This document shows, piece by piece, positions 1 to 64,000 of a stretch of 64,000 bases of DNA; within the stretch, counting starts at the first letter, position 1, and every line of letters begins with the position of its first letter. The notes under the pieces are model-generated. The model saw only the letters and a program-made list of their open reading frames with translations, did not search any database and was not told the origin of the DNA. This stretch comes from Devosia naphthalenivorans (GTDB lineage Bacteria; Pseudomonadota; Alphaproteobacteria; Rhizobiales; Devosiaceae), in assembly GCF_003056355.1 (NCBI RefSeq), contig NZ_PYVW01000015.1, positions 1 through 64,000 of the forward strand, given 5' to 3'. Made by a program: the position numbers and the translations under genes.

Positions 1-2
1 AG

Positions 3-116
3 CACCTGCAAACCATTGTCGCCCTCTACAACAACACCCCGCGAAAATGTCTCGACTTCCAAACCCCAAATGAGGTCTTCTCCAGTTTCTCTAACCGTGT
101 TGCACTTCAAACGTGA
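3..116 (+). mobile_element. IS30-family transposase, C-terminal end (5' part outside window)
   Basis: Reading from base 3, an open frame of 37 codons runs to a TGA at 114-116. Its peptide contains LYNNTPRKCLDFQTPNEVF, the conserved C-terminal end of the DDE integrase domain of IS30-family transposases (family consensus roughly NxRPRKxLxxxTPxEvF). The catalytic DDE residues would lie upstream, outside the window, so it cannot be said whether the element is intact. No obvious terminal inverted repeat was identified after the stop. Confidence 0.8.
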
Positions 117-151
117 GTCCACCTTCCGGCTTTCGCGGGAATGACGTTGTG
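117..151. repeat. Half unit of the GGGAATGACG intergenic palindrome family
   Basis: Just after the transposase stop lies a half palindrome with the core CGCGGGAATGACG. The same core forms full inverted repeats at 40906-40947 and 47061-47128. It may mark where the insertion element landed in a palindrome, but no target duplication is visible. Confidence 0.45.
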
Positions 152-188
152 GTTGTCACAACAAGTGGAGGTTCACCCCCATCACCCC

Positions 189-1451
189 TCACCCAAACTT
201 CCGCCGCGCATCCATCGCCAGCCCCAGCCCCACGCTCCCCAGCACATCCGTGCGCACCAGATCCGCCTCCGGGAACAAGCCCTCCAGCCGCCGCGCAATC
301 GCCGGCACCTGCGTCGAGCCACCCGTCAAAATCAAACTATCCACATCCCCACGCCCGACCCCTGCCCGCTTCAGCGTCTCGCCGATCGTGTCCTCGATCC
401 GCACCACCGAGCCATGCAGCGCCCGCTCCAGGTCCTCCACCGTCATTTCGGTCGCGATCACCTCGTCACGCACCGGAAACCGGAACGCCGTACTGCCTGC
501 ATCCGACAGCGCAATCTTGGCCGCTTCCACCGCGCCCACCAGTTGATGCCCCAGCCGGTCCTCGATCAACTCGATCATCATTTCCACCCGCCCAGCCGCC
601 TGTGCCTCGTTGCGCGTGCCACGCAGATCCCGCAGCGTCTGCGCGTTATAAAGCCGGTTGATGCGGTGCCAGGTGGACAGATCATAATACGGCGCCACCG
701 GCAGATGCCGCTTGCCGTCTCGCGTCTTGGTGCCCAGCCCCAGCTCCGGCATCACCTTGGTCATGGACAACAACCGGTCGAAATCGGTGCCCCCGATATG
801 CACGCCCGCCGTCGCCAGAATGTCCGCACTCCTGTCCGCCAGCCGCGACCGCTCCGGGGAAACCCGCACCACCGAAAAATCCGATGTACCACCACCCAGA
901 TCGACGATCAGCGCCAGCCGCTCGCCATTGACCTGCCGCTCGTAATCAAGCGCTGCCGCAATCGGCTCGAACTGGAAATCGATCTGGCTGAACCCCTGCG
1001 CCCGCACCGCGCTTTCCAGCTGGTCCTGCGCTGCCCGGTCCGCCACCGGATCGTCGTCGACGAAGTGCACCGGCCGCCCGCAGACCACATTGTCCACCGG
1101 CTCACCCAGTTGCGCTTCCGCCCGCCGCTTGAGCTCGCCAATGAAAATGCCCAGGATTTCGATGAAGCCATAGCTGCGCGCCTTGACCCGCGTCGTGTCC
1201 CCGATCAGCCCGGTTCCCAGCACGCTCTTGAGCGAGCGCATCAACCGCCCATCGGCGCCCGTTACATATTCGGCCACCGCCTTGCGGCCAAAATGGATGC
1301 TGTCATCCTCGAAGCCGAAAAACAGCACGCTGGGGATCGTCGGCCGCCCCTCCTCCAGCGGCAGCAGCCGCGGCTGTCCCTGCGCATCGACCCGCGCAAA
1401 TGTTGAATTGGACGTGCCGAAATCAAGGCCGCAAGCGAGGGCGTTGGACAT
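189..1451 (-). CDS. yegD: Hsp70-family protein, YegD-like
   Basis: 420-residue protein with the actin/Hsp70 ATPase fold and no substrate-binding domain, as in E. coli YegD (about 450 aa). Visible motifs are the phosphate-1 loop near the N terminus (GLDFGTSNS), the phosphate-2 loop (VDLGGGTSDFS) and the adenosine motif near the C terminus (LTGGSTQVPAI). The family is a stand-alone DnaK-like ATPase whose client is unknown. The frame could begin farther upstream at 1526, but that extension runs into the dispersed palindrome at 1466-1562. The ATG at 1451 directly precedes the conserved start of the fold and was chosen. No co-directional neighbour lies close enough to form an operon. Confidence 0.9.
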   Translation of the reverse strand: MSNALACGLDFGTSNSTFARVDAQGQPRLLPLEEGRPTIPSVLFFGFEDDSIHFGRKAVAEYVTGADGRLMRSLKSVLGTGLIGDTTRVKARSYGFIEILGIFIGELKRRAEAQLGEPVDNVVCGRPVHFVDDDPVADRAAQDQLESAVRAQGFSQIDFQFEPIAAALDYERQVNGERLALIVDLGGGTSDFSVVRVSPERSRLADRSADILATAGVHIGGTDFDRLLSMTKVMPELGLGTKTRDGKRHLPVAPYYDLSTWHRINRLYNAQTLRDLRGTRNEAQAAGRVEMMIELIEDRLGHQLVGAVEAAKIALSDAGSTAFRFPVRDEVIATEMTVEDLERALHGSVVRIEDTIGETLKRAGVGRGDVDSLILTGGSTQVPAIARRLEGLFPEADLVRTDVLGSVGLGLAMDARRKFG

Positions 1452-1465
1452 TTGCGATTTTCCAA

Positions 1466-1562
1466 AGACCTCATGGTGAGCCTGTCGAACCACGAGGTTG
1501 AGCGAGTGGAGGGCGCCACATGCCACAACCTCGTCCTGACAAGCACAGGATGAGGTCTACTG
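1466..1562. repeat. Dispersed paired palindrome (BIME-like), copy 1
   Basis: Two facing units, one starting GACCTCATGGTGAGCCTGTC and the other ending AGGATGAGGTCTACT, are inverted relative to each other. The same pair recurs at 6401-6511, 14944-15290 and 33944-34031, always between genes. It resembles REP/BIME elements and could form a large hairpin. Confidence 0.85.
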
Positions 1563-1625
1563 GAAAGCCGGACGAGGCACCGCGCGGGACGGCTCTAATA
1601 AGGGCTCACGCCCCGCCTTGCAACC

Positions 1626-2282
1626 TCAGGCCGCGCGCTTCTTGCGGCTTTGTTCCTGCGCCGGGCGCAGGTCGATGGAATGGAGCCGGCCCAGCCCCTT
1701 GCGCTGCGCCTTCTTGAGTGCCGCGGCTGCCGTTTCGAAGAATTTGCGATCGTACTGCCCATGTGGATTGGTCACCGCCAGCCCCATGCTGACCGTCACG
1801 ATCCCGGCATGGCTTTCCTTGTGCGCCAGCGCCAGCCCGCGGATTGCCTCGGCAATATGTCCCGCGCTGGTCTTGGCCAGCAGCACCGGCAGGTCCGGCA
1901 GCGCCACCACGAACGTCGCCCGCCCCATGCGCAGGCAGACATCGCCATCGCGCGGCAAGGCATCGGCAATTGCCTGCATCACCGAGCGCACGCAATCATC
2001 GGTCGCGTCCTTGCCGTATGACGTGAAATAGTCGCCCATGCGGTCGATCTCGATCACCAGCAGGCTCATCGACACCTTCCGCGCCGCGGCCCGGGCCCAG
2101 CTTTCGCCCAGTTCCTCCTCGATCCGCGCACCCAGGCGCGGCTTGATCCCGATCTGGCGCGCAATCGCTGCCTGTCCGTAAGCCGGCTGGCGCTCCCGGC
2201 TCACCGGCCGCATCACGCCCAATGCCATCCGCACGCGGGCCCAGAAGTGATCGCTGTCGTTACCGTTTGCGAGATCTGTCAT
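1626..2282 (-). CDS. Degenerate GGDEF-domain protein
   Basis: 218-residue protein. Residues ~70-205 carry the GGDEF fold: an N-terminal VIEIDRMGDYF strand-helix, a central strand-turn segment, and a C-terminal VSMGLAV strand. At the active hairpin, where diguanylate cyclases have R-x-GGDEF, this protein has RMGRATF (about residues 118-124), so both acidic metal and catalytic positions are lost. No I-site RxxD is evident in its expected place. It should therefore not make c-di-GMP, and may be a binding or scaffolding relative. The start was set at the ATG at 2282. The longer frame to 2426 would run into the neighbouring gene. A CtrA-like box lies about 50 bp upstream. Confidence 0.8.
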   Translation of the reverse strand: MTDLANGNDSDHFWARVRMALGVMRPVSRERQPAYGQAAIARQIGIKPRLGARIEEELGESWARAAARKVSMSLLVIEIDRMGDYFTSYGKDATDDCVRSVMQAIADALPRDGDVCLRMGRATFVVALPDLPVLLAKTSAGHIAEAIRGLALAHKESHAGIVTVSMGLAVTNPHGQYDRKFFETAAAALKKAQRKGLGRLHSIDLRPAQEQSRKKRAA

Positions 2283-2333
2283 GTTGCGGACTTTCCTGGG
2301 CACACCGGCGCCTGCCGATCTGGACACAACATG

Positions 2334-2349
2334 GTTAACGCAAAGTAAA
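2334..2349 (-). promoter_or_regulatory. Possible CtrA box upstream of the GGDEF-like gene
   Basis: On the minus strand the sequence TTTACTTTGCGTTAAC is one base away from the alphaproteobacterial CtrA consensus TTAA-N7-TTAAC. It lies about 50 bp before the start codon. This is a motif match only. Confidence 0.35.
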
Positions 2350-2367
2350 ACGAACCGATACTTGGCC

Positions 2368-2823
2368 CTATAGTTGCTCGGGCGGCTCCCACTCCGGCCA
2401 GTCCACCGCGTGCTCTTCCCACTCATCGGGCTGCACGTCGGTTTCGAGGAACGTCCGCCCCTTCACCGAAACACCGACATCCACCACCGTCTGCGGATCG
2501 CCCGATACCAGCGGGTGCCACCACGCCAGTCCCTTGCCCTCAGCCAGCCGGCGATAGGCGCAGGTGGTCGGAATCCACTTGATCTCGCTTACGTTCTGCG
2601 GCGTCAGCTTGATGCAATCGGGCACCTTGGCCTGCCGCCCCGGATAATCGGTGCAGGCGCAGCTATCGCCATCGAGCAGCTTGCAGCGCACATCCGAGGT
2701 GATCAGGATGCCGCTGTCCTCATCCTCGAGCTTGATCAGGCAACAGCGCCCGCAGCCATCGCAGAGCGCTTCCCACTCCGCGTCGGTCATTTGGTCGAGC
2801 GTCTTTTCTTCCCAGAAGGCCAT
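2368..2823 (-). CDS. YcgN/UPF0260 family cysteine-cluster protein
   Basis: 151-residue protein of the YcgN family (about 150 aa in Enterobacteria). It carries the hallmark cysteine-rich pattern: CDGCGRCC near residue 25, then further cysteines in CKLLDGDSCACTDYPGR and PDCIKL, and a later TTCAYR. The pattern suggests bound zinc or an Fe-S cluster, as in the CxxCxxxCC protein family, but its biochemical role is unknown. The ATG at 2823 was chosen because family members begin with a short xFWEEKTLxxM segment. An in-frame start at 2883 would add an unrelated basic leader. It is divergent from the penicillin-binding protein gene, with about 180 bp of shared upstream region. Confidence 0.88.
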   Translation of the reverse strand: MAFWEEKTLDQMTDAEWEALCDGCGRCCLIKLEDEDSGILITSDVRCKLLDGDSCACTDYPGRQAKVPDCIKLTPQNVSEIKWIPTTCAYRRLAEGKGLAWWHPLVSGDPQTVVDVGVSVKGRTFLETDVQPDEWEEHAVDWPEWEPPEQL

Positions 2824-3007
2824 TGCTGCTCGTGGTTTGGGTAAGCTTGTTGCGGGTTTGCCCTTGCCGGGCGCCTGTTGCAATCATATTCCAGCGATTG
2901 GCTTGCCTTGAAGCTGGCAAGCAGCGCAAAACTGCGTGAGGCAGATCCGGGGAATTTGGGTGCAGGATCCTTTCTATACCAAAGAGAAGCGGAAGAAAAC
3001 CTCAGGC

Positions 3008-5119
3008 ATGCTCGCAGCAGATGCGTGGCTGGATTCCTCCCTCTATGAGTTCGGCCAATCCTTCAGCCGCGGCTGGACCAAGTGGCAGGACATCATGTCC
3101 ATCTTCCATGTCGCTGGTATCAAACGCTTTTTCGTCGAGGTCCTGAGCGACGGCTTTTCCTTCCTCGCCATCGGTTGCGTCCTGATGGTCGCCCTGGCCC
3201 TGCCCGCCTTCGACGCCACCGCCTCCGGCGAATTCAACAAGGCCGAGAACTACTCCATTGTTTTCCTTGATCGTTTCGGCACCGAGATCGGCCGCCGCGG
3301 CATCCGCTCCGACGATTCCGTGCCGCTCAGCGACATGCCGGACTACCTGATCAAGGCAGCACTCGCCACCGAGGACCGCCGCTTCTACGAGCATTTCGGC
3401 ATCGACGTCGTCGGCACGCTCCGCGCCCTCGTCACCAATGCTTCGGGCGACCGTGGCGTGCAGGGCGGCTCGTCCATCACCCAGCAATTGGCCAAGAACC
3501 TGTTCCTCTCCTCGGAACGCACCATCGAGCGCAAGATCATCGAGGCGTTCCTGGCGGTCTGGCTGGAGTGGCACTATTCCAAGGACGAAATCCTCAAGCT
3601 CTATTTTGACCGTGCCTATATGGGCGGCGGTAATTTCGGCGTCGTCGCCGCGGCCGATTATTATTTCGGCAAGCGCGTGCAGGATATTTCCCTTGCCGAA
3701 GCTGCCATGATGGCCGGGCTGTTCAAGGCCCCCAGCAACTACGCCCCTCATATCGATCTGGCCGCCGCTCGCGGCCGCGCCAATCTGGTGCTCTCGAACC
3801 TTGTCGCGGCAGGCTTCCTCACCGAGGGCCAGGTCACCGCTGCCCGCCGCAACCCGGCCTCCGCCATTTCCCGGGCCGAGGACCAGAACTCGCCCAATTA
3901 CTTCATGGATTGGGCCTTCGGCGAGGCCAAGACGATCATCGAGTCCAGCCAGCACGCGTCCAACAATTTCGTGGTCCGCACCACCATCGACACCACCTTG
4001 CAGAAATATGCCGAGGAAGCCGTCGTTTCCACCGTGCGCGAAAACAGCGAGAAATACGACGTCGAGCAGGCGGCCATGGTCGTCACCGACACCCAGGGCG
4101 CCATTCGCGCCATGGTTGGGGGCATCGACTACGCCAAATCCCAGTTCAACCGCGCCATCGTCTCCACGCGCCAGCCTGGCTCCGCCTACAAGATTTTTGT
4201 CTACGCCGAAGCCTTCGAACAACTGGGCCTCACCCCGTCCGATCCTATCACCGATCGCCCGGTCTGCATCGGCGATTGGTGCCCGCAGAACTATGGCCGC
4301 AGCTACAAGGGCTCGGTTTCCCTTGCCAGCGCGTTTGCGCAATCGCTCAATACCGTGCCGGTGACCCTTTCCATCAAGACGGGCCGCGACACCATCGCCG
4401 AACTCAGCCACCGCATGGGCCTGACCGCCGACTACCCCGTCACCCGTTCGCTGGCGCTCGGCGTCGCCTCGGTTTCGGTGCTGGACATGACTTCCTCCTA
4501 TGCCGTACTGGCCAATCGCGGTCTCAAGACCCCCGCCTATGGCATCACCCGCATGACCACGCTCACCGGTGAAACGATCTTCGAGGTCGATCCCGACGCC
4601 CCGCGCGAGCGGATCCTGAGCGAAACCACCGTCGCCAACATGAATTCGATGCTGCGCGGCGTCATCACCGGCGGCACCGGCCGTCGTGGCGACGTACCGG
4701 GTGTCCCGGCGGTGGGCAAATCGGGAACCACCTCCTCCTATCGCGACGCCTGGTTCTGCGGCTTCACCGGCAACTACGTGGCTGCCGTCTGGTTCGGCAA
4801 TGACGATTACCACCCGACCAACGATCTGACCGGGGGCACCCTCCCTGCCATGGCCTGGCAGAAATTCATGGCCTACGCCCACACCAATACCGATATCCTG
4901 CCGGTGTTCGGCGTCGACTTCGTGCCCGAGCCCGCAATCATCGCCAATGCCGACCCCGATGCCCTTGCCGAAGAGATCGCTCAACGCCCGCCCAGCCTCA
5001 CCCCCGAAGCCGCCCGCAAGCTGGTCGACCTCGCCGAACTCCTCAACCAGACCCTGGAAGCCGGCGGCACCACCACCGAAGCCCGCGCCACCGTCCCCGC
5101 CGCGACCAAGGGGCTTTAG
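3008..5119 (+). CDS. Class A penicillin-binding protein (transglycosylase/transpeptidase)
   Basis: 703-residue bifunctional peptidoglycan synthase. One membrane segment lies at about residues 47-68. The GT51 transglycosylase domain shows EDRRFYEHFG (E122), GGSSITQQLAKNLF and the RKIIEAFLAVWLE motif. The transpeptidase domain shows SxxK as SAYK (Ser392, Lys395), SLN (446-448) and KSGTT (571-575), so both activities look intact. It lacks the long OB-fold insertion of typical PBP1a and ends with a short Ala/Thr-rich tail, so it is nearer the shorter PBP1-type proteins of Rhizobiales. Start choice is uncertain: a GTG at 2936 would add 24 residues, while the ATG at 3008 follows a GGAAG-containing stretch. 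Confidence 0.88.
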   Translation: MLAADAWLDSSLYEFGQSFSRGWTKWQDIMSIFHVAGIKRFFVEVLSDGFSFLAIGCVLMVALALPAFDATASGEFNKAENYSIVFLDRFGTEIGRRGIRSDDSVPLSDMPDYLIKAALATEDRRFYEHFGIDVVGTLRALVTNASGDRGVQGGSSITQQLAKNLFLSSERTIERKIIEAFLAVWLEWHYSKDEILKLYFDRAYMGGGNFGVVAAADYYFGKRVQDISLAEAAMMAGLFKAPSNYAPHIDLAAARGRANLVLSNLVAAGFLTEGQVTAARRNPASAISRAEDQNSPNYFMDWAFGEAKTIIESSQHASNNFVVRTTIDTTLQKYAEEAVVSTVRENSEKYDVEQAAMVVTDTQGAIRAMVGGIDYAKSQFNRAIVSTRQPGSAYKIFVYAEAFEQLGLTPSDPITDRPVCIGDWCPQNYGRSYKGSVSLASAFAQSLNTVPVTLSIKTGRDTIAELSHRMGLTADYPVTRSLALGVASVSVLDMTSSYAVLANRGLKTPAYGITRMTTLTGETIFEVDPDAPRERILSETTVANMNSMLRGVITGGTGRRGDVPGVPAVGKSGTTSSYRDAWFCGFTGNYVAAVWFGNDDYHPTNDLTGGTLPAMAWQKFMAYAHTNTDILPVFGVDFVPEPAIIANADPDALAEEIAQRPPSLTPEAARKLVDLAELLNQTLEAGGTTTEARATVPAATKGL

Positions 5120-5265
5120 CTCTTGCTACATCGTCGACCTCGCTGACGAGATCCTGCCAATCCGCCCTTCCGCCCACCCGCCCCCCTTGCTATAGCGATA
5201 GCGAGCCGCTCTCCATTCAGGTCAGCCCGTCCATGCCGAACACAGCATCATCGAGCCGCTGACCC

Positions 5266-5838
5266 GTGCGATTTGTTCTCTATCTGCTGCTGATGATTGC
5301 CGTGGCGCTCACCGTCGGGTTCGGGCTGAGCTATTACGCACTGACCGATGGGCGCCTGGTCGGCGTGGCCCGCGTTGGCCCCTGGACGGCGTGGCCCGAC
5401 ATCGGCTCCAGTGCGCCCAACCCCTATACCAGAGGCCATCTGGCGCGCGAGGCCGCGTTGCAACTGGGGCAATCCGAGGGCCTGCAATTCTCGGCCGTGA
5501 CCGACAATCGCGGCGAGCCGCTGACACTTGATTGCAGCTACCGCATCGAAGGCAAGACGCCGCTTGCTACCTTCTGGACCCTTGTGGCCGTCGATCCGCA
5601 GGGCCGCAATCTGGCTGGCGACGGCCAGCCACTGGCGCTGCGCTCGTCCGATTTGGCCCGGGCCAATGATGGCTCCATCATCATCAATGTGGGCACGCGG
5701 CTACAGCCTCACAACTGGCTGGAACTGTCCGGCACCGGCCCCTTCACGCTTGAACTGACGCTCTATGATACAGCCGTCTTCTCCGGCTTCTCGAGCGACG
5801 AATCCATGCCCTCCATCATCCGGGGGGAATGCGCATGA
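5266..5838 (+). CDS. DUF1214 membrane-anchored protein
   Basis: 190-residue protein with a GTG start and an N-terminal membrane anchor (residues ~3-25). It then has the DUF1214 beta-rich domain, with PYTRGHLAREAAL near residue 52 and a closing NWLELSGTGPFTLELTLYD motif typical of the family. DUF1214 and DUF1254 usually occur together, either fused or as neighbours, and here the next gene is the DUF1254 partner, overlapping by 10 bp. Biochemical function is unknown. The pair is common in Rhizobiales envelopes. Confidence 0.85.
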   Translation: MRFVLYLLLMIAVALTVGFGLSYYALTDGRLVGVARVGPWTAWPDIGSSAPNPYTRGHLAREAALQLGQSEGLQFSAVTDNRGEPLTLDCSYRIEGKTPLATFWTLVAVDPQGRNLAGDGQPLALRSSDLARANDGSIIINVGTRLQPHNWLELSGTGPFTLELTLYDTAVFSGFSSDESMPSIIRGECA

Positions 5839-6380
5839 TCAGGCTCCTGCTCTGGCTGCTCGGTGGCGTAGTGCTGGGCGGCATCATCCACATCATCGTC
5901 ATCCTCACGCTGCCCGGCCTTGCCGAAGAGGACCTGTGGACCCGCATCGAGGCACTCGGGGCCGACAACAGGACGCTGATCCTGCCGCCCGTCGAGGCCG
6001 GCGAGCCCAACCCGCTCGGCCTTGATCCAAAACTGATCTATGGGATCTGCGAGATCGACCTCGCCAAGGGGCCCGCCTATGTGAGCGGTCTTTTGCCCGA
6101 CGCGTTTTGGTCGGTGGCGCTCTTTAACGAGGCCGGTGTCGTCACCTATTCCACCACCAATCGCGACGGCATCGGCCAGGTGCTCGAAATCGGCGTCTTC
6201 AACGCTGCCCAGACGCGCCTCTTGGCGCAGCAGCAACTCGACGTCGAGGAAGGCGTGCTCGTGGTCGAAGCCGCCTCCGACAAACTCGCCGTCCTGGTCC
6301 GCCTCTCCCCACCCCACGAAGCCATGCGCGCCCGCTTCGCCGAGGCCCTGTCCCGAACCGAGTGCGGCCGCCACCCCTAG
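5829..6380 (+). CDS. DUF1254 membrane-anchored protein
   Basis: 183-residue protein with an N-terminal transmembrane anchor (about residues 5-28) and the short form of the DUF1254 domain: a DPKLIYGICEIDLAKGP motif, then SVALFNEAGVVTYSTTNRD. The start overlaps the end of the DUF1214 gene by 10 bp, which implies translational coupling. The two products are probably an envelope complex of unknown function. Confidence 0.85.
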   Translation: MRMIRLLLWLLGGVVLGGIIHIIVILTLPGLAEEDLWTRIEALGADNRTLILPPVEAGEPNPLGLDPKLIYGICEIDLAKGPAYVSGLLPDAFWSVALFNEAGVVTYSTTNRDGIGQVLEIGVFNAAQTRLLAQQQLDVEEGVLVVEAASDKLAVLVRLSPPHEAMRARFAEALSRTECGRHP

Positions 6381-6400
6381 CGGTTCAATCACGCCACGCC

Positions 6401-6511
6401 CTCGTCCTTCGACAAGCTCAGGATGAGGTCTACTAGTGCTCTAGAGCTTCGGGAAGTGGTGCTTTCACTCATCCCTCAACAGCCCTCATGGTGAGCCTGT
6501 CGAACCACAAG
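6401..6511. repeat. Dispersed paired palindrome, copy 2
   Basis: One unit (CTCGTCCTTCGACAAGCTCA, then GGATGAGGTCTACT) at 6401-6434 and the opposite-facing unit (CTCATGGTGAGCCTGTCGAA) at 6485-6511 flank a ~50-bp spacer. This lies between the convergent ends of the DUF1254 gene and chrA, so it may also act as a bidirectional terminator. Confidence 0.8.
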
Positions 6512-6518
6512 GGCGTGG

Positions 6519-7721
6519 CTACCCCACAGCCCCCATCACCCCACCAATCCCCGCCAGCAGCACCACCACGCTCCACGGCGGCGCCTTCCACATCACCAGC
6601 AACAAAAACCCACCCGCCGCCAGCGCGAAATCACTCGCCCCCAGCACCGCACTCGTCCAAACCGGATCATAAAGCGCCGCCGCCAATATCCCCACGACCG
6701 CCGCATTGGCGCCACGCATGGCTGCCTGCGCCTGCGGCCGGCGCCGCAGCCGATCCCAAAACGGCAGCGCGGCGATCAGCACCAGCAGACCCGGCAGGAA
6801 AATGGCCACCAGCGCCACCAGCCCACCTACAATGCCATTGGGCGGCGCACCGACCGCCCCCAAATAGGCCGCGAACGTAAACAGCGGCCCCGGCACCGCC
6901 TGCGTCGCTCCATAACCCGCCACGAACGCATCGGAGCTCAACCAGCCCGTCGCCACGACTTCGCTTTCCAGCAGCGGCAGCACCACATGACCGCCCCCGA
7001 ACACCAGCGATCCCGCGCGATAAAAGGCGTCGAACAGCGCAATCCCATGATCGCCAATGGCACCCGCTAGTAGCGGCAGCGCGACCAGCAGGCCAACAAA
7101 CAGCGCAAATGCCACCAGCCCGGCCTTGGCACTCACGGCAAAACCGAGCGTCGCATCGCCGCTGCGCTCACCCGTTCGGCACAACACCAACCCTGCCGCC
7201 GCGCCGAGCACAATCGCGCCAATCTGCCCCACGGCGCCCATCACTAGGGTCACCAGCACCAGCGCACACAATGCAATGCCCGCCCGCTGCCGGTCCGGCG
7301 TCAGGCTCCGCGCCATGCCCCAGACCGCCTGCGCCACCACGGCGACCGCGACGAGCTTGAGCCCATGCAGCACCCCTTGCGCAACCGGCCCCTGCAGCGC
7401 CGCGGCGCCCGCCGCAAACACGATCAGCAAAATGGCCGACGGCAAGGTAAAAGCCGCCCACGCCGCCAATGCGCCAAGCGGCCCAGCCCGCCTCAGCCCC
7501 AGCGCAAACCCGACCTGGCTCGAAGCCGGTCCGGGCAGGAACTGGCACAGCGCCACCAGATCGCCATAGGCGCTCTCGTCGAGCCATTTCCGGCGCACCA
7601 CCAGTTCGTCACGGAAATACCCCAGATGCGCGATCGGGCCACCGAACGAGGTCAGCCCCAGCTTGAGGAACGCCAGAAGCACCTCACCCGGCGATCCCTT
7701 TCGGGCGGAATCCTCATCCAA
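6519..7721 (-). CDS. chrA: Chromate transporter, two-domain CHR family
   Basis: 400-residue inner-membrane protein with about ten hydrophobic segments. It contains two CHR domains: the N-terminal half carries LGLTSFGGPIAHLGYF and the QFLPGPASSQ motif, and the C-terminal half carries SLVFGGGHVVLPLLE and the TQAVPGPLF motif. Long-chain members export chromate, or exchange chromate for sulfate, at the cytoplasmic membrane. No chrB regulator is adjacent, so chromate resistance here is inferred from family only. Confidence 0.93.
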   Translation of the reverse strand: MDEDSARKGSPGEVLLAFLKLGLTSFGGPIAHLGYFRDELVVRRKWLDESAYGDLVALCQFLPGPASSQVGFALGLRRAGPLGALAAWAAFTLPSAILLIVFAAGAAALQGPVAQGVLHGLKLVAVAVVAQAVWGMARSLTPDRQRAGIALCALVLVTLVMGAVGQIGAIVLGAAAGLVLCRTGERSGDATLGFAVSAKAGLVAFALFVGLLVALPLLAGAIGDHGIALFDAFYRAGSLVFGGGHVVLPLLESEVVATGWLSSDAFVAGYGATQAVPGPLFTFAAYLGAVGAPPNGIVGGLVALVAIFLPGLLVLIAALPFWDRLRRRPQAQAAMRGANAAVVGILAAALYDPVWTSAVLGASDFALAAGGFLLLVMWKAPPWSVVVLLAGIGGVMGAVG

Positions 7722-7737
7722 GTCGCATCACCCCAGG

Positions 7738-8562
7738 CTATTTCTGCAGCACAATCTCCGTGTCGCCGCTATGCTGGTAGCGTGACGGTATGATGACACG
7801 CCCCGACCCCGCCCGGGCGCCTCCATGCAAGCAGAAGTCACCGCGATTGGCGCGCACGACGAATTCCGAAAGCCGCCTGAGGCTATCGTCGACCGCGAGG
7901 GATTGCTCGTGCGGCGTTTCCACCAGCAGATTGTCCAGCGCGAAATCATAGCTATCGAACCGATAGTTCAGCGCCCGCACGAACCACGAAATCGAGGCAC
8001 TATTCTCCGACCTGCGCGCGGCAACCTCCCCGCCCATGTCCGGCGGAATGCCCTGCCGCAAGCCGGCCAGCGCCACCGCCCGCTGCCGATCGATCTCGAT
8101 CACCGCGCAGATCGCGGCAAACGTCGTGGGCAGCGTGTCGATGTCGGACTGCACATGCGCCCCTACCGTCGAATATCGCGTGCGCGAGGATTGGTACTGC
8201 GTGCTCTTGAGCCAGTTATAATAGCGCTCGATGGTGAATTCGGTGTCGCGCGCCGCCACGATCCTTGTGCGCTGCAGTTCCACCGAAGCATCGAACATCC
8301 AGTCCTTGGCATGGCGCGCCACAAGAAAGCGCCAGATGCGATTGTGCATCTCCTCTTCCTGGTCGGTCCGGTTGAAGGTGGAAACCGCTTCATCGCGCTT
8401 ACCTGCGAGGTAATTGCCAACCGCCGGCATCGCGACATCATGGGTAAAGCTTGGTTCGGCGCGGCCGAAATCGCCGACCGGTCGTGCGACGCAGCCGACA
8501 GCCAACGCTGCCAGGGCGGTGATCGAAATCAGCCGCAGCAATGGGCGAATAGGTTCAGCCAC
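7738..8562 (-). CDS. Hypothetical lipoprotein
   Basis: 274-residue protein of unrecognised family. From a GTG start at 8562 it begins with a basic N terminus and a hydrophobic segment ending in the lipobox LAVGC (cysteine about residue 24), so it is a likely lipoprotein. The body is helical and carries no enzyme motif I recognise. The GTG start was chosen because it places the signal peptide at the N terminus and overlaps the stop of the upstream small gene by 8 bp (translational coupling). A longer frame to 8619 would bury the signal. No Asp follows the lipobox cysteine, so outer-membrane sorting is plausible. Confidence 0.65.
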   Translation of the reverse strand: MAEPIRPLLRLISITALAALAVGCVARPVGDFGRAEPSFTHDVAMPAVGNYLAGKRDEAVSTFNRTDQEEEMHNRIWRFLVARHAKDWMFDASVELQRTRIVAARDTEFTIERYYNWLKSTQYQSSRTRYSTVGAHVQSDIDTLPTTFAAICAVIEIDRQRAVALAGLRQGIPPDMGGEVAARRSENSASISWFVRALNYRFDSYDFALDNLLVETPHEQSLAVDDSLRRLSEFVVRANRGDFCLHGGARAGSGRVIIPSRYQHSGDTEIVLQK

Positions 8563-8719
8563 GCTTCCGCTTCGGACGCGATGGGTCGATGCTGGTAGTC
8601 GGCTGCACGCCGCGCTCATAACGCACCCCGGTAAACATCAGGATCTGGGCGCTGCCGCCGGCTTGCGGTCGTGCAGGTGCCGGTTTTCGCCGGCTGTCGA
8701 ATTTGACGAGCTTTCCCAA
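8555..8719 (-). CDS. Small conserved basic protein (54 aa)
   Basis: A 54-residue protein beginning with TTG. The start is decided by a strong ribosome-binding site, AAGGAGG (plus-strand 8725-8731), five bases before the TTG. The open frame continues upstream to 8824 with no comparable site. The peptide is basic with a central AQILMFTGVRYER segment, which I recall as common to small uncharacterised proteins of Rhizobiales, and an Arg/Lys-rich tail. Its stop overlaps the GTG of the lipoprotein gene, so the two form an operon. Function unknown. Confidence 0.6.
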   Translation of the reverse strand: MGKLVKFDSRRKPAPARPQAGGSAQILMFTGVRYERGVQPTTSIDPSRPKRKRG

Positions 8720-8840
8720 GCTGGCCTCCTTGCTGCGCTCTCCGGTCCCATCGGAGGCCAGCGTCTGGTGTTGCGAAGTCGATACAATTTTTCGGCACGA
8801 CGCCCCTCGTGCTCTTGCCTGCATTAAGAACTTGTCAAGG

Positions 8841-8856
8841 TTAACAGTCTGCTAAC
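8841..8856 (+). promoter_or_regulatory. Possible CtrA box upstream of the DUF2336 gene
   Basis: TTAACAGTCTGCTAAC differs by one base from TTAA-N7-TTAAC and lies about 65 bp before the DUF2336 start. Motif match only. Confidence 0.35.
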
Positions 8857-8921
8857 GAATTGCCGGCAAGAGTGGGCAGGCATCAAATGTGATGCGATTT
8901 GCGAACTGACGGTCCCCAGCC

Positions 8922-10064
8922 ATGCTTGGTTTCCAGCCCTATGAGACGTTTCAACTGCTGATCGAGACGGGCGGCGTTGATCGCACCAACACGTTGCTGA
9001 TCGCCGCCTGCGATGCGTATACGCGGCGCGGCAGGCCGACCGCTCCCGAAATGGAACAGTTCGAAACTCTCGCCGGCCGCCTCTTCCCCATCGCCGGCCC
9101 CCAGGCCCGCGCCAAGGGCGCCGCCATCCTGGGCCGCGCCGCAATGCTCTCCCCGGCGCTGGAGCGATTGGTGGTCGACAATATCGGGGAGGACCTCAAC
9201 ACCTTCCTCGAGGCCGCTGCCGAGCTGTCCGAAGCTACCATGTTTGAGATCATCGGCCGCTACGATATCCCTGCAGCCTCCATCATCGCTGCCCGTGCCG
9301 ATCTGACCAATGTGGTGCTGGCCAAGCTCTTCCAGATGAATTCGCGCAAGGTCTACCGAGCCCTGGCCTCCAACACCCATATCGTGCCGCGCGGCGCCTA
9401 TCTCAGCGCCCTCGCCCGCTCCGCGCAGATGGACCACATGGTAGCCGAAGCGCTAGCCAAGCGCAGCGACTTCGATGCGGCGCTCCTTGCTCCCGCCTTC
9501 TTCGACCTCTCCGACGAAGACCGCGTCAAGGTTATCCAGGCCTTCGCTCAACGCGAAACCCCAGACGCTCCCATCAAGAAGACCATCGAGCAACTCACCG
9601 TCGCCAATGCCGAACTCACCAAGGCACTGATGAAACTCTTTTCCGAAAACCGCCGCCCGGAAGTCACGCGCCTCCTCAGTCAGATCACGGGCCTTGATGA
9701 AGTACGCTGCGGCCAGATCGCCCATGACGTGACCGGCGCCTCCCTATTCGTGATCCTGCGCGCCTTTGGCTGCTCGGCCTATGATGGGCTCAAGGTACTG
9801 ATCCACGCCACCAGCCACGACACCGACCGCTCCCGCGCGCTCGCCGATTTCGCCACGCTGTTTGGCAACGTATCCGCTGACTCGATGGCCTTCCTGATGA
9901 GTGCCTGGCGCGGCGAGGTCAACCTGCTCGAACTCGCCAAGCCAGAATACAAGCCCTTCACCGAAACCAGCCGCCGCACCCCACAGCTATCCCCCGCATC
10001 CAACCCGATCGTCGACCAAGCCATCGAAGCCCTCGCCCGCATCGGCATCAAACGCGCAAGCTAA
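8922..10064 (+). CDS. DUF2336 domain-containing protein
   Basis: 380-residue all-helical cytoplasmic protein with the repeat-like helical organisation of DUF2336. The diagnostic stretch (LTNVVLAKLFQ, then residues ~160-260 with paired acidic helices) and the C-terminal IGIKR are present. DUF2336 proteins are found almost only in Alphaproteobacteria, often among cell-cycle or motility genes, and have no assigned activity. The upstream CtrA-like motif would suit cell-cycle control. It stands alone, divergent from the small-protein/lipoprotein pair. Confidence 0.82.
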   Translation: MLGFQPYETFQLLIETGGVDRTNTLLIAACDAYTRRGRPTAPEMEQFETLAGRLFPIAGPQARAKGAAILGRAAMLSPALERLVVDNIGEDLNTFLEAAAELSEATMFEIIGRYDIPAASIIAARADLTNVVLAKLFQMNSRKVYRALASNTHIVPRGAYLSALARSAQMDHMVAEALAKRSDFDAALLAPAFFDLSDEDRVKVIQAFAQRETPDAPIKKTIEQLTVANAELTKALMKLFSENRRPEVTRLLSQITGLDEVRCGQIAHDVTGASLFVILRAFGCSAYDGLKVLIHATSHDTDRSRALADFATLFGNVSADSMAFLMSAWRGEVNLLELAKPEYKPFTETSRRTPQLSPASNPIVDQAIEALARIGIKRAS

Positions 10065-10371
10065 CCCTTTGCTTCTCCTCCCCCTCGACGGCGGAGGCCG
10101 GGAGGGGGTGTTGGGAGCCATGATATCGCGGCCAAACCTCCCTACGCTCGATCCCTCCCTTTGGCACAAGGCAGTCTAGAACGCCGTGTTGCCCTCGGGC
10201 TTGACCCGAGGGCCATTCCGAGAGCCCTTGCCGGAGCAGTTATGCCTGCGGAACGTGGCCCTCGGGTCAAGCGCGAGGGAAGCACGGTGGGCGCGAATAA
10301 ATCTGATCCATACGGCCTAAGTGCACAGTGCCCCTAGCGGGGAGGGTGTCGACTGAACCAATTCAGCTGGC
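10065..10371. repeat. Intergenic region with CCCTCGGG-type inverted repeats
   Basis: 307 bp without a gene. At 10074-10110 lies a CTCCCCCTC/GAGGGGGTG-type element related to 36441-36555. At 10186-10289 two inverted units share the core CCCTCGGGxTTGACCCGAGGG. A further unit of that family sits at 15070-15115. I see no small gene here. Confidence 0.7.
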
Positions 10372-10707
10372 TCAGCCCACCACCTCGATCCCCGGATCAT
10401 CCCCCCGAAAATCCACGCTCAGCACCCAAAGATCCGGATCGAACTCCACTTCCCGCGCAATCCGTTCACGCACCTTCCCCGGCTCCACCCGCGAAAACCG
10501 TCGCTGAAACACCAGGCTCGCGCTATCGGGCCGCCCCGCCATCGGCGCCGGCGTGAACAGCGACACCGTGCCATCGAGGTGGTCCACCTCGATAAACACT
10601 TGTCCCGCTATCGGATCGCCCCGCCGCGCCACCACGCACATATTGCCCAGATCGTTGTGGCGCCGCACAAAAGCTGCACACCACAGATCGCTGCGGAGCA
10701 GGCTCAC
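10372..10707 (-). CDS. DUF1491 family protein
   Basis: 111-residue protein matching the DUF1491 layout: an N-terminal SDLWCAAFVRR, then a VVARRGDPIAGQVFIEVDHLDG core, and a C-terminal ERIAREVEFDPDLWVLSVD. These small alphaproteobacterial proteins have no known function. Its start abuts the stop of the peptidoglycan-binding protein gene (no gap between 10707 and 10708), so the two genes and the upstream kinase gene form a tight operon. Confidence 0.85.
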   Translation of the reverse strand: MSLLRSDLWCAAFVRRHNDLGNMCVVARRGDPIAGQVFIEVDHLDGTVSLFTPAPMAGRPDSASLVFQRRFSRVEPGKVRERIAREVEFDPDLWVLSVDFRGDDPGIEVVG

Positions 10708-11898
10708 CTAAACCGAGGCGCCGGCGTCGCGCAGCAGGCCGACCAGGTCCGGGTTGATCTGCCCGGTCACCTTGTAGCTGTGGAAATTCTCGAATTCGCG
10801 GATTGCCTTCGCCGTGGCATCGCCGGGGTGCCCGTCGATCGAGCCATGATAGAAGCCCAGGCTCGCGAGGCCACGCTGGATTTGGCTGACCAGCTGCAGA
10901 TTATTGGCCGGCGCCACGCTTGATGTAGCCGCCATGCTCTGGTCCGCCACTGGCTCTTGTACCGCTACGGGAGCCGGAGCGCCCATCGGCTCAAGCGACG
11001 CGACCTGCACTGGAGGCGGCATGGGCTGAGCGCTGCTCGCCAGCATCGGCACGGGCGGCAATGGCGCGGCGTCCTGGGCCTGCGACGGTGCGCGGGTGCC
11101 ACCCACGGCGGCAACGATCGAATCAATGGTTTCAGCTGCTGCGGTGCCAACGGTGTCGACCGCCCGATCCACCGGGGTCAGTTGAGGAAGCTGCGCCACG
11201 ACACGGTCCTGCTGCGGCGGCGCCTGAACAACGGCCTGCTGCACCACCGGCTGCGGCTGGACCACCGGCGCCGTAATCACCGGCGCCTGCGCCATGGGCA
11301 CGCGGCCGGCCGCATCGGAACGCAGGATCGCCTCGACGATGGCCGGCGTCAACGCCCCACTCGGGGTCATGCCGTTGCGCTCCTCGAAGGCCCGGATGGC
11401 GCGCGCGGTCATGGGGCCGTAAAACCCGTCGACATCGCCCTCGAACAGCCCGAGCTCGAACAGCTTTTTCTGCACGTTGAAGGCTTCGCGATTGCCAACG
11501 GGCCGGTCGGGCACCGCCTGTACCACCTGGGGGGCCGGTGCAACCACGCTGCCGGTCGTCTGGTTCTCGATCGGCGCGAGCACGTCCATGCGCTCCGGCG
11601 CCGCAAGCGGCACTGGCGCCTCCACCGGCGCGGCAACTGGCGTTGGCACGTCCTGCGGCAGGCTGAAGAACGGCGCCGGGTGGCGGTGGGTCTGGAAATA
11701 CAGCGCGTTGCTGCCGGCAAGCGCCGTCATGGTCACCATGGCCATCAGGCCGGTCGAGGCGAGCGGCGCGCGCATGTAGCGCGCGAAAGCCCAGGCGCCG
11801 GCACGCCCCAGCGTGGACACGACAGCGCTGCCTGCCACCAGGGACAGGTTCGAAAGAGTTGAGGCCGTCATTGCGCTTTTCTTTTTTCGTCTTGCCAT
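10708..11898 (-). CDS. Peptidoglycan-binding protein with two PG_binding_1 domains
   Basis: 396-residue protein. It has a basic N terminus, one membrane segment (about residues 47-70), a long Pro/Val/Ala/Gln-rich linker region, and two peptidoglycan-binding modules. One lies around residue 145 (KKLFELGLFEGDVDGFYGPMTARAI) and one near the C terminus (QRGLASLGFYHGSIDGHPGDATAKAI). It is probably anchored in the inner membrane with the binding domains in the periplasm. The gene overlaps the end of the histidine kinase gene by 31 bp, linking cell-wall binding with a signalling kinase in one operon. No catalytic domain is visible. Confidence 0.85.
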   Translation of the reverse strand: MARRKKKSAMTASTLSNLSLVAGSAVVSTLGRAGAWAFARYMRAPLASTGLMAMVTMTALAGSNALYFQTHRHPAPFFSLPQDVPTPVAAPVEAPVPLAAPERMDVLAPIENQTTGSVVAPAPQVVQAVPDRPVGNREAFNVQKKLFELGLFEGDVDGFYGPMTARAIRAFEERNGMTPSGALTPAIVEAILRSDAAGRVPMAQAPVITAPVVQPQPVVQQAVVQAPPQQDRVVAQLPQLTPVDRAVDTVGTAAAETIDSIVAAVGGTRAPSQAQDAAPLPPVPMLASSAQPMPPPVQVASLEPMGAPAPVAVQEPVADQSMAATSSVAPANNLQLVSQIQRGLASLGFYHGSIDGHPGDATAKAIREFENFHSYKVTGQINPDLVGLLRDAGASV

Positions 11899-13676
11899 GA
11901 GGATGTTGGTGCGGCGGCGGGTTCTTTGCGGATTGGCGTTACGGTTGCAGTGTCGTCGGACTTTATTGCCGGACCGTTTATGGGCAACAAAACAGTCACG
12001 GTTGTCCCCGCTCCAATTTCCGACATCGCCCGCAAAGCGCCTTTATGCAGTTCCACCAGCCCCTTGACGATGGAGAGGCCGAGCCCGGTCCCTTCATAGG
12101 TGCGGGTCAATCCGGCGTGTTCCTGGAAGAATGCCTCCCCGATCCGGTCCAGTGATTCGGGCGCCATGCCGATGCCCTGGTCGCTCACCGACAGATTGAG
12201 GCTCGTGCCCTGGCGCTTCAGCGTCACGGTCACCGCGCCGCCCGGATTGCTGAACTTGATGGCGTTCGACAACAGGTTCAGCAGGATCTGCCGGCACGCC
12301 CGCTCGTCCGCCACCAGCATGGGCAGGTTCTTGCCGATATCGGCGACAAGCCGCACGTCGCGGGCCTGCGCCATCGCATCCACCATGGCAAAGCATGGCT
12401 CGATGATGTCCTGGGCGGCAAAGGCCTCGGCCTGCAGCTCGAACTTGCCGGCTTCCAGCCGCGACATGTCCAGCAGCATCCGCACCACTTCGAGCAAATG
12501 CTTGCCGCTCTGGTGGATCAGTCCCGCATATTCGCGGTGCGTCGGCGAAAGCTCGCCTCCGATACCGGTGGCCATCATTTCCGAGAAGCCGACGACAGCG
12601 TTGAGCGGCGTGCGCAGCTCATGCCCAATGGTCGCGAGGAACCGCGATTTCGCTTCGGAGGCTTCCTCCGCCGCGCGGCGCGCTTCGGCCATTGCCGCTT
12701 CGCCGTCCTTGCGGTCGGTGATGTCGCGCAGCAGCGCCACGACTTCATGCTCGCCGCCGCTTTCGTCCTCGATCACGGGAGACAGGCTGACTTCGACCCA
12801 GATGAAGCGCGGCACGTTTCTGGTGGCCCGCGCATCGTCCTGCCGCATCCGCACCTCGAAAACGCGCGCCATGCCGGATTTATTGGCGTCGGCAAATGCG
12901 GTCAAAAACTTCGGCCGATCGGCGACATGCAGGCGCTCCATCAGGCCGCTACCAGTCAGCTGATACCGGCGGCAGCCGAACAGCGTCTCGGAGGACTGCG
13001 AGGCCATCAGCACTTCACCCTCACTCGAAAAACGCAAAACGGCGTCCTGCACATGTTCGATCAGGTGCCGATAAGCGTTGATCTGCGCCTTGTCGTAAAC
13101 CTCGTAGGCCGCGCTGATTCGGTTGGCCGTGTGCAGCACCACGGCGACGCTGATGAGGAACGCCAGTGCGCCAGTGCCGGTGAGAAGGCCCGGATCCATC
13201 CTCGCAATAGGAAGCAGGGAGCCGATAGCACCCACCGTGCCAATGAAAGCCAGCAATATCCAGCTCTGGCGGCGCAGGCTGGCCCGCCCCAGCAGCGATG
13301 CCAGGATAGTGGCCATAAGCGCGACGGCAAGGCCCGCGTCCGCCACCCGCGCATCGGCGAGCGTCAGCAACAGTCCCGCCGCAAGCATGGCATAAACCTG
13401 CCCTGAAGCGGCTTCTTCGAACATGCCGCGCTGATGCAGGGCGAGGGTCACCATGCCTCCGCCAAGACCGAGCGCAGCGATAAGGATCGGCAGCGGATAT
13501 CCGCCCACCAGCCAGAACACCGCCAGCGGCATGCTCAGCGCGGTCAGGAGGAGTGCGAGGCGTGCATTATTGGCGAGCGTCTTGCGGCGCAGCATTTCCG
13601 GGCGATGCCCGGTGCCGGCTCCGCCAAAGGACATCTCTTTGCTCGCGCCGAAAGAGAACAGGCTACGCATACGCAT
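11868..13676 (-). CDS. PAS-domain sensor histidine kinase
   Basis: 602-residue membrane kinase. Several hydrophobic segments span about residues 40-185, a PAS domain covers about 205-325 (ending VVALLRDITDRK), then the dimerisation helix with phospho-acceptor His352 in GHELRTPLNAVVGFSE, and a HATPase domain with N (LLNLLSNAIKFS), G1 (DQGIGM), F and G2 (GTGLGLSIVKGL) boxes. All kinase residues are present. No response regulator is adjacent, so the partner is elsewhere. The DHp and PAS arrangement is like the PleC/DivJ-type kinases of Alphaproteobacteria, but this is only a family resemblance. Confidence 0.88.
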   Translation of the reverse strand: MRMRSLFSFGASKEMSFGGAGTGHRPEMLRRKTLANNARLALLLTALSMPLAVFWLVGGYPLPILIAALGLGGGMVTLALHQRGMFEEAASGQVYAMLAAGLLLTLADARVADAGLAVALMATILASLLGRASLRRQSWILLAFIGTVGAIGSLLPIARMDPGLLTGTGALAFLISVAVVLHTANRISAAYEVYDKAQINAYRHLIEHVQDAVLRFSSEGEVLMASQSSETLFGCRRYQLTGSGLMERLHVADRPKFLTAFADANKSGMARVFEVRMRQDDARATRNVPRFIWVEVSLSPVIEDESGGEHEVVALLRDITDRKDGEAAMAEARRAAEEASEAKSRFLATIGHELRTPLNAVVGFSEMMATGIGGELSPTHREYAGLIHQSGKHLLEVVRMLLDMSRLEAGKFELQAEAFAAQDIIEPCFAMVDAMAQARDVRLVADIGKNLPMLVADERACRQILLNLLSNAIKFSNPGGAVTVTLKRQGTSLNLSVSDQGIGMAPESLDRIGEAFFQEHAGLTRTYEGTGLGLSIVKGLVELHKGALRAMSEIGAGTTVTVLLPINGPAIKSDDTATVTPIRKEPAAAPTSSWQDEKRKAQ

Positions 13677-14010
13677 TACTCACTATAACGACGCCAGCAG
13701 TGATGGTGCCTGGGGCACCGCAGGTATCGGCTTCGAAGGCCAATACCCGCCCGAATGGTGTTCGAGTCTTGTTGACTACAACCTGCCGCCCAACCGCTAA
13801 GGCCAGCTTAAATCCCCACGCCCAAACGGCTTTTGATTGCACCGCACGACGGCTTTCTAGGGTTAGCGTAAACAAGGTGTTGCTCCGGCTAAGTCCCGCC
13901 GCAGCATTTGATTCAAATTTTATCGAAATGCCCCAATGCCGATTAAGCCGGGCTGGGTAGTTTCAGGCAGCAGGCCAAACAGCCCTGCCGAAATTGCCCA
14001 GGTAAGCATC
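13677..14010. other. Divergent intergenic region without visible gene
   Basis: 334 bp between the divergent kinase gene and the small membrane-protein gene. It must hold both promoters. I see no convincing small gene, palindrome or terminator in it. Confidence 0.5.
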
Positions 14011-14304
14011 ATGTTCGTCGTTGTTCGCTCCGTATTCTGGCTCACGCTCGCCTATCTCGTGATCAAGCCCGGCGTCGACATGCCCGATGGCGGCGCCATT
14101 GCGGCCCAGGCCGTGGCGGCGGGCAAACAGGTCGTGGCCGAGCAGGTCAACGCCATTGAATGCAACAGCTTCGAATGCATTGGCGGCAAGGCCGTCGCCG
14201 CCGCCGTATTGCAGCCCACGCCTGCCTCCGCCGGCGCGACTGCTGATGCGCCGGTCAGCAGCACGGCCCCCTATCCCCGGCCCCGCCCCAATCGCGCAGG
14301 ATAA
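14011..14304 (+). CDS. Small single-pass membrane protein, DUF5330-like
   Basis: 97-residue protein: an N-terminal hydrophobic segment (FVVVRSVFWLTLAYLVIKPG), then an Ala/Val-rich helix with two cysteines (NAIECNSFECIGG), and a Pro/Arg-rich tail. The layout is like the small DUF5330-type proteins common in Rhizobiales, although the match is by eye only. The start at 14011 is preceded by AGGTAA. A longer frame from 13936 would place the hydrophobic segment internally. A strong terminator follows at 14383-14417. Confidence 0.6.
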   Translation: MFVVVRSVFWLTLAYLVIKPGVDMPDGGAIAAQAVAAGKQVVAEQVNAIECNSFECIGGKAVAAAVLQPTPASAGATADAPVSSTAPYPRPRPNRAG

Positions 14305-14382
14305 CAACGCCGTCCGGCGTTTACCGAAAACCAGCTGGCGCGCCACCTCCCCAGGTGGCGAACTCCATCGCCCGCTGGCCTT

Positions 14383-14417
14383 GCCCCAGGCATGCAGCCT
14401 CGTGCCTGGGGCCTTTT
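14383..14417 (+). terminator. Rho-independent terminator
   Basis: Perfect 10-bp arms GCCCCAGGCA and TGCCTGGGGC with a 10-base loop, followed by CTTTT. A smaller hairpin (CGCCACCT/AGGTGGCG) precedes it at 14341-14360. Confidence 0.7.
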
Positions 14418-14490
14418 GTTCCGGCCGCGCAGCGGCGAGACTGTTCGTCTTTGCCTTGCAGCAAGCTGCGGCCCGCCCTAGATAGCAGTC

Positions 14491-14916
14491 ATGACCGAGC
14501 CAGCAGCCTTCCAGGACATTGCCGAGAACCTTTCCTTTCTTGAGAATTGGGAAGACCGGCTGAATTATGTGATCGAGCTTGGCCAGGCGCTGCCGGACAT
14601 GCCCGATGCCGACAAGACCCCTGAAAACAAGGTCAAGGGCTGCGTATCCAATGTCTGGCTGGTCTCGAGCGTCGACCGCTCCAGCGGTTCTGCCGCCATG
14701 AGCTTCAGGGGCCAGTCCGACGCCATCATCACCAAGGGGCTGGTGGCGATACTCATCGCCCTCTACTCGGGCCGTCCAGCCGCCGAGATCGCGGCAACCG
14801 ACGCCATCGCCTGGTTCAAGAAGATCGGCCTCAGCGAACATTTGGGCATGCAGCGCTCCAACGGCCTCGTCGCCATGGTCAACCGCATCCGCGCCGAAGG
14901 TCAGGCTTTGAGCTAG
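14491..14916 (+). CDS. sufE: Cysteine desulfuration protein SufE
   Basis: 141-residue protein of normal SufE length. It accepts persulfide sulfur from the cysteine desulfurase SufS and passes it to the SufBCD scaffold during Fe-S cluster assembly in the cytoplasm. The sulfur-accepting cysteine is Cys51 in NKVKGCVSNVW, and the closing LxxxLGMQRSNGLxxMVxRI segment is typical. It stands alone here. Other suf genes are not in the window, which is the usual arrangement in Rhizobiales. Confidence 0.95.
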   Translation: MTEPAAFQDIAENLSFLENWEDRLNYVIELGQALPDMPDADKTPENKVKGCVSNVWLVSSVDRSSGSAAMSFRGQSDAIITKGLVAILIALYSGRPAAEIAATDAIAWFKKIGLSEHLGMQRSNGLVAMVNRIRAEGQALS

Positions 14917-14943
14917 GCCAGCTCGCACCAACTACGATATTCC

Positions 14944-15290
14944 CAGTAGACCTCATCCTGACCCTGTCGAAGAACGAGGTCGCGGCACACCAGCCTCCAC
15001 CCGCGCGACTCCAGGCCAAGCGGCACTGTTCCCTTTGGCCGCATGCATCAGATTTATCCCCGCCCACCGGTGTTCCCTCGGGCTCGACCCGAGGGCCACG
15101 TCCCGCAGGCACAACCGCTTCGAAGGCAGATTTTGAGCTAAAGCAGGTGCGTCTGGCGGACAGGTGAAGGGCCCAAGACCTCATGGTGAGCCTGTCGAAC
15201 CACGAGGTTGAGCGAGTGGAGGTTTGAGTGCCACGACCTCGTCCTTCGACATCCTGAGCTTGTCGAAGGGTCAGGATGAGGTCTACTGAG
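14944..15290. repeat. Cluster of dispersed palindromes between sufE and the DUF6456 gene
   Basis: This 414-bp gap (14917-15330) holds no gene but three palindromic elements. A single BIME unit lies at 14944-14988, a CCCTCGGGCTCGACCCGAGG-type unit at 15070-15115, and a complete inverted pair of the GACCTCATGGTGAGCC/GGATGAGGTCTACT family at 15175-15290. Confidence 0.85.
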
Positions 15291-15330
15291 TGAATCGTAC
15301 TTTGCGGTATGCTTTAGGTCACCCGCACCC

Positions 15331-15831
15331 TCACACCGCTTCCGCCTCACCAATCAGCGGCAAACGTTCCTCGATCCACCCCCGCGCGCCTCCACCCGCG
15401 GCCCCCGCAACATGCGGCGACAGCCCGAACTGGTGCGCCAGCAAATCAAGCGCCACCCGCAACACCAGCTTGGCGCTGCGCCGTGGCCATTGATGCTCGG
15501 TCTCAACTGTCTGAAGACCCTTGCCCATCCCGCACACATCAAACAACACGTTCCAGCAATCGGCGGGCAGTGTCTTGGCCAGCAGATTGAGCTTCTGGCG
15601 CGCTTCCGCCGCAGTGTCGCTCATCTCCTCCACGCTGTTTCCGCGCCCCTTGCCGCTCCCGCCCAGCCGCGCGGCATCATACGACATCGTCAGTCGCGGG
15701 CTTAGCCGTGCCCGGGCGATCATCCGCTCCAGCCGGTCGGCCGCAGCGAGGTGATGCAGACCCAGAAACGCGTCCTCCCCGCCCCTGCTGCCGGCCAGCC
15801 GCAGCAGCGGGCCATCCTCAGGCCGCGACAT
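15331..15831 (-). CDS. DUF6456 domain-containing protein
   Basis: 166-residue protein. The C-terminal part (EARQKLNLLAKTLPADCWNVLFDVCGMGKGLQ and the following helices) is the DUF6456 pattern found in Rhizobiales. The N-terminal part has a helical segment with AADRLERMIARARLSPRLTMSYD. Family members usually sit directly downstream of, or are fused to, a DnaA-C-like helix-turn-helix protein, as here. The ATG at 15831 overlaps the end of that gene by 14 bp. Function unknown; it is probably a transcription-regulator partner. Confidence 0.8.
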   Translation of the reverse strand: MSRPEDGPLLRLAGSRGGEDAFLGLHHLAAADRLERMIARARLSPRLTMSYDAARLGGSGKGRGNSVEEMSDTAAEARQKLNLLAKTLPADCWNVLFDVCGMGKGLQTVETEHQWPRRSAKLVLRVALDLLAHQFGLSPHVAGAAGGGARGWIEERLPLIGEAEAV

Positions 15832-16171
15832 TCTGCGTCTCCTGGCCCGCCGTTTCGAGCCAGCCTTCGAGCCGGCAAACTTCCGCGTCGAAAGCCGGAT
15901 CGTCGCGCATGTCTTCGATGTGTGCGCAGGCGTATGAGACTGTTGTCCTATCACGGCCGAACTCTTCGCCGATCTCGGCGAGGATTCGCCCGAGCACCAC
16001 ATAGGACAGGTACATCGCTAGATGGCGCGCCTGCACCGCTTGGGTCCGGCACCGCGACCTATGTGTAAGTAGCCTGCGTGGCACGTTTTTCTCTTGTGCC
16101 ACCAGTGAAATCACGTCCGCGATCACTCGGTTAGGGTAGAGTGAAGCGCCAGGTTTTGCCGAGTCGACCAT
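15818..16171 (-). CDS. DnaA C-terminal-like helix-turn-helix protein
   Basis: 117-residue protein consisting of little more than a DnaA domain-IV-like DNA-binding fold. It contains QARHLAMYLSYVVLGRILAEIG and GRDRTTVSYACAHIEDMRDD, close to the DnaA signature that contacts the DnaA box, but no AAA+ ATPase domain is present. It is therefore not a replication initiator but a stand-alone DNA-binding protein. A 30-bp palindrome lies 14 bp before its start codon, which suggests autoregulation. It is co-transcribed with the DUF6456 gene. Confidence 0.85.
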   Translation of the reverse strand: MVDSAKPGASLYPNRVIADVISLVAQEKNVPRRLLTHRSRCRTQAVQARHLAMYLSYVVLGRILAEIGEEFGRDRTTVSYACAHIEDMRDDPAFDAEVCRLEGWLETAGQETQNVAA

Positions 16172-16184
16172 CGTAGTACCTCAT

Positions 16185-16214
16185 CAGGATACAGGAATTT
16201 ATTCCTATATCCTG
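16185..16214. promoter_or_regulatory. 30-bp palindrome, likely operator of the DnaA-C-like gene
   Basis: Arms CAGGATACAGGAA and TTCCTATATCCTG (13 bp, one mismatch) flank a TTTA centre. It ends 14 bp upstream of the ATG of the helix-turn-helix gene, over the presumed promoter or ribosome-binding region. The imperfect direct sub-repeat (AGGATAC/AGGAAT) suggests four contact points. Confidence 0.6.
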
Positions 16215-16270
16215 CAACAAGGCAAGGCCGAGGGGGATAAGTTGGATAAGTCGTTACGCACAAATTCAAA

Positions 16271-16293
16271 CGGCCGCTCCAGAAGGGCGGCCG
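16271..16293 (-). terminator. Terminator of mucR
   Basis: On the minus strand the arms CGGCCGCC and GCGGCCG form a GC-rich hairpin followed by TTTGAATTT. It lies about 80 bp after the mucR stop. Confidence 0.6.
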
Positions 16294-16371
16294 GTTGAAG
16301 TTTGTTTATCGCCGGGGTCCGCCTGATCCGTTCTGGTCAGCTGGACGCGACGTCTCGTGGCGTGCGGGGAC

Positions 16372-16794
16372 TTAGGCGGCCTTGCGGCCCAGTCCGTTAT
16401 CCTTGGCGAGCTTGGAACGCGTCGCCGAGTAGCTGGGGGCAACCATGGGGTAATCAGCAGGCAGGCCCCACTTCTCGCGGTATTCTTCCGGCGAGAGGTT
16501 ATAGTGTGTGCGCAGATGACGCTTGAGCGACTTGAACTTCTTGCCGTCTTCAAGACAGATGATGTAGTCCGCAGCAACAGATTTGCGGATCGGCACGGCT
16601 GGCTTGAGTTCTTCAACAGCCACAGGGGCTTCGTTGGAAGATAGCGACCGCAAAGCGCCATGCACTTCGGCGATCAATTTGGGCAGATCAGACGGGCTTA
16701 GAGCGTTGTGGCTCACATAGGCCGCGACAATTTCAGTGCTGAGCTCGATCAACTCTTGCTCGTGACCGGTCGCCGCGCCGGCGGTCTCATTCAT
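16372..16794 (-). CDS. mucR: MucR/Ros family transcriptional regulator
   Basis: 140-residue Ros/MucR zinc-finger DNA-binding protein. The C2H2-like finger is visible as C-x2-D-G-K-x-F-K-S-L-K-R-H-L-x3-H (CLEDGKKFKSLKRHLRTHYN), followed by the family tail LSPEEYREKWGLPADYPMVAP. MucR proteins silence AT-rich promoters and control exopolysaccharide, motility and cell-cycle genes in Rhizobiales. Of several in-frame ATGs, 16794 sits seven bases after AAAGG; the one at 16797 is equally possible. An 8-bp inverted repeat lies 70 bp upstream. Confidence 0.93.
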   Translation of the reverse strand: MNETAGAATGHEQELIELSTEIVAAYVSHNALSPSDLPKLIAEVHGALRSLSSNEAPVAVEELKPAVPIRKSVAADYIICLEDGKKFKSLKRHLRTHYNLSPEEYREKWGLPADYPMVAPSYSATRSKLAKDNGLGRKAA

Positions 16795-16864
16795 CATTAA
16801 ACCTTTCATTATTATTGGGCCGCAACGGGGCAGTCGCGACCATTTCCCATATCTAGGGCCGTTT

Positions 16865-16894
16865 ATTGCTCCGAGCAACCCGATCGGGAGCAAT
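16865..16894. promoter_or_regulatory. Inverted repeat between the mnh operon and mucR
   Basis: ATTGCTCC and GGAGCAAT form perfect 8-bp arms around a 14-base spacer. The position is upstream of mucR and downstream of mnhG on the same strand. It could be a mucR operator or a weak terminator; no T-run follows. Confidence 0.4.
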
Positions 16895-16921
16895 TAGCAT
16901 GTAACCCACAGTGTATAAAAT

Positions 16922-17266
16922 CTACAAACTTGGGTCTTTTTTGTGGCCTAGTTCATCAAGAGCAGTGAAAGTTACATTATCTGTTGATTTAAGACTGGCG
17001 CGAGCCAGCAGGTGAGCCGAAACCGGCGTTGTAAGCACGAGAAACATTACGCCCAGTATTGCGCGGAGTGCGACGCTCCCATCAAGACTAACCAACGGAA
17101 CCGCCAGCAAAATCATCCCGCCGCCAACAGCGCCTGCCTTGGACGCCGCATGCATGCGCGTCAGCAGGTCGGGCAGGCGGATCACGCCCACTGCCGCCAG
17201 CAGGCAGAACAAAGCGCCCACTACCAGCAGCACACAACCTGCATAGATTGCCACCGCCTCGATCAT
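16922..17266 (-). CDS. mnhG: Na+/H+ antiporter subunit G
   Basis: 114-residue membrane protein with three hydrophobic segments and the subunit G signature GVIRLPDLLTRMHAASKAG. It is the last gene of a complete seven-gene Mrp (group 2 CPA3) antiporter operon transcribed leftwards. Its start overlaps the mnhF stop by 4 bp. MrpG is needed for assembly of the hetero-oligomeric Na+(K+)/H+ antiporter in the inner membrane. Confidence 0.93.
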   Translation of the reverse strand: MIEAVAIYAGCVLLVVGALFCLLAAVGVIRLPDLLTRMHAASKAGAVGGGMILLAVPLVSLDGSVALRAILGVMFLVLTTPVSAHLLARASLKSTDNVTFTALDELGHKKDPSL

Positions 17267-17559
17267 GGCTGCTGCTTCCCCGCCACACGCCGCGACAAAA
17301 TATAACGCGCAAAGGCCACCGTCGCCAAGAAACCCAAAAGGGCTAGGGCAATTGCGATGTCGAGATACAGCGTCAGCCCAGTCCTGATCGCCACCGCGCC
17401 AACAAAACCCATCGCCAATACTGTCAGCAGGTCCAGCGCCAGCACGCGGTCGCCCAGAGTCGGCCCGACTACGATTCGCACCACGGACAGCAACAGGGCG
17501 AGCCCCAGCAACAACAGCGCAATCGTGCTTGCAAGCGAAACAGCATCGGCCGGCGTCAT
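17263..17559 (-). CDS. mnhF: Na+/H+ antiporter subunit F
   Basis: 98-residue membrane protein with three hydrophobic helices and the family segment VRIVVGPTLGDRVLALDLLT. Overlaps mnhE and mnhG by 4 bp each. MrpF is a small structural subunit of the CPA3 antiporter; in other species it has been linked to bile-salt efflux, which cannot be inferred here. Confidence 0.92.
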   Translation of the reverse strand: MTPADAVSLASTIALLLLGLALLLSVVRIVVGPTLGDRVLALDLLTVLAMGFVGAVAIRTGLTLYLDIAIALALLGFLATVAFARYILSRRVAGKQQP

Positions 17560-18035
17560 GCGAAGACCTCCTTCACCTGGCGCTCGAAGCCGTTGGCGAT
17601 TTCAGCAATAAACGCCTCACGCGTGGTAAAACTCAGGGCATGGACGTAAAGCACGCTGCGGTCCTCCGAAACATCGACGCTGAGCGTGCCTGGCGTCAGC
17701 GTAATGAGATTGGCCAAGGTGGCAATCTCCGCATCGGATTTGACGCTCAAGGGAAACGCGATGATCGCCGGCCGCAACGCCGATTGCAGATCCGGCGTCA
17801 GCACGATCCGCGCCACCCGGAACGCACTTATCAGCAGTTCGACTACGAAGGTCCCTGTCAGCCGCGCGATGCTGCGCACCTTGCCAAACCGCAGGGGCTC
17901 CGAGAACGAGCGCCGCAGGAACCCGACCGCCACAATCGCCAACACGGCCCCGAGCACCAAATTAGGGGTAGAGAAGTTTGCGGTGATAGCAGCCCACAGC
18001 AAGACCAGGGCAACACCGAAGATGATCTGCGTCAT
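17556..18035 (-). CDS. mnhE: Na+/H+ antiporter subunit E
   Basis: 159-residue protein. N-terminal hydrophobic helices are followed by a cytoplasmic domain with the typical TLTPGTLSVDVSEDRSVLYVHAL stretch (key part LTPGTLSVDV). Subunit E is required for stable complex formation. Overlaps mnhD by 4 bp. Confidence 0.92.
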   Translation of the reverse strand: MTQIIFGVALVLLWAAITANFSTPNLVLGAVLAIVAVGFLRRSFSEPLRFGKVRSIARLTGTFVVELLISAFRVARIVLTPDLQSALRPAIIAFPLSVKSDAEIATLANLITLTPGTLSVDVSEDRSVLYVHALSFTTREAFIAEIANGFERQVKEVFA

Positions 18036-19570
18036 GGCGCACTCCCCGCAAGACCCACCGCCGCGATATAGCGCGCCGGATCAGCCAGATCCGCTGCCCC
18101 CATCCGCGCTCCGGCCAGCAAAAAATCGGGCCACAAACCGACTGCCACCGCCAAGCCGACAATCGCCGCCGCCGCCGCATAGCGCAACAGGCCACGCCTT
18201 GGCGCTGGCACTTTTCCCGTCCCGGTGGTCTGCCGCCAGAACACATGCGCCCAGATCCTGGTCCCGGCAATCAGCGTCAAGACGGCATTCAGCACCAGCG
18301 CCACGACGAGGCTCGTCCCCAGCCAGCCCCCCTGCGCCACCCCGGCCTCGATCAGCAGCAATTTGGGCCAAAAGCCGAGCAGCGGCGGCACGCCGGCCAC
18401 CGCCAGCACCAAAACCAGGAACATGATCGAAAGCGGCGCGCTACTCGCATAAAGCCCGCCCATGTGCCGCGTATCGACCTGCCCGGTGCTGCGCTCGATC
18501 ATTCCGGAAACCAGATAGAGCGCCGTCATGGTCAGCATGGAATGGAAGATATAGGCCCCCGCCCCGCCGATCCCGCCCGGCGTTGCCAGCGCAATGCCCG
18601 CGAACGCCGCGCCGATCCCGCCGATGACGAAAAATCCCATGGCGCGCCTAAGATGGGTCTCCCCAAGCGCGCCCAAGGGCCCAAGGATCATCGAGGCAAT
18701 CGCGACCAGGGCGATGACCGGCTCCAGAATATCCCGCGTGGCCGGCAACAGCACCACAAGGCTCCGCAGCGCCGCATAAACACCCACCTTGGTCAGAAGC
18801 CCGGCAAACAGCGCCGATATGGCCGCCGGCGGCGTGTGATAGGACGCGGGAAGCCACGCATTCACCGGAAAGGCCGCGGCCTTCATGCCGAACGCCAGCA
18901 GCAACAGCGCGGCAATGGCTGTTATCACCGCCGGATTGGCCGACGGCGCCTTGCCGATGATATCGGCCATGTTGAGCGTACCGATCGTGCCATAGAGCAG
19001 GCCCAGCGCCAGCAGGAACAGCGTGGTCGCGAGGAAATTGAGGAAGCCGTATTTCACCGCGCCATCGAACTGCAAGGCGCTGCCGCCCGTCACGATCAGC
19101 CCGAACGAGGCGATCAGCATCACCTCGAACCAGACGTAAAGGTTGAACAGGTCGCCCGTCAGAAACGAGCCTGTCACCCCTGCCAGCAGTAACAGCACTA
19201 GCGCGTGAAAGCCGTCCCGGCCGTCCGCCGCCGATCGGTCCGCCTCGGCATAGAACAGCACCAGCAAGGTCACCACCGACGCCGCCAGCGCAAAGCTTGC
19301 GCCAAACAGATCGGCCGTGAAACTGATGCCGAAGGGCGGCAGCCAATTGCCCATGGTCATGCTGACCGGCCCCTCCTGCCAGATGCGCAGGGCAAGCCCG
19401 ATTTCACAGGCAATCGCGGCCACCACCACCAGCAGCGCCAGCAAAAACGTCACCCGGCCATTATTGCGCAGCATCAGCGCCAGTGCCGCGCCGATCAGCG
19501 CCAGCACCAGCGGCAGCACCACGATCCAGTCGGCGGTGGCGACGGCGGAGGTTTGCACCAGCTCTTCCAT
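18032..19570 (-). CDS. mnhD: Na+/H+ antiporter subunit D
   Basis: 512-residue polytopic protein of the proton-conducting NADH:quinone oxidoreductase family (NuoM/N-like), with about 14 hydrophobic helices. It has the conserved LYVWFEVMLIASFGL (Glu of helix 5) and the KAAAFPVNAWLPASYHTPPAAISALFAG loop (Lys, HTPPA). It is one of the two ion-translocating subunits. The stop and start share bases with mnhC and mnhE. Confidence 0.95.
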   Translation of the reverse strand: MEELVQTSAVATADWIVVLPLVLALIGAALALMLRNNGRVTFLLALLVVVAAIACEIGLALRIWQEGPVSMTMGNWLPPFGISFTADLFGASFALAASVVTLLVLFYAEADRSAADGRDGFHALVLLLLAGVTGSFLTGDLFNLYVWFEVMLIASFGLIVTGGSALQFDGAVKYGFLNFLATTLFLLALGLLYGTIGTLNMADIIGKAPSANPAVITAIAALLLLAFGMKAAAFPVNAWLPASYHTPPAAISALFAGLLTKVGVYAALRSLVVLLPATRDILEPVIALVAIASMILGPLGALGETHLRRAMGFFVIGGIGAAFAGIALATPGGIGGAGAYIFHSMLTMTALYLVSGMIERSTGQVDTRHMGGLYASSAPLSIMFLVLVLAVAGVPPLLGFWPKLLLIEAGVAQGGWLGTSLVVALVLNAVLTLIAGTRIWAHVFWRQTTGTGKVPAPRRGLLRYAAAAAIVGLAVAVGLWPDFLLAGARMGAADLADPARYIAAVGLAGSAP

Positions 19571-19947
19571 CAGTAGCTCAAGGGTGGGTTGGGCGCATCG
19601 GCCGGCTCGGCGAGGCGCATCTCGTCGGTGTCATCGCAGTCGAGCGTCTGATAGGCACGATAGGCCAGCACCAAAAGGAAGCTGAACATCGCAAAGCCGA
19701 TGACGATGGCCGTCAGGATCAGCGCCTGCGGCAGCGGATTGGCGATGGCGCCCGGTGCCTGTTCCAGCCCCGGCGGCACGATGGGCGCGACCTCCCGGGT
19801 CAGCCGCCCGGCCGTGAAGATCAGCAGATTGACGCCATTGCCCAGCACCAGCATGCCCATCAGCATGCGGATCAAGGCGCGCGACAGCAGCAGATAGACG
19901 CCCAGCGCGATGAACAGGCCAACCACAACAGCTAGAACCAGATCCAT
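19570..19947 (-). CDS. mnhC: Na+/H+ antiporter subunit C
   Basis: 125-residue three-helix protein homologous to NuoK. Family hallmarks are LGNGVNLLIF and LPQALILTAIVIGFAM. It sits between subunits B and D with one-base overlaps at both ends, so translation is coupled. Confidence 0.94.
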   Translation of the reverse strand: MDLVLAVVVGLFIALGVYLLLSRALIRMLMGMLVLGNGVNLLIFTAGRLTREVAPIVPPGLEQAPGAIANPLPQALILTAIVIGFAMFSFLLVLAYRAYQTLDCDDTDEMRLAEPADAPNPPLSY

Positions 19948-20372
19948 CAGAGCCCTTCCCCATCATCGGTTTCAAGACCCAGCCCGATAGCCGAAATGGC
20001 GCCCAGGACCACCAGGTAAACCCCGATATCGAAGAACATCGGCGTCGACAGCGGCACGGTGGTTTCCCCCAGCTCCAGATACAGCCAGATGCTGGTCATG
20101 AAGGCGCTCCCGGTAAACAGCGACAGCAGCCCCGATGACGCGGCGAGCAGCACTCCGGCGGCGGCAATGGCGATGGGATCGAACCGCAGGGCCCGTCGCG
20201 CCGCGTCACGCCCCGAAGACATGCCCAGCACGGCGATGGCCGATGCAGCGATCAGCCCGCCGATAAATCCGCCGCCGGGCTCATTGTGCCCACGCAGGCA
20301 GATATAGACGGAAAACACCAGCATGGTGCCCACGATCAGCGGCGCGATGGTGCGAAAAATCACCGTGTTCAC
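19947..20372 (-). CDS. mnhB: Na+/H+ antiporter subunit B
   Basis: 141-residue membrane protein with four hydrophobic segments and the subunit B signature YICLRGHNEPGGGFIGGLIAA (GHNEPGGGFIGG). It is separate from subunit A here, whereas some rhizobial Pha systems have A and B fused. It overlaps mnhA by 4 bp. Confidence 0.94.
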   Translation of the reverse strand: MNTVIFRTIAPLIVGTMLVFSVYICLRGHNEPGGGFIGGLIAASAIAVLGMSSGRDAARRALRFDPIAIAAAGVLLAASSGLLSLFTGSAFMTSIWLYLELGETTVPLSTPMFFDIGVYLVVLGAISAIGLGLETDDGEGL

Positions 20373-22729
20373 GGCTCGCCCTCCCCGCTTGTCACGGGTA
20401 CGTTCTTGCGCCGGCGCGTGCGCAGCAGTGCCACCACGGCCATGCCGGCGGCCATCACCACGCTGATTTCGCCCAGCGTATCAAAGCCGCGATAATCGAC
20501 CAGAATGACGTTGACGATATTGGCCCCGTGCGCGATCGGCACGCTGGTGGCGGCAAAGAAATCGCTGAGGCTGGTGTCCAGCGTTCCACTGAGCACCGCG
20601 ATCAGCACGAGGCTCACCGCCCCACCACAAACCAGCGCCAGCAGCCCGTCGCGGACCCAGTCCTCGAGCGGGCGCGGATCGCGTTCGTCGAGCCGCAACC
20701 GCGTCATCACCAGCGTGAGGATGATGACCGACAAAATCTCCACCATGAACTGGGTAAACGCCAGGTCCGGCGCCCCGAACAGCAGGAACACCAGCGCCAC
20801 CGCCGCGCCCTGAACGCCCAGCGACAGGATCGCCACCAGACGGCTGCGCGCCAGCAACACGGCCCCGAGCCCCCCGACTGCCAGCAGCAATACGCCCCAT
20901 TCATGCACGCGCAACTCCGGCCAACCCTGCTGCACAATCGCAGCAAAGCCGTTCATCGCCACCATCGGCACCAGCAGCGCCAGCGCGAACATGGCAAACA
21001 CCACCACCAGGTAAAGCTCCAGCCGCCCATGATGCAGCAGGCGCGTGATCCAGGCTGAAAACCGGATCAAGCCGAACATGGCCGCATCGAACACATGGTC
21101 CGCCGTCCAGCCCACGGCGCGATGTGCCCTGTTGAGCAGCGTGCGGATGCGATCCGCCTGGCCATACATCGCCAAAGCCAGCGCCCAGACCAGAACCGAA
21201 AGCCAGAGAATTGGACTGGCGAAGTTGATCGACCAGGCGAGGTGGCTTTCGACCGGCGACGCGAGGATAGCAGACGCGGTCGGCTCCAGCACCGTATGCC
21301 CGAACCAGTCCAGCACCAACGCTCCCACAATGCCGGCAGCGCCAAGCAACACCGGGCCGATCAGCATGGCAATCGGAGCTTCATGCGGCGATTTTGGCGT
21401 CTGGCTCGTGGCGCCCAGGAACGGTTTGATAGCAATTAGCGCCGCTACCACCGCCAACAGCGCATTGCCCACGATCAGCACAACCAGGGCCAGCCCCTGC
21501 AGCCATTGCGGCCCGAAAGCCCCAAGCAACATCTCTTCCTTGGCAAAAAAGCCCAGCGTCGGCGGCAGCCCGATCATGGCCAGGCTCGCCAGCGCGGCGG
21601 CGATGAACGTCACCGGCATGTGGTCGGCCATGCCGCCGAGCGCGGTGATATCGCGCGTCCCGGTTTCATGGTCGAGCGCTCCCACCACCATGAACAGCCC
21701 GGCCTTGTACAGCGCATGGGCGACGAAATAGACCACCATGCCCGCGATTGCCGCTTCGGACCCCAGCCCGATCAGCAGCACCAGCAGACCCAGCGAAGCG
21801 ATCGTGGTTTGCGCCAGCATCTGCTTGAGATCGGTCTGGCGCAGCGCCGCAAGTGCCCCCCACAGCAGGGTCGCGCTGCCGAAACAAACCAGTATCGTGC
21901 TCCAGATATCGGTTCCGCCCAGCACCGGCGTCATCCGCGCCAGCAGGTAAACCCCCGCCTGCACCATGGTCGCCGAATGCAAAAAGGCCGACACAGGCGT
22001 TGGCGCTTCCATGGCGTTGGGCAGCCAGAAGTGGAACGGCATTTGCGCCGATTTCGTAAAGGATGCCAGCAAAATGCACGCCAGCGCCAGGCCATAAAGC
22101 CCATGCCCCCGCACGCCATCGCCCAACTCCCGCAGAGCGCTCAGTTCCCACGCGCCACCGATCTGGCGCAGCACCACCACGCCCACCAGCAGTGCCATGC
22201 CCCCAATGTTAGTGATCACCAGCGCCTGGATCGCGCCGCGCCGCGCCGCCTGCCGCGTATGATCGAACCCGATCAATAGGAACGAGGCCACCGCCGTCAG
22301 TTCCCAGAAGATGAACAGCACCAGCATGCTATCGGCCAGCACCAGCCCCAGCATGGACCCCATGAACGCCAGCAGGAACGCCAGGAACCGCCCTAGATGG
22401 GTATGGCCCTTCAAATACGCGCCCGAATAAATAACAATAAGCGTGCCGATGCCCGAGATGGTCAGGGCAAAGGTCAGGCTCAGTCCATCGACGAAAAACG
22501 ACAAATCCAGCCCGTAGCTCGGCGCCCATGCCAGCCGCGCTGCCACGAAGCCATTGGCCAGAACCGGTTCGACGAGGCTAAGCAGAACCAGGAATGCAGC
22601 GGCCGGCACCAATGCCAGCACCCACCCACCGAAGGGCCGGGTAAGTCTTTGCACCAAGGGGGCCAGCAAAGCGGCCATGAATGGCCCGATCGCCACCAGC
22701 GCTATGCTTGCATCCAGTCCTGGTTCCAA
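20369..22729 (-). CDS. mnhA: Na+/H+ antiporter subunit A
   Basis: 786-residue polytopic protein, first gene of the operon. The N-terminal two thirds are NuoL-like, with LFIFWELTAVASFLLIGFDHT (Glu) and KSAQMPFHFWLPNAMEAPTPVSAFLHSATMV (Lys, His), and the C-terminal part is the MrpA extension with DUF4040 and MrpB-like N-terminal features (FGAPDLAFTQFMVEILSVIILT). All charged residues of the proton path are visible. With subunits B-G it forms the complete CPA3 complex for Na+ or K+ extrusion and alkaline pH tolerance. The 190-bp region upstream is shared with the divergent oligopeptidase gene. Confidence 0.95.
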   Translation of the reverse strand: MEPGLDASIALVAIGPFMAALLAPLVQRLTRPFGGWVLALVPAAAFLVLLSLVEPVLANGFVAARLAWAPSYGLDLSFFVDGLSLTFALTISGIGTLIVIYSGAYLKGHTHLGRFLAFLLAFMGSMLGLVLADSMLVLFIFWELTAVASFLLIGFDHTRQAARRGAIQALVITNIGGMALLVGVVVLRQIGGAWELSALRELGDGVRGHGLYGLALACILLASFTKSAQMPFHFWLPNAMEAPTPVSAFLHSATMVQAGVYLLARMTPVLGGTDIWSTILVCFGSATLLWGALAALRQTDLKQMLAQTTIASLGLLVLLIGLGSEAAIAGMVVYFVAHALYKAGLFMVVGALDHETGTRDITALGGMADHMPVTFIAAALASLAMIGLPPTLGFFAKEEMLLGAFGPQWLQGLALVVLIVGNALLAVVAALIAIKPFLGATSQTPKSPHEAPIAMLIGPVLLGAAGIVGALVLDWFGHTVLEPTASAILASPVESHLAWSINFASPILWLSVLVWALALAMYGQADRIRTLLNRAHRAVGWTADHVFDAAMFGLIRFSAWITRLLHHGRLELYLVVVFAMFALALLVPMVAMNGFAAIVQQGWPELRVHEWGVLLLAVGGLGAVLLARSRLVAILSLGVQGAAVALVFLLFGAPDLAFTQFMVEILSVIILTLVMTRLRLDERDPRPLEDWVRDGLLALVCGGAVSLVLIAVLSGTLDTSLSDFFAATSVPIAHGANIVNVILVDYRGFDTLGEISVVMAAGMAVVALLRTRRRKNVPVTSGEGEP

Positions 22730-22919
22730 CTACCTCGGTCCGATTCTGATCCTGACTTTGCTTGCGGACCTTACTGGTTGAACAGCGCGGGACAAGCCAA
22801 AACGGCCCGCAAAATCCGAGACATGGGGAAAAACGGAAAAACCCGGCGAGGCGTTGACCCTTCCTTTGGCCGGCGGCGGGCCCTATGTGGAGGCAACACG
22901 CCCCTTGCTGGATTGTTTT

Positions 22920-25016
22920 ATGACCAAGCCCACTCCACCGATTGCCGCCCGCAAGCCACACGCCGCCACCTTCCACAATGTGACGCGAGAGGACCCCTAT
23001 CACTGGCTGCGCGCGCCCAATTGGCAGGAGGTGATGCAAAAGCCCGAGACGCTCGATCCCGAAATCCGGGCGTATCTCGATGCCGAAAACGCATATTTTG
23101 AAGCCGAATTCGGCACCCGCACCAAGGACTTTCAGGAGACGATCTACAAGGAGATTCGCGGCCGCATCAAGGAAGACGACAGCGGTGTCGCCTCGCCCGA
23201 TGGCCCCTTCGCCTATAATTCGCGCATGCTGGAGGGCAAGCAATACCCCCTGATCGTGCGCACCCCGCGCGAGGGCGGGCCCGAAACCATCCTGCTCGAT
23301 TGCAACATCGAAGCGCGCGACGAATATTTCGGCTTTGCCGGCGCCGAGCACGACCGCTCCCATCGCTATCTCGCCTGGGCCGCCGACCGCGCCGGCTCGG
23401 AATATTATGACATCGTCATCCGCGATCTCGAAACCGGCACGGACAGCGCTGAAGTCATCGCAGAAACCGCCGGCTCCTATGTCTGGAGCAATGACAGCAC
23501 GGCCATTTACTACACCGAATACGACGATAATCACCGCCCCTATCGCGTGCGGCTCCACACCATCGGCACCGACCAGTCGAGCGATCCGATCATCTTCGAA
23601 GAATCCGATCCCGGCTTTTTCGTCGGCGTCGGCCGCACCCTCAGCGACAAATTCATCGTCATCGACGCCCATGACCACCAGACCAGCGAATGCTGGCTGA
23701 TCGACGCCGAACACGGCGGTGAACCCCGGTTGGTTGATCGCCGCCTGACCGACCGCGAATACGACATCGAAGAGCGCGATGACCTGCTCTACATCCGCAC
23801 CAATTCCGACGGCGCCGAAGACTTCAAGATCGTCACCGCTCCCGTCGATAATCCGGGCGCGGAAAACTGGACCGATTTGGTACCTCACCAGCAGGGCGTG
23901 CTGATCCTCGACACCATCGTCATCAGGAACCATTTGCTGCGCCTCGAACGCTTCGAAGGCCTGCCGCGCATCGTCGTACGCGATCTGCGCACCGGGGCCG
24001 AGGAAACCGTCAAGTTTGACGAGGAAGCCTATTCGCTGGGCATGTCGGTCGGCTACGAGTTCGACACTTCGGTGTTTCGTCTCAGCTATTCCTCCCCGAC
24101 CACGCCGTCGCGCACCTATGATCTGGACCTGGAGACCGGCACGCGCACCCTGCTCAAGGAGCAGGAAGTGCCCTCCGGCCACAACCCCGACGACTACGAA
24201 ACCCGCCGCCTCTTTGCCACCGCCCCCGATGGCGAGCAGGTGCCGGTCACCGTCCTTTACCGCAAGGGCACGCCACTCGATGGCTCTGCGCCTGCCCTGC
24301 TATACGGCTACGGCGCCTATGGCATGAGCATGCCCTCGTCGTTCTCCATCTCCGCCCTGTCGCTGGTTGACCGCGGCTTCGTCCATGCCACCGCCCATAT
24401 CCGCGGCGGCATGGAAAAGGGCTATCGCTGGTACGTCCAGGGCCGCCGCGAGCACAAGACCAATACCTTCACCGATTTCATTGCATCGGCCGAAATGCTG
24501 ATCACTGAAGGCTACACCGCCAAGGGCCGCATCGTGGCGCAGGGCGGCTCGGCCGGTGGCATGCTGATGGGCGCCATCGCCAATCTGCGCCCGGATCTCT
24601 GGGCCGGCATCCTCGCCCAGGTGCCGTTTGTCGACGTGCTCAACACCATGCTCGATGAAACCCTGCCCCTCACCCCGCCCGAATGGCCCGAATGGGGCAA
24701 TCCACTGCTTTCCGCCGAGGACTACCAGCGCATCGCCTCATACGCGCCCTATGAGCAGGTCGCGGCCAAGGATTACCCGCCCATTTTCGCGCTCGCCGGC
24801 CTCACCGATCCGCGTGTCACCTATTGGGAACCTGCCAAATGGGTCGCCAGATTGCGGGCAACCAAGACGGGCGAGACGCCTTTATACCTCAGGACCAACA
24901 TGGGCGCCGGCCATGGTGGCGCTTCGGGGCGCTTCGATCGCCTCAAGGAAACCGCCATGTGCTACGCTTTTGCGCTCAACGCCGTTGGCCTGGAAGGATC
25001 ATTCAACTCCCCCTGA
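22920..25016 (+). CDS. ptrB: S9 family oligopeptidase (oligopeptidase B type)
   Basis: 698-residue serine peptidase of the prolyl oligopeptidase family. The N-terminal beta-propeller (about residues 75-410) begins after the NVTREDPYHWLR motif, and the C-terminal alpha/beta hydrolase carries Ser544 in GGSAGG, Asp630 in GLTDPRV and His665 in GAGHGG. Length and the DPYHWLR start match oligopeptidase B, which cleaves short peptides after Arg or Lys in the cytoplasm. The acidic substrate-site pair was not verified. There is no signal peptide. The ATG at 22920 matches the family N terminus; the frame stays open to 22854. Confidence 0.9.
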   Translation: MTKPTPPIAARKPHAATFHNVTREDPYHWLRAPNWQEVMQKPETLDPEIRAYLDAENAYFEAEFGTRTKDFQETIYKEIRGRIKEDDSGVASPDGPFAYNSRMLEGKQYPLIVRTPREGGPETILLDCNIEARDEYFGFAGAEHDRSHRYLAWAADRAGSEYYDIVIRDLETGTDSAEVIAETAGSYVWSNDSTAIYYTEYDDNHRPYRVRLHTIGTDQSSDPIIFEESDPGFFVGVGRTLSDKFIVIDAHDHQTSECWLIDAEHGGEPRLVDRRLTDREYDIEERDDLLYIRTNSDGAEDFKIVTAPVDNPGAENWTDLVPHQQGVLILDTIVIRNHLLRLERFEGLPRIVVRDLRTGAEETVKFDEEAYSLGMSVGYEFDTSVFRLSYSSPTTPSRTYDLDLETGTRTLLKEQEVPSGHNPDDYETRRLFATAPDGEQVPVTVLYRKGTPLDGSAPALLYGYGAYGMSMPSSFSISALSLVDRGFVHATAHIRGGMEKGYRWYVQGRREHKTNTFTDFIASAEMLITEGYTAKGRIVAQGGSAGGMLMGAIANLRPDLWAGILAQVPFVDVLNTMLDETLPLTPPEWPEWGNPLLSAEDYQRIASYAPYEQVAAKDYPPIFALAGLTDPRVTYWEPAKWVARLRATKTGETPLYLRTNMGAGHGGASGRFDRLKETAMCYAFALNAVGLEGSFNSP

Positions 25017-25093
25017 TTGTTCCACTTTCACAATCGGCCTATAGGCTGGGGGCGATCTTCCTCAGCGTCTAAAATCAAAACGGAGGCTATCCA

Positions 25094-25700
25094 ATGTCCA
25101 CCAAGTTCACCTTGCCGCCCCTGCCCTACGCCTATGATGCGCTGGGCCCCTACATGTCCGCGGAAACGCTCGAGTTCCATCACGACAAGCACCACCAGGC
25201 CTATGTCACCAATGGCGAAAAGCTGCTGGAAGGCTCGGGGCTCGAAATCCTGCCGCTCGAAGACATCGTCAAGGAGAGCTACGGCAAGAACGCCGGCCTG
25301 TTCAACAATGCCGGCCAGCACTACAACCACGTGCACTTCTGGAACTGGATGAAGCCAAACGGCGGCGGCAACAAGCTGCCCGGCGCCCTGGCTGCCAAGA
25401 TCGACGAAGACCTCGGCGGTTTTGATAAGTTCCGCGCCGATTTCATCGCTGCCGGCACTACCCAGTTCGGTTCCGGCTGGGCCTGGCTGTCGCTGAAGAA
25501 CGGCAAGCTCGAAGTCACCAAGACCCACGAACGGCGAATCGCCACTGGTCCATGGCGGCCACCCACTGCTGGGCGTCGACGTGTGGGAACATTCCTATTA
25601 CATCGACTACCGCAACGCCCGCCCGAAATACCTCGAAGCCTGGTTCGACAACCTCGTGAACTGGGAACACGTCGAGCACATGTTCGAAGAAGCCCGCTAA
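25094..25700 (+). pseudogene. sodB: Fe/Mn superoxide dismutase, broken by a +1 frameshift
   Basis: The first ~145 codons encode a normal Fe/Mn superoxide dismutase N-terminal half: LPPLPYAYDALGPYMS, metal ligand His29 in EFHHDKHHQAYV, and His79 in HYNHVHFWNWM. Near 25524-25533 the frame shifts. The rest, [20 protein letters not shown] then [15 protein letters not shown] to a TAA at 25698-25700, is read in the next frame. It includes the two remaining metal ligands (Asp and His of DVWEHSYY). The total span of 607 bp is one base more than 202 codons, which fits a single inserted base. The unshifted frame runs to 25828 with an unrelated tail. It could be a sequencing error or a true inactivation. 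A good terminator follows. Confidence 0.9.
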
Positions 25701-25720
25701 GCCTCTTCAACCTGTTGACC

Positions 25721-25753
25721 GAGCCCGCCAGCCCCGCGCCGGCGGGCTTTTCT
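25721..25753 (+). terminator. Terminator of sodB
   Basis: AGCCCGCC and GGCGGGCT arms with a GC-rich loop, followed by TTTCT. It lies 20 bp after the restored sodB stop codon. Confidence 0.75.
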
Positions 25754-25856
25754 GTGCGCCACGTCTTCCCCAGCAAATTAGGGATATTACCAAGGTCCAC
25801 CTTTCCCGTTCCGACGGCCTCATGGTAACCCTTTGTTTACTATAGAGGGGAATGGC

Positions 25857-26402
25857 TTGTCCGAACCGGCAAAGGTCGTGGCGATTATTGCAGCAAACCA
25901 GGCGCTTACAGCGCTTTTGGGCATGGTTGTTGCCGGCGACTCGCGCCTCAAGGTGCGTCAGTTCGATAGCGAACTGTCCCTGATCGCCTATATGCGCCTC
26001 GCCCCCATCGACATGCTGGTTTGCGACTTCGACCGGGAAGGCCGCCCGGCCTACGAAATGGTGGAATCGATCCGTCTCAACGGGAGCCTCGTGTCCCAGG
26101 ACGTGCCGGTCATCGCCCTCACCCGCACTATCACCCCGCCCATGCGCCACCAGGCCATCAGCGCCGGCATCGACGAAGTGGTCATCAAGCCGATGTCACC
26201 GCGTCACCTCCTGCAGCGCATCCAGGCTCGCCTGCGCACCCGCAGTGTCGTTGGCGTCCTGGGCGGCTATCGCGGCCCCGACCGCCGCAACCGCCTCGCC
26301 ACCCCGGTACCGCAGCCAGTGCCACAGCGCCGCGAAACCGACAACGTCATCCCCCTCTTCCCCGACCGCCGCAAACCACCCCAGCCCCACCTGGACGCCT
26401 GA
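25857..26402 (+). CDS. Receiver-domain protein with degenerate acidic pocket
   Basis: 181-residue protein with a TTG start six bases after GAGGGG. A longer TTG-started frame from 25833 lacks a ribosome-binding site. Residues ~5-120 have the receiver alternation of strands and helices: the strand-3 end MLVCDFD provides the phospho-acceptor region, ALTRT is the switch strand, and Lys is in VVIKPMS. The acidic pair that normally ends strand 1 is replaced (IAANQ), so Mg-dependent phosphorylation is doubtful. The C-terminal ~50 residues are a Pro/Arg-rich tail with no output domain. It may be a stand-alone adaptor. Confidence 0.7.
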   Translation: MSEPAKVVAIIAANQALTALLGMVVAGDSRLKVRQFDSELSLIAYMRLAPIDMLVCDFDREGRPAYEMVESIRLNGSLVSQDVPVIALTRTITPPMRHQAISAGIDEVVIKPMSPRHLLQRIQARLRTRSVVGVLGGYRGPDRRNRLATPVPQPVPQRRETDNVIPLFPDRRKPPQPHLDA

Positions 26403-26496
26403 GCGGAAGCTCCCAGCGTCGGCACGCACTACCTCGCCTCAGGGAGAGGTCGGCGCCGGGTGATGGTGCGATCTGTCGGCTCGGACCGAGAAGACT

Positions 26497-27006
26497 TCAC
26501 CCCGCTGGCGGTCGCGTAAAACTATCCTCGATCCTACTCACAATCCCATCAAACCGCGCCTTCTCGTCCAGATCATAACTGATCTCGAATGCCGAAAACG
26601 TCTCGCGGTCCGGCGACAGCAGCACCTTGGTGTAAAAGATCAGTCGCTCGCCCTCGGCGTCCGGCTGATAATACCCCGACAGCACGAACCAGCTATCGCC
26701 CCCGGCCTGATAGGTAATGCTGCGCACTTCCTCGCCCGCCGAAAGCCGCTCCGCGAACCCCTCCAGCGTCAGCCCACCGGCATCGCCGCCATAGATGCTG
26801 ATCTGCCCGGTGCCGCCCACCTCACCCAGCGTCAGCCCGCCAGAGCCATCATCCTCCAGCGGTTCGAACACCCCATAGGGCAACTCTGCCGAAAACCCGT
26901 ACTGCGGATCGACATAGCGCTCCCAATCGACGCTCTGGGCTGATGATGGGACACTCCCAACAAGTATTAGCGACACAGCAGCAATGCCAGACAACAGTTT
27001 GCTCAT
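26497..27006 (-). CDS. Exported hypothetical protein
   Basis: 169-residue protein with a clear signal peptide (SKLLSGIAAVSLILVGSVPSSAQ, cleavage after SAQ), then a small soluble domain beginning WERYVDPQYGFSAELPYGVF. It is therefore periplasmic. The sequence around DPQYGFSAELP resembles the start of other small alphaproteobacterial exported proteins of unknown function. The start at 27006 follows GGAGG by seven bases. No enzyme motif is visible. Confidence 0.7.
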   Translation of the reverse strand: MSKLLSGIAAVSLILVGSVPSSAQSVDWERYVDPQYGFSAELPYGVFEPLEDDGSGGLTLGEVGGTGQISIYGGDAGGLTLEGFAERLSAGEEVRSITYQAGGDSWFVLSGYYQPDAEGERLIFYTKVLLSPDRETFSAFEISYDLDEKARFDGIVSRIEDSFTRPPAG

Positions 27007-27077
27007 GGGCCAACCTCCACCATATCGGCCCAGAACGTATCGCCTTGCCGATCGATCCATCGGCTGAATGGGGATGT

Positions 27078-27641
27078 CTAGCGCTGCTCGCCCACCAGCC
27101 GGCTGACCCGGCTCCACAGATCCTCGATATTGTCGGCAAACTGCATTGCCTTGTCATAGCCTGTCAGCGAATGGGACAGCACATCGGCCGAATAGCCGCG
27201 CATCACCTCAAAGGCGCGATGGCGGTTCAGCATCACCACCGGCAGCGAACGTCCCTGCCCCTTGGCAGAGGTCCAGGCGCCAAACAGCGCCGTCGCCGAA
27301 GCCAGTGATCCCGGCAGCGCGACAAGGGCGCTCGCCGTCTGCGCTATCCGCGCCAGCCGCTCTTCCCGGCTGTCCAGAACGTGCAGCGTCACATCGCGCA
27401 GGGCAGCCGGCAGCACTATGCTCGTGTCGGCCACGATCTCGACTTGCCCACCCGCTGTCCGAGCGGCGGTTATCAGGGGAACTGGAATGATGCCGTTCTC
27501 GGCCAGCACGACAATCGAAGCACCGCGGCGAGCAAAATACGAGCCTGCTTGGCTCATGATCGAAGCACGCTCGGGGTCACCCGGCCCTTTATCGGAAGCA
27601 AAAACCGCAAGCACTTGCTTGTGAGCCACCGGTTCGGCCAT
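27078..27641 (-). CDS. SLOG/LOG-like Rossmann-fold protein
   Basis: 187-residue protein with the topology of the LOG/SLOG superfamily: an N-terminal VLAVFASDKG strand-loop, an alternating alpha/beta core, and SALVALPGSLASATALFGAW in the place of the PGGxGTxxE phosphate-binding motif. The second Gly, the Thr and the catalytic Glu of true LOG phosphoribohydrolases are missing, so cytokinin-riboside hydrolase activity is unlikely; a ligand-sensing role is possible. Its ATG lies three bases after the stop of the HerA-like ATPase gene, so the two are co-transcribed. Confidence 0.55.
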   Translation of the reverse strand: MAEPVAHKQVLAVFASDKGPGDPERASIMSQAGSYFARRGASIVVLAENGIIPVPLITAARTAGGQVEIVADTSIVLPAALRDVTLHVLDSREERLARIAQTASALVALPGSLASATALFGAWTSAKGQGRSLPVVMLNRHRAFEVMRGYSADVLSHSLTGYDKAMQFADNIEDLWSRVSRLVGEQR

Positions 27642-27643
27642 GC

Positions 27644-29131
27644 TCAGCGACCCCGCTTCAGGCTACCGAGAATGCCCCTTACAAGAGCGCTTCCCAGCCG
27701 GTTGGCAACGGTCCGCGCCAGCGAATTTATCGCTGCTTCGGCCGGCGTCTGGCGGCTGGAAGCCCGGCGCTGCCTGGGTTCCGCATAGGTCCGTTCACGC
27801 TTGGCCAGCTCATCGTCCTGGGCCTGCCGCTCCTCGGCCAGCTGCTTCTCCCGCGCCTTGCGCGCCAGGGTTTCAAAAGCGGATTCACGGTCCACAGTGG
27901 TGTCATAGAGCCCCGCAACCGGCGAATTCGCCATGATCAACCGCCGCTCCTCAGCCGTCAGCGGCCCCACCTGCGCCGAGGGCGGACGGATCAGCGTACG
28001 GCCCACCATCGAGGGCACGCCCTTGCTTTCCAGCACCGAAACCAGCGCCTCGCCAATCCCCAACTGCGTGATGACCTCTTCGGTCGAAAATTCCGGATTG
28101 GGCCGGAAGGTTTCGGCCGCCACCCGCACGGCCTTCTGCTCGCGTGGCGTATAGGCCCGCAAGGCGTGCTGCACCCGGTTGGACAATTGCGCCAGCACCG
28201 CCTCGGGAATGTCCACCGGGTTCTGCGTCACGAAATAAACGCCCACGCCCTTGGAGCGCACCAGCTTCACCACCTGCTCGACCTTGTCGATCAGCGCCTT
28301 GGGCGCATCGTCGAACAGCAAATGTGCTTCATCGAAAAAGAACACCAGCTTGGGTCGGTCTGGGTCGCCAATTTCGGGCAGTTCCTCGAACAGTTCGGAC
28401 AGCATCCAGAGCAAAAAAGTCGCGTAAAGACGCGGCGCGCGCATCAATTCGTCGGCCGCCAAAATGGAGATGAAGCCGCGCCCATCGCGGTCGGTCCGCA
28501 TCAGATCGGCGATCTCGAGCGCCCGCTCGCCAAAAAAGTTCTCCGCGCCCTGCTGCTCCAGCACCAGCAGCGCGCGCTGGATAGCGCCGATCGACGCGGT
28601 CGTCACATTGCCGTAGCGCGTGGAAATTTCCTTCGCGCGCTCCTGGATATCCACCAGCAAGGCGCGCAAATCCTTGAGATCGAGCAGCAACAGCCCTTCG
28701 TCATCGGCCAGCTTGAAGGCAATGTTCAACACGCCTTCCTGGGTATCGTTCAGTTCCAGCATACGGCTGAGCAACAGCGGTCCCATCTCGGATATCGTCG
28801 CCCGGATCGGATGACCCTGGCGCCCGAACAGATCCCAGAAAATCACCGGGAAGATATCATCCCTATAGTCGGCGAACCCGATTTCGGCGGCACGCTCACT
28901 CTGCCAATCCTGCGCCGCGCCCATCTTGCCGACGCCTGAAAGGTCTCCCTTGATGTCGGCGGCGAACACCGGCACGCCAGCGGCCGAAAATCCCTCCGCC
29001 AGCACCTGCAGCGACACCGTCTTGCCGGTGCCTGTTGCGCCCGTAATCAGGCCATGCCGATTGCCGTATCTGAGTGCCAGGTATTCAGGCCGCGTGCTGG
29101 TTCCCAGAAAGATCTTGTCGTCGGCCAGCAT
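27644..29131 (-). CDS. yjgR: HerA-like ATPase, DUF853/YjgR family
   Basis: 495-residue AAA-like ATPase. Walker A is GATGTGKT (residues 31-38) after the family N terminus KIFLGTS. Walker B is [15 protein letters not shown], and a further conserved stretch is [30 protein letters not shown] charged coiled-coil ([25 protein letters not shown]) precedes the C terminus. Length fits YjgR (about 500 aa). The family is related to HerA/FtsK DNA translocases, but its substrate is unknown. It forms an operon with the SLOG-like gene downstream. Confidence 0.9.
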
Positions 29132-29233
29132 CGCTTCACTCCAATGAACCTCTGGCCCTTATAGCCGCCCTGCTCCGGCAGGGACAATCCGTAACTCAGT
29201 TTTCCCTTCCGGACAGCACCTAGCTGGCACCAC

Positions 29234-30235
29234 CTACACCAGCACCGCCCGCAACACGCCCACATCGGCCCCGCGGACGCTCCTGATCGTCTGCTCCCTG
29301 AACCGCTCCAGCACCGCCCGCTGGCCCTCATCCGGCTCCGCATACCGCAGCAACAAACCCGCCAGCATGGCCTGCGACGCTGGAATATTGCCGTCATCAC
29401 ACTTCAGCGCATAACCCCAGCCCTTGTCGCGGATGGCGCCACATTGCACACCTTCGGCGCCCACCTTCTGCATCACCCGGCCGCCGAAAGCTTCCATGAT
29501 CAGCGTATCGGCATGGCCCGTTCCAGCCACCAGCAGCGGATGGCTCGTCGCGGCATCGAACAGCCGCCGGGAAGCGCTCGCCAGTTCCGGCGCAATCCCC
29601 TTGCCCGTCGCCATGCGCGCGAAGCCGAGCGCAAACGCCCGCAGCGGCGCCGCAAAGGTCGGGATTGAACAACCATCGGTGCCGCACCGGTCTTCGCTCA
29701 GCGGCTCGCCGATCACCGCTTCCACGGCAGCCCGCACGGCGCGCTGCACCTCGTGCTCGCGCCCGACATAACCCTTGGTGGGCACGCCCCTGGCCAGCGC
29801 CACGCTCAGCATGCCCGAATGCTTGCCTGAACAATTGTTGTGCAGCGGGCTCGGCTCCCCGCCAGACGCCCGCAGCGCTTCCCGCGCCGCAGAATTCGTC
29901 GGCGCGTGGGCGCCGCACTCCAGGTCCGCCGCCGAAAGCCCGATCCGGCTCAGCAGCCCCTTGGCCGTCGCCACATGCACATCCTCGCCATGGTGCGAGG
30001 CACAGGCCAGCGCCAATTCTTCATCGGTATGGTGGAACTTGCCCTCGGCCTCGCGCGCAAAGATAGCTAGCGCCTGCATGGACTTGATGGCCGAGCGGGG
30101 AAAAACCGGACGCTCTGTATCGCCGGCCGAAGCGATGACCTTGCCCTCGGCATCGACGATCGCGAAGGCGCCGCGATGGCGGTTTTCGACCCAGTTGCCC
30201 CTGACGGTTTCGGCGAGAATGGGATTGGCGTCCAT
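29234..30235 (-). CDS. L-asparaginase, Rhizobium etli (class 3) type
   Basis: 333-residue enzyme of the asparaginase family typified by the Rhizobium etli asparaginases, which hydrolyse asparagine to aspartate and ammonia. It is unrelated to E. coli AnsA/AnsB. The residues I recall from that family are at the same positions: Ser48 and Lys51 in RSAIKSMQ, Ser80 in CASHHGE, Cys135 and Lys138 in NNCSGKHSG, and Cys189 in CGTDGCS. The cysteine and lysine group forms a metal-binding site in the R. etli protein. No signal peptide, so cytoplasmic. No transporter or regulator is adjacent. Confidence 0.9.
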   Translation of the reverse strand: MDANPILAETVRGNWVENRHRGAFAIVDAEGKVIASAGDTERPVFPRSAIKSMQALAIFAREAEGKFHHTDEELALACASHHGEDVHVATAKGLLSRIGLSAADLECGAHAPTNSAAREALRASGGEPSPLHNNCSGKHSGMLSVALARGVPTKGYVGREHEVQRAVRAAVEAVIGEPLSEDRCGTDGCSIPTFAAPLRAFALGFARMATGKGIAPELASASRRLFDAATSHPLLVAGTGHADTLIMEAFGGRVMQKVGAEGVQCGAIRDKGWGYALKCDDGNIPASQAMLAGLLLRYAEPDEGQRAVLERFREQTIRSVRGADVGVLRAVLV

Positions 30236-30331
30236 AGATAAAACTCCGGTCCAGGCTGTCTTGAAGACAGCGCAGGACCGGAAAAGTCAACTGAGCATGG
30301 GAAGGAGGTCGGCACGAAAATCGGTGGAGGA

Positions 30332-30670
30332 TCAGATGTCCCAATCGCTCACCATGGTGAGGTAACGCGAATTGACCCAGCCGCGCGTGTCCCGAGCATC
30401 GACCAGGCACCAGTCGGCGCCGGTTTCCGCCTCGATGCAGCGCTCCACCCACACATGGTCGCCCGGCGCGAAGGCTCCCACCTTCTGGGAATAGCTGGCC
30501 GGCCATTTGCGGACGTTCAGATTATCCCACCGCGCAACGTCGGTCACCTTGGCCAGTTGGTCTACATCATAGCCGGCTGCCATTGCGGGTTGTACGGCGA
30601 AGGCGCCGGCGGCGGTGATCACCAGGCCACACAGGGCGGCGACCAGAACTTTTTCCTGTTTCTTGTTCAT
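30332..30670 (-). CDS. Exported SH3-domain protein
   Basis: 112-residue protein with a signal peptide (about residues 1-31, ending AMAA) and a bacterial SH3-like domain: LNVRKWPASYSQKVGAFAPGD at its start and GWVNSRYL at its end, with two cysteines (ERCIEAETGADWC) that may form a disulfide. Such domains bind peptidoglycan or protein partners in the periplasm. Stand-alone gene. Confidence 0.82.
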   Translation of the reverse strand: MNKKQEKVLVAALCGLVITAAGAFAVQPAMAAGYDVDQLAKVTDVARWDNLNVRKWPASYSQKVGAFAPGDHVWVERCIEAETGADWCLVDARDTRGWVNSRYLTMVSDWDI

Positions 30671-30795
30671 CTCGAACTCTCCCTCAAGAGCGATTTCAAT
30701 TTCACTGGTCTGGAGCTTGCCACCCTGGCTTTGAACCGGCCCTGAGATTGCCGTTCATAAAGCGTTCATCGGCGTGGCAAACCCGTGACAAATCC

Positions 30796-31215
30796 TCACC
30801 GCATGTCGCGCTGGTGCACATAAAGGATGACGCCGTTATTGGCGCTGAACCGCACCGAAACCACGTCGTGCTGGTCATAATCCCGCGCCTTGAGGGCGTT
30901 GATCATCACCGGCTGGCTGGCGATCGGCAGCCGCAAAAGCTCGGCATTGCCATCGCGAAACAACGAGCCATAGGCATTGCGGGTGCGCATCGTGCCGTCT
31001 TCACAGACCGGGATCAGGACTGCACGGTGGCCGTTAAACGATTGAATCTCCGCAGGTTTTACCGACCGCATGAAGCCCATGATGTCGGTACAATCGGGGT
31101 CCGTCGCGGTGCTCGAGCCGGGCTGGCGCGGGTAGTTGGATTGGGCCTGGGCGCCCGTCGTGACCATGGCAGTCACGAGGCCGGCAATGATGGCGAGTGT
31201 GCTGAGTTTGCGCAT
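30796..31215 (-). CDS. Exported hypothetical protein
   Basis: 139-residue protein with a typical signal peptide (MRKLSTLAIIAGLVTAMV, cleavage near GAQA|QS). The mature ~115 residues contain two cysteines (DPDCTD, VCEDG), which suggests a periplasmic disulfide. I do not recognise the family. The C-terminal half is beta-rich (DVVSVRFSANNGVILYVH). Confidence 0.7.
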   Translation of the reverse strand: MRKLSTLAIIAGLVTAMVTTGAQAQSNYPRQPGSSTATDPDCTDIMGFMRSVKPAEIQSFNGHRAVLIPVCEDGTMRTRNAYGSLFRDGNAELLRLPIASQPVMINALKARDYDQHDVVSVRFSANNGVILYVHQRDMR

Positions 31216-31412
31216 TTGAAGTCTCCTCTGGGTAGCAATTGGTCCGGCCCTGCGCCGTCCTTGCTCCCATAAGGCGCCCCCGCCATTGAACCGCCCGTGA
31301 TCGCGCCGTTCATCGTCCGTTTACCTATCGAGCCGCTTGGCAGCCCACCGCCAGCGTGCCATGCTGGCCAGCAGGGCACGGCAGCTAAGTGCTTGAATAC
31401 GTGGAGGATCGA

Positions 31413-32270
31413 ATGCCCAAGGTGTTGGTAACAGGCGGCAGCGGCAAGCTTGGACGGGCCGTTTTGCGGGACCTCGTCGCGCATGGATACGACGTGCTGA
31501 ACCTCGACCAACAGGCTCTCCCAGAGCCGATTTGCCCCAGCGTTCGCATCGATCTGACCGATTTTGGGGAGGTTACGGCGGCCATTCTGGGCGGAGTCGA
31601 CGAGCGCGGCGGGCCGTTTGACGCCGTGGTCCACCTGGCCGCAATTCCCGCTCCGGGCCTTGCCGCCAATGCCCGCACCTTCGCCAACAACGTGCCCGCG
31701 ACCTACAATATCTTCGAAGCATGCCGCCTTTCCGGCGTCAAAAATATCGTTTTTGCTTCGAGCGAGACCGTACTTGGCCTCCCCTTTGCTTCGCCCCCGC
31801 CCTATGCGCCGGTGGACGAAGAGTACTTTCCGCGTCCCGAATCCGCTTACTCTCTCGGCAAGCTGCTGGACGAGACAATGGCCGCCCAGTTTTGCCGCTG
31901 GGATCCCGAACTTCGGATTGTCGGTTTGCGGTTTTCCAACGTCATGTACCCGGAAGACTACAAGGCCTTTCCCAAGTTCGACGCCGACCCACATGCCCGC
32001 AAGTGGAACCTCTGGGGTTACATCGATGCGCGCGATGGGGCACAGGCGGTTCGCCGCTCGATCCAGGCGGATTTTACCGGGTTCGAGGCCTTCATCATAG
32101 CCAATGCCGATACGGTCATGAGCCGGTCCAATATGTCGCTGCTGGCCGAGGTCTTTCCGCAGGTCCCGACCAAGGGCAACATCGCGACCAACAGCACTTT
32201 GCTCAGCATCGACAAGGCCAAGCGGATGCTGGGTTATTCGCCGCAGTTTTCCTGGCGGAACGAGGTTTAA
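31413..32270 (+). CDS. NAD-dependent epimerase/dehydratase
   Basis: 285-residue extended short-chain dehydrogenase. The nucleotide-binding motif is VTGGSGKLGRAVL near the N terminus, and the active site is the SSE motif of the central strand plus YSLGK (Tyr-x3-Lys). The NAD-dependent sugar epimerase/dehydratase family includes UDP-glucose 4-epimerase-like and uronate dehydrogenase-like proteins; the substrate cannot be read from the sequence. The ATG at 31413 follows GGAGG by five bases. Its end overlaps the convergent thiourocanate hydratase-like gene by 4 bp. Confidence 0.85.
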   Translation: MPKVLVTGGSGKLGRAVLRDLVAHGYDVLNLDQQALPEPICPSVRIDLTDFGEVTAAILGGVDERGGPFDAVVHLAAIPAPGLAANARTFANNVPATYNIFEACRLSGVKNIVFASSETVLGLPFASPPPYAPVDEEYFPRPESAYSLGKLLDETMAAQFCRWDPELRIVGLRFSNVMYPEDYKAFPKFDADPHARKWNLWGYIDARDGAQAVRRSIQADFTGFEAFIIANADTVMSRSNMSLLAEVFPQVPTKGNIATNSTLLSIDKAKRMLGYSPQFSWRNEV

Positions 32271-33928
32271 CCGACGGGAATATACCCGATCCCCTTGGCG
32301 GCGATCTCCTCAAGGCCCTCCTCATAGCCGGCGTCGGCGTAGCGCATCACGCCGAGCGCCGTGTCATTGGTGAGGGCATGCTCCAGCCGCTCGTCGGCGG
32401 CGGGTGTGCCATCGGCCACGACGGTTACACCGGCTGACGTCATGTATCCGGCATAGCCGCCACCGCCCGAATGGACCACCACAAGGTCGGCCATGGAGGA
32501 GCAGAGCAGCATGGCGTCGAGAATGGGCCAATCCGCGATCGCGTCCGAGCCGTCTTTCATTCGTTCGGTCATGATGTTGGGATGCGCCATGGCGCCGGCA
32601 TCAAGGTGATCGCGGCTGAAGGCAACAGGACCCGCCAGCGCTCCATCGGCCACCATCTGGTTGACGGCGCGGGCCAGCGCCGTGCGCTCGCCATGTCCGA
32701 GCCAGGCGATACGGGCCGGCAGGCCTTCGAAGGGCACATGCTGGCGCGCAAGCTTGATCCAGTTGGTGACGATCCTGTTGTCGGGGAACATCTCGAGCAG
32801 TTTGTCGTCGATGTTGCTGATGTCCTCGGGATCGCCCGACAGGGCCATCCAGCGGAATGGACCGACGGCGCGGGCGAAAAGCGGCCGCAGATAGGCTTCG
32901 GTGAAGATCTTGATGTCGAAGGCGTTGTCCACCCCGCCCGCCTTGGCCTGGGTGCGGATCAGATTGCCGTTGTCGAAGACCTCCGAGCCTGCCTGCTGGA
33001 AGGCCAGCATGGCACGGACATGGTCGGCGATGGAGGCGCGGCTGGCCGCCATGAGTTGCGATGGTCCCTCGACGCGCAGGCGCCGGACTTCGTCGAGCGA
33101 CATGCCCTTGGGCACATAGCCATAGACCAGATCATGCGCCGAGGTCTGGTCGGTGACGATATCGGGCACGATGCCGCGGCGCGCGATCTCGGGGTAGATC
33201 TCAGCCGCATTGCCGACGAGCCCGATCGATGTTGCCCGCTTCTCGGCAACGGCCCGGTCGATCATGGCCAAAGCGGTATCGAGATCGGGAGCAATTTCTT
33301 CGAGATAGCCAACCTGCTGGCGCTTGCGGGCGCGCTCAGGGTCGATGTCCACGCAGAGGATCGCCGCACCTGCCATGCGTCCGGCCAGTGGCTGCGCCCC
33401 GCCCATGCCACCCAGGCCCGCCGTCAGGATAAACCGTCCCGCGAGGTCTCCACCGAAGCGGTTTTCGGCAATACGCATGAAGATTTCATAGGTGCCTTGG
33501 ATGACGCCCTGGCTGCCGATATATTGCCAGGCGCCCGCAGTGAGCCCGCCCCAGCAGATCAAGCCTTTTCGCTCCAGCTCGTAGAACACTTCCGCCTTGG
33601 CCCACTGCCCCACAATGTTGCAGTTGGCCATGATCACCAAAGGCGCCTTGGCATGCGTTTTGAGCAGGCCGATTGGCTTGCCCGACTGGATGATCAGCGT
33701 CTGGTCCTCGTCCATGCGCAGCAGTGTTTCGACGATGGCCTTGTGGCTGGCCCAATTGCGCGCGGCCTTGCCAAGAGCTGCGTAGACGATCAACTCGTTC
33801 GGGTTCTCGCCGACAGCCAGCACGTTTTCCAGCAGCCGCAGCAGGGCTTCCTGTCGCCAGCCCCTGGCGCGGAGCTCAGGGCCGCCGGGGATGGGGAAAT
33901 TGGGATGGCGGGGGTTTGGTGTGGGCAT
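32267..33928 (-). CDS. Urocanase-family protein, probable thiourocanate hydratase
   Basis: 553-residue protein of normal urocanase length. NAD-binding features include FILTAGLGGMGGAQPLAGRM and the HSGGGGYAGYM C-terminal loop. In true urocanases the signature is FQGLPxRICW with Cys410 (Pseudomonas putida numbering). Here it reads FEGLPARIAW, with Ala408. Thiourocanate hydratases are urocanase relatives that hydrate the sulfur analogue in ergothioneine catabolism, and the neighbours support that role (see the DUF917, hydantoinase, carbamoylase and ergothionase entries). Automated annotation would call it HutU. No hutI or hutG lies nearby. The ATG at 33928 was chosen over a GTG six bases upstream. 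Identification as thiourocanate hydratase is inference. Confidence 0.72.
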   Translation of the reverse strand: MPTPNPRHPNFPIPGGPELRARGWRQEALLRLLENVLAVGENPNELIVYAALGKAARNWASHKAIVETLLRMDEDQTLIIQSGKPIGLLKTHAKAPLVIMANCNIVGQWAKAEVFYELERKGLICWGGLTAGAWQYIGSQGVIQGTYEIFMRIAENRFGGDLAGRFILTAGLGGMGGAQPLAGRMAGAAILCVDIDPERARKRQQVGYLEEIAPDLDTALAMIDRAVAEKRATSIGLVGNAAEIYPEIARRGIVPDIVTDQTSAHDLVYGYVPKGMSLDEVRRLRVEGPSQLMAASRASIADHVRAMLAFQQAGSEVFDNGNLIRTQAKAGGVDNAFDIKIFTEAYLRPLFARAVGPFRWMALSGDPEDISNIDDKLLEMFPDNRIVTNWIKLARQHVPFEGLPARIAWLGHGERTALARAVNQMVADGALAGPVAFSRDHLDAGAMAHPNIMTERMKDGSDAIADWPILDAMLLCSSMADLVVVHSGGGGYAGYMTSAGVTVVADGTPAADERLEHALTNDTALGVMRYADAGYEEGLEEIAAKGIGYIPVG

Positions 33929-33943
33929 GGTCACGTCTCTCAG

Positions 33944-34031
33944 CAGACCTCATCCTGAGCCTGTCGAAGGACGAGGTCGTGGCACCTCGGCAGGCGACCT
34001 CGTGGTTCGACAAGCTCACCATGAGGTCTCT
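33944..34031. repeat. Dispersed paired palindrome, copy 4, inside the operon
   Basis: Two facing units (AGACCTCATCCTGAGCCTGT and CAAGCTCACCATGAGGTCT) fill most of the 137 bp between the DUF917 gene and the thiourocanate hydratase-like gene. It would form a long hairpin in the transcript. Confidence 0.85.
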
Positions 34032-34065
34032 CGTACATCTACAGGGCGGAGGGCAAATAGCCGCC

Positions 34066-35154
34066 TTAACTCAACGCATACCTCGCCAATTCAATCCCCA
34101 TCCGTTCCTCGACAAATGGATACACTGCCGGGTCCAGCACGCTCGAACTCAGTGGAATACCGGTCTTTGGAACATGCAGCACGAACACATACATGCCGCG
34201 GCCCAGTTGCCCGACCGAGAGGGCCTGCCCGGCGGCGTCCAGTGTGGTGATCACATCGGGGAAGGTCGCGAGCCTTGTGCCGCCGGCGTCTTCCACGGCC
34301 ATGTATTCGTTCATGACGTGCAGCGTCGTCGCCTTGTCGCCCTCGCCGATGGTGATGCGGCCGATGTCGAAGGCTTCCCTGGTGTAGGTCACGTCAACAG
34401 CGGTGATGTAACCCTTGGTGAGAATGGTGCCGCCGGTGGTTTCGACGATGGCGTCGAGCATCTTGCCGGGGCCCTTGCCCTCGGCTGACATCATCGCGTC
34501 GCCCAGCTTCAGCGCCAGCGAAATGCCGCCGAGCGCCGCGTGCTTTTGCACATAGCTCGCGCGCAGTGGGTTGCGGCATGAGGCGATAAAGCCGCCGGAC
34601 ATATCGGCGGCAGTACGCAGGATGGGTGAGACTTTTGCCGTCGCGCCACGCGTCACCAGTTCGATATAGCGGTTCTCGGCGCGATTGCCGCCGACAGCGG
34701 TCTGGATCACCTGATCGGGCGATCCGGCCATGCCGATGGAACCCATGTCGCCGGTCGGATGGGCGCGGATATCGCCCACGGCATCCACCACCTTGGTGCC
34801 CAGGATGGCGGAAGGTAGCCAGCCGTTGAGGGTGGATGACTTGCCGTTCTGGCCGACCATCAACCCGCTGACCTTCTCGCCCAGCGCGTCCTGCAGCAAT
34901 TGCACGGCCTTGACATAGTCGACGCCCTGCATTTCCCACGGCGTGGTGGAGGCCGGCGCGCCGATTGCTGCGGCCGTCGCAACCCAATCGTCGGCATCGA
35001 GTTCTTCGATACTCACCAATTCCGGCTTGCCGATGCTGACGGCAGCCTTGCCCAGCATGCGGCCGTGATCAGCCCAGCCACCGCCACCCGCCGCATAGAC
35101 GGAACCGCCACGAACGGCAGCCTCGACGTCCTTTTCGGTCAGGATGCGCCCCAT
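34066..35154 (-). CDS. DUF917 family protein, candidate thiohydantoin desulfurase
   Basis: 362-residue protein of the DUF917 family: an N-terminal AAVRGGSVYAAGGGGWADHG glycine-rich loop, a central MGSIGMAGSPDQVIQTAVGGNR segment, and KGYITAVDVTYTREAFDIG. DUF917 proteins often neighbour hydantoinase genes and lack a well-known activity. The bacterial ergothioneine pathway needs an enzyme that removes sulfur from the thiohydantoin intermediate, reported as a new enzyme type. This is the only unassigned enzyme in an otherwise complete set, so it is the candidate by elimination. Its ATG shares one base with the stop of the carbamoylase gene, so the two are translationally coupled. Confidence 0.6.
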   Translation of the reverse strand: MGRILTEKDVEAAVRGGSVYAAGGGGWADHGRMLGKAAVSIGKPELVSIEELDADDWVATAAAIGAPASTTPWEMQGVDYVKAVQLLQDALGEKVSGLMVGQNGKSSTLNGWLPSAILGTKVVDAVGDIRAHPTGDMGSIGMAGSPDQVIQTAVGGNRAENRYIELVTRGATAKVSPILRTAADMSGGFIASCRNPLRASYVQKHAALGGISLALKLGDAMMSAEGKGPGKMLDAIVETTGGTILTKGYITAVDVTYTREAFDIGRITIGEGDKATTLHVMNEYMAVEDAGGTRLATFPDVITTLDAAGQALSVGQLGRGMYVFVLHVPKTGIPLSSSVLDPAVYPFVEERMGIELARYALS

Positions 35155-36407
35155 CAGATAGTCTCCTGCAATTTGATATCGAGGGCCTTGACTGCGTCCA
35201 GCAGCACGGCCGTGCCGAGTGCGATATCGTCCACCGTGGCGAACTCGTCCGGCGAATGACTGCGGCCGTCCTTGCAGGGAACAAAGATCATCGCGGCCTT
35301 GGCGATCCGGGCCATCCAGGCGGTGTCGTGCCCTGCTCCCGACGCCATGCGCCGGTGACGCGCCCCAGCGCTCTCGCATGCCGCGTCGAGCACATCGAGC
35401 ACATCGGCATCGCAGGGCGTGGGCGGATTGTCCGAGATGATGCGGGGTTCGGTAGCGCCGACGCCGGTTTTTTCGCTGATGGCCGCCACGCCCTTGGCGA
35501 GTTCATCGATGAACCGGTCCATGTCATCGCGCAGTTCGGCACGCGCATCGATCAGCATCCGCACCCGCGCTGGCACCACATTGGCCGCATTGGGCAGCAT
35601 TTCGAATTCACCAACGGTGGCCGCGAAATGCTCTTCGCCGCTCGCCAGCGCCTTGGCCAGTTCTTCCACGCCAAGCGCGATCCATGCGGCCGTTGTCAGC
35701 GCATCCTTACGCGAGCCCATGGGGGTGGTTCCAGCATGATCGGCGCGCCCTTCGACGACGATCTCGATGCGGGTAATGCCGGCGATGGCTGTTACCACGC
35801 CCACGTCCAATTGCTCGTTTTGCAGCACGGGTCCTTGCTCGATGTGGAGTTCAAGGAATGCCTTGATGTCGTCGCGCTGAGCCGGCTTGAATGGTTCGCC
35901 GCCGACCTGAACGATCCCCTGCTCGAGCGTAATACCTGCGGCCTCGCGTTCCAGCCATTCCCTGGGCTGGGTGCCGCTGATGCCGCGGCTGCCGATACAG
36001 GAGACGCCAAAGATCGAGACTTCTTCGGCGAGAAAATCGACGATCTCCAGGGTATGGGCCAGCACTGCGCCCTGGTCGCGCAGCGCGCGGGCTACTTCCA
36101 GCGCGGCGATGACCCCGGCGACGCCATCGAAACGTCCACCGTCAGGCACGGTGTCCGAATGAGAGCCGAGCAAGATGGTGCCAAGCTCGGGCCGCTGCCC
36201 GGGAATGGTGCCGATGAGGTTACCGGCAGCGTCTATCTGTGTCACGGCGCCTGCATCTTGCATCGCCTTTTCGAGCCAGCGGCGGCCTTCAAGGAACAGG
36301 GGGGTGAAAGCGCGACGGGTATAGGGCCGGTCGGGTTCGGTTATTGCCGCCAGGGCGTAGATGTCGGCTTCGATGCGGTCGGGGCGGATGGGGGAGTTTG
36401 GGGTCAT
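35154..36407 (-). CDS. M20-family amidohydrolase, probable N-carbamoyl-glutamate hydrolase
   Basis: 417-residue protein of the allantoate amidohydrolase/beta-ureidopropionase/N-carbamoyl-amino-acid hydrolase group. Di-metal ligands are visible: GSHSDTV (His), GGRFDGV (Asp), LAEEVSIFG (Glu) and ELHIEQGPVL (His), with the late ASGAGHDTAWM (His). The dimerisation-domain motif ADHAGTTPMGSRKDAL is also present. In context it would release glutamate, CO2 and ammonia from N-carbamoyl-glutamate, the last step of the proposed pathway. AllC or HyuC function on other substrates is the alternative. It is coupled to the DUF917 gene (TGATG). Confidence 0.78.
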   Translation of the reverse strand: MTPNSPIRPDRIEADIYALAAITEPDRPYTRRAFTPLFLEGRRWLEKAMQDAGAVTQIDAAGNLIGTIPGQRPELGTILLGSHSDTVPDGGRFDGVAGVIAALEVARALRDQGAVLAHTLEIVDFLAEEVSIFGVSCIGSRGISGTQPREWLEREAAGITLEQGIVQVGGEPFKPAQRDDIKAFLELHIEQGPVLQNEQLDVGVVTAIAGITRIEIVVEGRADHAGTTPMGSRKDALTTAAWIALGVEELAKALASGEEHFAATVGEFEMLPNAANVVPARVRMLIDARAELRDDMDRFIDELAKGVAAISEKTGVGATEPRIISDNPPTPCDADVLDVLDAACESAGARHRRMASGAGHDTAWMARIAKAAMIFVPCKDGRSHSPDEFATVDDIALGTAVLLDAVKALDIKLQETI

Positions 36408-36440
36408 GGTAGATGGTTTTCCCAGATCGGGGCTCTCCGC

Positions 36441-36555
36441 ACCCCCTCCCAACCTCCCCCGTCAAGGGGGAGGTGCCGGGCCGGTGAACGGGGCAAGATA
36501 CTGCTCAAGGCAGGATGCGGCACCTCCCCCCTTGCGGGGGAGGCTGGGTGGGGGG
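36441..36555. repeat. CCTCCCCC/GGGGGAGG inverted repeats between hydrolase genes
   Basis: Two palindromes, CCTCCCCCGTCAAGGGGGAGG and CCTCCCCCCTTGCGGGGGAG type (cores quoted), separated by about 45 bp, fill the 166-bp gap between the hydantoinase and carbamoylase genes. Another element of this family lies at 10074-10110. Confidence 0.85.
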
Positions 36556-36573
36556 ATGTTTGGGCGATGAACA

Positions 36574-37929
36574 TCAGTGCTTCCATTCCGGCCGCACAAA
36601 CCGCCCACTTCCCGGCTCCGCAACATTGGTGCCATCGAATACCTGGCTCCCGCGCAGATAGGTCAGCCCCACAGTCCAGGGCAGTTCGATGCCATTGTAG
36701 GGCGACCAGCCCACCACATTGTGCCCGCTGGCGGCGGCATCGTAGCGCTGGGGGCGCGGGAACAGCACGGCGATATCGGCGTCCTTGCCCACTTCCAGCG
36801 CGCCCTTCTGGCTCAGCCGAAAATGGCGCGCCGGATTTTCGGCCATCAGCCTTGCCGCCCAGGTCAGCGGAATACCGCGCTGCAGCGCGCCCATCACGAA
36901 GAGCGGCACCATGACTTCCAGACCCGGTACGCCCGAAGCATTGGCCAGCATGTCGGGATTGTTCTTACGATTTTCAGACCAACTGACGTGATCGGTGGAA
37001 ACCAGCGTTACATTGCCCTGGCGGACGTGCTCCCAGAGCTTTTCGACCTCGGCGCGCGGCCGGATCGGCGGGTTGATCTTGGCTTTGCCGCCCAGGCGGG
37101 CGACATCGTTTTCTTCGTCCAGGGTCAAATAGTGAATGCAGCACTCGATGGTGGCGGCAAAGCCCTGGTCGCGATAGAGGCGGGCGATTTCATAGCCGCG
37201 TCCGAGCGAGCAATGCACCACATGGGCCGGGCAGCCGGTCTGGGCGCCGGTTTCGTAGATCTGCAGGCTCGCCAGCAATTCAGTGAGCGGCGGGCGGCTC
37301 ATGGCATGAGCGCGATAATCGGTGATGCCCTGCGCCTTGACCTTGGCGATGGCCGCGCGCACCGCTTCATCATCCTCATTGTGTACGCCGGCCGTCAATC
37401 CGGTGGGCGCGATGGCGGCGAAGCACTCCTCGAGCAGCGCAGGCGGAATGCGCGGAAAGCGAACCGGATCGGTGCCGAAGGTGGAGAACTTGAAGGCGGC
37501 AACGCCGGCCTCCACCTGCTCGAGGATACGCGAGGCACCCTCCTCCGGCAGAACCGTGCCATAGAGCGCGAAATCCACCCGCGCCTGCGGTTCCGCATGG
37601 GCGATCTTGCGCCGGACGGCTTCGGCCGAGCACACCAGATTGCCTTCGTCATAGGGCATGTCGACAATTGTGGTGACGCCACCCGCCGCTGCCGAACGGG
37701 TGGACCAGATGAAATCCTCCTGGTCCTTCTGGCTCAGCGAATGGGTCTGCGCGTCGATTGCGCCGGGCAGGATCAGGGCATTGCCGAGGTCGTGCCGCTC
37801 CTTGGCGGCAGGCGCGGTGCCTTCGCCCACATGGGCAATTTTGCCATCGCGAAAGGCCACATAGCCATTTTCGATAATGGTGTGCGGCAGCACGACTGTG
37901 CCCGAAAGCGAGAGGTCAAAATCAGACAT
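36574..37929 (-). CDS. Dihydropyrimidinase/hydantoinase-family amidohydrolase with altered metal site
   Basis: 451-residue cyclic amidohydrolase. Residues matching the di-metal site are Lys147 (carbamylated lysine, AAFKFST), His183 (HNED), His236/His239 (HVVH) and Asp313 (STDH). The usual first H-x-H is DAQTHS, with Gln61 replacing the first histidine and only His63 kept, so one metal site is changed. In context the expected reaction is ring opening of hydantoin-5-propionate to N-carbamoyl-glutamate. Allantoinase or dihydropyrimidinase remain alternatives. It starts 21 bp after the end of the ABC permease gene, in the same operon. Confidence 0.75.
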   Translation of the reverse strand: MSDFDLSLSGTVVLPHTIIENGYVAFRDGKIAHVGEGTAPAAKERHDLGNALILPGAIDAQTHSLSQKDQEDFIWSTRSAAAGGVTTIVDMPYDEGNLVCSAEAVRRKIAHAEPQARVDFALYGTVLPEEGASRILEQVEAGVAAFKFSTFGTDPVRFPRIPPALLEECFAAIAPTGLTAGVHNEDDEAVRAAIAKVKAQGITDYRAHAMSRPPLTELLASLQIYETGAQTGCPAHVVHCSLGRGYEIARLYRDQGFAATIECCIHYLTLDEENDVARLGGKAKINPPIRPRAEVEKLWEHVRQGNVTLVSTDHVSWSENRKNNPDMLANASGVPGLEVMVPLFVMGALQRGIPLTWAARLMAENPARHFRLSQKGALEVGKDADIAVLFPRPQRYDAAASGHNVVGWSPYNGIELPWTVGLTYLRGSQVFDGTNVAEPGSGRFVRPEWKH

Positions 37930-37950
37930 CGGAACAGGCCCTCGCTCTGG

Positions 37951-38703
37951 TCATGCAGACGCCCTTCCCAATTGGCCGGTGCGCAGCATCAATGTGCGCT
38001 CCAGCGCCGACAGCGCATCATAGATCAATACCGCCAGCACGCCGACGATCAAGCCGCCCTGCAACACGAAGGCCGTATTGCCGGTGGTGAGGCCGGCAAT
38101 GATGACTTCGCCCAAGGTGCGGGCTGCGACGGTGGAGCCGATCGTGGCGGTGGCGAGCGAGATGACGGTCGAGAGCCTGATCCCAGCCAGAATCACCGGC
38201 AGCGCCAGGGGCAGTTCGATTTTCACCAGCCGTTGCCAGCCCGTCATGCCGACGCCCTTGGCGGCGTCTGTCACTGCCGGCGGCAGATTGGTGAGCCCGG
38301 TCAGGGTATTCTCGAATATCGGCAGCAGGCCATAGAGGAACAGCGCCACCAGCGTCGGTGCAGTGCCGAAACCCAGCATCGGCACCGCGAGCGCGAGGAC
38401 GGCCACCGGGGGAAACGTCTGCCCGACATTGGCGAGCGAGCGCGACAGGGGCAGGAATTCGGCGCCGAATGGGCGGGTAACGATGATCGCCAAGCCCACG
38501 GCGATGATGGTGGACGCCAGCGTTGCCGCCAACACGATGCCGAGGTGATTGATGGTGATATCGAGCAGATTGCCCTGGTTGTAGATCGCCGGCTGGGTGT
38601 CGCGGGCAAAGAGCCCGAAGAAGCCGCTGAACAGGTCGGGGTTGACCAGCAGCAACACCAGGATCGCGAAGGCAAGAACCCTGAGCAGATTGCCGATGGT
38701 CAT
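37951..38703 (-). CDS. OpuC/YehW-type ABC transporter permease
   Basis: 250-residue inner-membrane permease with about six helices and the BPD_transp_1 signature ending in AAKGVGMTGWQRLVKIELPLALPVILAGIR (EAA-loop region). Length equals E. coli YehW. Its start overlaps the ATPase gene by 4 bp. With the other three genes it forms an importer of the quaternary-amine type in the order yehZ-Y-X-W. In this operon the likely ligand is ergothioneine, itself a trimethylammonium compound. Confidence 0.85.
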   Translation of the reverse strand: MTIGNLLRVLAFAILVLLLVNPDLFSGFFGLFARDTQPAIYNQGNLLDITINHLGIVLAATLASTIIAVGLAIIVTRPFGAEFLPLSRSLANVGQTFPPVAVLALAVPMLGFGTAPTLVALFLYGLLPIFENTLTGLTNLPPAVTDAAKGVGMTGWQRLVKIELPLALPVILAGIRLSTVISLATATIGSTVAARTLGEVIIAGLTTGNTAFVLQGGLIVGVLAVLIYDALSALERTLMLRTGQLGRASA

Positions 38704-39632
38704 TGCGGACGCGCCAATCGCGCGAGGGCGTCGAGGGTCACCTGACCGACGAGCTGGCCGTCCCGGCGGACTGGCAGGGCCGAGCGGCCGGACCACAGGA
38801 GCTCGGCGTAGGCGTCTCGCAGGGATGCGGTGGCGTCGATGGGCTCGCCGTCCGGCGTGCCCGGTTCAAGATGGTCCGCCACTGTGGCGAGCGACAGCAG
38901 GCGGAATGGCCGTTCGCTGGTGCCGATCAGTTCGGCGACGAAGGGCGTGGCCGGATTGGCGATGATTTCGGCGGGTTTGTCGCATTGCAGCAGCTTGCCC
39001 TTGTCCATCACGGCGATGACGTCGCCCAGATGGATGGCTTCCTCCATGTCGTGCGTCACCAGCACCACGGTGGTGCCGAAACGGCGCTGGATGGACAGCA
39101 AATCCTCCTGCGCCTTGGCGCGGATGACGGGATCAAGCGCGCCATAGGGCTCGTCCATCAAGAGGATATTGGGCCCGGCCGCCAGCGCCCGCGCCACGCC
39201 GACGCGCTGTTGCTGGCCGCCCGAGAGTTCGTGCGGCAAGCGATCGCGGAACTCGGCAGGGTCGAGCTGGAAGAGGCTGAGCAATTCATCAACGCGGTCG
39301 GCGGTCTTGCGCTTGTCCCAGCCGAGCAGCTTGGGAACGGTTGCCACGTTCTGGCCCACCGTGCGGTGGGGGAAAAGCCCGTGCCCCTGGATGGCGTAGC
39401 CTATCCTGCGGCGCAGCTCGTAGGCGGGGATGCCGGCGATATCCTGCCCATCGATACGGATGTGGCCGGAGGTTGGCTCCACCAGCTTGTTGATCATTCG
39501 CATCAGCGTGGTCTTGCCGGAACCGGAGGTGCCCACGATCACGCAGATGCTGTGCGGCTCGATGGTGAGTGTCACCCGGTCCACGACCGCGGTGGTGTTG
39601 TAGACCTTGGTGATGTCGTCGATTTCGATCAT
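38700..39632 (-). CDS. OpuC/YehX-type ABC transporter ATP-binding protein
   Basis: 310-residue ATPase with Walker A GTSGSGKT, Q-loop in YAIQGHGLFPH, signature LSGGQQQR, Walker B ILLMDEP and the H-loop VTHDMEEA. The ~75 residues after the ATPase core look like a single degenerate CBS-type segment, as in YehX/OpuCA relatives. It overlaps both permease genes by 4 bp. Confidence 0.9.
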   Translation of the reverse strand: MIEIDDITKVYNTTAVVDRVTLTIEPHSICVIVGTSGSGKTTLMRMINKLVEPTSGHIRIDGQDIAGIPAYELRRRIGYAIQGHGLFPHRTVGQNVATVPKLLGWDKRKTADRVDELLSLFQLDPAEFRDRLPHELSGGQQQRVGVARALAAGPNILLMDEPYGALDPVIRAKAQEDLLSIQRRFGTTVVLVTHDMEEAIHLGDVIAVMDKGKLLQCDKPAEIIANPATPFVAELIGTSERPFRLLSLATVADHLEPGTPDGEPIDATASLRDAYAELLWSGRSALPVRRDGQLVGQVTLDALARLARPQ

Positions 39633-40822
39633 GGACGGCGCACTCCGCGCGATGTCATTTCTACCAGCGCGTCGAGCACGACGGCGGCCGCGAAAGCCAG
39701 CGCCACGGTGGGGATGGCGCCCAACAGCACGAGATCCATTGCCGTTTGTCCGATGCCCTGGAAAACGAACACGCCGAAGCCGCCGCCGCCGATCAATGCG
39801 GCGATGGTGGCGAGGCCGATATTTTGCACCAGCACGATGCGGATGCCGGTGAGGATGACGGGAAAGGCCAGCGGCAGTTCGATGCCGACCATGCGCTGGC
39901 GGCCGGTCATGCCCATTCCCTTGGCCGCGTCCACGGCAGCAGGCGGAACGCCGAGCAGGCCGACCACGGTGTTGGAAACGATGGGCAGCAGCGAATAGGC
40001 GAAGAGCGCAACCATGGCCGGCGCGGCCCCGATGCCGGAAATACCGGCGGCGGACGCGCCGGGAACGTTCGCCGCCACCCAGGCCAGCGGCGCAATCAGC
40101 AGGCCGAAGAGCGCGATCGAGGGAATGGTCTGGACGATGTTTAGCACATTGAGCACCGCCGCCCGGACGGGCCGGACCTTGTAGCAGAGTATGCCAAGCG
40201 GCATGCCGACCACTGCGGCGATGGCGACGGAGCCGAACGCCAGCGCCAGATGGGTACGCGCTTCGGCCCAGAATGCGGGGGCGCGGGTGCTGTATTCCTT
40301 GAGGAGCGACAGATCGTTCCAGCTGCCGCTCCAGAGCAGCAGTGTGGCGGCGGCAATCACGGCCAAGAGGATAGCGATGCGCGCTAGAGGCGCCAGGCGT
40401 AGGCGGGTCAGCGCGTCGGTGACCAGGAGCGCAAAGGCAAAGACCAGCAGCCAGAAGCCGGCGCCGGGGGAAACCCGGGCGAAGGTGTCACCCTCCGGGG
40501 TGAGGTATCCGGCCGACCAGCCGATGACGACGAACAAAGTTGCAAGGACAGCAAAGCCCGCGACCAGTTTGGCAATGATGGGCAGCCTGAGCAACGCCAC
40601 GGCGAAACCGACCAGCAATATTCCGATCAGGAGGGCAGCGGGGAAGCTTGGCAGTGCATCGAGCAGCGAACGTGGTTCGCCGAGCACGATGCGGTTGGCG
40701 CGGAATAGGGCGAATGGCAATGCGGCGCCGGCAAGAGCAATCAGGGCGATGAGGACGCCGAGTTTGTCGAGGGCGAGCCAGGTGGGGCGGGACGTTGCAC
40801 TCTGTGCTGCGGCAAGGCTCAT
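39629..40822 (-). CDS. OpuC/YehY-type ABC transporter permease (long form)
   Basis: 397-residue permease. The N-terminal ~170 residues add several extra hydrophobic helices before the standard permease domain, whose EAA region reads DAAKGMGMTGRQRMVGIELPLAFP. This long form is specific to YehY-type systems (E. coli YehY 385 aa) and separates them from other OpuC permeases. It is divided from the binding-protein gene by 140 bp that contain a perfect 20-bp inverted repeat. Confidence 0.87.
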   Translation of the reverse strand: MSLAAAQSATSRPTWLALDKLGVLIALIALAGAALPFALFRANRIVLGEPRSLLDALPSFPAALLIGILLVGFAVALLRLPIIAKLVAGFAVLATLFVVIGWSAGYLTPEGDTFARVSPGAGFWLLVFAFALLVTDALTRLRLAPLARIAILLAVIAAATLLLWSGSWNDLSLLKEYSTRAPAFWAEARTHLALAFGSVAIAAVVGMPLGILCYKVRPVRAAVLNVLNIVQTIPSIALFGLLIAPLAWVAANVPGASAAGISGIGAAPAMVALFAYSLLPIVSNTVVGLLGVPPAAVDAAKGMGMTGRQRMVGIELPLAFPVILTGIRIVLVQNIGLATIAALIGGGGFGVFVFQGIGQTAMDLVLLGAIPTVALAFAAAVVLDALVEMTSRGVRRP

Positions 40823-40905
40823 GCAGGCTCCGGATGTTCGGGTGGGATCGTGCTACGCCGCCACCAAAAACGCGGTGTCATCCCGGGTGAGGAGACACCT
40901 CGCCT

Positions 40906-40947
40906 CCCACCGCGTCATTCCCGCGAACGCGGGAATGACGCGGTGGG
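40906..40947. repeat. Perfect 20-bp inverted repeat between binding protein and permease genes
   Basis: Arms CCCACCGCGTCATTCCCGCG and its exact complement are separated by AA. It contains the GGGAATGACG core seen at 117-151 and 47061-47128. On RNA it would form a very stable hairpin after the binding-protein gene, able to protect its 3' end or attenuate transcription. Confidence 0.9.
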
Positions 40948-40962
40948 CTCCAAACTCTGCCC

Positions 40963-41874
40963 CTACTGCAAAAAGCCAGCCGTCGTCAGATAGTCGGTCG
41001 CCACGGCAGCGGCTGCTTCGCCGCCGACCTGGACGCGGCCATTGAGTTCCTGCAGCACTTCGAGGGTGAGGCTTTCGAACACGGGCTTGAGCAGTTCTTC
41101 GATCTGCGGATATTCGGCGAGCACTTCTTCGCGGATGATCGGCGCGGGCTGATAGACCGGCTGCACGCCCTTATCGTCTTCCAGAACCGTTAGGCCGGAG
41201 GGCGCGATGCCGCCGTCGGTGCCATAGACCATCGCGGCATTGACGCCATTGGTCTGCTGGGCAGCAGCGGCGATGGTTGCCGCGGTGTCGCCGCCCGAAA
41301 GGGTCACGAGCTGATCCGGGGAGAGCGTGAAGCCATAGACTTCCTGGAACTTGGGCAGCGCTGCAGGCGAGTTCACGAACTCGGCGGAGGCCGCGAGCTT
41401 CACCTCGCCGCCACCGGCAACCCAGGCGCCGAACTCGGTGAACGTGGTCAGGTTGTTGGCCTCTGCCACATCGCTACGGATGGCGACCGCCCAGGTGTTG
41501 TTGGCCGGCGATGGGGTCAACCAGACGATCTTGTTGGCTTCATAGTCGAGCTTGGCGACCTCGGCATAGGCCGATGCTGCGTCATTCCAGATCGGGTCTT
41601 CCGCCTTGTCGAAGAAGAAGGCGCCATTGCCGGTATATTCGGGATAGATGTCGATTTCGCCCGCAGTGATGGCTTCGCGCACGATCGGGGTGGCGCCGAG
41701 CTGGATGCGGTTTTCCACCGAGATATCATTGGATTCCAGCACCTGCTTGATGATGTTGCCCAGCACGCCGCCTTCGGTATCGATCTTGGAGGAAACGACA
41801 ACCTGGGCATTGGCCGAAGTGACCGAGATGGCGAGCGCAGCAACGGCGCTCAGAAGAGTGGACTTGAGGCGCAT
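40963..41874 (-). CDS. OsmF/YehZ-type quaternary-amine-binding protein
   Basis: 303-residue periplasmic binding protein of the OpuAC family. A signal peptide (RLKSTLLSAVAALAISVTSANA|Q) is followed by the family start VVVSSKIDTEGGVLGNII and the ligand-pocket segment EIDIYPEYTGNG. E. coli YehZ (OsmF) binds betaine-type compounds weakly, and OpuC-type systems that take up ergothioneine are known (EgtU/EgtV). Next to ergothionase, ergothioneine or hercynine is the likely ligand. The ATG at 41874 follows GGAG; a start at 41901 would add nine residues before the signal peptide. Confidence 0.82.
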   Translation of the reverse strand: MRLKSTLLSAVAALAISVTSANAQVVVSSKIDTEGGVLGNIIKQVLESNDISVENRIQLGATPIVREAITAGEIDIYPEYTGNGAFFFDKAEDPIWNDAASAYAEVAKLDYEANKIVWLTPSPANNTWAVAIRSDVAEANNLTTFTEFGAWVAGGGEVKLAASAEFVNSPAALPKFQEVYGFTLSPDQLVTLSGGDTAATIAAAAQQTNGVNAAMVYGTDGGIAPSGLTVLEDDKGVQPVYQPAPIIREEVLAEYPQIEELLKPVFESLTLEVLQELNGRVQVGGEAAAAVATDYLTTAGFLQ

Positions 41875-41966
41875 GATTTCTCCGTTTCCCTGGGCATTCA
41901 CCGCGCAGCGCGGCTCTTGTCCAACGTAGATTACCGTTTTGGCAGAATTGGGCTAGGCCGCAAATG

Positions 41967-43526
41967 CTACGGAACCAGGCCCAACGCGAAAAACTCATCC
42001 AGTTCCATGACGGTTGAGTGGGCGATAAGTTCACCCATGAATGGATGGGATTGCAATGCCCTTTCCACCACCTCCACTTCAGCCGACAGCGGACGGTCGG
42101 CGACATAGTAGGCGGCGTGCTGCCGGACCAGGTCATAAATCATGCCGGGCACATTGCCGGGACTGTCCTGCGTAATGTCCAGCGCCTGGGCAGCAAGGAT
42201 CGCCTCAAGCGCCGCAAGCCGCTGCAGCGCCAGCACTTGCCGCTCCAGACGTTCAACGACAAGCGGCAGGAACGCCGCTTCGTCCTCCATGCCGCCCGCG
42301 ACGACCATCGAATTGGCCGAAATGGGGTTGGTCATGGAAAGGACGCGGGCGAACAATTCTCCCGCCAGCTTGATGATCGGACCGAAGCCCGTAGCGATGG
42401 CGCCCGGCGCCACCAAATTGACCGGCAATTCCCGGCGACCGCCATTGCCGAGAAGCACGCAGCGGTTGAACGAATTGCGCGCCACATGCGTCAGCCCAAG
42501 CTGGGCAGTCTGCAGGAACACGGTCACATCAAGCGGCAGGGAACCGCCCGAGGTCAGGATTTGCCCGCCGGCAACCACTGGATTATCGTCAGTCCGCCCC
42601 GTGGCGGCGAGCAAGGTCTTGCCCGCCACTACCAGCGTATCGAAAGCGGTGGCAAACACCTGGCTCATCATGCGCAGGCTCAATGGGTCCTGAATGTGGG
42701 TGGCATCAGGCCAGTCCCAACCCTTGGCATTGAAGTAGAGCCAAGCGCCGATCCCGGCTTCGCGATCGGTGCCGACATGGGCCACGGCCTTCCACGGGTC
42801 GCGCGAAGCACCCAAGGCCCCTGCAGTCGTCAGGGCCGTTGCCAGCATCACGCGTACCGTGGTCGCAGCTTGCCGAATGGCCGTGGCGGCCGCGGCATAG
42901 CCAACAGCATTGGTGGATATCGACGCCAGGCTATCGCGCGGAGCCAGGCGGAATGGCTTGAGCCCTGCCGCTGCCAGGGCTTGTCCGGCAGGCTGGCGGC
43001 GATCGGCAAATATGGCCTCACCCGAGCCGGTCAGCACGGCGCCGATCTGGCCCATCAAGCCAATGTCCGCGCAACCGATCGAGCCGGTTCGCCGCACCAC
43101 CGGCACCACATCGGCCGAGAGCAACGCCAGATAAGCCTCCACCAGATCGGCAGTGCAGCCGACCCGGCCGGTCAGCGCCATGTTGACGCGGATCGCCATA
43201 GCCGTGCGCACGATCTCGGAGGAGAAGGCTTCACCGGTACCGAAATGGTGGGCGCGGACCAGGCCCAGATTGAACTCGTCCAACTGGTCGGGCGTCCACT
43301 CCACATCCTTCATGGCGCCCACTCCGGTGGTCGAGCCATAGACCGGCCGGCGATGCGCAATGGCATCCTCGATGACCTCGCGTGCATTGCCGACGCGCTC
43401 CATCGCGAGCGGATCGGCGAGCACACTGGCCTTGCGGGTTCCTATTCGGGCAATGTCGGAAAAACTCAGCGGCTTGCCACTGAGCAGGATTGGCTCGGAC
43501 GAGAGGGAGACAGCATGTTCGTTCAT
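41967..43526 (-). CDS. HutH-family lyase without MIO triad, probable ergothionase
   Basis: 519-residue homologue of histidine ammonia-lyase, conserved in VYGSTTGVGAMKD (Tyr63 region) and TDDNPVV. In HAL and PAL the electrophilic MIO group forms from Ala-Ser-Gly in GSxGASGDL. Here the same place reads GSIGCADIGLMG (Cys152-Ala153-Asp154), so MIO cannot form from a serine. Ergothionase, which eliminates trimethylamine from ergothioneine to give thiourocanate, is a HAL relative that does not need MIO. The gene is the first of a nine-gene same-strand cluster with a urocanase relative lacking its cysteine, hydantoin-type hydrolases and a quaternary-amine importer. The gene starts 20 bp after rhaQ. 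Calling it hutH would probably be wrong. Confidence 0.75.
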   Translation of the reverse strand: MNEHAVSLSSEPILLSGKPLSFSDIARIGTRKASVLADPLAMERVGNAREVIEDAIAHRRPVYGSTTGVGAMKDVEWTPDQLDEFNLGLVRAHHFGTGEAFSSEIVRTAMAIRVNMALTGRVGCTADLVEAYLALLSADVVPVVRRTGSIGCADIGLMGQIGAVLTGSGEAIFADRRQPAGQALAAAGLKPFRLAPRDSLASISTNAVGYAAAATAIRQAATTVRVMLATALTTAGALGASRDPWKAVAHVGTDREAGIGAWLYFNAKGWDWPDATHIQDPLSLRMMSQVFATAFDTLVVAGKTLLAATGRTDDNPVVAGGQILTSGGSLPLDVTVFLQTAQLGLTHVARNSFNRCVLLGNGGRRELPVNLVAPGAIATGFGPIIKLAGELFARVLSMTNPISANSMVVAGGMEDEAAFLPLVVERLERQVLALQRLAALEAILAAQALDITQDSPGNVPGMIYDLVRQHAAYYVADRPLSAEVEVVERALQSHPFMGELIAHSTVMELDEFFALGLVP

Positions 43527-43546
43527 GCCGTCTCTATACCGTGCTT

Positions 43547-44560
43547 CTAGGCGCTGCGCACCGATGATCGCTGCCGCCACATGCGGAACAGGATCGGCAG
43601 GGCGATCACCATGATCAGCAATGCGCCGATGAAGATCGACATCACGATCCCCGGCACGTTGAGAAGACCCAGCCCGAAGGTCACCAGCCCCATGATCAGC
43701 GCCGCGAGGACGACGCCCACGATCGAGCCGGCGCCACCCAGGATCGAAACTCCGCCCAGCACCACCATGGTGATGGCTTCGAGTTCCCATCCCTCGGCAA
43801 TCGACGGGCGGGTGGAGCCGAGCCGCGCAGTCAGCAGAACCGCTGCCATGCCGCTCATCAGGCCGGTGAGGCAAAACAGGATGAACTTGGTACGAGCGAC
43901 ACGCACGCCGGAGAACTCCGCCGCCACGTCGTTATTGCCGATAGCGTAGACCCGGCGCCCGAAATTGGTGCGTTGCAGCAGCACAAAGTAGACAGCGGCG
44001 CAAACCAGGAACAGCACGAGTTCGAACGAGATCACCCAATATACATAGCCCTGGCCGAACCAGGAAAAGCTTGCCGGATAGCCCTTGAAGCTCTGGTCGC
44101 CCAGGATGATGAAGCTGATGCCGCGGAAGAGGCTCATGGTGCCGATCGTGACCACTATGGACGGCAGCTTGAGGCCGGTCACAAGGAAGCCGTTGAACGC
44201 GCCGCAGAGGATGCCGGTGCCGATGCCGATCGCCACCAGGGCCGGCGTGTCGGCACCAAACTGCAGCGCCCAACCCATCAGCGTGGATGCCAGTGCGATG
44301 ATCGCGGCAACCGACAGGTCGATTTCGCCGGAGATGATCAGCAGCGCCATGGCGAGCGCAATCAAGGCCTTCTCGGTGAAGTTGAACGTCATGTCCGAAA
44401 GGGACCATTCGTTCAGGAAGTAGGGCGATGCGAGTGAATTGAGGATGAAGATGGCGATGGCCACCAGCACCAGTAGCGATTCCCAGCTCAACACGGTTGC
44501 CTTGAACGGGCTATCCAGACGGTTAGGTAGGCGGCGAGGGGTTGCGGTTGTGTCGGTCAT
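43547..44560 (-). CDS. rhaQ: Rhamnose ABC transporter permease RhaQ
   Basis: 337-residue inner-membrane permease of the ribose/rhamnose (CUT2) type with about nine hydrophobic helices. It carries AIALASTLMGW and VSILGGAGSIVGVVLAALIMG, the conserved CUT2 permease segments. It overlaps rhaP by 4 bp and is the second permease of the importer. In Rhizobium leguminosarum rhaQ is followed by rhaU (mutarotase) and rhaK (kinase); here the ergothionase-like gene follows instead. Confidence 0.88.
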   Translation of the reverse strand: MTDTTATPRRLPNRLDSPFKATVLSWESLLVLVAIAIFILNSLASPYFLNEWSLSDMTFNFTEKALIALAMALLIISGEIDLSVAAIIALASTLMGWALQFGADTPALVAIGIGTGILCGAFNGFLVTGLKLPSIVVTIGTMSLFRGISFIILGDQSFKGYPASFSWFGQGYVYWVISFELVLFLVCAAVYFVLLQRTNFGRRVYAIGNNDVAAEFSGVRVARTKFILFCLTGLMSGMAAVLLTARLGSTRPSIAEGWELEAITMVVLGGVSILGGAGSIVGVVLAALIMGLVTFGLGLLNVPGIVMSIFIGALLIMVIALPILFRMWRQRSSVRSA

Positions 44561-45534
44561 ACGGCCTCCGCCTTCTTCAGGATGATCCGGCCCTTGCGTT
44601 GTTCGCCACGGGCGTTCAGCACCACGGCAAGCAGGATCGCCGAGCCGGAAATCGCCATCTGCCAGAACGGCGATATATTGATGACAGGCAGGGCGTTGTT
44701 GATGACGCCGAGGAAGAGCGCCCCGAGCAGTACGCCCGTGACGGTGCCGATGCCGCCGGCGATGGACACGCCACCGATCACGCAGGCCGCGATGATGGTG
44801 AGTTCATATCCGCTCGCCACTTCCGTCGACGCGATCACGTAGCGGGACACCCAGAGATAGCCGCAAAGGCCGGCCATGGCGCCCGCAATGGTGAAGGCCA
44901 TGAACTTGGTGCGGCCTACGTCGATGCCGGTATAGACCGATGCTGTCGGATTGACGCCGATGGCATAGAAGGAGCGCCCGAGAGGTGTTCGCGTCATCAT
45001 AAGCCAGAACAGCAGCGCCACGACGATGGCGAACCAGCTCAGCAATGGCAGGCCGAGGAACACCATGCGCTGCAGATTGATGAAATCGGGGCTCATCTGG
45101 GCCGCGTTGACCCAGGCGCCGTTGGAAATCACGAACACCAGGCCGCGGTAGATCGTCAGCGTGCCGAGCGTCACCACGATCGGCGGGATGCTCAGCTTCC
45201 ACACCAGCACGCCATTGAACGCGCCCAGCCCTGCGCCAATGACGACGCACATCGCCATCAGCAGCGGGATCGGCGCGCCGGGGAATGCCGCGTTGGTCAT
45301 GGCGACGATCATGCCGGTGAGCGCCAGATTGGCGGCCATGGACAGGTCGATCGAGCGGGTGAGGATCACCACCATCTGCCCGAGTGCGAGCATCATCAGA
45401 ATGGAGGTGTCGTTGAAAATGGTCAGCAGATTCTGCGGCTGAGCGAAGCGCGGGAAACGCGCGGTGACGATCACCAGCAGCAGCAGAATGGCGAGGCCGA
45501 GCCAGATTTCGCGGTGTTTGGTCAGCGCCTTCAT
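44557..45534 (-). CDS. rhaP: Rhamnose ABC transporter permease RhaP
   Basis: 325-residue CUT2-type permease with an N-terminal LAILLLLVIVTARFPRF helix and the conserved GGVSIAGGIGTVTGVLLGALFLG near the C terminus. It overlaps rhaT and rhaQ by 4 bp. With RhaQ it forms the membrane channel for rhamnose import. Confidence 0.88.
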   Translation of the reverse strand: MKALTKHREIWLGLAILLLLVIVTARFPRFAQPQNLLTIFNDTSILMMLALGQMVVILTRSIDLSMAANLALTGMIVAMTNAAFPGAPIPLLMAMCVVIGAGLGAFNGVLVWKLSIPPIVVTLGTLTIYRGLVFVISNGAWVNAAQMSPDFINLQRMVFLGLPLLSWFAIVVALLFWLMMTRTPLGRSFYAIGVNPTASVYTGIDVGRTKFMAFTIAGAMAGLCGYLWVSRYVIASTEVASGYELTIIAACVIGGVSIAGGIGTVTGVLLGALFLGVINNALPVINISPFWQMAISGSAILLAVVLNARGEQRKGRIILKKAEAV

Positions 45535-47036
45535 GCCGCCTGCTCCTCGGCTATGCCGGCGGCCAGCCGCACCAGCGTTTCGGGCTGCAGGCCGTTGTTC
45601 TCCAGTGTGTCGACGATCCGGCCCTCGCGCATGACGACGATGCGGTCGCTCATCCCCAGCACTTCGGGCAGTTCGGACGAGACCATGATCACACTCAAGC
45701 CCTCGGCCACCAGTTCGCTCATGAACTGATGCACGGCCGCCTTGGAGCCGATGTCGATGCCTTTGGTCGGTTCATCGAGAATGATGACCTTGGGCAGCGT
45801 TGCGAGCCACTTGGCGATCACCACCTTCTGCTGGTTGCCGCCCGACAGGGTCGAAACGTCTTGGCTGAGGGAGGATGCGCGCAGGTCCAGCCGTTCGGTA
45901 TAGGTGCGGGCGAGGGCATATTCCTCGGCCATGCGCAGGAAGCCGGACTTGGACGTCTTGCGAAGCGACGGCAAGGAGACGTTCTTGAAAATCGGTTCTC
46001 CCGTAATGACGCCCTGCTTGCCGCGCTCCTCGGGCACATAGACGATGCCGGCTTCGACGGCGTCCGCGGCGGATTTCGGCGATATGATTTGCCCGTTTAG
46101 GACCAGGGAGCCGCTTGACGGCTGGGTCATGCCGAAGACGGCCTGCATCACCTCGGAGCGCCCTGCCCCGACCAGCCCGTAAAAGCCGAGAATCTCACCC
46201 TTGCTCACGGCAAAGGAGATGTCCTCGAATTCGGTGGGGTGGCTCAGTCCATTGGCTTCGAGCACGGTCTCGCCGATGGTCGCTGTGCGCTCAGGGAAGA
46301 TGTGGTCGACGGCACGGCCCACCATCATCTGCACGATCTGGCTTTGGGTGGTGTTCTTGATCATTCCCTTGCCCACCTGTTCCCCATCGCGGAACACGAT
46401 GAAGCGGTCCGCGATGCGATAGATTTCGTCGAACTTGTGGGAGATGAAGAGGATCGCCTTGCCGTCCTGCTTGAGCAGTTCGATGAGGACGTAGAGTTCT
46501 TCGATTTCCTTCTGGCTCAAGGCGGCGGTGGGCTCGTCCATGATGACCACAGCAGCATCGATCGAGAGCGCCCGCGCTACCGCCACGAGGTGCTTCTTGG
46601 CAATGCCGAGTTCCCTAAGCTTGATGTCGGGGTCGATCCCCGCCGCCATGGCGTCCAGCGTCGCTCTGGCTTCGGCACGCATCTTGCGCCAATCGATCAT
46701 CCCGAAACGGTTGCGCGGCGCGTGGCCCAGATAGATGTTTTCGGCGACGGTCATCTCGTCGAACAGCACGGTTTCCTGATGGATCGCCGTGATGCCGACC
46801 GCCGATGCAGAATGGGCAGTCGGCAGCGTCACGATCTTGCCGGCGACCCGGATTTCACCGGCGTCTGGTTGGTAGATGCCGGTCATGGTCTTGACCAGCG
46901 TCGACTTACCCGCGCCGTTCTCGCCGATCAGCGCGGTGACCTCGCCGGGATAAAGCTCCAGCGACACATCGTTGAGCGCCCGAACGCCGGGGAAGCTCTT
47001 GGATATGCCGGAGAGGGTGAGGATGGGTTCGGTCAT
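45531..47036 (-). CDS. rhaT: Rhamnose ABC transporter ATP-binding protein RhaT
   Basis: 501-residue ATPase with two nucleotide-binding domains, as in CUT2 importers. The first has Walker A GENGAGKST and Walker B VVIMDEPTAALS, with a weakened signature (LRELGIAKKHLV). The second has GLVGAGRSE in place of Walker A, the signature LSGGNQQKV and Walker B VIILDEPTKGID. In R. leguminosarum the homologue is required for rhamnose uptake. (This RhaT is unrelated to the E. coli rhamnose/proton symporter of the same name.) A long hairpin separates it from rhaS. Confidence 0.9.
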   Translation of the reverse strand: MTEPILTLSGISKSFPGVRALNDVSLELYPGEVTALIGENGAGKSTLVKTMTGIYQPDAGEIRVAGKIVTLPTAHSASAVGITAIHQETVLFDEMTVAENIYLGHAPRNRFGMIDWRKMRAEARATLDAMAAGIDPDIKLRELGIAKKHLVAVARALSIDAAVVIMDEPTAALSQKEIEELYVLIELLKQDGKAILFISHKFDEIYRIADRFIVFRDGEQVGKGMIKNTTQSQIVQMMVGRAVDHIFPERTATIGETVLEANGLSHPTEFEDISFAVSKGEILGFYGLVGAGRSEVMQAVFGMTQPSSGSLVLNGQIISPKSAADAVEAGIVYVPEERGKQGVITGEPIFKNVSLPSLRKTSKSGFLRMAEEYALARTYTERLDLRASSLSQDVSTLSGGNQQKVVIAKWLATLPKVIILDEPTKGIDIGSKAAVHQFMSELVAEGLSVIMVSSELPEVLGMSDRIVVMREGRIVDTLENNGLQPETLVRLAAGIAEEQAA

Positions 47037-47060
47037 GAAGCGGTCTTTGAGCCTTCACCA

Positions 47061-47128
47061 CGTCATTCCCGCGAAGGCGGGAATCTCCCTTCGGCTGAAA
47101 GGGGATTCCCGCCTTCGCGGGAATGACG
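47061..47128. repeat. Long inverted repeat between rhaS and rhaT
   Basis: CGTCATTCCCGCGAAGGCGG and its complement extend to arms of about 28 bp around a short GGCTGA-type loop. Same GGGAATGACG family as 40906-40947, and again placed directly after a binding-protein gene. Confidence 0.88.
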
Positions 47129-47175
47129 CCGTGGGTTGGAAGGTGGCCGGGCGCATGCGCCCGGCCGTAGCAGTC

Positions 47176-48162
47176 TCAATAAATCTTGCTGAACTCTTCG
47201 ATGTTGGACTTGTCGAACTGGAACGGCACGGCCATTGCAGCAGCGTTGGTGTCGTCCAGGGTCACTTCGCCAACGCGGCCGATCGAGAAGGTTGCGCCCG
47301 GAGCAGCTTCTTCGCCTTCAACCAGTGCGTTGGCCAGCATCACGGCCGAGTAGCCCAGATCGATCGGGTTCCACAGGGCAACGGCCTGCGAAGCACCATT
47401 GTCGATGAACTGCTTGAACTCGGATGGCAGCGCGAGGCCGGTCACGTTGATCTTGCCGATCAAATCTTGGTCGGTGACCACCTGGGCCGCCGCAACAACG
47501 CCGACCGTGGTCGGGGCTATGATGGCCTTGAGATCAGGATAGGCTGCAATCAGGCCCTTGGCTTCGTCGGTGGACTTCACCGAGTCGTCGTCGCCATAGA
47601 CGGTCGCGACCAGATTGATGTTGGGGAACTTCTCGGGCAGCGCAGCTTTGGCCGCTTCGATCCAGGCGTTCTGGTTGGTTGCCGTTGACGCAGCCGACAG
47701 GATCGCCACGTCGCCACCTTCGGGCAGATAATCGGCGGCCAGCTTGATAATGGTTTCGCCGATCAGGGCGGTGTCGGATGGGTTAAGATGGATCTGGCGG
47801 CCTTCTTCGGCAACGCCGGAGTCGAACGACACAACCTTGATGCCGCGCTGCATGGCGCGCTGCAGAGCCGGCACCAGCGCATCAGGATCGTTGGCGGAGA
47901 TGGCGATGGCGTCGACCTGCTGGGCGATCAGCGAGTTGATGACTTCGATCTGGGCTTCGGCGGTTGCAGCTGTTGGGCCGGTATAGATGACTTCGACATC
48001 GCCCAGTTCGGCGGCAGCTTCCTGCGCGCCCTTGTTGGCGGCGTCAAAGAAGCCGTTGCCGAGCGACTTCACGACGAGCGCGATGCGGGTCTGGGCATAG
48101 GCTGGAGCGGCGAGCAACACTGCAACGGCAGTGGTGGCGGCCAGTACTTTCAAAAGCTTCAC
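47176..48162 (-). CDS. rhaS: Rhamnose-binding periplasmic protein RhaS
   Basis: 328-residue CUT2-type sugar-binding protein with a signal peptide (VKLLKVLAATTAVAVLLAAP, cleavage after AYA). The GTG at 48162 was chosen: GGGAGG lies eight bases upstream, and it puts the signal peptide at the N terminus. The mature part begins with the sugar-binding pattern IALVVKSLGNGFFDAANKGAQ. It is first in the rhaSTPQ transport operon, 43 bp after the rhaR stop. Confidence 0.9.
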   Translation of the reverse strand: MKLLKVLAATTAVAVLLAAPAYAQTRIALVVKSLGNGFFDAANKGAQEAAAELGDVEVIYTGPTAATAEAQIEVINSLIAQQVDAIAISANDPDALVPALQRAMQRGIKVVSFDSGVAEEGRQIHLNPSDTALIGETIIKLAADYLPEGGDVAILSAASTATNQNAWIEAAKAALPEKFPNINLVATVYGDDDSVKSTDEAKGLIAAYPDLKAIIAPTTVGVVAAAQVVTDQDLIGKINVTGLALPSEFKQFIDNGASQAVALWNPIDLGYSAVMLANALVEGEEAAPGATFSIGRVGEVTLDDTNAAAMAVPFQFDKSNIEEFSKIY

Positions 48163-48205
48163 TTCGGTTTCCCTCCCTGGGATCTTCTGGTCTTTGCGTT
48201 TCGCT

Positions 48206-49021
48206 TCAGGCGACGGCAGCTTGCCGCTCACTTGAGGCACTTGTTTCCGCCACGATGAGCCGCACGCCTGCCGTTTCCAGCATCTGGCGGTCTTCGTCGC
48301 GTATTCCGCTGTCGGTAATGACGGCGGCTATTCGGTCGAGCCCACACAGGATGAGGCTCGATCTCCCCGAAAACTTGGATGAATCGGCAAGCACGATGAC
48401 TTCGTCCGCCTGCCCGATCAGGGCGAGTTCGGACTGGACCACCATCGGGTCGGCTTCCATCAGCCCATGCGCGCCGATGCCCTGGCAGCCCAGGAACATG
48501 CGCTTGGCATAGAAGTGGCTCGCCACCACGCCGCCGAATGGCGACAGGATCACGTTCTGCTCGCGATAGATCGTGCCGCCGGGAATGACGACGGAATTGC
48601 GCGAGTTGTGAATGAGATATTCGGCAATGGCGAAGCTGTTGGTGAAAACGCTGAGCCGCCGGCCCGCCAGATGGTGCACCATCTGGTAGGTCGTCGTGCC
48701 GCCATTGATGATGATGGGCTCGCCATCGCGGCAGAGGTCGACGGCAGCGCGGGCGATGGCGCGCTTTTGCGCGATGTTGATGGTTTCGTTGACCGAGAAT
48801 GGCCGCCCCATCAGCGCGGACTGCTCGGGCGGATTGACCGCCTCGGCCCCGCCGCGCACCCGGCGCAGTTCCCCACGCTCGTCCAGTGCTGCGATATCGC
48901 GGCGAATGGTGGCTTCGGACGATCCCGTCACCTCGCACAAATCGGCAACGGTCATCACCGGGCGGCTTTGGACCGCGGCCAGGATCACTCTATGTCGCTC
49001 ACTCTCGTGCAATGCTGCCAT
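48206..49021 (-). CDS. rhaR: DeoR-family regulator of rhamnose genes
   Basis: 271-residue DeoR/GlpR-type regulator: an N-terminal helix-turn-helix (VADLCEVTGSSEATIRRDIAALDERG) and a sugar-phosphate isomerase-like sensor domain (IIINGGTTTYQM, then LADSSKF). In Rhizobium the homologue represses rhaSTPQUK and rhaDI. It is transcribed with rhaSTPQ and divergently from rhaDI. The ATG at 49021 has AGGAGG directly adjacent, which is unusually close. A TTG nine bases further in would be optimally spaced and is a possible real start. Confidence 0.87.
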   Translation of the reverse strand: MAALHESERHRVILAAVQSRPVMTVADLCEVTGSSEATIRRDIAALDERGELRRVRGGAEAVNPPEQSALMGRPFSVNETINIAQKRAIARAAVDLCRDGEPIIINGGTTTYQMVHHLAGRRLSVFTNSFAIAEYLIHNSRNSVVIPGGTIYREQNVILSPFGGVVASHFYAKRMFLGCQGIGAHGLMEADPMVVQSELALIGQADEVIVLADSSKFSGRSSLILCGLDRIAAVITDSGIRDEDRQMLETAGVRLIVAETSASSERQAAVA

Positions 49022-49054
49022 CCTCCTGACGCATTCCTTCACATTGAATCCGAT

Positions 49055-49133
49055 CAGTGTCAATCAACAAACCATCATCATTGAACAACGAATGCCGATC
49101 GCGATCATTCGTGATTGATTGTGATTGACACTG
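49055..49133. promoter_or_regulatory. Divergent rha operator region with nested inverted repeats
   Basis: Perfect 12-bp arms CAGTGTCAATCA (49055-49066) and TGATTGACACTG (49122-49133) face each other across 55 bp. Nested between them is ACGAATG/CATTCGT (49088-49112) around CCGATCGCGAT. The TGATTG half-site is repeated at 49112-49117. It is the shared control region of rhaR-STPQ and rhaDI. Confidence 0.75.
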
Positions 49134-49193
49134 ACGGGCGATCGTGGCCATCTCCCGCTCAATTCTTGACCATATCTCTTTGGAGGAGACCCC

Positions 49194-51293
49194 ATGTCCA
49201 CCACCGCGCCCAAGCGCCTTGCGAACCTTTGGGATGACGCAAAGGCCGCCGCCATGAGCGAGCCCGAGCGCCTCGTCTATCGCTCGAACCTGCTGGGCAG
49301 CGACAAGCGCGTCACCAATTATGGTGGCGGCAACACCTCCTCCAAAATCATGCAGAAGGACCCGCTCACCGGCGAGATGGTGGAAGTTCTCTGGGTCAAG
49401 GGCTCGGGCGGCGACAGCGCCTCGATCAAGCTCGATGGCTTCTCGACGCTCTACATGGACAAGCTGCGCGCGCTGAAGGGTCTCTATCGCGGCGTCGAAT
49501 TCGAAGACGAGATGGTGGGCTATTTGCCCCACGCCACGTTTAATCTCAATCCACGCGCCGCTTCGATCGACACCCCGCTTCATGCCTATGTGAACCACCC
49601 GTTCGTGGATCACATGCACCCCGATGCGATCATCGCCATTGCGGCCTCCAAGAACTCGCGCGAGCTCACGCAGCAGATCTTTGGCGACACGATCGGCTGG
49701 CTCCCCTGGAAGAAGCCCGGCTTCGAGCTCGGGCTATGGCTGGGCAAGTTCTGCGAAGAGAACCCCAACGCCAAGGGCCTGATCCTTGAATCGCACGGCC
49801 TCTTCACCTGGGGCGACACGCCTAAGGAATGCTACGAAACCACGATCGGCATCATCAACCAGGCCATCGAATGGTTTGAAAAGAAGACCGAAGGCAAGAC
49901 CATCTTTGGCGGCCAGGCCGTCGAGTCCTTGCCTGCCGAACAGCGCCGCGCCATTGCCGCTCGCCTGATGCCCAAGATCCGTGGCTTCATCTCCGAAGAC
50001 AGCCACAAGCTCGGCCATTTCGATGACTCGGCAGCCGTGCTGGAGTTCGTCAACTCCAAGAACCTTCGTCCGCTCGCCGCCTTGGGCACCTCCTGCCCCG
50101 ACCATTTTCTGCGCACCAAGATCCGCCCACTGGTGATCGACTTCGACCCTGCCAATCCCGACGTTGATGCCGTCATCGCCGACCTGGCTGACGCGATTGC
50201 CGCTTATCGCGCCGACTACACCGCCTATTACGAGCGCTCCAAACACGACAACTCGCCCGCCATCCGCGATCCCAATGCCGTGGTCTACCTGATCCCGGGC
50301 GTCGGCATGATCACCTTCGCCAAGGACAAGGCCACCGCTCGCATCTCCGGCGAGTTCTATGTCAACGCCATCAACGTGATGCGCGGCGCCTCCACCGTCA
50401 GCGAGTACCAGGGCCTGCCTGAGCAGGAGGCCTTTGACATCGAATACTGGCTGCTGGAGGAAGCGAAGCTCCAGCGCATGCCCAAGCCAAAGTCCCTTGC
50501 CGGCAAGATTGCGCTGGTCACCGGCGGCGCCGGCGGCATCGGCAAGGCCACTGCCGTTCGCCTCCTGCGCGAAGGCGCTTGCGTGGTACTAGCCGATATC
50601 GACCAGGCAGCGCTCGACAGCGCCAATCAAGAGCTGAGCTCCGTGTTCGGCAAAGATGTCGTCCGCCCGGTCAACATCAACGTCACCCGCGAAGAGCAGG
50701 TCATTTCCGGCTTCGCCCACGCCGTGGTGGAGTTCGGCGGGCTCGACATCCTCGTGTCCAATGCCGGCCTCGCGTCCTCCGCGCCGATCGAGGACACCAC
50801 GCTCGAGCTGTGGAACAAGAACATGGACATCCTGTCCACGGGCTATTTCCTGGTCAGCCGCGAAGCGTTCCGCCTGTTCCGTCAACAAAAAATCGGCGGC
50901 AATGTCGTGTTCGTTGCATCCAAGAACGGCCTTGCCGCGTCGCCAAACGCTGCCGCTTATTGCACCGCCAAGGCCGCCGAAATCCATCTGGCCCGCTGCC
51001 TGGCGCTGGAAGGCGCTGGCGAGCAGATCCGGATCAACGTCGTCAACCCGGACGCCGTTTTGCGCGGCTCCAAGATCTGGGCAGGCGAATGGCTAGAGCA
51101 GCGCGCATCGACCTACAAGACCGACAAGGACGGCCTGGAGGAGATGTATCGCGAGCGCTCCATGTTGAAGCGTTCCGTGTTCCCCGAGGACATCGCCGAA
51201 GCTATCTATTTCTTTGCCTCGGAGGCGTCGGCCAAGTCCACGGGCAACATCATCAACGTCGACGCGGGCAACGCGCAGTCGTTTACGCGGTAA
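49194..51293 (+). CDS. rhaD: Bifunctional rhamnulose-1-phosphate aldolase/short-chain dehydrogenase
   Basis: 699-residue fusion. The N-terminal ~400 residues are a class II aldolase/adducin domain with NYGGGNTSSK and the metal-binding FVDHMHPDAIIAI (His-x-His). From about residue 436 there is a short-chain dehydrogenase with VTGGAGGIGKA and YCTAK (Tyr-x3-Lys). This arrangement is characteristic of RhaD/RhaE-type proteins of the rhizobial rhamnose pathway, giving lactaldehyde and dihydroxyacetone phosphate and oxidising or reducing the lactaldehyde. A GGAGGAG site precedes the ATG. First gene of the rhaDI operon. Confidence 0.93.
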   Translation: MSTTAPKRLANLWDDAKAAAMSEPERLVYRSNLLGSDKRVTNYGGGNTSSKIMQKDPLTGEMVEVLWVKGSGGDSASIKLDGFSTLYMDKLRALKGLYRGVEFEDEMVGYLPHATFNLNPRAASIDTPLHAYVNHPFVDHMHPDAIIAIAASKNSRELTQQIFGDTIGWLPWKKPGFELGLWLGKFCEENPNAKGLILESHGLFTWGDTPKECYETTIGIINQAIEWFEKKTEGKTIFGGQAVESLPAEQRRAIAARLMPKIRGFISEDSHKLGHFDDSAAVLEFVNSKNLRPLAALGTSCPDHFLRTKIRPLVIDFDPANPDVDAVIADLADAIAAYRADYTAYYERSKHDNSPAIRDPNAVVYLIPGVGMITFAKDKATARISGEFYVNAINVMRGASTVSEYQGLPEQEAFDIEYWLLEEAKLQRMPKPKSLAGKIALVTGGAGGIGKATAVRLLREGACVVLADIDQAALDSANQELSSVFGKDVVRPVNINVTREEQVISGFAHAVVEFGGLDILVSNAGLASSAPIEDTTLELWNKNMDILSTGYFLVSREAFRLFRQQKIGGNVVFVASKNGLAASPNAAAYCTAKAAEIHLARCLALEGAGEQIRINVVNPDAVLRGSKIWAGEWLEQRASTYKTDKDGLEEMYRERSMLKRSVFPEDIAEAIYFFASEASAKSTGNIINVDAGNAQSFTR

Positions 51294-51317
51294 GGGGCGC
51301 TATCTCTCCACACCCAC

Positions 51318-51389
51318 GTGTCACCCCGGCGGAGGCCGGGGTCCATCCTGAGACGTCAAGATGGATACCGGCCTTCGCCGGTACGACAC
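51318..51389. repeat. Inverted repeat between rhaD and rhaI
   Basis: GTGTCACCCCGGCGGAGGCC pairs imperfectly with the segment ending CGGCCTTCGCCGGTACGACAC, with a further GTCCATC/GATGGAT pair inside. Sequence differs from the GGGAATGACG family, but the position (after the first gene of an operon) is the same. Confidence 0.8.
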
Positions 51390-51418
51390 CGAGTGAGTGG
51401 AGCAGCCGGAGGAAACAA

Positions 51419-52708
51419 ATGACCGAATACATCATCGACAAATCCACCGTCGAAGCCGAGAACGCCAAGCACGAGGCCAGTCTGCGCGCCGACTATGACA
51501 GCCTGGGCGAGCGCCTCGACCGGCGCGGCATCTCCATCGATGCCATCAAAGCCAAGGTTTCCCAATTCAACATCGCCGTTCCCTCCTGGGGCGTTGGCAC
51601 TGGCGGCACGCGCTTTGCCCGCTTCCCCGGCCCTGGCGAGCCGCGCGACATCTTCGACAAGATCGAGGACTGCGCCGTTATCGCCCAGCTGACGCAGGCG
51701 ACCAACACCGTCTCGCTCCACATCCCGTGGGACAAGGCCGATCCCAACCGCCTGAAGCAAGCTGCATCGCGCTTCAACCTCGGCTTCGACGCGATGAACT
51801 CCAACACCTTTGCTGATGCCAAGGGCCAGTTGCAGAGCTACAAGTATGGCTCCCTCTCGGCCGCCGACGCCCCTACCCGCCAGCAGGCAATCGAGCACAA
51901 TCTCGAATGCATCGAGATCGGCAAGACCATTGGGTCCAAGGCCCTGACCGTCTGGATCGGCGACGGCTCCAATTTCCCCGGCCAGGTCAACTTCGCCACC
52001 CAATTCGAGCGCTATCTCGACTCGGCCAAGGCTATCTACGCCGCCCTGCCCGATGACTGGCGCATCTATACCGAACACAAGATGTACGAGCCGGCGTTCT
52101 ATTCGACCGTCGTGCAGGATTGGGGCACCAATTACATCATCGCCAAGGAGCTGGGCGAGAAGGCCTATTGCCTGGTCGACCTCGGCCACCATGCGCCCAA
52201 CGTAAACATCGAGATGATCGTCTCGCGCCTGGCCCAGTTCGGCAAGCTCGGCGGCTTCCACTTCAACGACAGCAAATATGGCGACGACGATCTCGACGCC
52301 GGCTCGGTCGATCCCTATCGCCTGTTCCTCGTCTTCAACGAGCTGGTCGACATCGAAACGCGCGACGCCAATTTCCATCCGGCCCACATGCTGGACCAGT
52401 CCCACAACGTCACCGATCCAATCGAGTCGCTGATGCTGTCGGCGTCCGACGTGCAGCGTGCCTATGCGCAGGCGCTGCTTGTTGACCGGAAGGGCCTATC
52501 GGAGGCTCAAGATGCTAACGATCCGCTAACCGCAACGCAGCGTCTGCGCACCGCCTACCGCACTGATGTCGAACCGATCCTGGCGATGTCGCGGTTTGAA
52601 AAGGGAGGCGCCATCGACCTGCTCGGCACCTATCGCGCGGCGGGGTACCGCCAGAAAGTCGCCGAAATCCGTCCAGAAGTCGCCGCCGGTTCCGGCGGTA
52701 TCGTCTAG
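51419..52708 (+). CDS. rhaI: L-rhamnose isomerase (rhizobial RhaI type)
   Basis: 429-residue sugar isomerase of the xylose isomerase-like TIM-barrel superfamily. It carries TVWIGDGSNFPGQ, YTEHKMYEP (metal-binding Glu and His) and LVDLGHHAPNVNIE (metal-binding Asp). It converts L-rhamnose to L-rhamnulose. The start at 51419 follows GGAGGAAAC; the frame stays open far upstream, inside rhaD, as a shadow. It is followed by a terminator shared with the convergent LysR gene. Confidence 0.93.
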   Translation: MTEYIIDKSTVEAENAKHEASLRADYDSLGERLDRRGISIDAIKAKVSQFNIAVPSWGVGTGGTRFARFPGPGEPRDIFDKIEDCAVIAQLTQATNTVSLHIPWDKADPNRLKQAASRFNLGFDAMNSNTFADAKGQLQSYKYGSLSAADAPTRQQAIEHNLECIEIGKTIGSKALTVWIGDGSNFPGQVNFATQFERYLDSAKAIYAALPDDWRIYTEHKMYEPAFYSTVVQDWGTNYIIAKELGEKAYCLVDLGHHAPNVNIEMIVSRLAQFGKLGGFHFNDSKYGDDDLDAGSVDPYRLFLVFNELVDIETRDANFHPAHMLDQSHNVTDPIESLMLSASDVQRAYAQALLVDRKGLSEAQDANDPLTATQRLRTAYRTDVEPILAMSRFEKGGAIDLLGTYRAAGYRQKVAEIRPEVAAGSGGIV

Positions 52709-52740
52709 ATATCCACGCGCCTCCCGCGGGGAGAAAGCGA

Positions 52741-52766
52741 AGGCCCGTGAAGCGATCCACGGGCCT
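52741..52766. terminator. Bidirectional terminator between rhaI and the LysR gene
   Basis: AGGCCCGTG and CACGGGCCT form 9-bp perfect arms around an 8-base loop between two convergent genes. Confidence 0.7.
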
Positions 52767-52770
52767 ATTG

Positions 52771-53682
52771 TCATGGCTGGCGCGTCGCCCCGCCGGCCCG
52801 CAGCGGCTCCGTCGCTGGAATGATCCATTCGCGAAAGGCCTTGATCTTGGGGGAGTTTCGCCGCGCCTCGGGATAGACGAGATAATAGCTGTGCTTATCG
52901 GAGGCGATCAGGTCGAAGGGCTGGATCAGGCGACCGGCGGCGATGTCCTCGACATAGAATGCCGGCGTCAACATGGCGACGCCGCGCCCCGCAATCGCTG
53001 CTGCGGCTTCGAGGTTCTGAGAGCCGAGCTGGCTGATCGGGCGCGTCTCTATGCTGTAGCCAGTCACCCCAGCCTGCTCGAACCAGAGCGAGAACCATGG
53101 ATCGTCGGCATCGACCATGGGCAGCTTCAGCAGGTCGGCAGGCTCCCTGATGCCCCCGATCGAGTCGGCAAGACGCGGACTGAGCATGGGGGTAAAATCC
53201 GCTGCGAGCAGGAAGTGCCCGGCGAGGCCCGGCGGCACACCGATACTGCCGCGGATGCCCAGGTCGAACTCCTCGGTGGCGAAATCGACCACACGCGGCG
53301 AGCTTTCCACGCGCACGGCCAGATTGGGATGCTGCAGCTGGAAATGCCCCAGATTTTGCACCAGCCAATGGCTGGCAAAGGTCGGTACCGAGGTAATGCC
53401 GAGCATGCCGTCGATGCGGCCGCGGCTATCGGCAAAGGCGCTGCGCAATGTTTCGAAGGCGTGCGTCACCTCGGGTGCCAGCCGGGCGCCGGTCTCGCTC
53501 AGCGCAATCTGACGCGGCTTGCGCAGGAAGAGCGGCGCGCCGACGCGCTCCTCGAGAATCCTGATCTGGTAGCTCACCGCGGCCTGGGTCATGCCCAGTT
53601 CCTCGGCCGCCCGGGTGAAGCTCAAATGCCGCGCAACGGCCTCGAAGGCGCGCACTGCGGTAAGAGGCGGCAATGCTGACAT
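52771..53682 (-). CDS. LysR-family regulator, GcvA-like
   Basis: 303-residue LysR-type regulator. The N-terminal winged helix-turn-helix reads LSFTRAAEELGMTQAAVSYQIRILEERVG, followed by an effector domain with GITSVPTFASHWLVQNLGHF, the GcvA-type start of the domain. It resembles the GcvA/AmpR subgroup, whose targets usually lie next to the regulator. No divergent target gene is adjacent except the small DUF1127 gene, so the target is unknown. Confidence 0.87.
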   Translation of the reverse strand: MSALPPLTAVRAFEAVARHLSFTRAAEELGMTQAAVSYQIRILEERVGAPLFLRKPRQIALSETGARLAPEVTHAFETLRSAFADSRGRIDGMLGITSVPTFASHWLVQNLGHFQLQHPNLAVRVESSPRVVDFATEEFDLGIRGSIGVPPGLAGHFLLAADFTPMLSPRLADSIGGIREPADLLKLPMVDADDPWFSLWFEQAGVTGYSIETRPISQLGSQNLEAAAAIAGRGVAMLTPAFYVEDIAAGRLIQPFDLIASDKHSYYLVYPEARRNSPKIKAFREWIIPATEPLRAGGATRQP

Positions 53683-53799
53683 GGATCAAATCTCCTTATG
53701 CACGCCATCGGAGCTTTAGTTGGAAATCGGCCGCAATACCAGCAATCCTGGAACTGTTAAAACAATCCGGGAGCCGTCCGCATAAGGATGGTTGTAGCC

Positions 53800-53979
53800 A
53801 TGACTGTGATTGCCAAGCCGTTCGCCGCTGCCGCTCACCTGTTTCACTGGCGATTTCCGCATCTGTCCAGTGCTGATCGGCGCCGGCGGCAGGCGACGAT
53901 TGATTTGATCAATGCTTCGCCGCATTTGCTGCGGGATATCGGGGCGACAGAGGACAAGGTGGTTTGCCGCAAAAAGTGA
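53800..53979 (+). CDS. DUF1127 small protein
   Basis: 59-residue basic protein with the DUF1127 pattern: an amphipathic Arg-rich middle (SSADRRRRQATIDLIN) and the LLRDIGATEDKV end motif. DUF1127 proteins of Alphaproteobacteria act in phosphate, carbon or RNA-related regulation. A second ATG at 53788 is possible, but AAGGA would then overlap the start codon. Confidence 0.7.
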   Translation: MTVIAKPFAAAAHLFHWRFPHLSSADRRRRQATIDLINASPHLLRDIGATEDKVVCRKK

Positions 53980-54025
53980 GGGTTGCGGCTTGCGCGGGCG
54001 GCCTCGTGTTCACTAGAAATGGCCC

Positions 54026-54499
54026 ATGTCCAAGACCACGCCCGCCACTATTGCGCTCACCAGGGCCGGAGTGCCGTTCAGCACGGCAACCTATGACTAT
54101 GACCCCGATGCCGATCGGGTCGGGCTGCAAGCTGCTGAAGCGCTGGGGGTTTCGCCGTCCATCGTGCTCAAGACGCTGATGGCGGAGGTGGATGGCAAGC
54201 CGGTCTGTGTGGTGGTGCCCTCGGATGAAGAGGTCAACATGAAAAAGCTGGCGGCTGCCTTCGGCGGCAAGTCGGCGCACATGATGAAGCCGGCGGATGC
54301 GGAGCGTTTGACCGGCTACAAGGTGGGTGGCATCAGCCCGTTCGGGCAGAAAAAGCCGATCCCGACCGCGGTGGAAGAGCTCGCTTGCCTTGAAGATGAA
54401 TGCTTTTTGAATGGCGGTCAGCGCGGATTGCAGATCCGAATGAAGCCGGACGACCTGATTGCCGCGTTGGGCGGAAAGCTGGCAGATCTGATCCGGTAA
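54026..54499 (+). CDS. ybaK: Cys-tRNA(Pro) deacylase YbaK
   Basis: 157-residue protein of the YbaK/EbsC family. It hydrolyses cysteine mischarged on tRNA(Pro) in the cytoplasm. The conserved lysine in VLKTLM, the VPSDEEVNMKKLAAA stretch and the GGISPFGQKKP loop (with Gly and Ser contacts) are present. Length matches E. coli YbaK (159 aa). Confidence 0.94.
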   Translation: MSKTTPATIALTRAGVPFSTATYDYDPDADRVGLQAAEALGVSPSIVLKTLMAEVDGKPVCVVVPSDEEVNMKKLAAAFGGKSAHMMKPADAERLTGYKVGGISPFGQKKPIPTAVEELACLEDECFLNGGQRGLQIRMKPDDLIAALGGKLADLIR

Positions 54500-54520
54500 A
54501 AACCGGACCCAGAAAAGACA

Positions 54521-54543
54521 AAAGGCGCCCGAATGGACGCCTT
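54521..54543. terminator. Terminator between ybaK and the minus-strand DUF1127 gene
   Basis: AAGGCG and CGCCTT arms with an inner CCC/GGA pairing around GAAT, located just after the ybaK stop and just after the end of the opposite gene. Confidence 0.6.
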
Positions 54544-54573
54544 CATCTCAAATCTTAAAGCAGCGACCAAGTC

Positions 54574-54720
54574 TTAGTTGGTGTAGTTGCCGCGAGCGAT
54601 GTTCTTGATGTCGCCCTTGGTGATGCCCAGATCATTCAGCTGACGGGTGTCGAGAGCGTTGAGCTCGCGCATCGTGCGCTGATACTGAGCAAACTTTGCG
54701 ATTTTCTGGCGGATGTTCAT
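54574..54720 (-). CDS. DUF1127 small protein (48 aa)
   Basis: 48-residue protein read directly from the minus strand: it begins MNIRQKIAKFAQYQRTMREL and closes with the DUF1127 motif ALDTRQLNDLGITKGDIKNI. An AAGGGGA site precedes the ATG. The full conserved LxxLxxRQLxDIGLxRxDI arrangement makes this a more typical DUF1127 protein than the one at 53800. The 348 bp upstream (54721-55068) hold its promoter and the copA promoter; otherwise I see nothing. Confidence 0.85.
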   Translation of the reverse strand: MNIRQKIAKFAQYQRTMRELNALDTRQLNDLGITKGDIKNIARGNYTN

Positions 54721-55016
54721 TTTCGGTTCCCCTTCGTTTGATGACCTCTATATAGACCCGCCCGGTCGTGATTAGAAGATGGGCTTTGTGCACAACCGTT
54801 ATGCAGTGGGTGCAAGCAGAAGAGGCAATCTGGCAGTCTGACCTCTGTCGCCTGTCCCCGCCCGACCGGAACATAGCCACGCCGTCGCCTTCATAAGATG
54901 CTGATTAGCAAGGAGTTTACTAGCTTTCCTTCTGACCGCGCGCCGTAAAATCAAATTTTACCATCTGGTCAGGAGCCATGCGGCTGGCTGGAACCTCGAT
55001 TATTCCCTACATGGCC

Positions 55017-55049
55017 TTGACCTTACCATCATTGGAAGGTTTATATGAT
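55017..55049 (+). promoter_or_regulatory. CueR-type promoter and operator of copA
   Basis: A 21-bp inverted repeat (55020-55040) with arms ACCTTACC and TGGAAGGT matches MerR/CueR operators. It lies between a -35 TTGACC (55017-55022) and a -10-like TATATG (55042-55047), giving the long 19-bp spacer typical of MerR-family activated promoters. Confidence 0.8.
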
Positions 55050-55068
55050 GTCGGACGAGGTGATTGCC

Positions 55069-57327
55069 ATGAATGAACACGTCCATACCAAGCCCATATC
55101 CATCGACATCGAAGGCATGACTTGTGCGTCCTGCGTGGCGCGGGTGGAAAAGAGCCTTATGAAAGTGCCGAGTGTCACTTCGGCCTCGGTCAATCTGGCC
55201 ACCCAGCGCGCCACCGTGCAACTCGGCGAAGCTTACGACCTCGATCCCTTGCTCGAGGCAATCGAGAAGGCGGGCTATAAAGGCAGCAAGACGCCAGGGG
55301 CCCATCATCATGACCACGGATCGCATCAACATCACGATGAGGATGCGGCCGTGTTGCGCCGCGACGTGCTAATTGCGGCAGCATTTACCCTGCCGCTCTT
55401 CGTGCTGGAGATGGGGGGCCATCTCTATATGCCGTTCCACATGTGGCAGATGTCCGTGATCTCCATGGATGTGCTGTGGACGCTCTACTTTATAGCGACC
55501 AGCATCGTGCTGTTCGTTCCCGGTTGGCGCTTTTTCAAGATCGGCATCCCGGCTCTGCTGCGCGGCGCGCCGGAGATGAACTCCCTGGTCGCGCTCGGCT
55601 CGGGCGCAGCCTATCTCTATTCGGCGGTCGCCACCTTTGCCCCGCAAGTGCTGCCGCAGGGCACGCGCTATGTTTATTATGAGGCCGCGGCCGTCATCGT
55701 GACGCTGATCCTGGTGGGGCGACTGCTCGAGGCAATGGCCAAGGGCCGCACCGGCGAGGCGATCCAGCGATTGGTGCGCGAGCAGGCCAAGACGGCCCGA
55801 GTGCAACGCGATGGCCAAACAGTCGAGCTGCCCGTCGAACAAGTGGTTGCCGGCGATGTCATCATCGTCCGCCCCGGCGAGAAGATCGCGGTGGATGGCG
55901 AGATCATCGAAGGCGCCAGCCATATCGACGAGTCGATGATTTCGGGCGAGCCCCTCCCGGTCTCCAAGACCGTTGGCGCGGCCGTAGTCGGCGGCACCAT
56001 CAACACCTCCGGCAGCTTCAGCTTCCGCGCGACCAAGGTTGGCGGCGATACTATGCTGGCGCAGATCATCCGCATGGTCGAAGAAGCACAGGGCGGCAAG
56101 CTGCCGATCCAGGGCGTCGTCGACAGGATCACGCTGTGGTTCGTGCCGGCGGTTATCGCTTTGGCTATCCTCACCTTTGCCGTCTGGACAATCTGGGGGG
56201 CAGAGCCCGCCTACATTTTTGGCCTGGTCAATGCCGTCGCCGTGCTGATCATCGCCTGCCCTTGTGCCATGGGCCTCGCCACGCCCACCTCCATCATGGT
56301 GGGAACGGGCCGGGCGGCAGAACTGGGCGTGCTGTTCCGCAAGAGCGAGGCGCTGCAGCAATTGCGTGACGTTAGGGTTGTCGCATTCGACAAGACCGGC
56401 ACGCTGACGCAGGGCAAGCCGGTATTGACCGACCTCATCCTCGACGATGATTTCGAGCATGACGAGGTGCTGGCTCTGATAGCAGCGGTGGAAGCAAAGT
56501 CGGAGCACCCGATCGCTGCTGCCATCGTTGCTGCGGCCAAGAAAAGTGCGCTGGTGCTTGGCACGGTGACGGACTTCAATTCGCACGCCGGCAATGGCGT
56601 GATGGCACGTGTCGATGGGCGGCTCGTGTCCATCGGTTCGCAGCGCCATCTGCAGCACCTGGACTTTTGCGACTTCACCCAGACCATTGAGCGGCTTGCC
56701 GACGAGGGCAAGACGCCAGTCTTTGCCGCCATCGAAGACAAGCTGGCTGCGGCAATCGTCGTGGCCGATACCATCAAGCCGTCAAGCAAGGCCGTGATCG
56801 CGGCGCTGCATGGGATGGGTCTGAGGACCGTGATGATATCGGGCGACAATCAGCGCACCGCTGAAGCCATCGCCCGCCAATTGGGCATTGACGAGGTGCG
56901 GGCCGAGGTCTTGCCAGCCGACAAGGTCGCCACGCTCAAGGGGCTGCGCTCGTCTGGTTCCGTGGCATTCGTCGGCGACGGCATCAACGACGCGCCTGCC
57001 CTGGCGGAAGCCGATGTCGGGATCGCTGTCGGCACCGGTACCGATGCGGCCATCGAGAGCGCCGACGTTGTATTGCTAGGCGGGGATCTCAAGGGCGTAC
57101 TCGATGCGCTCACGATCAGCCGCGCCACGATGAAGAACATTTGGGAAAACCTGTTCTGGGCCTTCGGCTACAACGTGCTGCTGATACCCGTTGCGGCCGG
57201 GGCGCTGTTCCCCGCTTTCGGCATCCTGCTCAACCCAATGATCAGCGCTGGCGCGATGGCACTGTCTTCGGTGTTCGTCGTTGGCAATGCGCAGCGCCTT
57301 CGCACTGTCAAAGGAGTACGCTTATGA
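55069..57327 (+). CDS. copA: Copper-exporting P1B-type ATPase
   Basis: 752-residue copper efflux pump. One N-terminal metal-binding domain has GMTCASC (Cys19, Cys22), then a His-rich linker, the TGES-type loop (MISGEP), the transmembrane CPC motif in IIACPCAMG, the phosphorylation site DKTGT, and the HP and GDGIND hinge motifs ([12 protein letters not shown]). It exports Cu+ across the inner membrane using ATP. The start is placed at the ATG at 55069, eight bases after GAGG. The farther ATG at 55045 would overlap the -10 element of the CueR promoter. Stop overlaps cueR by ATGA. Confidence 0.93.
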
Positions 57328-57734
57328 ATATCGGGCAAGCCTCCAGCGCCTCGGGCGTATCGGCCAAGATGATCCGCTATTATGAATCCATCGGATTGAT
57401 CCGCGCGCCCTCGCGCACCGAGAGCAATTACCGCGTCTATGGCTCGGACGAGGTGCATGTGCTGCGCTTCGTCAAGCGGGCGCGGACCCTTGGTTTCTCC
57501 GTCGAGGAGACGGCAACGCTGCTCAGCCTCTGGCAGGACAAGTCCCGCGCCAGCGCAGAGGTCAAGGACATCGCTACCGGGCACATCGCTGCGCTCGAAA
57601 CCAAGATCAACGAGTTGCAGGGCATGGTGAATACCCTAACGCATCTTGCCCATTGCTGTGGCGGCGACAACCGCCCCGACTGCCCGATCCTGGATGATCT
57701 GGCGGGCGAAACAATTTCAATGAAAGGACACTGA
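57324..57734 (+). CDS. cueR: MerR-family copper regulator CueR
   Basis: 136-residue MerR-type regulator. The DNA-binding start has [10 protein letters not shown], a long dimerisation helix follows, and the C-terminal metal loop carries Cys112 and Cys120 at the CueR positions ([11 protein letters not shown]). It senses Cu+ or Ag+ and activates copA from the 19-bp-spacer promoter upstream. The start overlaps the copA stop by 4 bp, so activator and pump are made in one transcript and the regulator is autoactivated. Confidence 0.92.
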
Positions 57735-57735
57735 C

Positions 57736-57936
57736 ATGACTGACAAGACCATCCTCACCGTCAACGACATGACCTGCGGCCACTGCGTCGGCACGGTCCG
57801 CAAGGCACTCGAAGAGGCGCTGCCGGGGGCAGAGATTTCGGTGGATCTGGCCAGCCATCGGGTGGAGTTCACTGGTGACCGGGCGAAGGGCGAAGAGGCG
57901 ATCCGGGAAGCTGGATATACGCCTGAGGCTGCGTAG
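57736..57936 (+). CDS. copZ: Copper chaperone CopZ
   Basis: 66-residue heavy-metal-associated domain with the MTCGHC motif after VND and the characteristic beta-alpha-beta-beta-alpha-beta layout. AAAGGA lies seven bases before the ATG. It would deliver cytoplasmic Cu+ to CopA or CueR. The last gene of the copA-cueR-copZ operon. Confidence 0.88.
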   Translation: MTDKTILTVNDMTCGHCVGTVRKALEEALPGAEISVDLASHRVEFTGDRAKGEEAIREAGYTPEAA

Positions 57937-57963
57937 AGTTTGGGGCACGGCCTATCTGGAGCG

Positions 57964-58707
57964 CTACTCCGGCTTGCGCAGCAGATAGGTGTCCATGATC
58001 CAGCCATGCCGCTCCCGCGCCGCCTTGCGCGTCTCGGCGATCTGGTCCCTGATCTCGCCCAGGCGGCCCGAGATCACAATCTCGTCCGGGGTGCCGAGAT
58101 AGGCGCCCCAGAAAATGTGCAAGTCCGGATCGGCATCTAGGAACGCCGTTTGCCCATCGAGCATCACCACCGTGTCCGCATCAACTGAACCCAGTTGTCG
58201 GCCGGTCGTGATGTGGACCGGCTCGCCGATCCGGTTGAGGGCAATGCCGTGTGCTGCCGTCAGCGCTTGGATCGAGGTAATACCGGGAATGATCTCGACC
58301 TTGATGGACCGGCTACGCTGCAGGCGCTCCACGATGCGGATCGTGCTATCGTAAAGGCCGGGATCGCCCCACACCAGGAACGCCCCCGCTCCACCGTCGG
58401 GCACGGCATCGAGCAACTCGCCGAACTGCGCCGCAAGCGCATCGTGCCAATCTTCGACGCTTCGGCTATAATCCGGATTGGCCAGATCGCGTTTGGGCAC
58501 CGCATAGCCCAGCATCCGGCTCTGCGGATTGGTGACATAGCGGCGCGCGATGTCGCGCCGCAGATCGGCGAGATCTGCCTTCCCTGCCCCCTTGTCGGGG
58601 ATGAACAGCACATCGGCCCGGTTCAGCGCAGTGATCGCCTGGACCGTCATATGCTCCGGATTACCGGCGCCGATGCCTACGATCAGGATGGTTTTTGTTT
58701 CTGGCAA
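57964..58707 (-). CDS. cobF: Precorrin-6A synthase (deacetylating) CobF
   Basis: 247-residue tetrapyrrole methylase. Family motifs are VGIGAGNPEHMTVQAI at the N terminus, GDPGLYDSTIRI in the middle and PGITSIQALTAAHGI. CobF is the SAM-dependent C1 methylase of the oxygen-dependent cobalamin pathway that also removes the acetyl group. It is one of the aerobic-pathway-only enzymes. The partner cobG lies about 5 kb away, across the sugar operon. Confidence 0.93.
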   Translation of the reverse strand: MPETKTILIVGIGAGNPEHMTVQAITALNRADVLFIPDKGAGKADLADLRRDIARRYVTNPQSRMLGYAVPKRDLANPDYSRSVEDWHDALAAQFGELLDAVPDGGAGAFLVWGDPGLYDSTIRIVERLQRSRSIKVEIIPGITSIQALTAAHGIALNRIGEPVHITTGRQLGSVDADTVVMLDGQTAFLDADPDLHIFWGAYLGTPDEIVISGRLGEIRDQIAETRKAARERHGWIMDTYLLRKPE

Positions 58708-58721
58708 ACTCGTTTCCTGCT

Positions 58722-59747
58722 TTAGTCGCGCCTTGGCCGGCCCACCGAATTACGGACGATCAGTTCGGCCCGCAATAATACCTCCTTGCGCCGCAACGGC
58801 TCGCCCTCCAGCCGCGCCAGCAGCAAGTCCATGGCTTCCTCGCCGATCTTGAGGCGCGGTTGCTTCATGGTGGTCAGCGAGGGGCTGACGAAGCTGGCGA
58901 ACGAAATATCATCGAACCCCATCACGGAGAATTCGCGCGGCAAGTCATAGCGACGGGCGTTAAGCGAGATGATGACGCCCAACGCCGTCGCATCGTTGAC
59001 GCAGAAGAATGCCGTGGGCAGCACGTCGCGGACGAACATGTGCTCGGTGGCCTGCCGGCCGCTTTCGGTGGTGCCATCCCCGTCGAGGATCAGGCGGGGG
59101 TCGACAACTATTCCAGCCCCCTGCAGCGCAGCACGGTAGCCCTGCTCGCGCAACTGGTTCACCGCGCGGCTCCTGGAATGGCCGATAAAGGCAATGCGCC
59201 GATGGCCCTGCGAAATCAAATGTTCAGCCGCGATGCGCGCGCCCTCGAAATTGTCGACGCCGACAAAGGGCACGTCGCTGTCGCTCACCGGCTCGTTAAC
59301 CGCAACCATCGGCGGCAGGCGCGACTCCCCGCCATCGCTGCCGAAGCCATAGGGCAGATGGCCGGTAAACAGAATCAAGCCATCGGCCTGATTCGAGCTG
59401 ATGAAGCGCAGATAATCCGTTTCGCGCGCGGCATCGTTTTGGGTGTTGCCGATCAGCACGCCATAGCCGCGCTTGCTCGCCTCGGTTTCAAGCCCGACCA
59501 GGATATTGGAAAAATTCGGATCCCCAACGTCCGGCGCCAGAATCAGGATCATCTTGGAGCGCCGCATGCGCAGGGAGCGCGCCATGGCGTTGGTGGTGTA
59601 GCCGGTGCGGGCTATGGCTTCGCTGACCCGGCGGCGGGTTTCATCGGCGACTTTAGTGGGCTCATTGATGGCCCGGCTCACGGTGGCGATGGAGACGCCC
59701 GCAATGGCCGCAACATCCTCGATCGTCGCCAATTTCTGGTGTTGCAC
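58722..59747 (-). CDS. LacI-family transcriptional repressor
   Basis: 341-residue LacI/GalR-type repressor. Helix-turn-helix motif ATIEDVAAIAGVSIATVSRA with a hinge helix (NAMARSLRMRRS) lies at the N terminus, and a periplasmic-binding-protein-like sugar domain follows. Its divergent target is probably the ABC sugar importer at 59946-63523. Two palindromic operators in the shared region support this. It is unrelated to the neighbouring cob genes. Confidence 0.88.
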   Translation of the reverse strand: MQHQKLATIEDVAAIAGVSIATVSRAINEPTKVADETRRRVSEAIARTGYTTNAMARSLRMRRSKMILILAPDVGDPNFSNILVGLETEASKRGYGVLIGNTQNDAARETDYLRFISSNQADGLILFTGHLPYGFGSDGGESRLPPMVAVNEPVSDSDVPFVGVDNFEGARIAAEHLISQGHRRIAFIGHSRSRAVNQLREQGYRAALQGAGIVVDPRLILDGDGTTESGRQATEHMFVRDVLPTAFFCVNDATALGVIISLNARRYDLPREFSVMGFDDISFASFVSPSLTTMKQPRLKIGEEAMDLLLARLEGEPLRRKEVLLRAELIVRNSVGRPRRD

Positions 59748-59847
59748 TGTTTGCCCCGCACACCCCTCTGGCGCCCGCGTTTGCTGCCTTTAGCAGATAC
59801 CGCACGACACGCCAGACCTCCCATTGCGGTTAACCCGCTTTCCAGCA

Positions 59848-59884
59848 GTGTAAACCTTTACACGATCCATGAAAACCTTTACAT
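59848..59884. promoter_or_regulatory. Tandem LacI-family operators
   Basis: GTGTAAACCTTTACAC (59848-59863, perfect 7-bp arms) and ATGAAAACCTTTACAT (59869-59884, similar) lie with centres 21 bp apart, two helical turns, in the divergent region between the LacI gene and the importer. Confidence 0.75.
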
Positions 59885-59945
59885 CGGTCGATCATGGACG
59901 AAGAACTGGAACAAATCCAGCCGCGTTCGAGGGAGGCGATCCGAA

Positions 59946-61487
59946 ATGAGCGATGCCCAAGGTTCGGCCGAAGCGGCGGTACTGTCAGCGCACAGGATCA
60001 GCAAGTCGTTCGGCGAGATTCCGGTGCTGTTCAGCATCGATTTCGACATCAAACCGGGCGAAGTGCACGCCATCATCGGCGAGAATGGCGCGGGCAAGTC
60101 CACACTCATCAAGATTCTGTCCGGCATCGAGTCGCCGACTTCCGGCACCATCCACTATGACGGCAAGGCGGTCACCCTGCCGCCCAATGGGGAAGCCGAG
60201 GCCATGGGGATCGTGCTGATCCACCAGGAACTGAACCTGGCCGAGCACCTGACGGTGGCCGATTCCATTTTTCTTGGCCGCGAACTCAAGAAGTACGGTT
60301 TTCTGGATTTGGCGGAGATGCGCCGACGCTCTGCGGCAGTGCTGGATACGCTGCATGTCCACGTTGATCCCGATGCACGGATCAATGAACTGTCTGTCGC
60401 CGACAAGCAGATGGTGGAGATCGCCAAGGCAATCAGCCGCGATGCGCGGGTCCTGATCATGGACGAGCCGACGGCCGTGCTGTCGGTCGGTGAAACCGAG
60501 ACGCTGTTCGAGCAGATCCGGCGGCTCACTGCCCGGGGCGTGGCGGTGATCTTCATTTCGCACAAGCTCGATGAAATCATGGATCTGGCCGACCGCGTCA
60601 CCGTGTTGCGCGATGGGCAGTTGATCGCCACCGTTCCGACCGAAGCGATGACGCCGGACTCCATTGCGCAGATGATGGTCGGGCGCGAATTGTCCAATCT
60701 TTATCCGCCCAAGCACGAGCCTGACGTGGATGCGCCGATCGTGCTTTCGGTGCGCGGCCTGCAGGCGCCGGGCGTCAAGGACATCTCGTTTGATCTGCGC
60801 CGGGGCGAAATCCTGGGCTTTGCCGGCCTGATCGGCTCGGGGCGCACCGCTGTTGCGGAAGCCGTCGCGGGGCTGAACCACAAGACCGCGGGCGAAGTCA
60901 GCATGAATGGCAAGCCCGCCAATTTCAGCGATGTCGCGAAATCGGTGGCGGCGGGCCTTGCCTATATGACCAAGGATCGCAAGGGTCGCGGGTTGCTGCT
61001 CAATATGGGGCTGCAACCGAACTTGACGCTGCTCACGCTCAAGAAGCACCTCAAGGGCGGGTTCCTCGACCAGAACAGCGAAGCGCAGGCGCTGGAGCGG
61101 GCAGTTCGCCGCTTCGACATTCGCGCGCGCGACGCCTCGGTGCGGGTGGGGCAGCTTTCCGGTGGCAACCAGCAGAAGCTGATGCTGGGCAAGACCATGG
61201 AAAGCGAGCCCGACATCATCATCATGGATGAGCCGACGCGAGGGATCGATGTCGGCACCAAGCAACAGATCTACCATATCATCGCGGCGCTGGCGGCCGA
61301 GGGCAAATCGATCATCCTCATCTCATCGGAGATGCAGGAAGTGATCGGGCTGAGCCATCGCGTGCTGGTGATGCGGGAGGGGCGCCTCGCGGGCAAGCTC
61401 GAAGGCGCCGAAATCGTGGAAGCAGAAATCATGCGGTACGCCGCGGGCATCAAGCAGGGTGGGGACGATGAGCGTATCAACGCATGA
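59946..61487 (+). CDS. CUT2-type sugar ABC transporter ATP-binding protein
   Basis: 513-residue double-domain ATPase. First Walker A is GENGAGKST and Walker B is VLIMDEPTAVLS; second domain has degenerate Walker A GLIGSGRTA, signature LSGGNQQK and Walker B IIIMDEPTRGID. This is the MglA/RbsA/XylG architecture. The start ATG follows GGAGG by nine bases; the open frame extends far upstream only as a shadow. The gene overlaps the permease gene by 20 bp. Sugar specificity cannot be inferred. Confidence 0.9.
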   Translation: MSDAQGSAEAAVLSAHRISKSFGEIPVLFSIDFDIKPGEVHAIIGENGAGKSTLIKILSGIESPTSGTIHYDGKAVTLPPNGEAEAMGIVLIHQELNLAEHLTVADSIFLGRELKKYGFLDLAEMRRRSAAVLDTLHVHVDPDARINELSVADKQMVEIAKAISRDARVLIMDEPTAVLSVGETETLFEQIRRLTARGVAVIFISHKLDEIMDLADRVTVLRDGQLIATVPTEAMTPDSIAQMMVGRELSNLYPPKHEPDVDAPIVLSVRGLQAPGVKDISFDLRRGEILGFAGLIGSGRTAVAEAVAGLNHKTAGEVSMNGKPANFSDVAKSVAAGLAYMTKDRKGRGLLLNMGLQPNLTLLTLKKHLKGGFLDQNSEAQALERAVRRFDIRARDASVRVGQLSGGNQQKLMLGKTMESEPDIIIMDEPTRGIDVGTKQQIYHIIAALAAEGKSIILISSEMQEVIGLSHRVLVMREGRLAGKLEGAEIVEAEIMRYAAGIKQGGDDERINA

Positions 61488-62490
61488 GGCAGCAAAGCCG
61501 GCCAAGGGCTTGCGCATCGACTTCAAGACACTGGGACCGCTGCTGGCGCTGATCCTGTTGGTGATTTTGGGCTATTCGCTCAACCCGCTTTTCCTGGGCG
61601 AAGGCAATATCACCAATATCCTCACCCGTTCGGCCTTTATCGGCATTATCGCGGTGGGCGCCACCTTCGTGATTACCGCCGGCGGGATCGATCTGTCGGT
61701 GGGCTCGATGGCGGCGTTTATTGCCGGGGTCATGATCATCGTCATGAACTGGGCGGTGGACGCGATGGGAGCCTCGCTGTGGACCGTGCTGTTCGGCATC
61801 GGCTGCTCGCTGATCCTGGGCGTTGGCGCTGGGTTCATCAACGGTTTCCTGACCACCAAGGCCAAGATCGAAGCCTTCATCGTGACGCTGGGCACCATGG
61901 GCATCTACCGCTCGCTGGTGACCTATTTCGCCGATGGCGGCACGCTGTCGCTGGCGAATGGAGCGCGGGATATCTATCGCCCGGTTTATTACGACAGCTT
62001 TCTGCGCATCCCCTACCCCGTCTGGGTCTTCATTTTCGTGGCCATCATCGGCTGGGTGCTGATGAACCGCACGGCGTTCGGCCGCTATTGCATGGCCATC
62101 GGGTCGAACGAACACGTGGCGCGCTACTCGGCGATCAAGGTCGACCGCGTCAAGACAGCGACCTATATCCTGCAGGGCCTCTGCGTATCGCTCGCCACCA
62201 TCATCTATGTGCCGCGCTTGGGTTCGGCCTCGGCGGCGACTGGGGTGCTGTGGGAGCTGGAAGCCATCGCTGCAGTGATCATCGGCGGTACCATGCTCAA
62301 GGGCGGCTTCGGCCGGGTGGGCGGAACCGTCATCGGCGCGCTGATACTGACGGCCATCGGCAATATTCTGAACCTGACCGAGATCATCTCCAACTATCTC
62401 AACGGAGCGGTGCAGGGTGTCATCATCGTCGCAGCGGTTTACCTGCAGCGCGGTTCGCTGCGCGCGGGGCGCAAGAAGGCGGCGGAATAA
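61468..62490 (+). CDS. CUT2-type sugar ABC transporter permease
   Basis: 340-residue permease of the RbsC type with about nine hydrophobic helices. It carries TAGGIDLSVGSMAAF and the conserved GGTMLKGGFGRVGGTVIGALIL. The ATG at 61468 was chosen; a GTG nine bases upstream is also in frame. Translation is coupled to the ATPase gene through a 20-bp overlap. Confidence 0.9.
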   Translation: MSVSTHEAAKPAKGLRIDFKTLGPLLALILLVILGYSLNPLFLGEGNITNILTRSAFIGIIAVGATFVITAGGIDLSVGSMAAFIAGVMIIVMNWAVDAMGASLWTVLFGIGCSLILGVGAGFINGFLTTKAKIEAFIVTLGTMGIYRSLVTYFADGGTLSLANGARDIYRPVYYDSFLRIPYPVWVFIFVAIIGWVLMNRTAFGRYCMAIGSNEHVARYSAIKVDRVKTATYILQGLCVSLATIIYVPRLGSASAATGVLWELEAIAAVIIGGTMLKGGFGRVGGTVIGALILTAIGNILNLTEIISNYLNGAVQGVIIVAAVYLQRGSLRAGRKKAAE

Positions 62491-62572
62491 GTTTCAACAA
62501 TTCACGCCCGACACCGGGCGGGATAGTCGGCGCCGCGGAGCGACGCCAAATTTGGTAGGGAGGATTTTACAT

Positions 62573-63523
62573 ATGTCTTTGAAGGCAATTGCACTGGGCC
62601 TGCTGGCGACCAGCGCGCTGGTCGGCGGCGCCGTGGCGCAGGACGAGCAGATCAAGATCGGCGTTTCCATTCCAGCCGCAACGCACGGCTTCATGGGTGG
62701 CCTGAACTGGCATGCCCAGGAAGCCGAGAAGCGCCTGGAAGCGGCTCATCCAAACATCGATCTCATCATTGTCACCGCTGATGGCCCGGATGACCAGGCC
62801 AGCGATCTCGAGGATCTGGTCTCGGTGCAACAGATCAACGCCCTTGTCGTGCTGCCGTTCGAATCCGAGCCGCTGACCGAGCCGGTCCGCGCCGTCAAGG
62901 AAGCCGGTGCGTTCATCACCGTGGTTGACCGCGGCCTGACCGACCCGTCGATCCAGGACATCTATGTCTCGGGCAACAACACCGAAATGGGCGTGAATTC
63001 GGCCGAGTACATCAAGAGCCGCCTGACGGAAGGCGACAACATCGTCATCCTGCGCGGTATTCCGACCGTGCTCGACACCGAACGCTTCGACGCCTTCATG
63101 GGCGCCATTGAAGGAAGCGGCATCAACGTTCTCGATGACGAATTCGCCAACTGGAATCGCGATGACGGCTTTGAAGTGATGCAGGACTTCCTGTCGCGCT
63201 TCCCCGACATCGACGCTGTCTGGGCGCAGGACGACGACATCACCCTGGGTGTTGTCGAAGCCATCAAGCAGGCCGGACGTGAAAGTGAGATGTTCGTTGT
63301 CGGCGGCGCCGGCATGAAGGAAATCATCAAGGGCGTCATGGATGGCGACGCTTTGGTGCCGGTCGACGTGCTGTATTCGCCGGCACAGATCGCAACCGCC
63401 ATGGACGTGACCGTTGCACACTACACCTCCAACGGTCCGGTCACCGGCACCTATATCCTTGGCGCTCCGCTGATCACCCAGGAAAATGCCGAAGACTTCT
63501 ACTTCCCCGACAGCCCGTTCTGA
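62573..63523 (+). CDS. CUT2-type sugar-binding periplasmic protein
   Basis: 316-residue periplasmic binding protein with a signal peptide (SLKAIALGLLATSALVGGAV, cleavage after AVA). The mature start is IKIGVSIPAATHGFMGGLN, and the ligand hinge includes VDRGL, the ribose-binding-protein pattern. GGGAGG precedes the ATG. Ordering ATPase-permease-binding protein means it is last, unlike rhaS. A strong terminator follows. The ligand is unknown. Confidence 0.9.
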   Translation: MSLKAIALGLLATSALVGGAVAQDEQIKIGVSIPAATHGFMGGLNWHAQEAEKRLEAAHPNIDLIIVTADGPDDQASDLEDLVSVQQINALVVLPFESEPLTEPVRAVKEAGAFITVVDRGLTDPSIQDIYVSGNNTEMGVNSAEYIKSRLTEGDNIVILRGIPTVLDTERFDAFMGAIEGSGINVLDDEFANWNRDDGFEVMQDFLSRFPDIDAVWAQDDDITLGVVEAIKQAGRESEMFVVGGAGMKEIIKGVMDGDALVPVDVLYSPAQIATAMDVTVAHYTSNGPVTGTYILGAPLITQENAEDFYFPDSPF

Positions 63524-63541
63524 TCGGCTAGTGATATCGGC

Positions 63542-63572
63542 AAGGGGCGCCCATGTGGCGCCCTTTGTTTTT
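63542..63572 (+). terminator. Terminator of the ABC sugar operon
   Basis: GGGGCGCC and GGCGCCC arms around CATGT, followed by TTTGTTTTT. Confidence 0.85.
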
Positions 63573-63606
63573 GTGCCAAGCCCGAAATGGGGTAAACACA
63601 TAACCC

Positions 63607-64000
63607 ATGTCCGTCGCCCTGCCCATCACTGCCCTGCCCTTTGCCCGTCGCGGCGCCTGCCCGTCGCTGGATGAGCCGATGTTAACCGGCGATGGCTTTT
63701 TGGCGCGCGTACGGATTGTCGGCGGATGCCTTAGTCCGGCGCAGCTGGAAGCGATTGCCCAGCAGGCGCAGCGGCATGGCAATGGCCTGCTGGAAATCAC
63801 TGCTCGCGGCAACCTTCAGGTTCGTGGGCTGACCGAGTCATCGCGCAGACTTTTTGCCGTGGCGGTCAGGGGCATAATCGAGGTCGAATCCGGTCTCGTC
63901 GTTGAAACGCCGCCGCTGGCTGGAGATGATCCGAGCGAGATCAGCGATCCACGACCTTTGGCCGCAGCCATCCGCGACATTTCCCAGCCCTTTGCCCGAT
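63607..64000 (+). CDS. cobG: Precorrin-3B synthase CobG, 5' part (runs off the window)
   Basis: The first 131 residues are visible. They contain RRGACPSLDEPMLTGDGFLARVR and ITARGNLQVRG, the N-terminal pattern of the sulfite/nitrite reductase-like CobG. CobG is an Fe-S monooxygenase of the oxygen-dependent cobalamin pathway that hydroxylates precorrin-3A. The cluster-binding cysteines lie downstream and are not seen. Start ATG at 63607 follows AAATGGGGT-type sequence; no cobalamin riboswitch is recognisable in the ~80 bp upstream. Confidence 0.9.
   Translation, partial: MSVALPITALPFARRGACPSLDEPMLTGDGFLARVRIVGGCLSPAQLEAIAQQAQRHGNGLLEITARGNLQVRGLTESSRRLFAVAVRGIIEVESGLVVETPPLAGDDPSEISDPRPLAAAIRDISQPFAR

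Follow-up and report, generated by a model that had tools for sequence, protein, structure and literature searches.

The question raised by this locus is whether a run of genes that standard annotation would assign to histidine breakdown and glycine betaine uptake serves these ends, or instead takes up and degrades ergothioneine—a compound made by fungi and some bacteria, whose degraders in soil and on plants are, to our knowledge, poorly mapped. In the window, i.e., the 64,000-nucleotide stretch of Devosia naphthalenivorans DNA analyzed here, nine neighboring genes occupy positions 32267-43526 of the minus strand, with every frame open throughout, just as the preliminary description had placed them. 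Judging from the sequence, these nine genes very probably constitute one operon for the uptake and complete catabolism of ergothioneine, and the names HutH, HutU and OsmF would mislead in this context. The case is built on observed features—the identities of the genes, the loss of hut hallmarks, a conserved gene order and a conserved linkage. The route as such is already known, and the Devosia locus is a further instance of it: the five-step bacterial pathway for ergothioneine catabolism named in the preliminary description does exist in print, reportedly in the work of Beliaeva, Leisinger and Seebeck (2021). A literature search found no paper treating both ergothioneine and Devosia. None of the nine genes matched a regulator family in profile searches, and shuffled sequence contained promoter- and terminator-like sites at least as often as the operon did.

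The first gene, ertA (41967..43526, with the start codon at 43526; start codons were refined from the N-termini), begins 20 bp downstream of the rhaQ stop codon and encodes a MIO-less relative of histidine ammonia-lyase (HAL; PF00221) and putative ergothionase. The protein scored 206 bits against the hutH model, far under the cut-off of 539, and the ergothionase 6s7j came out on top among solved structures with 183 bits, the best HAL reaching 140 bits. Where HutH has GSVG-ASG-DL, the MIO loop of ErtA reads GSIG-CA-DI—two residues, Cys152-Ala153 (encoded at 43068-43073), standing for the Ala-Ser-Gly triad—and C-A or T-A is found at this point in 93 of 93 ErtA loci examined, some genomes being counted twice. 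Moreover, Ser204 and Leu282 take the place of the HutH active-site residues Asn195 and Tyr280; both swaps occur in all 98 ErtA loci examined for them and are absent from the MIO enzymes compared. The ergothionase of T. denticola (6s7j, 6s7q) resembles ErtA in its membership of the HAL family, its shortened MIO loop, the same two swaps and the retention of Tyr53, His83, Arg283 and Glu414, whereas the loop residue is Glu in that enzyme and Cys or Thr in ErtA. On this basis, we infer that the window lyase acts on ergothioneine, which it would split into trimethylamine and thiourocanate without a MIO group, because the substrate already bears a good leaving group. Lyase monophyly with the T. denticola enzyme was examined in small trees of 9 and 15 rows. 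ErtA fell outside a clade of T. denticola, B. arboris and P. denitrificans sequences; there were three long-branched clades in all, and the HAL branch had both MIO-less types to the same side of it, the root not being placed. The T. denticola enzyme is HAL-like at 16 and ErtA-like at 5 of the 21 columns that split five ErtA sequences from three HALs and in which it agrees with either. The B. arboris homolog (L151), a stand-in for the Burkholderia ergothionase at genus level and distinct from the characterized HME13 protein, shares 29% identity with the window ErtA in tblastn.

The remaining four of the five enzymes all exceed NCBIfam equivalog cut-offs for named steps of the ergothioneine pathway, and the reactions proposed for them follow these curated family names together with the published route. 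ErtB (32267..33928, with an approximate start and an ORF extending to 33934) passed the thiourocanate hydratase model NF058530 with 1051 bits (cut-off 930) and would hydrate thiourocanate to 2-thiohydantoin propionate. Its best solved relative is 7ned (822 bits), and the signature cysteine of urocanases is replaced by Ala410 (codon 32705-32707); alanine occupies this position in 70 of 78 ErtB loci, while the motif search gave no match in the other eight. ErtC (34066..35154, ORF extending to 35379), a DUF917/S-Me-THD protein and predicted thiohydantoin desulfurase, reached 584 bits against NF058529 (cut-off 440) and would strip the sulfur as sulfide, yielding hydantoin-5-propionate. The ring would then be opened to N-carbamyl-glutamate by ErtD (36574..37929), a candidate hydantoin-5-propionate amidohydrolase scoring 777 bits with NF058538 (cut-off 600). 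Finally, ErtE (35154..36407, again with an approximate start, the ORF extending to 36452) passed the N-carbamyl-L-glutamate amidohydrolase model NF058540 with 588 bits (cut-off 520) and may release glutamate, CO2 and ammonia; an unspecific model of Zn-dependent hydrolases, NF009531, scores higher on the same protein (616 bits, cut-off 486). The preliminary description had read these genes as a HutH relative devoid of the MIO triad, a urocanase relative lacking the signature cysteine, a DUF917 protein, and hydantoinase-like and carbamoylase-like hydrolases, all of which the models and alignments bear out. Its further claim that the operon carries out the five-step route is supported by the four equivalog models passed and by a lyase that is nearest to 6s7j among solved structures and has lost the MIO machinery. 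In the Devosia operon, the lyase belongs to another clade than the ergothionase of known structure, and an OsmF-type importer lies between the lyase and ErtD, both of them possible differences from the published pathway. The operon predicts growth on ergothioneine with release of trimethylamine and sulfide.

Profile searches of the whole genome returned no hutI above the cut-off, in line with what had been stated before, and no second urocanase; a MIO-type HutH relative is present elsewhere in the genome. EgtD was not found in this genome either and is present in 1 of 121 Devosiaceae genomes, so that ergothioneine would have to be imported.

Directly behind ertA lies the gene for the importer SBP (40963..41874, the start being approximate and the ORF extending to 41901), which is the only match to this SBP in the genome, scores 497 bits against the OsmF/YehZ-type model NF049931 (cut-off 400) and has 4nd9, 5teu and 4wep (OsmF) as PDB relatives. 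It is followed by a permease gene in the YehY position (39629..40822, PF00528), by the gene for the ATP-binding subunit in the YehX position (38700..39632), which shares 4 bp with the permease gene and has the proV-subfamily model TIGR01186 as its best match at 279 bits, below the cut-off of 327, and by permW, a second permease gene in the YehW position (37951..38703, start codon at 38703, ORF extending to 38796, PF00528). The YehZYXW order is likewise SBP, permease, ATPase, permease, and E. coli OsmF/YehZYXW shares both SBP family and gene order with the importer examined here, which differs in being embedded in a predicted ergothioneine operon. The four-gene quaternary-amine importer of the OpuC/YehZYXW type that had been proposed for the locus is recovered, comprising the NF049931 match, an ABC ATPase and a pair of permeases of the BPD_transp_1 family. 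In the proposed mechanism, the periplasmic OsmF-type SBP would hold ergothioneine, a trimethylammonium betaine, in an aromatic cage for delivery into the cell by the YehYXW-type ABC importer.

The linkage between importer and enzymes is extensive. Among the 121 Devosiaceae genomes, ErtA occurs in 43 and ErtB over the cut-off in 45, every ErtA genome having ErtB, and in 39 of the 43 the gene that directly follows ertA, in the same orientation, is that of the SBP. Two further families of Alphaproteobacteria, represented by G168 and G390, show the same arrangement of the nine genes, with ErtA identities of only 46-47% and 36-37%, respectively. Taken together, the adjacency and the shared order make a working link between the importer and the ert enzymes likely, and they suggest that the importer carries ergothioneine. 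Exclusive it probably is not: of the 78 Devosiaceae genomes negative for ErtA, 37 have the SBP, and so do Sinorhizobium, Ensifer, Burkholderia and Azospirillum records free of ert genes within the 8-9 kb examined on each side. A tree-based search for an ert-specific SBP clade ended in its rejection, since linked and unlinked copies intermix. The linkage label changed 11 times on the first tree, against a shuffled mean of 19.4 (0 of 500 shuffles were as low), i.e., the label is clustered, yet not in one clade; L011 and L127 (frame-disrupted), L082 and the near-duplicates L113, L116, L118, L120 and L132 were left out of this tree. A wider, thinned tree, comprising 22 of 68 earlier rows plus 7 new ones, gave 10 label changes versus 9.8 after shuffling.

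EgtUV, a permease-SBP fusion, differs in architecture from the operon importer, which has a separate SBP gene and two different permeases; an EgtU-like fusion was encountered in the analysis. The EgtUV system of Firmicutes shares its broad SBP class with the operon SBP, and its description (PMC9732360) assigns roles in the EgtU pocket to the determinants G244, F293, Y337 and R379. All 65 SBP rows carry D, Y, A and S at the equivalents of these four residues and are changed at those of T296 and Y341 as well. The window SBP retains the equivalents of K242, T275, N339, E375, Y419 and Y443. We also considered an ert-specific pocket across 15 EgtU-equivalent positions and rejected it, 13 positions being the same or nearly so in linked and unlinked copies (near-duplicates were kept in this comparison; L011, L127, L082 and L084 were omitted). 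The D381 equivalent varies with no clear pattern, and that of T274 leans with linkage, being Gly in 28 of 35 linked versus 7 of 25 unlinked copies and Ala in the window SBP. Four of these seven unlinked copies (L103, L106, L108 and L110) lie at the ert site itself, and shared descent therefore accounts for part of the lean.

These data bear on a possible but rather unlikely alternative, whereby the enzymes degrade ergothioneine while the importer is an ordinary low-affinity transporter of glycine betaine or a similar betaine, with ergothioneine entering mainly by other means and the operon placement reflecting the joint occurrence of trimethylammonium compounds. The naming of the SBP family for glycine betaine, the nearly unchanged pocket of unlinked copies, the missing EgtU determinants and the importer's occurrence at this same place beside the rha genes in genomes that lack ErtA (L102, L103, L105, L106, L108 and L110) would all fit such a transporter. 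The adjacency to ertA and the nine-gene order in two further families argue against it, as do the T274 lean and the split cluster of D. epidermidihirudinis (L005, L143), in which the importer stays with ErtA and away from ErtDECB. The statement that the operon comes "with its own importer" is the weakest part of the preliminary description: the linkage is strong, but the importer is also present in ErtA-negative genomes, linked and unlinked copies intermix in the trees, and the pocket sets them apart by no more than a lean at one position.

Beyond the operon itself, we tentatively raise the idea—a rather unlikely one—that the OsmF/YehZYXW systems form another class of importers for ergothioneine (thione-betaine), one that is proteobacterial and differs from EgtU in pocket detail, and that ergothioneine may be the family's missing physiological ligand. 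If true, the transporter would follow the entry point of the pathway: OsmF would go with ergothionase, and ErtDECB clusters that lack ergothionase locally would be served by TRAP importers of the carboxylate type or ABC importers of the amino-acid type. The operon directs attention to a candidate class of ergothioneine importers in bacteria other than Firmicutes, and it offers a genetic handle on the purpose of OsmF/YehZYXW transporters.

It is quite improbable that the operon serves a close analog (S-methyl-ergothioneine, ergothioneine sulfonate or hercynine) in place of ergothioneine. A related ergothioneine sulfonate pathway is said to have been described by Yan in 2022, NCBIfam holds S-methyl versions of two of the enzymes, and the lyase clade is unlike the T. 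denticola type; however, the same proteins that pass the thione models stay under the S-methyl cut-offs (746 bits against 880 for ErtB; 286 against 450 with NF058532 for ErtC), and hercynine would require no desulfurase. A divergent histidine-utilization cluster is hardly credible: the HutH- and HutU-type families are present and ErtB exceeds the general hutU model TIGR01228 (694 bits, cut-off 375), the lyase and hydratase families being common to hutHUIG and the operon, but the catalytic hallmarks of both enzymes are gone, no hutI in the genome exceeds the cut-off, a DUF917 protein and hydantoin hydrolases are present and the importer is of the quaternary-amine class.

Returning to the ergothioneine operon and its distribution, 80 loci were kept from 178 relatives, and all nine genes occur together in 20 of them, the type strain of D. 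limi (L003) being one such carrier, which indicates that the cluster is not a product of chance. ErtA, D, C and B without the importer were found in 40 of the 80 loci, mostly from Rhizobium; L122, L123 and L124 show the same importer-less set, and shorter ert clusters without importer are present in L158 and L160. ErtA stands alone in 9 of the 80 loci, including that of G123 (Shinella), a genome containing only disrupted ErtB pieces and one match below the cut-off. The notion of rhizobial ErtA "orphans" devoid of the rest of the pathway was discarded for most of the six of these nine genomes that were examined, as ErtB over the cut-off is encoded elsewhere in five of the six (G121, G122, G124, G125 and G126).

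The cluster that the preliminary description had read as an ergothioneine route consists of nine minus-strand genes (32267-43526), and family matches bore out its gene content: in transcription order ertA, an OsmF/YehZ-type substrate-binding protein (SBP), permease, ATPase, permease, ertD, ertE, ertC and ertB (ErtD and ErtE are NCBIfam names; ErtA, the lyase, ErtB, the hydratase, and ErtC, the desulfurase, are labels coined here). With starts refined, neighbouring genes share a few bases at three junctions, and no gap reaches 170 bp; the genes are thus spaced as in an operon. The genome itself is Devosia-like (4.49 Mb, 55 contigs). A rhamnose-type ABC importer operon (rha, 43547-48240), whose RhaS SBP scored 480 bits over a cut-off of 342, ends 20 bp before ertA, and the ert genes may therefore be transcribed by read-through. 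The rha-ert gap was 27 bp between matches in locus L001 and about 375 bp in L002, L012, L017 and L021. In L102 a rhamnose mutarotase gene separates rhaQ from the importer; in the window's genome this gene lies on another contig. Unrelated to the ert operon, Mrp-type cation/proton antiporter subunits (Proton_antipo_M, MbhD and MbhE domains) occupy 18032-22729.

All four post-lyase enzymes exceeded NCBIfam equivalog cut-offs: ErtB as thiourocanate hydratase (1051 bits; cut-off 930), ErtC, the DUF917 protein, as thiohydantoin desulfurase (584; 440), and the hydantoinase-like and carbamoylase-like hydrolases ErtD and ErtE as hydantoin-5-propionate amidohydrolase (777; 600) and N-carbamyl-L-glutamate amidohydrolase (588; 520). 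ErtB and ErtE also passed less specific models, hutU (694; 375) and Zn-dependent hydrolase (616; 486), respectively, and in the same profile search the model versions for S-methylated substrates stayed below cut-off in the window proteins (746 of 880 and 286 of 450 bits). A cysteine is the functional signature residue of canonical urocanase; ErtB carries Ala410 at this position, as its description as a urocanase relative without that cysteine had indicated. In 7ned, the nearest relative with a solved structure, this residue is Gly; 7ned was deposited as urocanate hydratase, and we take it to be a thiourocanate hydratase. A five-step bacterial ergothioneine pathway has been published (Beliaeva 2021). 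The operon very probably encodes this already known pathway, as first proposed, and its OsmF-type importer emerges as a candidate ergothioneine importer.

The lyase, ErtA, reached no NCBIfam model at cut-off in the profile search (hutH, 206 bits against 539). The best solved relative was ergothionase 6s7j (183 bits), with the best HAL at 140. In line with its first description as a HutH relative lacking the MIO triad, the Ala-Ser-Gly of HutH is replaced by Cys-Ala in the window enzyme and by Glu-Gly in that of T. denticola, one residue short. Both enzymes also carry Ser in place of HutH Asn195 and Leu in place of Tyr280; Tyr53, His83, Arg283 and Glu414 (HutH numbering) are conserved across 15 aligned rows. 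The Ser and Leu recurred in 98 of 98 ErtA loci, where the loop residue was Cys in 90 and Thr in 8, never Glu (some genomes are counted twice). PMC13405746 also states that ergothionase lacks MIO. It names ergothionases for T. denticola, Burkholderia, Cupriavidus and Agrobacterium radiobacter; in Burkholderia it reports expression of the enzyme when ergothioneine is the sole nitrogen source. Despite their shared replacements, the T. denticola and window enzymes fell into different groups of a tree with 15 rows. One group (96/96) united the lyases of T. denticola, B. arboris and P. denitrificans, a second (100/99) the MIO enzymes, and a third (100/100) the window type, with Cys or Thr instead of Glu as loop residue. 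In columns diagnostic of ErtA versus HAL, the T. denticola enzyme agreed with HAL in 16 and with ErtA in 5. The three-group topology and the loop residue mark the window lyase as a second, divergent MIO-less type. The MIO group included a lyase with an intact Ala-Ser-Gly triad encoded immediately before ErtC and ErtB (L160:9096-13594, genome G214); in this arrangement a MIO enzyme may supply a thiourocanate-type pathway.

No classical histidine route was apparent: across the whole genome only ErtB matched as a urocanase, and no hutI exceeded its cut-off (10 weak matches). One MIO-type HutH relative lies elsewhere (L083, G000:C21:11329-12918), below the hutH cut-off. The biosynthetic enzyme EgtD was not found in this genome and occurred in 1 of 121 Devosiaceae genomes.

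Within these 121 genomes, ErtB exceeded its cut-off in 45, ErtA matched at an E of 1e-100 or better in 43, and the OsmF SBP was present in 77. In 39 of the 43, the SBP gene comes directly after ertA in the same orientation; the exceptions are G053, G087, G092 and G117, and in G117 the ErtA match is partial. ErtB occurred without ErtA at this threshold in G007 (71% complete) and G072; in the latter, of the window's genus, L121 holds ErtD-E-C-B, with an OsmF importer distant on the same contig. Among 385 evenly drawn alphaproteobacterial genomes, ErtB passed its cut-off in 5, counting the own genome, and three of these share the nine-gene order (own, G168 and G390, with ErtA identities of 46% and 36% in the latter two); no such importer was found within the 20 kb taken from G143 and G214. 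The nearest named loci of the lyase were from Devosia (up to 87% identity). Among the 80 loci kept out of 178 lyase relatives, from which own-genome records may be omitted, 20 contained all nine genes, 40, mostly Rhizobium, contained ErtA, D, C and B without importer, 9 contained ErtA alone and 11 were otherwise incomplete, several cut by contig ends. Martelella alba (L039) has ErtA-importer-ErtC-ErtB, and Ochrobactrum quorumnocens (L154) a divergent importer beside ErtA-D-E-C-B.

That the operon has its own importer held in part. For the link speak the conserved gene order and a split cluster in D. epidermidihirudinis (L005, L143), in which the importer has remained with ErtA, away from ErtD-E-C-B; the SBP was present in 40 of 43 ErtA-positive versus 37 of 78 ErtA-negative genomes (Fisher p 1.7e-7, which overstates independence as the genomes are related). 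Against dedication, those 37 genomes are joined by three observations: SBPs linked and unlinked to ert genes intermix in two trees; six ErtA-negative loci of the window's genus (L102, L103, L105, L106, L108, L110) carry the importer at this same position beside the rha genes, and the 10.9 kb extracted there contain no ert gene; and plasmid copies in Sinorhizobium, Ensifer, Burkholderia and Azospirillum lack ert genes in the stretches taken. In our reading, the importer carries ergothioneine here yet keeps other betaine work, and therefore survives where ert genes are absent.

Pocket positions of the known ergothioneine-binding protein EgtU, as named in its structure paper (PMC9732360), were mapped through an EgtU-like protein alignable to EgtUC chains onto 65 OsmF rows (linked or not, near-duplicates included) and a wider set of 29. 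Equivalents of K242, N339, Y419 and Y443 were invariant in OsmF rows, and those of I243, T275 and E375 nearly so, whereas G244, F293, T296, Y337, Y341 and R379 were replaced by D, Y, N, A, W and S in 65/65 and 29/29 rows. T274 contacts the thione sulfur and is not strongly conserved even in EgtU, according to the same paper, whose main text does not mention YehZ or OsmF. Its equivalent was Gly in 28/35 linked versus 7/25 unlinked rows and in L159 and L161, and Ala in the window and Ochrobactrum L154—a pattern that would fit either a mild adaptation to ergothioneine or no more than shared ancestry. Literature searches, with most subscription papers outside their coverage, yielded no match listed joining OsmF or YehZ with ergothioneine, none joining ergothioneine and Devosia, and three matches, off-subject by title, for ergothioneine, Rhizobium and ABC transporter.

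Clusters of ErtD-E-C-B without ErtA in the stretch seen were accompanied by other transporter types. TRAP genes, with no nearby ergothionase, occurred in Paracoccus aminophilus and Thalassospira marina (L150, L152), possibly reflecting thiourocanate scavenging; G072 has a gene for an ABC permease of Opp/Dpp/Nik type, which scored below family cut-offs. Of six rhizobial genomes with ErtA apart, four (L137-L140) have ErtE-C-B next to an ABC importer of amino-acid type, an NtaA/DmoA-type monooxygenase and a HutC-type repressor (in L140, 285 bits over 220), with ErtD also matched in the cluster in L139 and L140; the other two, L141 and L142, lacked this neighbour set. In Shinella sp. UYSO24 (L142 and G123:C8:166053-167600) the ErtB match is broken into three parts, of which one contains an in-frame stop, apparently through decay or a sequencing error, and an ErtA is kept elsewhere. 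A T. denticola-type lyase follows ErtB in P. denitrificans (L156) and B. arboris (L151), and no OsmF match was found in either stretch; OsmF therefore does not follow every ergothionase. Given the small numbers, that transporter type tracks the pathway's entry point is a lead, not a result. In Microvirga ossetica (L155), ErtC-, ErtD- and ErtE-like genes have a dihydropyrimidinase and an amino-acid ABC importer as neighbours, with neither ErtB nor ErtA in the stretch seen. A related cluster on Agrobacterium tumefaciens pAt (L157) combines DUF917, urocanate hydratase-like, Zn-dependent hydrolase, amidohydrolase, molybdopterin S/N-oxide reductase and ABC genes, and is possibly an S-oxidised or S-methylated variant.
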